Made by a program: the position numbers and the translations under genes. 33,293 nucleotides of DNA from Azospirillum sp. (GTDB taxonomy: Bacteria > Pseudomonadota > Alphaproteobacteria > Azospirillales > Azospirillaceae): contig JAIXTS010000392.1 in NCBI GenBank assembly GCA_027483805.1, positions 1-33,293 on the forward strand, written 5' to 3'. The notes beneath the pieces are model-generated. The model made no database searches and was not told the origin of the DNA. It saw nothing but the letters and a program-made list of their open reading frames with translations. Below are positions 1 to 33,293 of the stretch, one piece after another. Every line of letters starts with the position of its first letter. Within the stretch, counting starts at the first letter, position 1.

Positions 1-1256
1 CGGCGCTGGCCACCATAGCCGCCCTTGTTGCCATAGGGCTTGCCGGCCTGATTGCTGCGCGCGCCATAGGGCTTGGGGCCGGCGGGACGGAACTTGCTGC
101 GCTCCGGCTCGGGCATCGGCTCCAGGCCCGGCAGGGTGCTCTGCACATGCGGCTGGCCCGTATACTGCTCAATCGCGCGGACCAGATTGCGGTCATGGCG
201 GGTGAACAGGCTGTAGGAGATGCCGGTGGCACCGGCGCGGCCGGTACGGCCGATACGGTGCACGTAATCTTCGGCTACACGCGGCAGGTCAAAATTGATG
301 ACGTGGGACAGGTCTGAAATGTCGATGCCGCGGGCGGCAACATCGGTGGCGACCAGCACGTTGATGCGGCCGTCGCGCAGCCACTGCACGACGCGGTTAC
401 GCTCGCGCTGCTGCATGTCGCCATGCAACGGCATGGCGCGATGGCCGCGTTCGGACAGCTGGTCGGCCATCACATCGCAATCGGCCTTTGTCGCCATGAA
501 GATGATGCCCTTGCCGAACGCTTCATCCTCCAGTAGGCGACCCAGCAGCTTGTGCTTATGGTCCAGCCCGTCGGCGCGCAGCCAACGCTGTTCGATGGAG
601 GTATTGGTAACGGCCTTGCCGGCCACATCGACGCGGACCGGATCACGGGTCAGGGCGGCAGCCAGCTTTTCTGCGGTGCGGTCCAGCGTGGCGGTGAACA
701 GCAGCGTCTGGCGCTCGGCCGGGCAGGCACTGGAAATCTGCTCCACGGCGTCGCGGAAACCCATATCCAGCATGCGGTCGGCTTCGTCCAGGACCAGCAT
801 CTCCACACAGGAAAGATCGACCTTGCCATTTTCCAGATGGTCGATCAGGCGGCCCGGCGTGGCGACGATCAGGTCGGCGCGGCGGCGCAGCATTTCGATC
901 TGGGCGCGGTACGGCATGCCGCCCAGCACGGTGCCCGTCTGGATGCGGCCGAACTTCGACAGGAGACGGACCTGCTCCAGCACCTGGCTGGCCAGTTCAC
1001 GGGTGGGGGTCAACACCAGGACGCGCGGGCCCCAGGAACCGGCCTGACGCTCCGACGCGGCGATGCGGGCCAGGGCCGGCAGCACGAAAGCTGCGGTCTT
1101 GCCGGTGCCGGTATTGGCCGACGCGACAACATCCTTGCCCTCCAGGGCGGCGGGAATGGCCTGCGCCTGGATCGGGGTCGGGGTAACATAGCCCAGTTCG
1201 GCAACGGCCTGCATCAGAGCGGCGGGAAGGGCGAGTTCGGAAAAGGTAACAGTCAA
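1..1256 (-). CDS. rhlE: DEAD-box ATP-dependent RNA helicase, RhlE type (3' end outside window)
   Basis: ATP-dependent RNA helicase of the RhlE group, which acts in the cytoplasm on ribosome assembly and RNA turnover. The helicase core is complete: Q motif (PTPIQ, residues 26-30), Walker A ANTGTGKT (47-54), PTREL, TPGR, DEAD (157-160) followed by RMLDMGF, motif III as TAT instead of the usual SAT, then VATDVAARGID and HRIGRTGRAG in the second RecA domain. Past the core the chain enters a Gly/Arg/Pro-rich tail typical of RhlE proteins, and this tail is cut by the window edge. I chose the TTG at 1256: the conserved region begins right after it (VTFSELALP) and no ATG lies close upstream. The ribosome site is weak, so the start is less certain than the gene. 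It is divergent from the TonB-C-like pair across about 460 bases. Confidence 0.93.
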   Translation of the reverse strand, partial: MTVTFSELALPAALMQAVAELGYVTPTPIQAQAIPAALEGKDVVASANTGTGKTAAFVLPALARIAASERQAGSWGPRVLVLTPTRELASQVLEQVRLLSKFGRIQTGTVLGGMPYRAQIEMLRRRADLIVATPGRLIDHLENGKVDLSCVEMLVLDEADRMLDMGFRDAVEQISSACPAERQTLLFTATLDRTAEKLAAALTRDPVRVDVAGKAVTNTSIEQRWLRADGLDHKHKLLGRLLEDEAFGKGIIFMATKADCDVMADQLSERGHRAMPLHGDMQQRERNRVVQWLRDGRINVLVATDVAARGIDISDLSHVINFDLPRVAEDYVHRIGRTGRAGATGISYSLFTRHDRNLVRAIEQYTGQPHVQSTLPGLEPMPEPERSKFRPAGPKPYGARSNQAGKPYGNKGGYGGQR

Positions 1257-1717
1257 GGAACGTGCTTTCTGTGGACAAAGCCAAACGCTCCGCACCGCCG
1301 GCCCAGCGAGGGGTCCGGACGCGGGTGGAGCGCAAGGGATGCCGGACGACGGGATCATCCCGGCGCCAGCGGTTGCGCTGGGAGCGGCTTCGACTGTTTC
1401 GGAAAGCGAAGGGCGGCACCATCATCAGGTGATGGGCAGCGACACGACCCGACTTTCATCATTCGGGGCGTATCTTGATGGTGGCATGGGTCGCCACCGG
1501 GGGCCCCACAGCCACTCGGTACGGGGCGGAACATGCCGGAAACCATCCTGCCGCACCAGCGAAATCGCCGTTTCCCTTCAACAAGGCTGGGCAGCGCAGA
1601 GCGCAGGGCGACCGCACAGGCGAAACATTGCACGAACCAAACTTTCCGCGCTTGAGCGCAGAAGCAAAGCATCGTAAGTTACATTTAGCTTTTTACTTGA
1701 CTTTTCCGGGAGGTTGC
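1257..1717. other. Intergenic region between divergent rhlE and the TonB-C-like gene
   Basis: About 460 bases between two outward-facing genes, with no ORF of convincing coding character. Two small dyads can be seen. CGGGAT-C-ATCCCG at 1350-1362 is a near-perfect palindrome that could be an operator. CCATCA-TCAGG-TGATGG at 1419-1435 is a six-pair hairpin. The stretch just before 1718 is the most AT-rich part and probably holds the promoter of the downstream gene, but I see no clean -35/-10 pair. Confidence 0.4.
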
Positions 1718-2785
1718 GTGTTTGCAACGAAATTGATCCCCGTCGCAGCCCTTGCGCTTTTGCTGGCCGGGCCAGTACAAGCCGCGACGAGCTGGCAAGA
1801 AGCTAACAAGGCTTCTGTGGCGTTGATGGTGGAGGGTAAGTTGCAACCGGCCTTCGACTTGGCTTGGCAGGCTGCAGAACTGTATGAGAAGGCCCCTAAC
1901 TACAAGGCCAGCAATCATGAACGGCTGCTGCTGAATGCCGCCGATATTTTCCTGCAGATCCAGAACCCGTCCAGGACGCCCGATATCCTGCAAAAGGCGC
2001 TGACGGCCATCGGCCGGCATGTGGCCGATGGGGCCCCGGAAACCATCGCGCTCAACGAACAGCTGGCCAAGTCCTACTTGGCCCTGGGCGACAAGGCGAA
2101 GGCCAAGCTGATCTATGAGCGTGTCGCCATGCTCTATGAAAAGAACTATGGTGCCGACAGCGTGGGCAGTGTGAATGCGCAGTTGGAGTTGGTCCGCACC
2201 GCCAAGGCCGCCCGTGATGACGCCACGGCCCAGCGTTACCTGGACCGGATCGACGGTCTGACCAAGAGCCTGTCCGCCGATCACCCGATCCGTTTGCAGG
2301 TGGAGTTCGAGCAGGCCATGGGCGCCATCGACGCCGGTCGCGACAGTGCCGCCCGGGCCCAGCTGCGTTCCATCGTGAAGCAGGCGCGTGAATCGGAAAG
2401 TGTTGCCATGCGCAGTCTGGCCCGCGACACCTATGGCATGCTGGCCTTCATCGCCCACCGTGAGGGTGATCCAGAAACGGAAGACCGAATGGTGGAGGCG
2501 ACGCGCGGCCTGCCCGCACATGCCGGTGGCCCGCAACCCCTGTTCCGGTCCGCGCCAAAGATTGTCGAAAATGGCCTGACCGGTTCCGCTATGATGGAAC
2601 TGCTTGTATCCACCGCTGACGGCAAGGTAAAGGAAGTCCGAATTCTGGAAAGCTCAGGCAATCCAAATTATGCGTCGGTGATGAGCAAATCCATTCTGAA
2701 CTGGCGGTTCCAGCCCACGGCAACAAAAGGGGCAGCCGGGTCGCTTGTCACCGTGCGGCAAAGCGTCAGCAACGCCGCCAGCTGA
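1718..2785 (+). CDS. Exported TPR-like protein with C-terminal TonB-C domain, copy 1
   Basis: Predicted periplasmic protein of 355 residues. Residues 1-22 form a signal peptide (hydrophobic core rich in Ala and Leu, cleavage after VQA). Residues 25-260 are helical, with TPR-like spacing. The last 80 or so match the TonB C-terminal fold, with the motif DGKVKEVRILESSGN followed by WRFQPT. In TonB that domain contacts outer-membrane receptors, but here there is no transmembrane anchor after the signal sequence and no Pro/Lys-rich linker, so energy transduction is doubtful. A structural or docking role is my inference. The GTG at 1718 is preferred because GGGAGG ends four bases upstream and the signal peptide starts there. 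A longer in-frame reading from 1475 has no export signal at its start. It is followed by a paralogue on the same strand. Confidence 0.85.
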   Translation: MFATKLIPVAALALLLAGPVQAATSWQEANKASVALMVEGKLQPAFDLAWQAAELYEKAPNYKASNHERLLLNAADIFLQIQNPSRTPDILQKALTAIGRHVADGAPETIALNEQLAKSYLALGDKAKAKLIYERVAMLYEKNYGADSVGSVNAQLELVRTAKAARDDATAQRYLDRIDGLTKSLSADHPIRLQVEFEQAMGAIDAGRDSAARAQLRSIVKQARESESVAMRSLARDTYGMLAFIAHREGDPETEDRMVEATRGLPAHAGGPQPLFRSAPKIVENGLTGSAMMELLVSTADGKVKEVRILESSGNPNYASVMSKSILNWRFQPTATKGAAGSLVTVRQSVSNAAS

Positions 2786-2800
2786 TATCAATCAGGGAAC

Positions 2801-2825
2801 TGCATGCCATCGCATGCAATTTTTC
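2801..2825 (+). terminator. Weak hairpin with T-run between the two TonB-C-like genes
   Basis: TGCATG (2801-2806) pairs with CATGCA (2813-2818) around a six-base loop and is followed by a short T-run at 2820-2824. The stem is short and only half GC, so it may be a weak terminator or attenuator between the paralogues. Repeated GATATC motifs lie just downstream, before the second gene. Confidence 0.3.
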
Positions 2826-2901
2826 GGATACGAACCGGGTTGAATACAAACCCCCAGGACAGATATCGTGCTGTCGCGTGATATCGATCCGGGGGTTGTC
2901 C

Positions 2902-4014
2902 ATGCGCGCAGTAAGTCTGGCCGTCTGTCTTCTGCTGCTGTCGGTCATGCCGGCATCAGCCATGACCTGGCAGGAGGCCAACAAGGCGTCCGTTGCCAAG
3001 ATGAACGAAGGCAACCTGAAGGAAGCCTTCGATCTGGCCTGGCAAGCGACAGAACTTTACGAACAGTCCCCCTCCTATAAGCCGGCCAGCCATGAACGGT
3101 TGCTGCTGAACGCCATCGATATCTTTTTGCAAACCGATCGGCCGCGCGAAACGCCCGCGATGGTCCGCAAATCGATTGCTGCCTTGGGCCGGCACGTACC
3201 GGAGGACCATGCCTCCATGATCAGCCTTTATATGCAGTTGACGTCGGCCCTTCAACGCATCGGCGACTTCCCTGCCATGCGGGATGCCCAGGACAGAGTC
3301 ATCTCCCTGACCGCGAAGAATTACGGCGAGGATTCGCTGGGACTGGTCCACGCCCTGCTGGATCAGGCCCGGTACATCAAGCAGATTCAGGATATTGTGG
3401 TGACCCGCAGATATCTGAACCGAGCCAGCGATGTGGTCTCCAAGCTGGAACCCGGCAATGCCATCCGCCTGATGGTGGATTATGAGCAGGCATTGCTGAC
3501 CCTGGAATCCGAGCGTTATGAGGATGCCAAGCCCCTGTTCCAATCCATCGCCGAACGGTCAGAACCAAACCGTTCAGTCGCGGCGATTGGCAACATCCTG
3601 CGCCCGACCTATGGCATGCTAGCCTTTATTGCCCACAAGCAGGGCGATCAGGTTCGGGAAGACCAGATGGTGGAGGCCACGCGCGGTCTGCCGACCGAGG
3701 AGGGTGAGGCCAAGCCTTTGTTCCGCGAAGCGCCCAGAATCCCCAGCAGTGCGGGGGTCGCCCTGTCAGGCTCTGCGCTGATCGAATTTCAGGTGTCCAC
3801 CGCGGATGGCAAGGTGAAGCAGGCCAGCGTTCTGGAAAAGTCTGGCAATCCCCAATTCGCATCGCTGGCCCTGGACGCCGTCCGCGAATGGCGTTTCCAG
3901 CCCTCGGCCCCGGCGGGCAGCGAGGGAAAGCTGGTAACCCGCAAACAGCCTTTCAACTATCAGTTCCAGAACGACAAGCCGGAGTTGGGAAGTCGTCTGA
4001 AGCGGAACAACTGA
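2902..4014 (+). CDS. Exported TPR-like protein with C-terminal TonB-C domain, copy 2
   Basis: Predicted periplasmic protein of 370 residues, clearly paralogous to the gene before it. Both mature proteins open with a [ST]WQEANKAS block, share FDLAWQA.ELYE and HERLLLNA.DIFLQ, later share TYGMLAFIAH and MVEATRGLP, and end with STADGKVK and a WRFQP motif. Residues 1-20 are a signal peptide (cleavage after ASA), the middle is helical and TPR-like, and the TonB-C-like part covers roughly 275-355. It extends further at the C-terminus than copy 1, with a polar tail rich in Lys, Arg and Asn. The ATG at 2902 follows a GGGGG purine run at a good distance; the in-frame ATG at 2878 lacks a signal peptide directly behind it. 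The 116-base gap to copy 1 suggests a duplicated unit. It ends 22 bases from the convergent glgP. Confidence 0.85.
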   Translation: MRAVSLAVCLLLLSVMPASAMTWQEANKASVAKMNEGNLKEAFDLAWQATELYEQSPSYKPASHERLLLNAIDIFLQTDRPRETPAMVRKSIAALGRHVPEDHASMISLYMQLTSALQRIGDFPAMRDAQDRVISLTAKNYGEDSLGLVHALLDQARYIKQIQDIVVTRRYLNRASDVVSKLEPGNAIRLMVDYEQALLTLESERYEDAKPLFQSIAERSEPNRSVAAIGNILRPTYGMLAFIAHKQGDQVREDQMVEATRGLPTEEGEAKPLFREAPRIPSSAGVALSGSALIEFQVSTADGKVKQASVLEKSGNPQFASLALDAVREWRFQPSAPAGSEGKLVTRKQPFNYQFQNDKPELGSRLKRNN

Positions 4015-4036
4015 AGAGCCAGCCGCCGCATCGGCG

Positions 4037-6520
4037 TCAATCCGCCTCCCCGCCCCCCGGCGGTACCGGGGCCACGCCCCATATTTCGCGGGCATATTCC
4101 AGGATGGTGCGGTCGGAGGAGAACCAGCCCATGCCGGCCGTGTTCAGGATGGCCTTGGACGTCCATTCCACCGGATCACGGTAAAGCGACACGGCCGCCG
4201 CATGGGTGTTGCGGTAATCCTCAAAATCGGCGGTGACCAGGAAATGGTCGCCCTGCAGAAGCGCATCCACGATGGGGCGGAACCGGCCCTGATCATCGGG
4301 GCTGAAGGTACCACCGCCGATCATGTCCAGCGCCCGTTTCAGGTGCGGATTGGCCCCGACGACAGCCCGGGGGTCGAACCCGCCCTGCTGCCGCAGGTCC
4401 TGCACCTCCTGCGCATTCATGCCGAAGATGAAGATATTGTCCGCCCCGACATGGTCGCGGATCTCCACATTGGCGCCGTCCAGCGTGCCGATGGTCAGGG
4501 CGCCGTTCAGCGCCAGCTTCATGTTGCCGGTGCCGGACGCTTCCATCCCCGCCGTTGAAATCTGTTCCGACAGATCAGCGGCCGGCATGACGATCTCGGC
4601 TTGGCTGACATTGTAATTGGGCAGCATCACCAGTTTCAGGCGCCCCCGCACCAGCGGATCATTATTCACGACCCGCGCGATATCATTGGCCAACTTGATG
4701 ATCAGCTTGGCCTGATGATAGGCGGGCGCCGCCTTGCCGGCCAGGATCTTGGTCACGGGCACGAAATCGCGCTTTGGATTGTCCCGGATCTCATTATAGA
4801 GCGCGACTGTCTGCACCAGGTTCAGCAGCTGGCGTTTATATTCATGGATACGCTTCACCTGCACATCGAACAGGCTGTCGACATCGACATCGATGCGCAG
4901 GTGACGGGCGATATAGGCTGCCAGGCGCTTTTTGTTCTGCCGCTTGGCGCGGCGGAATTCCTCGCGGAACACTTCATCACCCGCCCTTTCCTTCAGGAAG
5001 GACAGTTGTTCCAGATCGGTGATCCAGCCCTCTCCGATGCGGCTGCTGATGAGGCGGGAGAGCGCCGGGTTGGCCTGATGCAGCCAGCGGCGTGGTGTAA
5101 TGCCGTTGGTCTTGTTGGTGATACGGTCGGGAAAGACGCGGTGATAGTCGGCGAACACCGTCTGTTTCATCAGATCGGTATGCAGGGCCGACACACCATT
5201 GACCTTGTGACTGCCCAGGAAGGCCAGCCCGCCCATGCGGACCCGCCGTTCGCCATGCTCATCAATCAGAGACAGGCGACGAATCGTATCGATATCGGAA
5301 TGACCCCATATACTGTCCAGAAAATGGGCATTGATGTCATAGATGATCTGCATATGGCGGGGCAGCACCCGTTCCATCATGCCGACAGGCCAGCTTTCCA
5401 GCGCCTCCGGCAGCAGCGTGTGGTTGGTATAGCTGAAGGTGCGGCGGGTGATGTCCCACGCCTTGTGCCAATCCAGACCATGCAGGTCGATCAGGATACG
5501 CATCAGTTCGGCGATGCCGATGGCCGGATGCGTGTCATTCAACTGAATGGCCGCCTTTTCCGGCAGCGCATCGAAATCCTTATGATGCTGCATGTACCGG
5601 CGCAGGATGTCCTGGATCGACGCGCTGGTGAAGAAATATTCCTGCTTGAAGCGCAGTTCGCGCCCCACCTCCGTCGCGTCGTTGGGATAGAGCACGCGCG
5701 ACAGGTTTTCCGACAGCACCTTGCCTTCCACAGCCTTCAGATAATCGCCGTCATTGAAACGGTTGAAGTCGAAATCACTCATCGCGCGGGCAGACCAGAG
5801 GCGCAGCGTATTGATCGTTTCGCCACCGTAACCGACGACCGGCGTATCAAACGCCATGGCATGCACGGTTTCGGTGCCAGCCCAGCGGCGCCGCTCCAGC
5901 CCGGCCCCGTCGATAAAGGTTTCGACATGACCGTGGAAATGTACAGGATAGAGAACTTCCGGCCGGGCGAATTCCCACGGATTGCCGAAACGCAGCCAAT
6001 TGTCGGGGAATTCCACCTGCCAGCCATGGTCAAAACGTTGTTCAAACAGGCCGTATTCATACCGGATACCATAGCCATAGGCCGGCAGATGCTGTGTGGC
6101 CATGCTGTCCAGGAAGCAGGCGGCCAGCCGACCCAGGCCGCCATTGCCCAGCGCGGGATCGGGTTCCGCCTCCAGCACTTCCTCCAGCCGCAGGCCCAGC
6201 CGGTCCGCGGCCTCCCGGCACACCTCCGTCAAGCCCAGATTGCCCAGATTGTTGGACAGAAGGCGGCCGATCAGGAACTCCATGGAGAAGTAATAGATCC
6301 GCTTGGCATCGGCGGCATAAACCCCGCGTGTGGTGTCCATCCAGCGGTCCACAACACGGTCCCGGACGGACAGGGCACCAGTGGTAAACCAGTCCCGCCG
6401 CGTCGCCGTCTTGGCATCCTTGCCCACCGAATAGACCAGCCATTCCAGAAAGGAACGCTTCAGTGCATCCACATCTTCGGCCTTACGGCCAATCTCACGC
6501 GAACGGTAACGGGCATCCAT
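4037..6520 (-). CDS. glgP: Glycogen/starch/alpha-glucan phosphorylase
   Basis: Cytoplasmic PLP enzyme of glycosyltransferase family 35 that releases glucose-1-phosphate from glycogen or maltodextrins. The 827-residue length is normal for the family. Visible family motifs are YYFSMEFLIGR near residue 80, the glycine-rich PALGNGGLGRLAACFLDS, QLNDTHPAI, HEYKRQLLN, and the cofactor block EASGTGNMKLALNG, with the Schiff-base lysine near residue 668. The ATG at 6520 starts MDARYRSREIG; an in-frame TTG at 6538 would add six residues, and neither has a clear ribosome site. It stands alone: glgA, glgB, glgC and glgX are not in the window. It converges on the TonB-C-like gene and is divergent from the PhoD-like gene across about 160 bases. 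Confidence 0.96.
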   Translation of the reverse strand: MDARYRSREIGRKAEDVDALKRSFLEWLVYSVGKDAKTATRRDWFTTGALSVRDRVVDRWMDTTRGVYAADAKRIYYFSMEFLIGRLLSNNLGNLGLTEVCREAADRLGLRLEEVLEAEPDPALGNGGLGRLAACFLDSMATQHLPAYGYGIRYEYGLFEQRFDHGWQVEFPDNWLRFGNPWEFARPEVLYPVHFHGHVETFIDGAGLERRRWAGTETVHAMAFDTPVVGYGGETINTLRLWSARAMSDFDFNRFNDGDYLKAVEGKVLSENLSRVLYPNDATEVGRELRFKQEYFFTSASIQDILRRYMQHHKDFDALPEKAAIQLNDTHPAIGIAELMRILIDLHGLDWHKAWDITRRTFSYTNHTLLPEALESWPVGMMERVLPRHMQIIYDINAHFLDSIWGHSDIDTIRRLSLIDEHGERRVRMGGLAFLGSHKVNGVSALHTDLMKQTVFADYHRVFPDRITNKTNGITPRRWLHQANPALSRLISSRIGEGWITDLEQLSFLKERAGDEVFREEFRRAKRQNKKRLAAYIARHLRIDVDVDSLFDVQVKRIHEYKRQLLNLVQTVALYNEIRDNPKRDFVPVTKILAGKAAPAYHQAKLIIKLANDIARVVNNDPLVRGRLKLVMLPNYNVSQAEIVMPAADLSEQISTAGMEASGTGNMKLALNGALTIGTLDGANVEIRDHVGADNIFIFGMNAQEVQDLRQQGGFDPRAVVGANPHLKRALDMIGGGTFSPDDQGRFRPIVDALLQGDHFLVTADFEDYRNTHAAAVSLYRDPVEWTSKAILNTAGMGWFSSDRTILEYAREIWGVAPVPPGGGEAD

Positions 6521-6682
6521 GGGTAGGCAGACTTTCAACAGCGGCGATGACAGAATGATGTCACCATTCCGCCTTGCCGCCGACCGCTTGGCAATGGGAA
6601 AAACAAGAGACCGTTCCTCGCTATCTGCCCGGCAAGGCTGTTAAAGCTTGATCCTGCCCGCCCGTCACCCATTTTGAGGCCG

Positions 6683-8257
6683 ATGAGTTCTTCCAATCCC
6701 CCTTCGCGCAAGCGGGCCCGTCCGCGCCCGGCACCGCCGGTCATCCTGCTGGGCCCGCTGGTCAGGGCGCGCGGTGCCCAGGGTGCGACCGGGTCCGGCC
6801 AGCGCTGGCGCGTGTCCGCCTGTTTCCTGCTGGCCGGCGACGCCGAGCCGCCCGATCTGCGCGTGGACGGCGTCACCCTGCCGGTGCCGCCGCGTTTCCT
6901 GCATGAATGGAAGGACCTGCCGCCCGTCGGCCCAGTCGGTGTTCCCTGCCCGCCCGGCACCCTGCGCATGTGGCGGTATGATTTTGCGGTGCCACGGGGG
7001 TTGCAGGATGGACGGGCCGCCTATGGGTTCCAGGATGATGAACGGCGCTGGACCCTGTCCATCCCCGGCACCGCCATCGCGCCCCGCATCGCCTTTGTCA
7101 GCTGCGGCGGTTGCGAGGACGAGAACGCCATCGAAGAGGCCGGGCTGAAGCGCACTGCGCTCTGGGCCCGACTGCTGGGCCGCCACCGCGCACAACCGTT
7201 GCATCTGCTGCTCATGGGGGGGGATCAGGTCTATGCCGATGGGCTGTGGGAACGGGTGCCCGCCCTGCGGCCCTTGTCGGCCACGAAGAAGCTGATGAAG
7301 CGACCCGAACTGGCGGTCGGCCCGGACCTGGAAGCTCAGCTGGACGCCTGGTACATCGCCACATACCTGCATGCCTGGACATTGGCCGAGCCGGCGGCGA
7401 TGCAGGCGGGCGTCGCCTCCCTCTGCATGTGGGACGATCATGACATCATCGACGGCTGGGGTTCGCATCCGGCCGAACTGCTGGACAGTCCCGCCTATCA
7501 GGCGATCTATGCCGCCGCGCGCCGCGCCTTCCGCCTGTTCCAGGTCGGCATGGGTGAGGATGATCCCTCCGACACGCTGCTGGCCTCCGGCCCGCCCGGC
7601 TTCACCCAGGGGCTGATGCTGAATGGTGTTGGGGTGCTGGCGCCCGACCTGCGCAGCGAGCGGACGGACAGCCAGGTCATGTCACCCGCCACCCTGTCGG
7701 AATTGCCGGAATGGCTGGAACGGTTCGCGTCCTGCCGGCATCTGCTGCTGATGTCGTCGGTCCCGCTGATCTTCCCCAGCTTCGCGCTTGCGGAGCGGGT
7801 GCTGAACCTGCTGCCCGGGCGTCAGTCGATGGAGGATGACCTGCGCGACCAGTGGCGAAGCCCGGCACATCTGGAGGAGTGGCGCACGGTGCTGCGCATC
7901 CTGGCCGATTTTGCCCGGCGCAGCGGCGCCTGCGTCACCATTCTGTCGGGGGAAGTGCATCTGGGGGCCAATGGTCTGCTGTCCGGCCCCGGAACCCGCA
8001 TCCGACAGCTGGTCAGTTCCGGCATCGTGCACCCGCCCCCCAAGGGGTTGGGTGTGGAGGTGATCGAGCGGCTGGCCGGCCGGCGGGAAAGCCTGTGGGA
8101 CCGCCTGACGCTGACCATGGAACCCATTGACAAAAATGGCCGGCGGCTGCTGGCCCAGCGTAACTATCTGACCATCACGGGTCAGGATGACGGCGACCTG
8201 CGCGCCGAGTGGCATGCGGAGACGCGCGATACGGCCTGGGCCGTCACCCTGCGCTGA
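6683..8257 (+). CDS. PhoD-like metallophosphatase (alkaline phosphatase D family)
   Basis: Protein of 524 residues with the metallophosphatase core of PhoD-like enzymes. In order it shows FVSCGG near residue 140, LLMGGDQVYAD (metal-binding Asp), MWDDHDIIDGWGS (the Asp-His pair of the family) and, close to the C-terminus, LSGEVHLGA supplying the last His. The first 130 residues form a beta-rich N-terminal domain preceded by a Pro/Arg-rich leader without a convincing signal peptide, so a cytoplasmic location is likelier than the periplasm used by classical Tat-exported PhoD. The substrate cannot be read from sequence; phosphodiesters or phosphomonoesters are known for the family. The ATG at 6683 has GAGG just upstream; a TTG at 6674 has none. 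The last 14 bases overlap the convergent aminotransferase gene. Confidence 0.9.
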   Translation: MSSSNPPSRKRARPRPAPPVILLGPLVRARGAQGATGSGQRWRVSACFLLAGDAEPPDLRVDGVTLPVPPRFLHEWKDLPPVGPVGVPCPPGTLRMWRYDFAVPRGLQDGRAAYGFQDDERRWTLSIPGTAIAPRIAFVSCGGCEDENAIEEAGLKRTALWARLLGRHRAQPLHLLLMGGDQVYADGLWERVPALRPLSATKKLMKRPELAVGPDLEAQLDAWYIATYLHAWTLAEPAAMQAGVASLCMWDDHDIIDGWGSHPAELLDSPAYQAIYAAARRAFRLFQVGMGEDDPSDTLLASGPPGFTQGLMLNGVGVLAPDLRSERTDSQVMSPATLSELPEWLERFASCRHLLLMSSVPLIFPSFALAERVLNLLPGRQSMEDDLRDQWRSPAHLEEWRTVLRILADFARRSGACVTILSGEVHLGANGLLSGPGTRIRQLVSSGIVHPPPKGLGVEVIERLAGRRESLWDRLTLTMEPIDKNGRRLLAQRNYLTITGQDDGDLRAEWHAETRDTAWAVTLR

Positions 8258-9431
8258 CGCCGCGCCGCCAGGCGATGAGCCGCCGCGCGGCCACCGCCAC
8301 CTCCGCCTCTGCCGCCGCGAAGCTGATCCGCAGGTAGCGGTGGCCGCGTTCTGTATCGAAATCCAGGCCCGGGGTGATGGCAACACCGGTCTCCGCCAGG
8401 ATACGTTTGCAGAAGGCTTCGCTGTCGTCGGTCAGGCCACTGACATCGGCATAGACATAAAAGGCACCGTCGGCCGGCGCCAGATTGTCGAAACCTGCGC
8501 GCGGCAATTCATTCAGCAGCAGATCGCGGCTGCGCCGATACCGCGCGACATGGCTGTCAGCCTCCTGTGTACAATCGAACGCCGCGATGGCGGCCCGCTG
8601 CGACAAGGTAGGGGCGGAGATGTAGAGATTCTGGGCCAGACACTCGGCGGCGCGCACCAGTTCCGGCGGCACCACCATCCAGCCCAGCCGCCAGCCCGTC
8701 ATGCTGAAATATTTGGAAAAGCTGTTGATGATAAGGGCCCGGTCACTGAATGCCAACGCCGTCTGCCCCGTCAGGCCCGTGAATTCGATACCGTGATAGA
8801 TCTCGTCGGAAATCAGGCGGACGCCATTCGCCTCACACCACAGGGCAAGGTCGCGCAAGCTTTCCGGCGACAGCATGGTGCCGGCCGGGTTGGATGGGCT
8901 GGCCACGATCAGGCCCTTTACAGGTTTATCCAGCGCTGCCAGCAAGGCCGGCGTCGGCTGAAACCGGGTTTCGGGGCCGGTCGGGATTTCGACGGGCACA
9001 AGGTCCAGCGCCCGCAGGATGTTGCGGTAGGCGGGATAGCCGGGTGCCGCCAGCGCCACCCGATCCCCCGGTTCAAATGCCGCCAGGAAGCCCAGCAAAA
9101 AGCCCGCGGACGATCCTGTGGTGACCGCGATACGGTCGGCCGGCACCGACACGCCATAATGGTCGCGGTACCAGCGGGCGATGGCTTCGCGCAGTGGCGG
9201 CAGGCCGAACGCGTCGGTATAGGCGATGCGGTCATTGTCCAGCGCCGCATGCGCCGCCGCGATCACGCCGCTGGGCGCCGGTGTCCCGGGCTGCCCGATT
9301 TCCAGATGCAGGACATCGCCGCCGGCGGCCGCGCGTTCATTGGCCGCCCGCATCACCTCCATCACAATGAAGGGCGCCACGCTGCCGCGTCGCGACGGCA
9401 TCCACCAGCTCTCATCAGCCCGGGTCTTCAA
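8244..9431 (-). CDS. PLP-dependent aminotransferase, class I/II
   Basis: Fold-type I aminotransferase of 395 residues. Family marks are LEIGQP near the N-terminus, YTDAFGLPPLREAIA, VASPSNPAGTM, SDEIYHGIEF, and the PLP-lysine block SFSKYFSMTGWRLGW, with Lys240 as Schiff base. It belongs to the AspC/DapL-like broad group and the amino donor cannot be assigned. I chose TTG at 9431: GGAAGG lies six bases upstream and the length matches the family. The next in-frame ATG (9401) cuts into a plausible N-terminal segment, and the upstream ATG at 9503 would run into the divergent protease gene. Only 58 bases separate it from that gene, so their promoters must overlap. Its 3' end overlaps the PhoD-like gene. 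Confidence 0.92.
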   Translation of the reverse strand: MKTRADESWWMPSRRGSVAPFIVMEVMRAANERAAAGGDVLHLEIGQPGTPAPSGVIAAAHAALDNDRIAYTDAFGLPPLREAIARWYRDHYGVSVPADRIAVTTGSSAGFLLGFLAAFEPGDRVALAAPGYPAYRNILRALDLVPVEIPTGPETRFQPTPALLAALDKPVKGLIVASPSNPAGTMLSPESLRDLALWCEANGVRLISDEIYHGIEFTGLTGQTALAFSDRALIINSFSKYFSMTGWRLGWMVVPPELVRAAECLAQNLYISAPTLSQRAAIAAFDCTQEADSHVARYRRSRDLLLNELPRAGFDNLAPADGAFYVYADVSGLTDDSEAFCKRILAETGVAITPGLDFDTERGHRYLRISFAAAEAEVAVAARRLIAWRRGVSAG

Positions 9432-9489
9432 ACTCGCCCTTCCCTCGCCATGTTTTTCGTGGCTAGTGTCGGGCCGAGGGGCGTTGCCG

Positions 9490-10869
9490 ATGGATAGAGA
9501 CATGTTTGCGGTTCCAAAGCGGATTGCCAGTGCGGCCGTAGCGTTGTTTATGTCGGCGACCCTGGCGGTGCAACCCGCCATGGCGCAGAGATCGATCAGT
9601 TTTATCCGTGACACGGAAATCGAACATATCCTGCGCGTCTATACCACACCCATCCTGCAGGTGGCGGGCATCGCGCCGGAATCGGTGACGATCGCCATGG
9701 TCAATGATGACAGTCTGAACGCCTTTGTTGCGGGCGGGCAGAACATGTTTTTCCATACCGGCTTCCTGATGGATACCACGGTGGAGGAACTGGTCGGGGT
9801 AATGGCGCACGAAACCGGTCACATTGCCGGCGGCCATCTGGCCCGCGCCGGTGACGCCATGTCGAACGCCGCCACGATCGCCAGCATCTTCACCCTGCTG
9901 GGCATGGCCGCCGCCATCGGTGCCGGCCGCACCGATGTGGGCATCGGCCTGATGGGCGGCGGGCAGGAAGCCGCCATGCGCACCTTCTTCGCCTTCACCC
10001 GCGGCCAGGAAGGGTCCGCCGACGAGGCGGCGATGCAGTATCTGGAAAAGCTGGGCTGGTCGTCCGAAGGCCTGATGAAGATGATGCAGCGGCTGGCCGG
10101 GCAGGAACTGCTGCCCGAAAGCCGGCAGGTGGAGTTTGTTCGCACCCACCCCCTGACCCGCAACCGGATCGAGGCCATCCGCAATTTCGTGGAAACGAAA
10201 TCCAAGAATAATGGCAAGCGGTTGCCGGATGAGTTTTACACCATGCATGAACGTATGGTGGCCAAGTTGCTGGGCTTCATGCGGCCGGAAGTGGCCTTGC
10301 GCCATTATTCGCCCACGGATACCGCCATTCCCGCCCGCTATGCCCGCGCCATTGCGCTTTATCAGCGGGGCAATGTGCGCGAGGCGCTGACCATCACCGA
10401 CGGCCTGATCGCGCAGGAGAAGGACAACGCCTATTTCCATGAATTAAAAGGCCAAATCCTGTTCGAGGATGGCAAGGCCGCCGACGCCGTCATGCCCTAT
10501 CGCGAATCCGTGCGGCTGGACCCGGAGTCCGGTCTGCTGCGCAATGCGCTGGGCCATGCGCTGCTGGAAGTGGGCAATGACCGCTTTCTGGACGAGGCCA
10601 TCACGCATCTGACGGCTGCGGCCCGGCTGGAACATAATTCAGCCCTGACCTGGCGATTGCTGTCATCCGCCTATAGCCGGGCCGACATGCAGCCGCAACT
10701 GGCCTATGCACGGGCGGAGGAAGCGCTGTCGCGCGGCGATATCCGGGCAGCGAAATACCATGCCGACCGGGCCGAACGCATGCTGCCAGCCGGGTCACCG
10801 GAATGGATCCGGGCCCAGGATATCCGTGTCATGGTCGAAAGCCATCCGGGGACACGGGAATATAATTGA
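9490..10869 (+). CDS. Periplasmic M48 family metalloprotease with TPR repeats (BepA-like)
   Basis: Exported zinc protease of 459 residues. A signal peptide covers about the first 36 residues, with cleavage after AMA. The catalytic motif is HETGH (residues 107-111), with the third zinc ligand probably Glu174 in QEGSAD. A hydrophobic, glycine-rich stretch (TIASIFTLLGMAAAIGAG) between them is usual for this family. From about residue 270 the chain is a TPR array (RGNVREALTI, YRESVRLDPESGLLRNALGHALLE). The architecture matches BepA/YfgC, which in other proteobacteria degrades or helps assemble outer-membrane beta-barrel proteins such as LptD. That role is inferred from the family. The ATG at 9490 has GAGGGG eight bases upstream. 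The gene is divergent from the aminotransferase. Confidence 0.93.
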   Translation: MDRDMFAVPKRIASAAVALFMSATLAVQPAMAQRSISFIRDTEIEHILRVYTTPILQVAGIAPESVTIAMVNDDSLNAFVAGGQNMFFHTGFLMDTTVEELVGVMAHETGHIAGGHLARAGDAMSNAATIASIFTLLGMAAAIGAGRTDVGIGLMGGGQEAAMRTFFAFTRGQEGSADEAAMQYLEKLGWSSEGLMKMMQRLAGQELLPESRQVEFVRTHPLTRNRIEAIRNFVETKSKNNGKRLPDEFYTMHERMVAKLLGFMRPEVALRHYSPTDTAIPARYARAIALYQRGNVREALTITDGLIAQEKDNAYFHELKGQILFEDGKAADAVMPYRESVRLDPESGLLRNALGHALLEVGNDRFLDEAITHLTAAARLEHNSALTWRLLSSAYSRADMQPQLAYARAEEALSRGDIRAAKYHADRAERMLPAGSPEWIRAQDIRVMVESHPGTREYN

Positions 10870-10877
10870 GGGGTGAT

Positions 10878-10902
10878 GCGGATGCGGGCTTACCGCATCC
10901 GC
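10878..10902. terminator. Perfect 10-bp hairpin between convergent genes
   Basis: GCGGATGCGG (10878-10887) and CCGCATCCGC (10893-10902) are perfect inverted copies around a five-base loop. The hairpin sits 8 bases after the M48 protease stop and includes the last codons of the opposing HD-GYP gene, whose stop codon uses loop bases. No T-run follows on either strand, so it is at best a non-canonical two-way terminator or a transcript-end stabiliser. Confidence 0.5.
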
Positions 10903-12488
10903 CCGCGGGACTGGCGCGCCTGGAAGAATGCGGCCACGACCCTGGGGTCGAACAGCGTGCCGGCCCCGTCCCCGATGGTTTTCAGCGCATCGGCCAGCGG
11001 CACCGCCTCACGCCATGAACGGCGGTGGGTCAGCGCGTCATAGACATCGGCCACGGCCACAATACGGGCCGCCGCCGGAATGTCGGTCCCGGACAGGCCG
11101 GCCGGATAGCCGCTGCCATCCCAGCGCTCATGATGGGCCCGCGCAATGGCCGCCCCGAAGGACAGGTAATTGCTGCCTTCCACCAGCCGGGAGGCCTTTT
11201 CCAGGATGGCGGCACCGCGTTCGCAATGCTGTTCCATCTGCTGGCGTTCCTCCGCGTCCAGACGCTGGTCCTTGCGGATCACGCTGTCGGGAACCCCAAC
11301 CATGCCGATATCATACAGCATGGCGCCCATGGTGATCTGGTCCAGGAACTCGTCATCGATGGTCGTGTCCCAGCCTTCCTGAGAGCGCAGGGCAAAGGCG
11401 ATCTCTGTCACCAGCCGGGACAGGCGCAAGCCATGGTCGCCGCCGCCATCCGGGTCTTTATATTCCGCCAGCCCGGCCAGCGCGATCACCGCCGCCTTGT
11501 GCGAGCGCTTCACCTGTTCATAGAGGTGAAGATTATCGAAGCCGATGGCGATCTTGGCGCCCAGCACCTCTGCCAGCTTGCGTTCAAGCGGATCGAGCGG
11601 GCGGCCCACATGCAGGCAGGCAGCCGCGTCGCGCCCATCGGCGGTGCGCAGCCACAATACGGCATCGCGGTCATCGAACCGGTGCTGGCGGGACCGCAGC
11701 ACATCCATGATCTTGGCGGCAAGATCGGGATCGACACTATGGCCCAGCGGCAGGCCGATACTGTCCGCATGGCGGCCGGCGGCGGCCAGGATCTGGGCAT
11801 CGGTGCGGGCATTGCCCCGCGGCACGCAGACAAGCCCATCCACCGCCGCATCCAGCACGCGCGCCAGTTCGCGCAGCACGGCTTCCGCAAACCGGTCTAT
11901 GGCCCGCAAGGCAAACAGGCTGCCCGACGCATCAATGATACGTTCCATGCCCTGCCGCGACCGGATCAGCTCGGTGATATGCTCGAACGAACGCAGCGCG
12001 GCGACCGTGGCCGTCCCCAGCTTCTGCGCCGTCAGCTCTGTCTTGGCCTTGTAATCATTGATGTCATAGCCGTGGATGACATCATCCTCCGGCGCCTGCC
12101 CGGGCTGGCCGGTACGCAGGATGATGCGGACCTGGCTGTTGCCCAGTTCATCACGGATGCGCGGAACCAGACGCAAACCCGCATCGTCGGTTTCCATCAC
12201 CACGTCCAACAGGATCATCGCGATGCCCGGATCATGGCGCAGGATGCCCAACGCCTCCTCGGCGGAATAGGCAGACAGGAACTGCACAGGCCGACCGCGA
12301 TAGGCAAATTTTTTCATGACCAGGCGCGTCATGGCATGCACTTCCGGATCGTCATCGACGATCAGGATCAGCCATGGCGGCTGCGATGCGGACAGCTCTT
12401 CGGCGACCGGAACCTCCGGCCCCTCCTCTTTGAAGAGGAATTCGTCGTCGCCCCCCGCCATCAGACCGTCGCCGCTCCTCACGATCAC
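10890..12488 (-). CDS. Response regulator with DUF3369 and degenerate HD-GYP domain
   Basis: Signalling protein of about 532 residues. An N-terminal receiver domain carries the acidic pair and phospho-acceptor block (ILIVDDDPEVH, ILLDVVMETD) and the Lys of YKAKTEL. A DUF3369 sensory domain follows (about 200-350), then an HD-GYP domain (about 360-520). HD-GYP proteins normally hydrolyse cyclic di-GMP. Here the GYP part is intact (HHERWDGSGYP), but the metal-binding HD motif reads YD: LYDIGMVGVPD where the family has LHDIGKIGIPD, so the His (position 392) and the following Lys are both replaced. Loss of activity is likely; a binding or scaffold role is my inference. The GTG at 12488 has GGCGGGA five bases upstream; ATG at 12461 is an alternative. 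A histidine kinase partner is not nearby. Confidence 0.9.
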   Translation of the reverse strand: MIVRSGDGLMAGGDDEFLFKEEGPEVPVAEELSASQPPWLILIVDDDPEVHAMTRLVMKKFAYRGRPVQFLSAYSAEEALGILRHDPGIAMILLDVVMETDDAGLRLVPRIRDELGNSQVRIILRTGQPGQAPEDDVIHGYDINDYKAKTELTAQKLGTATVAALRSFEHITELIRSRQGMERIIDASGSLFALRAIDRFAEAVLRELARVLDAAVDGLVCVPRGNARTDAQILAAAGRHADSIGLPLGHSVDPDLAAKIMDVLRSRQHRFDDRDAVLWLRTADGRDAAACLHVGRPLDPLERKLAEVLGAKIAIGFDNLHLYEQVKRSHKAAVIALAGLAEYKDPDGGGDHGLRLSRLVTEIAFALRSQEGWDTTIDDEFLDQITMGAMLYDIGMVGVPDSVIRKDQRLDAEERQQMEQHCERGAAILEKASRLVEGSNYLSFGAAIARAHHERWDGSGYPAGLSGTDIPAAARIVAVADVYDALTHRRSWREAVPLADALKTIGDGAGTLFDPRVVAAFFQARQSRGRMR

Positions 12489-12698
12489 ATTCCCGCCTTT
12501 CCCGTTATCCGGGATTGATGCAATGAGTCCCAAGTTGACACATTGCGATTGGCAGTACCAATGCACACTTACGTATCTCGGCATAGCTCGCGCCCGTAGG
12601 CAAGCCCCTTGAAAACAGCCTCAACATTCCGCGTCGCGGTTGCGTATGCCGCAATGCCGGTCCATGGTGCGGGCAATCATTCACTGGATGTGTGAACC

Positions 12699-13472
12699 AT
12701 GGTCCTTGATCTTCCCGTTTCCGGCCGCTTCCGTCTCCTGCTTGCGGCCATCGCTGTTTCGGCCACCCTGCCCGTCCTGCCGGTCGCCGCCGCCGACAAG
12801 CCCCTGGACAAGGCAGCCGTGGAACAGATCGTCCGCGATTATCTTCTGACCCATCCGGAAATTCTGCTGGAAGCCATGGAGGCGCTGGAGAAGAAACAGC
12901 AGGCCGAGGGTGAGAAAGCCACGCTGGAGGCGCTGAAATCGAATCGGCAGGCGCTGGAACAGGCCGCCCTGTCGCCCGTCGGCGGCAATCCCAAGGGTGA
13001 CGTCACCCTGGTCGAGTTCTTCGATTACAATTGCGGTTACTGCAAGCGCACCCATCCAGAGCGCAGCGCCGCCGTCAAGGGCGATGGCAAGGTCCGCGTC
13101 ATCTACAAGGAATTCCCTATTCTGGCGCCGTCGTCCAAGGAAGCCGCCAAGGCTGCGTTGGCGGCTAACAATCAGGGCAAGTACGAGGCGTTCCACACCG
13201 TGCTGATGACCCATGAGGGCCGCCTGGACAGCGACGCCATCCGTGCCGCCGCCAAGCAGGTGGGCCTGGATATGAAGAAGCTGGAACAGGACATGGGCGA
13301 TCCCGCCATTGAGGCGGAGATCAAGGCCAACATGGAATTGGCCCAGAAGCTGGGCATCCGGGGCACCCCCGGCTTCGTTATCGGTGACACGGTCGTGCCG
13401 GGCGCCATCGAGACAGAACAGTTCATCGCCCTGTTCAATGCCACCCGCGCCGCCCGGAAAGCCGGCGGCTGA
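12699..13472 (+). CDS. DsbA family thiol:disulfide oxidoreductase (ScsC/Com1-like)
   Basis: Periplasmic thioredoxin-fold protein of 257 residues. A signal peptide ends near residue 32 (VAAA). Residues 35-90 form a charged helical segment (YLLTHPEILLEAMEALEKKQQ) like the N-terminal oligomerisation region of ScsC proteins, in which it builds trimers with disulfide isomerase activity. The catalytic pair is C112-G-Y-C115 in VEFFDYNCGYC, and the cis-proline loop is GIRGTPGF. The extra helical N-terminus and the CGYC pair point to the ScsC/Com1 branch rather than to classical DsbA (CPHC). Whether it oxidises, isomerises or reduces substrates cannot be read from sequence. The ATG at 12699 is the first one ahead of the signal peptide. 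No DsbB or DsbD partner lies in the window. Confidence 0.93.
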   Translation: MVLDLPVSGRFRLLLAAIAVSATLPVLPVAAADKPLDKAAVEQIVRDYLLTHPEILLEAMEALEKKQQAEGEKATLEALKSNRQALEQAALSPVGGNPKGDVTLVEFFDYNCGYCKRTHPERSAAVKGDGKVRVIYKEFPILAPSSKEAAKAALAANNQGKYEAFHTVLMTHEGRLDSDAIRAAAKQVGLDMKKLEQDMGDPAIEAEIKANMELAQKLGIRGTPGFVIGDTVVPGAIETEQFIALFNATRAARKAGG

Positions 13473-14308
13473 GGGCCGCTGTCCAATCGCTGCCTGTCCG
13501 GTCTGCGCTTGGCCCGATTCCTACCCGCGGGAAATACCGCTTCGACCACTGCGATTCGTCACATGATCGCGAGAGCAGGGGCCATTTCCAGGCCCAGCCG
13601 GCCCGAAGCGGCCCATCGGATGCTGTCCAGGCCGGCATTACACCGGCGGGGAAGGAACGGGCCCATGACATGCGTGAATGCCGGGACGTCATCCTGATGG
13701 TCCGTGTGGCGGGGGGCGATCAACGGCTGCTGCGGTATGATGCGCAGCAGGCGGTGGACCCGCGGTTCCCGGATCGCGCCAACAGCGGTGGTGATGCGGT
13801 CACCTGGCTGCCGCGTCATTCAAGGCTGCTGGCGGGCAATAACCTGATCCGGCCCGTGCCGTCGGGGTTAGGTACCGATCAAAGGGTCGGGAAATGGGAA
13901 CCACGACCCTGAAAACCTTTGATTTCAAATTGCTGGTAAGTGGTCATGCGACGGCGCTGCAAGTTGACGAGGCGCCGGATCACCGTTGCACCATGATCGC
14001 GGAGCCCACGGGTCAAGGCAGCGCCCTGGCGACGGACGGCCTTGGCCTGGACAATGTTCAAAACAGGGTCGACAGGTCAAGCAAAGGCGCTGGACTTAAT
14101 GGGTGCCAATCCTGGCCGGTCGCGGTCATTCTACCAATACTGGTCTAAGCCCAGCACCGCCAGCGCCTGTAAAGTGGCCAAGGGAGGCTCGACCTTATAG
14201 GGAGAGGGTGGATCACCTTCCGTTACGTCATGTCGATGACCATTGCCCCGGCGGCTGACCATGTTATAACCCCCCGGCTTTTGGTGATCATTAAAAGGGA
14301 CGGCCGAC
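13473..14308. other. Long stretch without a convincing gene; possible decayed ORF
   Basis: About 840 bases between the DsbA-like gene and aroQ. The plus-strand frame ending at 13912 is open from upstream of 13560 and has GC-rich third positions like real genes as far as about 13860, but it has no start codon before ATG 13670 and no clear ribosome site. The 80-residue product (from 13670) resembles nothing I recognise. From about 13880 the base composition changes and the frames break up. This is best read as a gene remnant or an untranslated regulatory stretch. I find no tRNA-like cloverleaf in it. Confidence 0.35.
14243..14270 (+). promoter_or_regulatory. Candidate sigma-70 promoter for aroQ-accB-accC
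   Basis: TTGCCC at 14243-14248 and TATAAC at 14265-14270 are separated by 16 bases, a good housekeeping-type promoter. Transcription would start near 14277, leaving a leader of about 30 bases before the TTG start of aroQ. Confidence 0.5.
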
Positions 14309-14767
14309 TTGGCCCAACAGCCTTCGATCCTTATCCTCAACGGGCCGAACCTGAACATGCTCGGCACCCGCGAGCCCCATATCTATGGGGCGGAGACACT
14401 GGCCGATGTCGAGGCCCTTTGCCGTGCCGAAGGGGCGCGCCTGGGGCTGGAGATCGATTTCCGTCAGTCGAACCATGAGGGCGAACTGGTTACCTGGATC
14501 CAGCAGGCCCGTGGGAACCGGTCCGCCATCCTCTTGAACGCCGGAGCCTATACGCACACCTCTGTGGCCATACTGGACGCGCTGACGGCGGTTGACCTGC
14601 CGGTCATCGAGGTGCATCTGAGCAACATCTTCCGTCGCGAACCGTTCAGACATCATTCATATGTCTCGATGGCCGCGCGGGGGGTCATATGTGGCCTGGG
14701 TTCCCAAGGCTATGTCCTGGCGCTGCAGGCGGCTGATCGCCTGGTCCGCGCCAAGGCCCAGTCCTGA
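14309..14767 (+). CDS. aroQ: 3-dehydroquinate dehydratase, type II
   Basis: Third step of the shikimate pathway: trans-dehydration of 3-dehydroquinate to 3-dehydroshikimate by a dodecameric cytoplasmic enzyme. The 152-residue length is standard. Marks are [17 protein letters not shown] with the lid arginine (R21) and catalytic Tyr26, the substrate-binding NAGAYTHTS (near residues 77-85), catalytic His103 in EVHLSN, and [11 protein letters not shown]. It starts with TTG at 14309, supported by AAAGGGA eight bases upstream and by the conserved N-terminus. It is the first gene of an aroQ-accB-accC unit, an order common in proteobacteria, with 34 bases to accB. Confidence 0.97.
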
Positions 14768-14801
14768 AACCCACGGTCCCTTTCAAAAGGTTGAGAATAC
14801 C

Positions 14802-15272
14802 ATGTCGAGCTTCGATCTGGATGCCAAGTTCGTTCGCACCATGGCCAAACTCCTGGAGGAGACGGGCCTGACGGAAATGGAATATTCGGAAGGCGAGCGC
14901 CGTATCCGGCTGAGCCGCGCCGCGCCGCCGCCCCCGATGGGCTATGCCCCGGCCTATGCGCCCGCTCCGGCGGCGCCGGTTGCGGCCGCGCCTGCTGCGG
15001 CCGCGCCTGCCGCCGTTGCCGTCGCCCCGGCACAGCATCCCGGTGCCGTGAAGTCGCCGATGGTCGGCACCGCCTATCTGGCGTCCGAACCCAGCGCCCC
15101 GCCCTTCGTGAAGGAAGGCGATATCGTCAAGGCCGGCCAGACTATCCTGATCATCGAAGCCATGAAGGTCATGAACCCGATCAAGGCGCCGAAGGGCGGC
15201 ACCGTGACCCAGATCCTGGTCGCCAATGCTCAGCCGGTCGAATTCGGCCAGCCGCTCCTGATCGTTGAGTGA
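14802..15272 (+). CDS. accB: Biotin carboxyl carrier protein of acetyl-CoA carboxylase
   Basis: Carries the biotin that shuttles carboxyl groups between biotin carboxylase and carboxyltransferase in the first committed step of fatty-acid synthesis. It has 156 residues: an N-terminal helical segment (1-45), a mobile Ala/Pro-rich linker (46-85) and the biotinyl domain (about 80-156). Biotin attaches to Lys122 in EAMKVMN. The acyl-carrier thumb region preceding it (LASEPSAPPFVKEGD) is present. The ATG at 14802 follows AAAAGG at a somewhat long spacing. Its end lies seven bases before the start of accC. Confidence 0.98.
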   Translation: MSSFDLDAKFVRTMAKLLEETGLTEMEYSEGERRIRLSRAAPPPPMGYAPAYAPAPAAPVAAAPAAAAPAAVAVAPAQHPGAVKSPMVGTAYLASEPSAPPFVKEGDIVKAGQTILIIEAMKVMNPIKAPKGGTVTQILVANAQPVEFGQPLLIVE

Positions 15273-15279
15273 TCGTCCC

Positions 15280-16650
15280 ATGACGGTGAAATCCCAGGAC
15301 GGGCTGTTCGAAAAAGTCTTGATCGCCAATCGCGGTGAGATCGCTCTGCGCATCCACCGCGCCTGCCGCGAGATGGGCATCAAGACGGTGGCCGTGCATT
15401 CCACGGCCGATGCCGACGCCATGCATGTGCGTCTGGCCGACGAAAGCGTCTGTATCGGCCCGCCGGCCGCCAAGGACAGTTACCTCAACATCCCGGCGAT
15501 CCTGTCGGCGGCGACTATCACGGGCGCTGACGCCATTCATCCCGGCATCGGGTTCATGGCGGAGAACGCGCAGTTCGCCGATATGGTGATCGAGCATGGT
15601 TTCGCCTGGATCGGGCCGACGCCCGAACATATCCGCATCATGGGCGACAAGGTCACTGCCAAGAAGACGGTGATCGCGCGCGGCCTGCCCTGCGTGCCGG
15701 GTTCCGACGGTCCGGTGGACAGTTTCGAAACGGCGGCCAATGTCGCCGATCAGATCGGCTATCCCGTCCTGATCAAGGCGGCGGCCGGCGGCGGCGGCAA
15801 GGGCATGAAGGTCGCCTTCAGCCGTGAGGAGCTGAAGGAAGCCTATTCCCTGGCCCGTGGCGAGGCACGCGCCGCCTTCGGCAATGACGAGGTGTATCTG
15901 GAAAAATACCTCGCCAATCCGCGCCATATCGAGGTGCAGCTGCTGGGCGATCACCATGGCAATGTGGTGCATTTCGGCGAACGCGACTGCTCCGTCCAGC
16001 GCCGCCACCAGAAGGTGGTGGAAGAGGCCCCGTCGCCCGCGCTGAACGCGGAAGAGCGGGAAAAGGTCGGTTCCCTGGCCGCCCGCACGGCCAAGCTGCT
16101 GGGCTATCGCGGTGTGGGAACCATGGAGTTCCTTTATGAGAACGGGCAGTTCTATTTCATCGAAATGAACACCCGTTTGCAGATCGAGCACACGATCACG
16201 GAAATGATCACGGGCGTCGATCTGGTGCGGGAGCAGATCCGCGTCGCCACCGGTGCGCCGTTGGGCTACACGCAACAGGATATCCGCTTCCACGGCCATT
16301 CGATCGAATGCCGGATCAATGCCGAACATCCCGAAACCTTCATGCCGTCGCCGGGCCAGATCAAGCAGTACCATGCGCCGGGCGGCCTGGGCGTGCGCGT
16401 CGACAGCGCGCTGTATGACGGTTACCGCGTGCCGCCCTATTACGACAGCATGATCGCCAAGCTGATCGTCCATGGCAACACGCGCAATGAATGCCTGATG
16501 CGCCTGCGCCGCGCTCTGGAGGAGTTTGTCATCTCCGGTGTCGACACCTCCATCCCGCTGCACCAGAAGATCATCGCGGAGCCGGATTTCATCAACGGCG
16601 ACTATGATATCAAGTGGATGGAAGCCTGGATGAAGCGCCAGCAGGGCTGA
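15280..16650 (+). CDS. accC: Biotin carboxylase subunit of acetyl-CoA carboxylase
   Basis: ATP-dependent carboxylation of biotin on AccB, the first half-reaction of acetyl-CoA carboxylase. It has 456 residues, with an N-terminal Rossmann-like domain (KVLIANRGEIALRI), an ATP-grasp domain with the glycine loop KAAAGGGGKGMK and RDCSVQRRHQKVVEEAPSP, the active-site FIEMNTRLQIEH segment, and a C-terminal domain with ECRINAE. The RLQIEHTITE segment is a small variation on the common RLQVEHPVTE. I prefer the ATG at 15280; a TTG at 15265 would overlap accB by eight bases, and neither has a clear ribosome site, which fits translational coupling to accB. A strong terminator follows. Confidence 0.98.
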   Translation: MTVKSQDGLFEKVLIANRGEIALRIHRACREMGIKTVAVHSTADADAMHVRLADESVCIGPPAAKDSYLNIPAILSAATITGADAIHPGIGFMAENAQFADMVIEHGFAWIGPTPEHIRIMGDKVTAKKTVIARGLPCVPGSDGPVDSFETAANVADQIGYPVLIKAAAGGGGKGMKVAFSREELKEAYSLARGEARAAFGNDEVYLEKYLANPRHIEVQLLGDHHGNVVHFGERDCSVQRRHQKVVEEAPSPALNAEEREKVGSLAARTAKLLGYRGVGTMEFLYENGQFYFIEMNTRLQIEHTITEMITGVDLVREQIRVATGAPLGYTQQDIRFHGHSIECRINAEHPETFMPSPGQIKQYHAPGGLGVRVDSALYDGYRVPPYYDSMIAKLIVHGNTRNECLMRLRRALEEFVISGVDTSIPLHQKIIAEPDFINGDYDIKWMEAWMKRQQG

Positions 16651-16674
16651 CCTTCCCCTTGTTTCGTACAGCGA

Positions 16675-16711
16675 AAAACGCCCCCGGTGGTTCGCCCGCC
16701 GGGGGCGTTTT
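16675..16711. terminator. Strong bidirectional rho-independent terminator
   Basis: A 13-base arm at 16675-16687 (AAAA, then CGCCCCCGG) is perfectly complementary to the arm at 16699-16711 (CCGGGGGCG, then TTTT). The loop is 11 bases. The A-run and T-run flank the GC stem, so it can end transcription from accC and from the convergent methyltransferase gene, whose stop codon touches the hairpin. Confidence 0.93.
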
Positions 16712-17991
16712 CATGCCGGCTTTCGGGTCAGCACGATCCAGCCGGGCACCGGGTTGCCCCGGTCGATACGGGTGCTGTGGGGCGCAAGGTGGACCAGCGT
16801 CAGGCCTGCGGCCTGCACCGTCTGCTTTATATGGGCCTCACCATGGGCAAAGCGCCGCCCCTCATGCAGGGCGAAACCGTCGCCTTGCGCGCGTTCACAG
16901 GTGAAGGCAAAACGGCCACCGGGCCGTAAGGTGACCGAAGCCGCCGCCATGACCGGGTGCAGATCACCGACATAGACCAGCACATCCGCCGCCAGCACCA
17001 GATCGAACGCGTCGGGTCGCGCGGCCATGCTGTCCACCAGTTCGCCGACCCACAGCGCATCATAGACGGCGCGGGCCTGGGCCTTTTCCACCATGCGCGG
17101 CGACAGGTCGAAACCGGCCAGATAATCCGCGCGGTCGCGGACCGCCACCCCGGCCAGCCCCGTGCCACAGCCGGCATCCAGCACCCGGCCCCCGGCGGGC
17201 ACCTGCTGGTCCAGCAGCAGCTGGCGCAGGGCCTGCGGCGCGTCATAGCGCAGCTTGCCCACCAGTTCCCGGTCAAACCGGTCGGCATAGGTATCGAACA
17301 GGGCGCGGACAAAGGCCGGCGGCAGGCTGGTCTGCCGGCCTGCCTCTGCCAGGCCCGCCAGCAGCGGGGCCGCACCCGCCGGGTCGGCCTCGTCCAGGTC
17401 CAGTGCTGCCTGCCACGCCTTGGCCGCCTTTTCCGGTTCCCCCAGATGCTGCCAGGCCCGACCCAGGGCGACCCAGCCGGCGGGCTGTGCCGGGTCGGCG
17501 GGATGGGCGTGGCGCAGGGCGGCGTCCAGCATCTCCACCGCCGCCAGCGCCTCATCCGCATCAACCAGCACCAGGGCGGTGGCGGTCATGATGGACAGAT
17601 CGGCCGGCGCCAGGAACCGGGCTTCGCGCGCATGGGCCAGGGCCGCCTCCCGGTCGCCCGCATCCAGGGTCAGGCGCGCCATGGATGCCTGTCCCGCCGC
17701 ATCGCCCGGCTGCCTTGTCAGCAGGGCGCGGCAGGCCAGCAATGCCGCCTCCCGCCGCCCCGCCGCCATCAGGGCCGTGACCAGCGCCCGGTGCCAGGGC
17801 GTGTGGCCAGGGTCCGCCGCCAGGGCCTGTGACAGGGCCTCCGCCGCGTCCGCCGCCTGGCCATCCTCCAGCAGCAATTCGCCCAGCAAACCCGCCGCCT
17901 CCGCCCCTTCCGCGCTGCGCAGGCAGGCCATGGCGCCCGCCCGGTCCTGGCAATCCAGCAATTCATAGGCGCGGGTGATGGCATCGGACAT
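16711..17991 (-). CDS. TPR-containing class I SAM-dependent methyltransferase
   Basis: Protein of 426 residues in two parts. Residues 1-210 are a run of TPR-like helices (AGLLGELLLEDGQAADAAEALSQALAADPGH and similar repeats). Residues 220-426 are a class I methyltransferase with the SAM-binding VLDAGCGTGLAG, the acidic end of strand 2 (AGFDLSPRMV) and DLVLAADVLVYVGD. This matches the family of predicted methyltransferases with TPR repeats (COG4976-like). The substrate is unknown. The ATG at 17991 has AGGA six bases upstream. No signal peptide is visible, so it is cytoplasmic. It appears to be a single-gene unit, ending in the shared terminator. Confidence 0.88.
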   Translation of the reverse strand: MSDAITRAYELLDCQDRAGAMACLRSAEGAEAAGLLGELLLEDGQAADAAEALSQALAADPGHTPWHRALVTALMAAGRREAALLACRALLTRQPGDAAGQASMARLTLDAGDREAALAHAREARFLAPADLSIMTATALVLVDADEALAAVEMLDAALRHAHPADPAQPAGWVALGRAWQHLGEPEKAAKAWQAALDLDEADPAGAAPLLAGLAEAGRQTSLPPAFVRALFDTYADRFDRELVGKLRYDAPQALRQLLLDQQVPAGGRVLDAGCGTGLAGVAVRDRADYLAGFDLSPRMVEKAQARAVYDALWVGELVDSMAARPDAFDLVLAADVLVYVGDLHPVMAAASVTLRPGGRFAFTCERAQGDGFALHEGRRFAHGEAHIKQTVQAAGLTLVHLAPHSTRIDRGNPVPGWIVLTRKPA

Positions 17992-18309
17992 GGCGAATCC
18001 TGGTCTTTGACGGGGGGCAACAGGGGCGTCGAAACGGCGCTATAGCATGTTCCGGGGTTCCTGGCAGGGGCCGCAGACAGCAAAAAATCCCGCTTATGTG
18101 ACAAAGTCGCATCAACTTGGACGATTCTTGGTTGACCCAATGCGTCAATTCTGGGATTGCTATGCGGCCGGTGCATGAAGCCGGTGACTTTGAGGGAGCG
18201 GCCACCGCATTTGAGTAACGGTGGTCTGATTGCAGGACCCGCACGGAAAGCGGGACAAACCGGCGGGGAGACCCGTCATGGATAACCGGAACCAGAAGGG
18301 ACGATTGAG
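17992..18309. other. Intergenic region before the transglycosylase gene
   Basis: About 320 bases between divergent genes. It contains TTGAC-N7-GTCAA and, near its end, a short leader ORF (both listed separately). Nothing else with coding character is visible. Confidence 0.45.
18132..18148. promoter_or_regulatory. TTGAC-N7-GTCAA inverted repeat, possible operator or -35 region
   Basis: TTGAC (18132-18136) and GTCAA (18144-18148) are perfect inverted halves. The left half could also be a -35 element (TTGACC), with GATTGC 17 bases further on as a poor -10. It lies about 165 bases before the transglycosylase start. The regulator is unknown. Confidence 0.35.
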
Positions 18310-18313
18310 ATGA
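18278..18313 (+). CDS. Possible 11-residue leader peptide coupled to the transglycosylase gene
   Basis: An ATG at 18278 has GGGGAG seven bases upstream, a better ribosome site than most genes here. The reading frame runs 11 codons (rich in Asn, Arg and Lys) and stops with TGA at 18311-18313, overlapping the ATG at 18310 as ATGA. This geometry would couple translation of the transglycosylase to the leader. It is too short to have recognisable function and could be accidental. Confidence 0.35.
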   Translation: MDNRNQKGRLR

Positions 18314-18978
18314 CGATGCGCCAATCCCGCGTTGCCACCCGCTCCCGTCAGGATTCCAACCTGCTGCTCGCCTTCGCCTTTCTGATCGGTCTGATGATCC
18401 TGGCCCTGCCGGCCCGCGCCGGTTGCCTTGACCATATTGTTGAGGCCGAGAAGGAAATGGGCATTCCCAAGGGCATCCTGCTGGCCGTTTCGCTGGTTGA
18501 AAGCGGCGGTGGCGGCACGCCCAGCCCGTACATCATGAATGTGCGCGGCCGTGTCCTGTTCCCCCGGTCGGAGGCCGAAGCCGCCACCTACCTGCGCGAT
18601 AATCAGGGCAACCTGCGCGGCAATGTCTATGCCGGCTGCATGCAGCTGTCGCTGGCCCATCACAAGCAGGCCTTCCGTCCGGTCGAGAAGATCGTGAACC
18701 CGGAAGCCAATGTGCGCTACGCCGCCAAATATCTGATTTCGCTGCGCCGTGAAACCGGAAGCTGGGCCGCCGCCGTCACCAAGTATAACGGTTCCTCCGG
18801 TGTGAAGGCCGCCGCCTATCAGTGCAAGATCAAGAACCAGCTGGTCAGCCTGGGTGCCGGGTCCAGTGCCGAATTGATCAGCACGTCGGGCAAGTGCGAT
18901 GTCAGCAATCCGCCGTCGGTCGGTCCCCGCACCCGCCGGGCGTTTGAGAAGCATGACGAGAATACGCCCGTCGGCTGA
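18310..18978 (+). CDS. Exported lytic transglycosylase-like protein (SLT domain)
   Basis: Protein of 222 residues with an N-terminal signal peptide or anchor (hydrophobic core near residues 18-36, ending LPARA) and a compact SLT fold. The catalytic Glu is probably that of SLVESG near residue 63. The usual GLMQ motif appears as GCMQLSLAHH, and NPEANVRYAAKYL plus AAVTKYNG complete the domain. The mature part has four cysteines (GCLD, AGCM, YQCK, GKCD), enough for two disulfides. Members of this superfamily cut peptidoglycan glycan chains, often to let flagella or secretion systems through. The ATG at 18310 has AAGGGA eight bases upstream; ATG at 18316 is possible. Confidence 0.85.
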   Translation: MTMRQSRVATRSRQDSNLLLAFAFLIGLMILALPARAGCLDHIVEAEKEMGIPKGILLAVSLVESGGGGTPSPYIMNVRGRVLFPRSEAEAATYLRDNQGNLRGNVYAGCMQLSLAHHKQAFRPVEKIVNPEANVRYAAKYLISLRRETGSWAAAVTKYNGSSGVKAAAYQCKIKNQLVSLGAGSSAELISTSGKCDVSNPPSVGPRTRRAFEKHDENTPVG

Positions 18979-19128
18979 TGCGTCGGCCCGCATAGGGTCA
19001 CCGGCGGCACTCTTTAAAATCATATCAACGCGCCTGCCCATGTCAGCCATGTGAAGGACGGGCTGGTATCGCAATGCGGTATGGCGCACGCATGACGGCG
19101 TCCGTCACGTTCGCCGAACCTGAGCTTC

Positions 19129-20070
19129 ATGCCGCGCCTTGCCACATTGCCGCCTGTCGCCCGCGCCATCCTGGCGATGATCGCGGCCGTCACGCTGTTC
19201 AGCGCCATGAATGCCAGCATCAAATGGCTGGGCGGGCGCTATCCGGTCAGCCAGATCATCTTTTTCCGCGCCCTGTTCGCCATGGTGATCCTGCTGCCAC
19301 TGATCTGGCGGGCCGGCGGGATCATGTCGCTGCGGACCAAGCGGCCCCTGGGCCATCTGGCGCGCAGTATCATCGGCGTGATCTCAATGACCTGCGGGTT
19401 TACCGCCATCACCTATCTGCCACTGGCCAATGCCTCGGCCCTGGCCTTCACCGCCCCCTTGTGGACAACCTTGCTGGGCGTGCTGGTGCTGGGGGAAAAG
19501 GTGCGCTGGCGCCGGACGGTGGCACTGGTGGTGGGGTTCACGGGCGTGCTGATCATGGTGCGGCCTGACGCGGCCCTGCTGCATGGCATCATGACGGGCG
19601 GCACTCAGGCCATCGGCAGCCTGTTCGGCCTGGCCTCCTCCTTCCTGGCCGCCTGCGCCATGATCTCCGTGCGGCGCCTGTCCGCGACGGAGCCCAGCAC
19701 CAGCATCGTCTTCTATTTCATGGCCACCGGCATCATCGTGGCCGGCATCGCCATGTCGCGCGAATTCGTGATGCCGACGCCGCATGATGCGGCCCTGCTG
19801 GTGCTGCTGGGCACTGTCGGCGGGCTGGCCCAGGTACTGCTGACCACGGCCTATCGCGGGGCTCCCGTGGCCGTGATCGCCCCGTTCGATTACACGGCCA
19901 TGCTGTGGGCCACCGGTTATGGCTTCCTGATCTGGGGAGAGGTTCCGCATCCGGCCGTGGCGGTGGGGGCCTTGATCGTGATCGCCAGTGGTGTCTACAT
20001 CACCGTGCGCGAAACCCGCCTGGGCGTGACCAGTCCCGTCAAGGCCCAGACCATCACGAAGAACAGCTGA
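19129..20070 (+). CDS. EamA/DMT superfamily transporter
   Basis: Inner-membrane protein of 313 residues with about ten hydrophobic helices arranged as two EamA repeats. The first repeat starts at AILAMIAAVTLFSAMNASIKWL and shows FRALFAM and the conserved LANASALAFTAPLWTTLLGVLVLGEKV. The second starts near residue 155 and has GAPVAVIAPFDYTAMLWATGYGFLIWGEVP. Family members export amino acids, nucleosides or drugs; the substrate cannot be inferred. The ATG at 19129 places the first helix at the expected distance; the ribosome site is weak. The stop lies one base before rlmJ, so the two are translated from one message. Confidence 0.93.
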   Translation: MPRLATLPPVARAILAMIAAVTLFSAMNASIKWLGGRYPVSQIIFFRALFAMVILLPLIWRAGGIMSLRTKRPLGHLARSIIGVISMTCGFTAITYLPLANASALAFTAPLWTTLLGVLVLGEKVRWRRTVALVVGFTGVLIMVRPDAALLHGIMTGGTQAIGSLFGLASSFLAACAMISVRRLSATEPSTSIVFYFMATGIIVAGIAMSREFVMPTPHDAALLVLLGTVGGLAQVLLTTAYRGAPVAVIAPFDYTAMLWATGYGFLIWGEVPHPAVAVGALIVIASGVYITVRETRLGVTSPVKAQTITKNS

Positions 20071-20071
20071 G

Positions 20072-20935
20072 ATGAATTACCGCCACGCCTTCCATGCCGG
20101 CAATGCCGCCGACGTCATGAAGCACGCTGTCCTGGCCTGGCTGCTGGACCGGTTGTGCGGCAAGGATACGCCGTACTTCGTGCTGGATACCCATGCCGGC
20201 ATCGGCCGTTACGATCTGGACGACCAGGCCGCCGGCCGCACGGGCGAGGCGCTGCGCGGCATCCGCCGGGTCCTGGCCGGCAACGGTGCGGCGGCCCTGC
20301 CCGACGGGGCAGCCCCCTATCTGGCCCTGCTGGCCCGGCTGAATGACGGGACCGGCATTGTACGCCACTATCCCGGCTCCCCCCTGATCACCCGCATGAT
20401 GATGCGCGAACAGGATCGGCTGGTCCTGGCCGAACTGCATGCCGATGACGTGCAGACCCTGCGCGGCGTCTTCCGGGGGGATGGGCAGGTGTCAGTCCAT
20501 CACATGGATGGCTGGCTGTCGCTGAAGGCGCATCTGCCGCCCAAGGAACGGCGCGGTCTGGTGGTCATCGATCCCCCGTTCGAGGCGCCGGATGAATATG
20601 AACGGATGGTGGCGGCTCTGGCCCTGGCTCACCGCCGCTGGGCCACGGGCCAGTATCTGCTCTGGTACCCGGTGAAGGACCGGGCCGCCGTCTGGCGATT
20701 CCATCAGATGCTGGAAGATACCGGCATCCCCAAGATGCTGGCAGCCGAACTCTGTTGGTCCGATGATGACCGCTCCGACCGGCTGAACGGGTCCGGCCTG
20801 ATCCTGGTCAACCCGCCCTGGAAGACGCAGGAAACCCTGTCCGCCCTGCTGCCCGCCTTGCAAAGCGGGCTGGCGGCGGGGTCCGGCCCCGTCGGCTGCC
20901 GCTGGCTGCGGGACGAAAATGGCAAACCGGCCTGA
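20072..20935 (+). CDS. rlmJ: 23S rRNA (adenine(2030)-N6)-methyltransferase RlmJ
   Basis: Methylates N6 of A2030 in 23S rRNA using SAM. The 287-residue protein starts with the highly conserved MNYRHAFHAGNAADVMKHAVL, continues with YFVLDTHAGIGRYDL (SAM-binding segment), YPGSP, and carries the catalytic motif DPPFE in VVIDPPFEAPDEYE. The C-terminal LNGSGLILVNPPW block is also typical. Only one base separates it from the transporter gene, implying translational coupling, though a functional link is not obvious. Confidence 0.96.
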   Translation: MNYRHAFHAGNAADVMKHAVLAWLLDRLCGKDTPYFVLDTHAGIGRYDLDDQAAGRTGEALRGIRRVLAGNGAAALPDGAAPYLALLARLNDGTGIVRHYPGSPLITRMMMREQDRLVLAELHADDVQTLRGVFRGDGQVSVHHMDGWLSLKAHLPPKERRGLVVIDPPFEAPDEYERMVAALALAHRRWATGQYLLWYPVKDRAAVWRFHQMLEDTGIPKMLAAELCWSDDDRSDRLNGSGLILVNPPWKTQETLSALLPALQSGLAAGSGPVGCRWLRDENGKPA

Positions 20936-21090
20936 ATACAGGTTTAGTTCCTTCATCTTTTGGTCATTGATCGCGTCTTGCAGGCGCCGCTGCCTTCCGT
21001 CAAAGTGCGAATGTGCCGTGCCGCACCCGATGGTATGAAACCTTTCGGACAGGTCGTGGTCGGCAATCGGGGGATTGGGGAGAGATGGGA

Positions 21091-21831
21091 ATGGTGCATA
21101 CGCCGCGGCGGCCCTTCATGGCGGAAATCCAGATGGCCAAGAGGTCGCCCACCCCCCGCGCGGGGGAAGCGGCGCTGGCCGGTCCTGGTCCCGCCCTGCC
21201 CGCCCCGCCGCCGGCCCCCATCCATGTTGAGATGGACAACAGCGAAGTGATGTCGGCCATCGGCGCCCTGGGGGCGAAGCTGGACCGGTTTCTGAGCGTT
21301 GATCACACCCAGATCGAAAAAATTCAGATCGAAATCTCCGACATCGCGGGCCGGATCAAGGCCACGAAGGTAGAGATGGCGGCCCTGCGCCACCCGCTGT
21401 CCAATCAGGACACCTTCCTGGAGGCCAGCGAACAGCTGTCCGCCGTGGTGCGCGCAACGGAAACGGCGACCAACAGCATCATTTCCGCCGCCGAGGAGAT
21501 TGAGGATATTGTCAGCGAGGTGCGGTCGCAGCTGCCCGAAGGCTATCAGAGCAGCCGCCTGAAAGACCTGAACGACATCACCCTGCGTATTTTCGAGGCC
21601 TGTAACTTCCAGGATCTGACCGGTCAGCGCATCACCAAGGTGGTGCAGGCGCTGGCCTTCATTGAAGAGCGTATCGACGGCATGATGTCCGTCTGGAACA
21701 CCAAGGAATTCGAGGCGATGCCCCTGCCGCCCGACATCTCCAAACATGATGCGGGTCTGGCCCTGCACGGGCCGCAGGAAGATAAGCCCAGCAGCATTTC
21801 CCAGGCCGATATCGACGCGCTGTTCGACTGA
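21091..21831 (+). CDS. cheZ: Chemotaxis protein phosphatase CheZ
   Basis: Dephosphorylates CheY-P to reset the flagellar motor signal. The 246-residue chain has a Pro/Ala-rich N-terminus, a long helical hairpin (about 70-200) and the catalytic block FQDLTGQ, with Asp175 and Gln179 equivalent to Asp143 and Gln147 of the E. coli enzyme. A flexible linker leads to the last residues, SISQADIDALFD. That tail resembles the CheY-binding N-terminus of FliM (LSQAEIDALL) rather than the VDDLLDSLGF-type tail of the enteric protein. The ATG at 21091 has GGGGAG eight bases upstream; ATG at 21085 and 21118 are alternatives. No other che or flagellar gene is in the window. Confidence 0.93.
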   Translation: MVHTPRRPFMAEIQMAKRSPTPRAGEAALAGPGPALPAPPPAPIHVEMDNSEVMSAIGALGAKLDRFLSVDHTQIEKIQIEISDIAGRIKATKVEMAALRHPLSNQDTFLEASEQLSAVVRATETATNSIISAAEEIEDIVSEVRSQLPEGYQSSRLKDLNDITLRIFEACNFQDLTGQRITKVVQALAFIEERIDGMMSVWNTKEFEAMPLPPDISKHDAGLALHGPQEDKPSSISQADIDALFD

Positions 21832-21966
21832 GACCAATCTCCCTCGCGCGGGACCGATCAAGAGGGATTTCATGGTCCCTCTGGCGCCAGTCGCCGGGCT
21901 TAAATCTGTCAAAGGGTAAGCCTTCGGCATATTTGTATAATCCGGGCGCCCCCCCCCGGCGGAACG

Positions 21967-22374
21967 TCACGCCACGTTCCGCCGCACCATGTCTTCCAAC
22001 CGCATCGTCCGCATGTAAAGGCTGTGGCTGCGTTCCAGCAGGGATCGCAGGGCATTGGGCAGCCCCTGATTGTCCGGGCCGGACGGGTCGGCGCAGATGG
22101 CCCCGCCGGACAGGGCGTAGTCATCGCCCACCGCCTGCTGCTGGGTCAGTTCGCCGGCATGGACCGCCTTCTGCGCCAGCATCCAGGCCATGACCTGGGT
22201 CAGGCGGCTGGTAACCCGCATGCTTTCATAAGATACCTGCAGACGAACGGTCGGTGGCAGGCCGCGCTGGTCCGCCGCCTCCTGATAGGCGACATAGTTC
22301 CGTGCCTCGACCAGAAGCGACATGGTCTCGTCATAGGCGCGGTTGAAGAAGGCCGTCGGTCGGGTCACCCGCAT
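21967..22374 (-). CDS. DUF1465 family protein
   Basis: Helical protein of 135 residues belonging to DUF1465, a family found mainly in Alphaproteobacteria and of unknown function. The recognisable part is ETMSLLVEARNYVAYQE followed by VSYESMRVTSRLTQVMAWMLAQKAVHAGELT. The C-terminal half (ALRSLLERSHSLYMRTMRLEDMV) looks like a further helix. The ATG at 22374 has a purine-rich GGAGGGAG run immediately upstream. A longer open frame continues upstream but lacks conserved sequence. It is divergent from the Hsp20 gene. A run of nine C lies just beyond its stop codon. Confidence 0.85.
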   Translation of the reverse strand: MRVTRPTAFFNRAYDETMSLLVEARNYVAYQEAADQRGLPPTVRLQVSYESMRVTSRLTQVMAWMLAQKAVHAGELTQQQAVGDDYALSGGAICADPSGPDNQGLPNALRSLLERSHSLYMRTMRLEDMVRRNVA

Positions 22375-22524
22375 CTCCCTCCGACCTTCATCACGCCCTG
22401 CCGGGCGCTCCGAAGGCCGTGAACAGTGGATCAGTGTGGCCCCTTCGATCCCGACTGACAATTGCGGCGAAAGGAGGTGATGGGTGCCGACACCGTTTGA
22501 TGCGGCATGTGACATTTTTTGAAG

Positions 22525-22559
22525 CCCCCTCTTGAAGGGGGATTGGACGCTGCTTAATT
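22525..22559 (+). promoter_or_regulatory. Candidate heat-shock (RpoH) promoter of the Hsp20 gene
   Basis: CTTGAAG at 22531-22537 matches the -35 element of alphaproteobacterial RpoH promoters and lies inside a perfect inverted repeat (CCCCCT-CTTGA-AGGGGG, 22525-22541). A weak -10-like GCTTAATT follows at 22552-22559. Transcription would then start near 22566, just ahead of the first thermometer hairpin, which fits. The -10 is a poor match. Confidence 0.45.
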
Positions 22560-22574
22560 GTTGAAGCGTGGAAG

Positions 22575-22671
22575 CGACGCCCGGTGTCGGGGTCGAAAAA
22601 CGCCACAAAACCAAGGGGCTGGCCGATATCGGGAGCCCCGCCCACCTAAGTATCGCTCCTGGAGGATACCT
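22575..22671 (+). ncRNA. ROSE-type RNA thermometer in the Hsp20 5' leader
   Basis: Three consecutive hairpins fill the leader. SL1 is at 22575-22595 (CGAC-CCCG stem with one bulged G). SL2 is at 22615-22639 (GGGGCT paired with AGCCCC, with further internal pairing). SL3 is at 22650-22669 and sequesters the ribosome site. In SL3, UCGCU (22653-22657) faces AGGA of the Shine-Dalgarno (22663-22666) with a single bulged G, exactly the UYGCU signature of ROSE elements. ROSE leaders block translation at normal temperature and melt on heat shock. Name and role rest on this motif and on the Hsp20 gene starting at 22672. Confidence 0.85.
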
Positions 22672-23136
22672 ATGCGCAGCTATGACCTCTCGCCGCTGTT
22701 CCGTTCCACCGTCGGTTTTGACCGCATGACGCGCCTGCTGGAAAGCGCGCTGAGTGGTGAGGATAACGGCCAGAACGCCTACCCCCCGTACAATATCGAA
22801 AGGCTGGACGACGACCAGTACCGCATCACGATGGCGGTCGCCGGTTTCTGCCTGGGTGATCTGGAAATCACCGCCCATCCCAACCTGCTGATCGTACAGG
22901 GCAAGGCCAAGGAGCAGCAGGGCGGCACCTTCCTGCATCGGGGCATCGCAGGCCGCGCCTTTGAACGCCGGTTCCAGTTGGCCGACCATATCCGCGTGAA
23001 CAACGCGTCGCTGGAAAACGGTCTTCTGCATATCGAACTGGTGCGGGAGGTGCCGGAAGCCATGAAGCCCCGCACTGTTCAGATCAACAACCTGACCCCC
23101 ACCGCCCTGCCGGGCGTGACCCAGGCCGCCGCCTGA
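22672..23136 (+). CDS. Small heat shock protein, Hsp20/IbpA family
   Basis: ATP-independent holdase of 154 residues that binds unfolding proteins in the cytoplasm. The N-terminus MRSYDLSPLFRSTVGFDRM is typical of IbpA-like proteins. The alpha-crystallin domain (about 38-130) begins PPYNIERLDDDQYRITMAVAGF, includes LLIVQGKAKE and FERRFQLADHIRVNNASLENGLLHIELVRE, and has the A-x-L-x-N-G-L-L motif. The C-terminus lacks a clear IXI motif, although VQINNL may serve. The ATG at 22672 has GGAGGA five bases upstream, and the ROSE hairpin covers that site, so translation is probably heat-induced. A strong terminator lies downstream. Confidence 0.96.
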   Translation: MRSYDLSPLFRSTVGFDRMTRLLESALSGEDNGQNAYPPYNIERLDDDQYRITMAVAGFCLGDLEITAHPNLLIVQGKAKEQQGGTFLHRGIAGRAFERRFQLADHIRVNNASLENGLLHIELVREVPEAMKPRTVQINNLTPTALPGVTQAAA

Positions 23137-23138
23137 CA

Positions 23139-23157
23139 CCCGGATCGCTGGTCCGGG
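23139..23157 (+). repeat. GC hairpin just after the Hsp20 stop
   Basis: CCCGGA (23139-23144) pairs with TCCGGG (23152-23157) around seven bases. No T-run follows, so it is more likely an RNA-stabilising hairpin than a terminator. Confidence 0.4.
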
Positions 23158-23240
23158 CGGGGGTCCCGGTCACCCGCGTTCCCGTCCCCGCCCGTCTGAC
23201 GACGGTCAATTGGGAACACACATTGATAGGCAAATAAAAA

Positions 23241-23274
23241 GAGGGCCGCTACGTTGGCGGCCCTCTGTTTTTTT
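23241..23274. terminator. Strong rho-independent terminator between Hsp20 and prpE
   Basis: GAGGGCCGC (23241-23249) and GCGGCCCTC (23257-23265) pair perfectly around a seven-base loop. TG plus seven T follow on the plus strand and an A-rich run precedes it, so it can also end the convergent prpE transcript. The remaining bases up to 23429 hold nothing recognisable. Confidence 0.93.
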
Positions 23275-23429
23275 ACCCGTTTCCCTGAAGCCCCACCCGT
23301 TCAACTCTGCCGAACGAGCAAGGCGACCCTATGTGCGCGACGGCTTCGGGTCAACCGGCCTTATCCGCCTGACAACGATGACCGTAAAGAAATCGTCATG
23401 ATTGTTGCCGAATTAGCGCACCCCTTATC

Positions 23430-25328
23430 CTATCCTTTCGCATAGCCGACGCCTTTCAGGGCGTCGCCGATCTCTCCCAGGATGGCAGGGTCATCAATGG
23501 TGGCCGGCATTTTCCAGGGCTCGCTGTCGGCGATCTTCTGCATGGTACCGCGCAGGATTTTGCCCGACCGTGTCTTGGGCAGGCGTTCCACAACGATGGC
23601 CTGTTTGAAGGCGGCGACCGGCCCGATCTCGTCCCGCACCTTCTTCACCACTTCCTTGATGATGTCGGCATAGGGCCGGTCTACACCGCGCTTCAGAACA
23701 ATGAAGCCCAGCGGCAATTGCCCTTTCAGATCGTCCGCCACGCCGATCACGGCGCATTCGGCCACATCCGGATGGCCCGACAGCACCTCTTCCATGGCGC
23801 CGGTCGACAGGCGGTGGCCGGCGACATTGATAATGTCATCGGTGCGGGCCATGACATAGATATAGCCGTCATCATCGATGAAGCCGGCATCCGACGTCTG
23901 ATAATATCCGGGGAAATCCGCCAGATAGCTTTTGAAGAACCGGTCACGTGCGTTCCACAAGGTTGGCAGCGTGCCTGGCGGCAGCGGCAGTCGGGCTACG
24001 ATGGCGCCGATATCGCCGCGCTTCACCTCCGTCCCGTCCGGGGCCAGGACACGGATGTCCCATCCCGGCAGCGGGACAGCGGTGCTGCCATATTTCACCT
24101 TCATCAGGCCGATGCCCAGCGGATTGCCGGCCACGGGCCAGCCGGTTTCCGTCTGCCACCAATGGTCGATGACCGGCACCTTCAGATGGGTTTCGGCCCA
24201 GTTCAGCGTGTCCGGATCCGACCTTTCCCCCGCCAGGAACAGGGCGCGCAGGCTGGACATGTCGTAGTCGTGCAGCAATTCGCCACTCGGGTCCTCCCGC
24301 TTGATAGCGCGGAAGGCGGTGGGGGCCGTGAACTGCACCGTCACCTTGTGCTCGGCGATGACCCGCCAGAAGGCGCCGGCATCGGGCGTGCCCACCGGCT
24401 TGCCCTCATAGACCAGGGTGGTACAGCCCTGCAGCAGCGGGCCATAGACGATATAGGAATGGCCCACGACCCAGCCGACATCACTGGCGGCCCAGAACAC
24501 TTCGCCCGGCCTGGCGCCATAGAAATGCTCCATGGTCCATTTCAGGGCCACGGCATAGCCGCCAATATCGCGCACCACGCCCTTGGGCTGCCCGGTCGTG
24601 CCCGATGTGTACAGGATATAGAGCGGGTCGGTGGCTTCCATCGACACGCATTCCGCCGGTGCCGCCAGCGCCGCCGCTGCCGCCCAATCGACATCGCGGC
24701 CGGGCAGCAGCGTTGCCGCCACCTGGGGACGCTGAAAGATCACGCAATGATCAGGCTTGTGGCTGGCCTGTTCGATGGCGGCATCCAGCATGGGCTTATA
24801 GGGCAGGACCTTGGTCCCTTCCACACCACAGCTGGCGGTCAGGATGGCCTTGGGCGTGGCATCATTGATGCGGGTGGCCAGTTCATGCGGCGCAAAACCG
24901 CCAAAGACGACGGAATGGATGGCCCCGATGCGCGCACAGGCCAGCATGCCCACCACCGCCTCCGGGATCATCGGCATATAGATGATGACCCGGTCCCCCT
25001 TCTCCACCCCAAGATCGCGCAGAACCCCGGCAAAGCGCGCGACCTTGTCCAGCAGTTCGGCATAGGTCAGCGTCTGTTTCACGCCGGTGACGGGGCTGTC
25101 ATAGATCAGGGCGGCCTGATCCGCCCGCCCGCCGGCCACGTGCCGGTCCAGCGCATTGTGGCAGATGTTCAGCCGCCCGCCGCGATACCAGCGGTAGAAC
25201 GGCTTGTCGCTGTCATCCAGGATGGTTTCCGGGAAGGCATCCCAATCGATGGCCGTGGCCGCTTCCGCCCAGAAACCCGTCGGGTCGGCCAGGGAACGGG
25301 CATGGATGGAATGGTAGGCATCGTTCAT
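23430..25328 (-). CDS. prpE: Propionyl-CoA synthetase (acyl-CoA synthetase, PrpE type)
   Basis: Adenylate-forming ligase that converts propionate (and often acetate) to the CoA thioester through an acyl-AMP. The 632-residue chain shows the P-loop YTSGTTGQPKGVV, the ligand-binding WWQTETGWP, the hinge and nucleotide block YYQTSDAGFIDDDGYIYVMARTDD followed by HRLSTGAMEEVL, and the catalytic Lys590 in RSGKILRG. The pattern VRDIGGYAVALKWTM and the AMEEVLSGHPDVAECAVIGV block fit PrpE better than Acs. The ATG at 25328 has GGGGAGGA four bases upstream, and a longer open frame to 25508 is unneeded. The 2-methylcitrate genes prpB, prpC and prpD are not adjacent. Confidence 0.92.
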   Translation of the reverse strand: MNDAYHSIHARSLADPTGFWAEAATAIDWDAFPETILDDSDKPFYRWYRGGRLNICHNALDRHVAGGRADQAALIYDSPVTGVKQTLTYAELLDKVARFAGVLRDLGVEKGDRVIIYMPMIPEAVVGMLACARIGAIHSVVFGGFAPHELATRINDATPKAILTASCGVEGTKVLPYKPMLDAAIEQASHKPDHCVIFQRPQVAATLLPGRDVDWAAAAALAAPAECVSMEATDPLYILYTSGTTGQPKGVVRDIGGYAVALKWTMEHFYGARPGEVFWAASDVGWVVGHSYIVYGPLLQGCTTLVYEGKPVGTPDAGAFWRVIAEHKVTVQFTAPTAFRAIKREDPSGELLHDYDMSSLRALFLAGERSDPDTLNWAETHLKVPVIDHWWQTETGWPVAGNPLGIGLMKVKYGSTAVPLPGWDIRVLAPDGTEVKRGDIGAIVARLPLPPGTLPTLWNARDRFFKSYLADFPGYYQTSDAGFIDDDGYIYVMARTDDIINVAGHRLSTGAMEEVLSGHPDVAECAVIGVADDLKGQLPLGFIVLKRGVDRPYADIIKEVVKKVRDEIGPVAAFKQAIVVERLPKTRSGKILRGTMQKIADSEPWKMPATIDDPAILGEIGDALKGVGYAKG

Positions 25329-25546
25329 TGTATCCTCCCCGTGATTTTCTGCTTTCAGTGGTGTATCGGCCGCTATATCTAAGCCCATTCGCTTATGGAA
25401 ACCCCCGGTACGAGTGGGATAGAAACGGACCATTACCACCGCGACGTCCTGAGCCTGACTCAGCCGGAACGCGCGTGCGGATTCATCCCCGACCTTGGTC
25501 TGCGACATTCGTGCGCGTCATTGCCAGACCGAAAGCTTTTGCCCCC

Positions 25547-25897
25547 ATGATCGTTGACAGCCGCCATATCATGTTTTCCCCGGAAGCCGTCCGGGAGGCC
25601 GTCAAGACTTTCCGCGAACTGTTTCCAACCAAGCAGCCGCCCGGCTTGCTGGGTCCCATCGTCATCCGCAGCGCCGATCCCCTGGTCCTGGGCGTGAAGG
25701 TACAGGCCACGGGGTCCAGCACCTATCGCGAGGTGGAGATGGAAGAGAGCGAGGTGGCCGCCATGCTGATCGTCTTCTGCCGGAAGATCAAAATTCCCCT
25801 GCCCCGCACGGCCAATAAATCGATCGAGGTGGAGGGCGACAACATCGCCCTGATCGTTTCCAAAGCCATGATGATGCAGCGCGCCGCAGGCGCCTGA
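25547..25897 (+). CDS. Conserved-looking hypothetical protein of 116 residues
   Basis: I do not recognise this protein. The frame has the GC-rich third positions of its neighbours and no competing ORF. It is predicted to be soluble: an N-terminal amphipathic helix (FSPEAVREAVKTFRELFP), a beta-rich middle (LLGPIVIRSADPLVLGVKVQATGSSTYREVEMEESEVAAMLI) and a basic C-terminal part (RKIKIPLPRTANKSIEVEGD). There is no signal peptide or membrane segment. The ATG at 25547 is chosen because conserved-looking sequence begins there; the ribosome site (GAAAG) is weak. It is divergent from prpE across about 220 bases and followed by a palindromic repeat. Confidence 0.7.
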   Translation: MIVDSRHIMFSPEAVREAVKTFRELFPTKQPPGLLGPIVIRSADPLVLGVKVQATGSSTYREVEMEESEVAAMLIVFCRKIKIPLPRTANKSIEVEGDNIALIVSKAMMMQRAAGA

Positions 25898-25931
25898 ACT
25901 CTCAGACCGAAAACGGCCCTGGCAGGGTGCG

Positions 25932-26032
25932 TTAGAGCCCATCAGGTGTTCATAGAAACACCTGATGGGCTCTAAGCTTCTGTTTTGTCGTGTGATTCAC
26001 GGTTTCAACGTTACCATTTAAACCGATCACAC
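25932..26032. repeat. Two-palindrome intergenic repeat element
   Basis: The first palindrome has perfect 19-base arms (25932-25950 and 25957-25975) around a six-base loop, with outer ends TTAGAGCCC and GGGCTCTAA. The second is imperfect: GTGTGAT-TCA-CGGTTT (25990-26005) against AAACCG-ATCACAC (26020-26032), the left arm having three extra bases. The pair fills the gap between the unknown gene and the YibQ-like gene. AGAGC...GCTCT-ended palindromes dispersed in intergenic DNA are known from many Alphaproteobacteria, so I infer a repeat family. The first hairpin could also act as a terminator, since TGTTTTG follows it. Confidence 0.75.
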
Positions 26033-26033
26033 T

Positions 26034-27380
26034 CTAGCGGTCGGCCTGCCGGTTCACCACCGCCGTCACCGGCGCCAGGACGATCCCCCGGTCACGCAGC
26101 CCCGCCGACCAGGCCGACAGCCGTTCCAGGCTGACGGGATTGCTGACTTCCGCGAAGCCCACCGCCGCACCATTGGCCTGGGCCAGCCGTTCCAGCTGTG
26201 CCAGCTGGGCATCGATGCCGATGCCCGACGGGATACGGTCGATCTGCAGGTCGCTGATGGCGCGCGGCAGCGACAATTCCTTGGACACGGCCGCCGCCTT
26301 GCTGCCCGACACCTGCCAGAGATCGAGATAGACAAGGCCACGGCGCTGCACCTGCAATAGCACGCCGCGCAGGCTCTCGCGCTGGGTGAGGAAATCCGTG
26401 CCGCTGTCGGTTTTTGAGGTCACGCCGACATAACCGGTAAAGGCCGCCAGCGTGGCCTCCAGCCGCCGTACATTCTCTTCGTCCGACAGGTTCGACAGAA
26501 GCGTGTTGGGTCCGGGATCGTTGGCAGGAAAGCCCTGCGGCTGCATCGGCACCGACAGCAGCACCTCATGCCCCTTGGCCCGCACCTCGTCCACCTTGGC
26601 CTGCAAATTCTCCGCCGTCGGGGTGAAGGCAAAAGTAACGGCACCGGGAAGTCGGTCAACCGCCTCGTGCATGGCGGTGTCCGACAGGCCCAGGCCCGTC
26701 ACAACGATGGCGATACGTGGCCGTTTGTCATCCTGCGGAAAGGGCCGTGCATAATATTGCCAGGGGGCGGTGCCGTCCGGCGCCACGCGCGGCACCCGGC
26801 CGACGCGCAGCCGCTCCAGCAGCTGATCATTGCGCGACGGGGTCAGGGTGACGGGCATGTCCACCGGGTCCAGCGGCACCTCTTCCTCCGGCGCTGGCGG
26901 GGCCGCATCGGCAAAGCGTGGCGTGCCGTCGGGCAGCAGCACGGGCACGCCCTGGCCCAGGCTGCGGGTCGCATCCAGCCGCCGCATGGTGTCCGGTGCC
27001 TGGATGGCCAGCCACCCCGCCGTCCCGGCCAGGGCCAGGACAAGAACCATGGCGCCGATCACGGGCGGCGACGGCTTGCCGAGTTTCTTCCGTTCCTTCC
27101 GCTCCCCCGTGAGGCCGGGCGCATCATCCCCGACGCCGGGGCCGTGGTCCTCATCGGCCATGAAGGCCAGATCCATGGCATCGGCGGACGGTGCGGCGGC
27201 CTTGGCCTTCTTGCTCTTGCGGCCGAAGGACCAGCGTTTGCCATCCTTCTTGGCCGCACGGTCATGCGCCTTGGCCTGGCGCTTGGCCCCCAGCCGGGAA
27301 GCCAATACGGCAGCACTTCCCCCATCCCCGGGCGGAGCGGCTTCCGTCTTTTTCTTCCTGGAGAGCGGGAACAAGGCCAC
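26034..27380 (-). CDS. Divergent polysaccharide deacetylase family protein (YibQ-like, DUF610)
   Basis: Protein of 448 residues. The N-terminal 105 residues are cytoplasmic, highly basic and Ala/Lys-rich. One transmembrane helix follows (VIGAMVLVLALAGTAGWLAI), then a Pro-rich periplasmic linker, and from about residue 225 a divergent NodB-like fold (RIAIVVTGLGLSDTAMHEAVDRLPGAVTFAFTP, then GHEVLLSVPMQPQGFPANDPGPNTLL). The family keeps the fold of polysaccharide deacetylases; its role with CtpA and EnvC in envelope maintenance is inferred from gene order. The GTG at 27380 is the start, with a weak ribosome site, 21 bases after ctpA. It is the last gene of the operon, next to the repeat element. 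Confidence 0.88.
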   Translation of the reverse strand: MALFPLSRKKKTEAAPPGDGGSAAVLASRLGAKRQAKAHDRAAKKDGKRWSFGRKSKKAKAAAPSADAMDLAFMADEDHGPGVGDDAPGLTGERKERKKLGKPSPPVIGAMVLVLALAGTAGWLAIQAPDTMRRLDATRSLGQGVPVLLPDGTPRFADAAPPAPEEEVPLDPVDMPVTLTPSRNDQLLERLRVGRVPRVAPDGTAPWQYYARPFPQDDKRPRIAIVVTGLGLSDTAMHEAVDRLPGAVTFAFTPTAENLQAKVDEVRAKGHEVLLSVPMQPQGFPANDPGPNTLLSNLSDEENVRRLEATLAAFTGYVGVTSKTDSGTDFLTQRESLRGVLLQVQRRGLVYLDLWQVSGSKAAAVSKELSLPRAISDLQIDRIPSGIGIDAQLAQLERLAQANGAAVGFAEVSNPVSLERLSAWSAGLRDRGIVLAPVTAVVNRQADR

Positions 27381-27401
27381 GGTGCGGGTGCTTTGGCTCG
27401 G

Positions 27402-28826
27402 TTAGTTGGTGTGTTTGGGCTGGTTGAACAGGGAAACACCGCGCAGCAGATCAACGGCGCGGGCCAGCTGATAATCGACCGGCGGCGCGTCGGCATTGCT
27501 GTTGGCGGCCACGGGCGTCGCCGCCGGATTGGGTGCGGCGGCCGGGGCCGGCGGTGTCGCCGCCGCACCTGGCGCGGGGGCGGGGGTGGAAGCCGGTGCC
27601 GGCTTGGCCGCCGCCCCCTGATCGGTGTTGCGCAGGGCGTTGGGCAGGTCGGCCTCACGCCGGCGCTGTCCGGCCGCCGCCAGTTCCTCAATCTTGGCGG
27701 GCTGCACCTCGATATCCGGGGTGATGCCCAGCTGCTGGATCGACTTGCCCGACGGGGTGTAATAGCGCGAGGTGGTCAGGCGCATGGCGCTCTGCTGCCC
27801 CTGCAACGGGATGATGGTCTGCACCGACCCCTTGCCGAAGCTCTGCGTGCCCAGGATGATGGCGCGCTTATGGTCTTGCAGGGCGCCGGCAACGATCTCC
27901 GATGCCGACGCGGAGCCGCCATTGATCAGCACCACGACGGGCAGGCCATCGGCGACATCGCCGGCCTTGGCCGTGTAACGGTCGCCTTCCTTGCCCCCGC
28001 GTCCACGGGTGGACACGATCTCCCGGCCCTTGTCCAGGAATGTATCGGACACCGAAACAGCCTGATCCAGCAACCCGCCCGGATTGTTGCGCAGGTCCAG
28101 CACATAGCCGATCAGCTTGGACCCCAGCTGTTCCTTCAGCTTGGCCATGGCCTTGTCCAGGCCGGGCTGCGTCTGCTCATTGAAGCTGGAGATGCGGATA
28201 TAGCCGACATTATTCTCGGCGCGGAACCGCACGGACTGCACCTTGATGCTGGCGCGGGTCAGGTTCAGCTGGATCGGCTCGGCCACGTTCTGGCGACGGA
28301 TGGTGACCTTGATATCGCTGCCCACGGGGCCGCGCATCTTCTCCACCGCATCGTTCAGCGACAGGCCGACGATCTGCTCATCATTCAGATGGGTGATGAA
28401 ATCACCGGGCTGCACCCCGGCGCGGGCGGCGGGCGTGTCATCCATGGGGGAGATGACCTTGACGAATCCGTTCTCCGTCGTCACCTCGATGCCCAGACCG
28501 CCGAACTCGCCCCGGGTCTGCACCCGCATATCGGCGAAATTCTTCTTGTTCAGATAGGAGGAATGGGGATCGAGCGAGGTGAGCATGCCATCAATGGCCG
28601 CCTCGATCAGCTGCTCGTCGGAAACCTCTTCGACATATTCCGACCGCACCCGCTCGAACACATCGGCGAACAGGTCCAGCTGCTTGTAGGTTTCCGACTT
28701 CAGCGGTTCGCGCGCCTGCGCACTGCCCGTCACGCCCAGGGGGGCGGTGCCAAGGGGAACGGTGCCAAGGGGAACGGTGAAGGCCAGCAGGGCCGCGATG
28801 GCGGCAGTGGAGAACAGCTTGTTCAT
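27402..28826 (-). CDS. ctpA: Carboxyl-terminal processing protease, S41 family
   Basis: Periplasmic serine protease that trims C-termini of envelope proteins, including peptidoglycan hydrolases and their regulators in other bacteria. The 474-residue chain has a signal peptide with an unusual repeated VPLGT segment, an N-terminal helical region, a PDZ domain (about 85-170, GLGIEVTTENGFVKVISPMDDTPAARAGVQPGD) and the catalytic domain with DLRNNPGG, the Ser-containing NGGSASASEIVAGAL and the Lys of GKGSVQ. The C-terminal 75 residues begin with an Ala/Pro-rich low-complexity segment. The ATG at 28826 follows AAGG by seven bases and lies two bases after the envC stop. Confidence 0.96.
   Translation of the reverse strand: MNKLFSTAAIAALLAFTVPLGTVPLGTAPLGVTGSAQAREPLKSETYKQLDLFADVFERVRSEYVEEVSDEQLIEAAIDGMLTSLDPHSSYLNKKNFADMRVQTRGEFGGLGIEVTTENGFVKVISPMDDTPAARAGVQPGDFITHLNDEQIVGLSLNDAVEKMRGPVGSDIKVTIRRQNVAEPIQLNLTRASIKVQSVRFRAENNVGYIRISSFNEQTQPGLDKAMAKLKEQLGSKLIGYVLDLRNNPGGLLDQAVSVSDTFLDKGREIVSTRGRGGKEGDRYTAKAGDVADGLPVVVLINGGSASASEIVAGALQDHKRAIILGTQSFGKGSVQTIIPLQGQQSAMRLTTSRYYTPSGKSIQQLGITPDIEVQPAKIEELAAAGQRRREADLPNALRNTDQGAAAKPAPASTPAPAPGAAATPPAPAAAPNPAATPVAANSNADAPPVDYQLARAVDLLRGVSLFNQPKHTN
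28731..28780 (-). repeat. 15-bp tandem repeat inside the CtpA signal peptide
   Basis: Two identical 15-base units (28746-28760 and 28761-28775) are flanked by a partial and a degenerate copy. The unit is a multiple of three and encodes the five-residue repeat VPLGT, so copy-number changes would lengthen or shorten the signal peptide without a frameshift. Confidence 0.75.
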
Positions 28827-28828
28827 GA

Positions 28829-30079
28829 TCAACCTTGTCCTTTGCCGTCGGAGGCTGCAAGGCCGCGCGCGGGGTTGACAGGCTGACCACCACGCCGCAG
28901 CTCGTAATACAAACTCGGGTCCCCATCCCCCGACAGAAGTCCCACCGGCTCCCCGCCCAGCACGCGCTGTCCCACCTGGGCATCGATACGTCCCAGGCCG
29001 GACAGAAGGGAATGATATCCGTTGGCATGTTCAAGGATCAAGAGAAGCCCGTATCCCTTAAACGGTCCCGCGAACATCACCGCCCCGTCGGCTGGTGCAA
29101 CAACGGGGCCACCGGCCCGGCCGCTGTAGGTCAGACCCCGGCTGGTCGCCCCCACATCGTCCGTCTGACCATAACGTCTGACCACCTTGCCGCTGACCGG
29201 CGCCACCATGCCGCCGAGGATGCCGGCCGATTGTGGCTCGGCCGGGGCGCGTTTCAGGCCTGCCACCCTGTCGCGGGCCCGCTTCTCACGGTCGGCCTCA
29301 AGCTGGGCCTGACGCTGCCGCTCGGCCTCCGCCTTGCGTGCCGCCTCGGCCTTGCGCTCGGCTTCCAGCTTCTCGATCAGGTCCTTCAGGTCGCCCGCCT
29401 TCTCCCCCAGCGAGGCGACGCGTGTCGACAGCCGCGCACGCTCACTGTCGGTATTCTTCGACAGTTCCTCGCGCCGCGCCACCAGCACGGCCAGATCCCT
29501 CTGGCGCAGGGCCAGGCTTTCCGCGGCCCGCGCCGTCTTGTCCTTCTGTTGCGCCAGTTGCCGGCGCAGATCGACCAGACCCTGCAATTCCCTGGACAGG
29601 GCATCGGCACGGGTTTTCAGCTCCGGAACGGCGGACCGCAGCAGCAGCGCGCTTTTCACCGTGTCGCTGGGTGATTGCGGGGCCGCGATCATCGTATCGG
29701 GCGGCAGGCGGGACAGGCGCTGCAAGGCACCCAGAAGATCGGCCAGGGCGGCGCGGTCGGCCTCGATCCTGTCCAGCCTTGCCTTCTCCTCCTCACCCAG
29801 ATCGCCCAGGGCGCTTTCCAGCCGGGCCAGTTCATCGGACTGGCTGCGCTGCTGATCCGCCGCCTCGATGGCACGGGCGCGCAGGTCGGCCAGCTCCTTT
29901 TCCAGCGCTTCGGCCTTGGCGTCCAGCTGTGCCTTGGCCTTGTCCGCCTCCTGCAGGTCGCGCTCCACCTGCTGCAGCTGCTTGGCCGGATCGGGCTTCT
30001 TCTCCTGCGCCAGAACGGGTGCCGCCAGCAGGGCCGGCAGCAGCATCAGAGTGATAACGGGCGGATAACGCAGGGACAC
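28829..30079 (-). CDS. envC: Murein hydrolase activator, EnvC-like (coiled coil plus LytM)
   Basis: Periplasmic division factor of 416 residues. A signal peptide ends at VLA (about residue 24). A long coiled coil with many Ala, Glu, Lys and Gln occupies residues 28-275, and a LytM/peptidase M23 domain fills about 290-405. The zinc ligands of active M23 enzymes are missing: RGLTYSG stands where a His should be, LSGLG replaces the HxH region and YYELR the final His. This is the state seen in EnvC, which activates amidases rather than cutting peptidoglycan itself. The GTG at 30079 is used, with a weak ribosome site. It leads the envC-ctpA-yibQ operon. Confidence 0.92.
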   Translation of the reverse strand: MSLRYPPVITLMLLPALLAAPVLAQEKKPDPAKQLQQVERDLQEADKAKAQLDAKAEALEKELADLRARAIEAADQQRSQSDELARLESALGDLGEEEKARLDRIEADRAALADLLGALQRLSRLPPDTMIAAPQSPSDTVKSALLLRSAVPELKTRADALSRELQGLVDLRRQLAQQKDKTARAAESLALRQRDLAVLVARREELSKNTDSERARLSTRVASLGEKAGDLKDLIEKLEAERKAEAARKAEAERQRQAQLEADREKRARDRVAGLKRAPAEPQSAGILGGMVAPVSGKVVRRYGQTDDVGATSRGLTYSGRAGGPVVAPADGAVMFAGPFKGYGLLLILEHANGYHSLLSGLGRIDAQVGQRVLGGEPVGLLSGDGDPSLYYELRRGGQPVNPARGLAASDGKGQG

Positions 30080-30193
30080 GCAAACAGTTTCCCGAATCGG
30101 AACAAGATTTAAGATGAAGGATACCGCGTAAGCCGTTGATCTGCCATCGGCATACAGGACATTCCCCCCTTATGCTGGCAGTGTACGGGCAAG

Positions 30194-30239
30194 CGCGGGC
30201 GGCGTCGATGGGGCAGAAGGCCCGCCGGCACCGCCCGCG
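30194..30239 (-). repeat. Long-loop inverted repeat downstream of the VWA gene
   Basis: CGCGGGCGG (30194-30202) and CCGCCCGCG (30231-30239) are perfect inverted copies around a 28-base loop, directly after the VWA gene stop. There is no T-run, so termination is uncertain. It lies between the VWA gene and envC on the same strand. Confidence 0.4.
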
Positions 30240-30242
30240 GCC

Positions 30243-31433
30243 TCACCGCATCAATTCCCGCATGCCCGCATCCAGGCCCGCCAGGGTCAGCGGATACATG
30301 CGGTCCGCCATGATCTGACGCAGCAGGCCGATGGATTGCGTATAGGACCAGTAGCGTTCGTCCGACGGGTTCAGCCAGATGGCATGCGGATATTTGTCCA
30401 GCAGCCGGCGCATCCAGACGATGCCCGCCTCCTCGTTGAAATGTTCCACGCTGCCGCCGGGCTGGGTGATCTCATAGGGGCTCATCGACGCATCCCCGAC
30501 AAACACCAGCTTATAGTCGGAACCATAGGTGTTGATCACGTCGAAGGTGGACAGCCGCTCCACATTGCGGCGCTTGTTATCCTTCCACACGCCTTCATAG
30601 ACGCAATTGTGGAAATAATAATACTCCAGATGCTTGAACTCACCGCGCGCTGCGCTGAACAATTCCTCGCACAGGCGGATATGGTCATCCATCGACCCGC
30701 CAATATCCAAGAACAGCAGCACCTTCACGGCATTATGCCGTTCCGGCACCATCTTGATATCCAGCCAGCCGGCATTGCGCGCCGTTGAACTGATCGTATC
30801 GGGCAGGTCCAGCGTCTCCGCCGCCCCGGTCCGGGCAAATTTGCGCAGGCGGCGCAGCGCCACCTTGATGTTGCGGGTGCCCAGTTCGACACTGTCGTCC
30901 AGATTGCGGAACTCCCGCTTGTCCCAGACCTTGACGGCGCGCCTGTTGCGGCTGCCATCCTGGCCGATACGCACACCTTCGGGGTTGTAGCCATAGGCGC
31001 CGAAAGGGCTGGTCCCGGCGGTGCCGATCCATTTATTGCCGCCCTGGTGGCGGTCCTTCTGTTCGGCCAGCCGCTGGGCCAAGGTCTCCATCAGTTTGTC
31101 CCAGCCGCCCAGCGCGTCGATCTGCGCCTTTTCCTCCTCGGTCAGGAATTTTTCGGCCAGCTTGCGCAGCCATTCCTCCGGGATGCGGGCCGTCAACTCC
31201 TCAGCCCCGACAGCGCCGCTGCCTTCCAGCCCCTTGAACACGGTGGCGAAGACACGGTCGAACTTGTCCAGGTTGCGTTCGTCCTTCACCAGAATGGCGC
31301 GGGAAAGATAATAGAAATCCTCCACCGCATAGCCGGCGATGCCGGCCTGCATCGCCTCCATCAGTGCCAGATATTCCTTCAGGCTGACCGGGACGCCGGC
31401 CTTGCGCAGGTCATAGAAGAAACCGGTAAACAT
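30243..31433 (-). CDS. VWA domain-containing protein, CoxE-like (COG3825 type)
   Basis: Cytoplasmic protein of 396 residues. An N-terminal helical region (FFYDLRKAGVPVSLKEYLALMEAM) is followed by a charged middle with TSPFGAYGYNPEGVRIG, then a von Willebrand A domain from about residue 235. The MIDAS metal site reads DIGGS instead of the classical DxSxS, with FVGDASMSP as the later acidic loop. Proteins of this type usually work with a MoxR-family AAA ATPase in metalloenzyme or complex assembly. No such gene is present in this window. The ATG at 31433 lies 55 bases after the cyclase gene, so the two may be co-transcribed. Confidence 0.9.
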   Translation of the reverse strand: MFTGFFYDLRKAGVPVSLKEYLALMEAMQAGIAGYAVEDFYYLSRAILVKDERNLDKFDRVFATVFKGLEGSGAVGAEELTARIPEEWLRKLAEKFLTEEEKAQIDALGGWDKLMETLAQRLAEQKDRHQGGNKWIGTAGTSPFGAYGYNPEGVRIGQDGSRNRRAVKVWDKREFRNLDDSVELGTRNIKVALRRLRKFARTGAAETLDLPDTISSTARNAGWLDIKMVPERHNAVKVLLFLDIGGSMDDHIRLCEELFSAARGEFKHLEYYYFHNCVYEGVWKDNKRRNVERLSTFDVINTYGSDYKLVFVGDASMSPYEITQPGGSVEHFNEEAGIVWMRRLLDKYPHAIWLNPSDERYWSYTQSIGLLRQIMADRMYPLTLAGLDAGMRELMR

Positions 31434-31488
31434 GGGATGGGCAGGTCCGGGTATCGGGATTCATCTGGCGGCCAGCATAGCACAGGGC

Positions 31489-32871
31489 TCACGCCGCGCA
31501 CGACGCATCGTCGCTGTCAACGGCCAGTGGCCGGTACCAGAGCGCGATGGCCCCGTCCCGGCCACGCAGCGGCATTTCCTCCACCCGGCAATAACGGGCC
31601 AGCGCCGCCTCGCCATCGGTGACCAGGGCAGCCCCCGCCACCTCGTCTGAAATGACGATACCGGCCTCCAGCTCACGGGTCAGGTGCATCAGGCGGCTGG
31701 CCACATTCACCGTGTCACCGATAACGGTGAATTCCAGGCGCTGGTCAGAACCGATATCGCCGGCCACCACAGCGCCGTAATGCACCCCGATGCCCAGCCC
31801 CACCGATGGCAGCCCGCGCTCCGCCCGTTCACGATTCCATTCCACAATCGCCGTCTGCATGTCATGGGCACAGGCCAGCGCCGCCGCCGGGTCCCGCCCG
31901 CTGGGCGCCAGCAGGCCGAAGGTGGCCATGACACAGTCGCCGATATATTTGTCGACGGTGCCGCCATGGGTGAAGACCGCCTTTTCCATGCGGATGCGGA
32001 ATTGACGCAGCAGATCGATGATCTCCGCCGCCGGCGCATTCTCGCACAGCCGCGTGAAGCCCGTCAGGTCGGCAAACAGAACGGAAACGACGCGCGTGTT
32101 GGGCCGCGAGAGGGGGCTGTCTCTGGAGGCCAGCCGCTCCACCATGTCGGGGGAAAAATACCGGGCCAGATTGGCCCTTTCGCATTCCGTGGCCGCCTGA
32201 CTGACCAGCAGCATCTTCGACCGGCGCACGGCGGCGGCAAGGGTCAGCGCCGTCAGGATCAGGAACAGCACCTGGGTCAGCCAGTTGGACAGGTCGACAT
32301 AGCGCGGGTTCTGCATCACGCGCAGGAAATCGCCCGCATCGGTGCTGGCCCAGATCCAGTCGAACGGCATGGTGAAGGTGCCGGGCTGGCGCATGGCGTG
32401 GACCACCACGGCGGACCAGGACAGGGCCGCCGTCAGCCCGCTCCACACCACCAGGGCCGGCCGCTGCACCATCACGGAACTGGCGATCATCAGGAAATAG
32501 ACATTGTACCAGACGGTGCGGGTGTTCATGGCCGGCGACAGCACATCGCCACCGATGGTGATGGGCGTGGTCATCACCATGGAAATCGCAAAATGGTCAA
32601 AGGCGACGGATGCAAACAACTGCCAGGGACGGAACAGGCGGGTGCGGTTTAGGGCCCAGAGCGCAAGGCCGTTGCAGGCAACAATGGCGATGCCCAGATA
32701 TCCGGCTGCATTCTCCCCCGTCTGGTCCAGCAGGGCCAGCCAGGCGAAAATGGCCCCCAGCGCGATCAGCCGCGCCCAGGTTGCCACCTCAATCCCGCGC
32801 GTCTGCTCGCGCTGAAAAACGGCCTTCAGCCGTTCCTCTGTCCCCAGATTGCGATCCGACTGGTTGCTCAT
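31489..32871 (-). CDS. Membrane-bound class III adenylate cyclase
   Basis: Protein of 460 residues that probably makes cAMP. The first 220 residues carry six predicted membrane helices (for example ARLIALGAIFAWLALL and VWYNVYFLMIASSVMV), followed by a short signalling helix and a C-terminal class III cyclase domain (about 255-445). Metal-binding Asp residues are in VLFADLTGFT and DKYIGDCVMATFG, the adenine-selecting Lys is in VDKYIGD, and the transition-state Asn/Arg pair is in VIGDTVNVASRL, so the site looks complete. The integral-membrane input domain suggests a membrane or lipid signal, which is speculative. The ATG at 32871 has AAGG five bases upstream. Confidence 0.94.
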   Translation of the reverse strand: MSNQSDRNLGTEERLKAVFQREQTRGIEVATWARLIALGAIFAWLALLDQTGENAAGYLGIAIVACNGLALWALNRTRLFRPWQLFASVAFDHFAISMVMTTPITIGGDVLSPAMNTRTVWYNVYFLMIASSVMVQRPALVVWSGLTAALSWSAVVVHAMRQPGTFTMPFDWIWASTDAGDFLRVMQNPRYVDLSNWLTQVLFLILTALTLAAAVRRSKMLLVSQAATECERANLARYFSPDMVERLASRDSPLSRPNTRVVSVLFADLTGFTRLCENAPAAEIIDLLRQFRIRMEKAVFTHGGTVDKYIGDCVMATFGLLAPSGRDPAAALACAHDMQTAIVEWNRERAERGLPSVGLGIGVHYGAVVAGDIGSDQRLEFTVIGDTVNVASRLMHLTRELEAGIVISDEVAGAALVTDGEAALARYCRVEEMPLRGRDGAIALWYRPLAVDSDDASCAA

Positions 32872-33054
32872 GCCACCCTTCCCCACCACGCAGGCCGGTG
32901 GTGCCGTCCCCCGGCAAAGCTATCGCGGGAATGCCCCATTCCAACAGGCGTAAGCATCAACCCTCCCCGGCCCATCCCGCAAGCCCGCGCAGGGTGGTCA
33001 GCAAAAAAGGAGCGGTGATGGCCGGATTGTGGCCGAACATGATATCGCAAAAAT

Positions 33055-33093
33055 ATTTGCATAAAGCATAAACTCTCAAAGTGATTTGCAAAT
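33055..33093 (+). promoter_or_regulatory. Paired ATTTGCA boxes, possible activator sites
   Basis: ATTTGCAT at 33055-33062 and the perfect palindrome ATTTGCAAAT at 33084-33093 lie 29 bases apart, about 100-130 bases upstream of the predicted start of transcription. That is where enhancer-binding activators of sigma-54 promoters usually sit. The activator is unknown. Confidence 0.4.
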
Positions 33094-33162
33094 TACAACG
33101 ATTTGTCGCCCCACCGTGCCGCCCATCCCCGGATTTCCGTCATTTTCCCGCCCCCACTCGAT

Positions 33163-33179
33163 TGGCATACCCCCTGCAA
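33163..33179 (+). promoter_or_regulatory. Candidate sigma-54 (RpoN) promoter
   Basis: TGGCAT-ACCCC-CTGCAA has the invariant GG (33164-33165) and GC (33176-33177) exactly ten bases apart, as required for -24/-12 promoters. The flanks match TGGCAY and TGCA well. Transcription would start near 33189, about 48 bases before the ATG at 33237. Confidence 0.55.
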
Positions 33180-33236
33180 TCCTTGGTTCCCATGAAGGCG
33201 ACAACGCCACAACAGATTGAACCGACGGAGCCCGAC

Positions 33237-33293
33237 ATGACCAAGTTCTTCGCCAAGACCGCCGCCGCCGCCCTGATCGCCACCGCCTTCGCC
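33237..33293 (+). CDS. Start of an exported protein (5' end only)
   Basis: Nineteen codons from ATG 33237 to the window edge, with GGAG six bases upstream. They encode a basic start (MTKFFAK) followed by an Ala-rich hydrophobic segment, that is, the beginning of a Sec signal peptide. The mature protein is outside the window and cannot be named. The upstream sigma-54 promoter suggests control by nitrogen, carbon or another RpoN-dependent signal. Confidence 0.75.
   Translation, partial: MTKFFAKTAAAALIATAFA

Follow-up and report, generated by a model that had tools for sequence, protein, structure and literature searches.

This locus raises the question of whether a small heat-shock gene in Azospirillum is controlled by an RNA thermometer folded into its own leader and, if so, what the remaining hairpins of that leader are for. 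The gene lies in a stretch of 33,293 nucleotides (contig JAIXTS010000392.1), the whole of which was analysed and is called here the window. From the letters alone, the leader had been read as a ROSE element: three hairpins ahead of the Hsp20 start, the last of them hiding the ribosome site by pairing UCGCU with AGGA around a single bulged G, and a CTTGAA heat-shock −35 element at the right distance upstream. Our account turns on the following features.

21967–22371, minus strand: DUF1465 gene, running away from hsp20
22531–22559, plus strand: putative sigma32-type promoter, CTTGAA (22531–22536) and CTTAATT (22553–22559), with a spacer of 18 after CTTG; read from the sequence
22575–22595, plus strand: hairpin 1, CGAC[G]CCCG, loop, CGGG GTCG, its 5' arm interrupted by one bulged G, G22579; from minimum-free-energy (MFE) folding, RNAalifold and pair counts
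22615–22639, plus strand: hairpin 2, GGGGCT GG CCG, loop, CGG G AGCCCC; from MFE, RNAalifold and pair counts
22650–22669, plus strand: hairpin 3, ROSE-type thermosensor, GUAUC[G]CUC CUG GAG GAUAC; from MFE, RNAalifold and conservation
22661–22666, plus strand: Shine–Dalgarno sequence (SD), GGAGGA, masked within hairpin 3; likewise a sequence assignment
22672–23136, plus strand: gene for an Hsp20/IbpA-type small heat-shock protein of 154 aa (Pfam PF00011, E 2.3e-17), starting with the ATG at 22672
23240–23266, strand not given: hairpin resembling a terminator and flanked by T runs, from a pattern scan that found two such hairpins versus 1.2 expected in shuffles

The protein itself is a close relative of familiar ones. 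It is 57% identical to Escherichia coli IbpA when the two are aligned, and its closest named relatives among the matches listed are 68–72% identical to it. These come from two species of Azospirillum and from a strain that is filed as Roseomonas, which makes a host of the family Azospirillaceae probable. Against the NCBIfam IbpA model it scores 169.3 bits, below the cut-off of 212. The leader occupies the space between the start of this gene and that of the divergent DUF1465 gene, whose sole NCBIfam match is to the protease adaptor RcdA (74.9 bits, below the cut-off of 170). A 390-aa open reading frame on the minus strand (21967–23139) also runs antisense across the entire hsp20 gene and its leader, and beyond the DUF1465 gene this frame is probably an artefact of high GC. 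Downstream, the hairpin at 23240–23266 is the probable end of the hsp20 transcript. The source genome comprises 5.2 Mb in 543 contigs, and one of these, C124 (locus L051), is syntenic with positions 16952–33291 of the window at approximately 87–88% DNA identity over the part compared. In view of this synteny we reject the idea that the twin Hsp20 gene on C124 is a paralogue; more probably, a second strain or species, related to the first, has been assembled together with it.

All three hairpins that had been claimed for the leader were recovered, both by MFE and by RNAalifold, and three lies within the range of two to four that characterizes the 5' UTRs of ROSE-controlled genes. Hairpin 3 folds as five pairs, the bulged G22655, three pairs and a loop at 22659–22661. 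Within it, UCGCU (22653–22657) pairs with the ribosome site in the manner described, U53 with A66, C54 with G65, C56 with G64 and U57 with A63 (giving the last two digits of each position), while G55 bulges out opposite the ribosome site, the AGGA part of which is 22663–22666. A U(U/C)GCU sequence with a bulged G is the published hallmark of ROSE elements (PMC3669281; PMC11342760), and here it stands paired to the SD directly before a small heat-shock gene, so the signature had been correctly recognized. Hairpin 2 is built differently from hairpin 1: it contains no single bulge, but a 2×1 internal loop in which GG (22621–22622) faces G22633.

The −35 element is where it was said to be. Together, CTTGAA and CTTAATT resemble the consensus of the alphaproteobacterial heat-shock promoter. 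The pattern CTTG N17–19 C[ACT][TC]A, which was chosen after the data were seen, occurs in 93 of 129 Hsp20 upstream regions versus 2.3 in shuffles; the stricter CTTG N17–19 CYTA, which the window also fits, occurs in only 33 of the 129, versus 0.5. A scan for sigma-70 promoters found nothing. Promoters for the heat-shock sigma factor are a usual trait of ROSE elements, though not a defining one, and from the putative promoter here transcription would start at about 22566–22569. Two layers of heat control, one on transcription and the other on translation, would then be the natural reading for this gene. The combination of sigma32 control with a thermometer is the published arrangement for ibpA of Pseudomonas (PMC3669281), and sigma32 and a thermometer acting on ibpA are also described elsewhere (PMC11342760).

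How widely is this leader shared? We assembled 129 Hsp20 leaders, 49 from a first set of genomes, window and twin included, and 80 from named loci, these being the best 80 of at least 590 confirmed and chosen by similarity of their Hsp20. The 129 are related by descent, and one contig is present twice (L041 is L101). In 128 of them the last 60 nt contain T[TC]GCT and, after it, an SD, as do 2.0% of dinucleotide shuffles, the thermosensor reading TCGCT in 91 and TTGCT in 37. These figures allow for loosened SD alternatives (AGGA, AGGG, AGAA, AGGT and AGTG) that were chosen after the data were seen; with AGGA strictly, 121 of the 129 qualify, and when only distinct leaders are counted the numbers become 127/128 and 120/128, respectively. 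The lone exception to T[TC]GCT is L047, with ACGCT, and it was left out of the hairpin counts below, for which n is therefore 128.

For structure, 25 family leaders, hand-picked for similar length, were aligned with MAFFT. Left out, among others, were L012, L014, L019, L021–L023, L026, L029, L030 and L033, the spacing upstream being different in L029, L030 and L033. Given this alignment and no structure, RNAalifold returns three hairpins. Paired cells amount to 95.2%, falling to 38–59% (at most 59.4%) when the partners are slid, and 10 of the 20 pairs show changes on both sides, versus a mean of 5.6 when columns are shuffled; none of 500 shuffles reaches 10. These compensated changes are unevenly spread. 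They occur in four of the seven pairs of hairpin 1, in which the bulged G is invariant (25/25) and the pair immediately beneath it is disrupted in three of the 25; in all five consensus pairs of hairpin 2, 89.5% of whose cells are paired; and in only one of the eight pairs of hairpin 3. Since hairpin 3 varies so little, its support is mainly conservation of sequence, and it is hairpins 1 and 2 that carry the covariation.

A covariance model built from the same alignment, R1, finds leaders of this kind and little else, with the proviso that it includes the SD and ATGCG, so that part of its score is start-site sequence. In the window's genome, where 150 of 4405 first-look candidates were scored, only the window leader and its syntenic twin match at E ≤ 1. 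Over 289 genomes of the class, 66 matched at E ≤ 0.01, at 68 places, four of the 66 being genomes that hold training leaders. We checked the 31 best-scoring of these 68 places, five of which had been trained on and 26 had not, and at all 31 the start of an Hsp20 gene adjoins the end of the match, on the same strand. Among the 80 named loci, three of which were training loci, R1 matches the leader in 71 at E ≤ 1 and in 58 at E ≤ 0.01; nine have no leader match at E ≤ 1, and four further matches fall outside leaders. One of these four, at 1632–1713 of L084 from Aeromonas dhakensis, lies just after ibpA and looks like a second thermometer, perhaps for another small heat-shock gene. At E ≤ 1 the model matches neither the E. 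coli loci nor the leader of L050, a second Hsp20 gene in the genome to which the window belongs. A companion model of the upstream hairpins only, R2, is weak: at E ≤ 1 over 78 loci it gives 17 matches, 13 in Hsp20 leaders and four elsewhere, and it misses E. coli.

The Rfam models had been named as a check by the sequence-only reading, a missing ROSE hit to count as its refutation, and at the curated cut-off the outcome is formally negative. At the gathering score, no family matches anywhere in the window; at a relaxed score, ROSE ranks first of four, at 22616–22678, with 18.6 bits versus a cut-off of 45 and an E of 1.8, so that RF00435 as curated does not take in this leader. In the relaxed alignment the model's first hairpin is placed on hairpin 2 of the window, and the other three matches, to the Trp leader, the L31 leader and SmY, we take to be chance. 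Searched over the window's own genome, the Rfam ROSE model has no match at E ≤ 10. Only two of 20 Hsp20 loci tested pass its cut-off, L109 (79.1 bits) and L116 (71.7 bits), both from Bradyrhizobium, while a third Bradyrhizobium locus, L122, falls below it, as do loci from Ensifer, Rhizobium, Azospirillum, Ruegeria and Aeromonas, for example. Since 18 of the 20 miss the cut-off, that the window misses it too is weak evidence. R1 and Rfam ROSE agree on the same two Bradyrhizobium leaders (R1 E 1.9e-5 and 1.1e-4). The E. coli ibpA leader, for its part, scores 100.4 bits against the ROSE_2 model, versus a cut-off of 65.

Might hairpin 3 be nothing but a chance pairing of the SD in a GC-rich leader, of no regulatory consequence? 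The shortfall against Rfam could be taken that way, and so could the folding energy, which is ordinary: as a whole, the window leader folds no better than shuffles of itself (z −0.54), 53 of 200 being at least as stable. Chance, however, would not conserve the thermosensor across so many leaders, nor supply the covariation, nor place an Hsp20 gene beside matches found by an RNA model alone, and we regard this explanation as very improbable indeed. ROSE identity rests on anatomy, on conservation, on covariation of the upstream hairpins, and on the Hsp20 link in every hit locus checked. We conclude that the leader of the window's hsp20 gene is almost certainly a ROSE-type RNA thermometer, its melting and its effect on translation being attributed by analogy. 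At growth temperature, hairpin 3 would pair UCGCU with GGAGGA, a pairing weakened by the bulged G22655, and translation would be low; heat, to judge by published relatives, would open the hairpin and give ribosomes access.

In nearest-neighbor folding, the mean unpaired fraction of the SD is 0.27 at 30°C and 0.31 at 42°C, hardly a change. Calculations of this kind give E. coli ibpA, an element validated in print, an exposure that falls on heating, and leave that of Bradyrhizobium leaders almost constant; they therefore count neither for nor against melting. Removing G22655 in silico deepens hairpin 3 from −6.6 to −10.4 kcal/mol at 37°C. This agrees with the published effect of removing the bulge, which lowers heat induction, and in combination with a second change abolishes it (PMC11342760).

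The less expected part of the leader lies upstream of the thermosensor. When the top single-bulge hairpin ahead of the SD hairpin is picked by a score that ignores which base is bulged, the base in the 5' arm proves to be G in 116 of the 128 leaders (A in 7, T in 2, C in 2 and none in 1), where shuffles give G in 26%. The same search shows no preference for G when the bulge is in the 3' arm (G 33, C 30, A 27, T 14, none 24). Folded by MFE, the 128 leaders show a lone bulged G in a 5' arm ahead of the SD hairpin 172 times, versus 7.6 times in shuffles; there are two in 63 leaders, one in 46 and none in 19. Over full leaders the count of such 5'-arm bulges is 260, where 112-nt pieces taken from elsewhere in these loci give 3–18 and the reverse complement gives 12. 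Thinning at 70% identity leaves 95 of the 128 leaders; these have 127 upstream 5' G bulges between them, and 14 have none. A count that uses no energies, of G-bulge hairpins with at least six outer pairs, finds them in 93 of the 128, versus 2–9 in three control sets, and the hairpin-1 signature YGCC..GGG is present in 96, versus 27.8 in shuffles. Hairpin 1 and the thermosensor thus have in common the core Y[G]CY against RGG, which is GC-rich in its upstream copy. The window leader has one upstream single-G bulge, that of hairpin 1.

Bulges of this sort also occur farther afield. The 80 named loci include six from gammaproteobacteria, of which four (L084, L095, L114 and L131) have at least one upstream G bulge, and two (L075 and L130) have none by MFE. 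L130 carries, in addition, a second UUGCU..GAGAGGA stretch upstream that resembles a duplicated thermosensor hairpin, although no such hairpin forms when the upstream part is folded by MFE. In E. coli ibpA, both upstream hairpins fold with a bulged G, by MFE and in a fold that lacks the SD hairpin. One upstream bulged G is already drawn in the Rfam structure of RF01832, and one in the first hairpin of RF00435. Passages of published work (PMC3669281, PMC4166951, PMC10434288, PMC3989490, PMC10474464, PMC12857270, PMC9450479 and PMC11342760) yielded no description of upstream bulged Gs; with the founding papers and all figures outside that scope, the literature may well show the pattern already.

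What are these upstream hairpins for? Their role in ROSE elements has been called ‘not fully understood’ (PMC3669281). One answer, which we consider reasonably probable, is that they insulate the thermosensor or guide its folding, or else protect the 5' end of the message, with the bulged Gs contributing to folding or to a tertiary contact, all in addition to the thermometer. We favor a role in folding because damage to the upstream hairpins impairs control: deletion of hairpins I–III weakens the temperature response of ROSE1 of Bradyrhizobium japonicum, and ibpA of Pseudomonas aeruginosa becomes derepressed at low temperature when four G-C pairs of hairpin I are broken (PMC3669281). The same source suggests that hairpin I may stabilize the mRNA, and the proximal hairpins of E. 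coli ibpA are reported to be closed from 20 to 50°C (PMC9450479). Help with folding does not, by itself, explain why the preference should be for G, and for the 5' arm and not the 3', in hairpins whose pairs change freely. Nor are upstream hairpins always needed, for the thermosensor hairpin alone confers thermoregulation in ibpA of Pseudomonas (PMC3669281) and in an oppF element (PMC11342760), and for that reason the bulged Gs upstream may owe their retention to another function.

That function might involve the protein product. In E. coli, IbpA represses its own message by binding to the leader, which depends on oligomers, on R93, and on side chains that are aromatic at position 34 and basic at 97 and 98; it seems to favor structured RNAs such as thermometers, no particular RNA feature being defined in the passages concerned (PMC10474464). 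Self-suppression is expected in alphaproteobacteria as well, from the conservation of R93 and Y34 (PMC10474464). In the window protein, Y37, R95, R99 and R100 align with Y34, R93, R97 and K98 of E. coli IbpA, so that it has every residue called for in the autorepressing type. Among 129 class A proteins, R93 has its equivalent in all, position 97 is R or K in all, position 98 is R or K in 120, and position 34 is Y in 126 and H, W and F once each. Since IbpA binds its own leader, and since the residues needed are kept in the window protein and in most of class A, it can be suggested that the upstream hairpins are docking sites, once again as an addition to the thermometer. Hsp20 oligomers would bind the tandem bulged-G hairpins through the conserved arginine and repress their own message until aggregates titrated the protein away, the third hairpin adding direct sensing of heat.

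We think this suggestion more likely wrong than right by some way, even though the great excess of 5'-arm bulged Gs over shuffles and control pieces speaks for it, and even though E. coli ibpA, whose protein does bind its own leader, has them in both upstream hairpins. Nineteen of the 128 leaders lack an upstream 5' G bulge by MFE, and hairpin 2 of the window itself has the internal loop in place of a single bulge. L153 lacks the equivalents of both R93 and Y34, and yet it keeps a bulged-G hairpin. Several leaders of class B genes keep bulged-G hairpins, too, although class B proteins have S or A at the position of K98 (17/17), so that no link was seen between the lack of R or K there and loss of the upstream bulged-G hairpins; in E. 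coli, however, IbpB is repressed by IbpA as well (PMC10474464). No test by co-variation is possible, because R93 hardly varies. A role in folding is the likelier of the two: probably the thermosensor folds with the aid of the two upstream hairpins, which, bearing as they do a single 5'-arm bulged G in most relatives, may also bind the protein that the message encodes.

The class B paralogues (L050 and L134–L149) have some features of their own. By a loosened pattern, a core like that of ROSE is present in 15 of the 17 leaders, usually as CUC[G]CUC against GAGGAG, and several of the genes seem to use GTG or TTG as start codons. In L050 (G000:C200), the core is CUCGCUC..GAGGGG.

One of the closest known systems is the rhizobial ROSE element (RF00435, Bradyrhizobium hspA), which likewise precedes a small heat-shock gene, sets UYGCU against the SD with a bulged G, and has a bulged G in its first hairpin, as does hairpin 1 of the window. 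It differs in sequence and in hairpin 2, its own middle hairpin being drawn without a bulge. ROSE_2 (RF01832, E. coli ibpA) shares with the window a small heat-shock gene of related product and the upstream bulged Gs, but its model, of 73 positions, begins only after the first hairpin. The short ROSE-like elements of Pseudomonas ibpA have the same U(U/C)GCU thermosensor hairpin and sigma32 control (PMC3669281), in two hairpins of approximately 60 nt where the window has three in approximately 105 nt. Also related are the ROSE-G elements of ABC transporters. They, too, have a G bulge opposite the SD, which is needed for their thermoregulation (PMC12857270), but they use CUGCU with two opposed bulged Gs, and they control other genes.

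A known family thus gains a member, and the ROSE thermometer is now placed in the Azospirillaceae. The repeat of the bulged G upstream provides a concrete handle both on the role of the 5' hairpins of ROSE elements and on the feature of RNA that IbpA recognizes. At its most general, and we offer this doubtfully, the leaders of alpha- and gammaproteobacterial small heat-shock genes might be tandem arrays of bulged-G hairpins, in which the labile copy at the SD would sense heat and the GC-rich, heat-stable copies upstream would form a multivalent platform for the oligomeric protein, held by its invariant arginine. If that were true, one RNA motif would serve two regulators, temperature and free chaperone.
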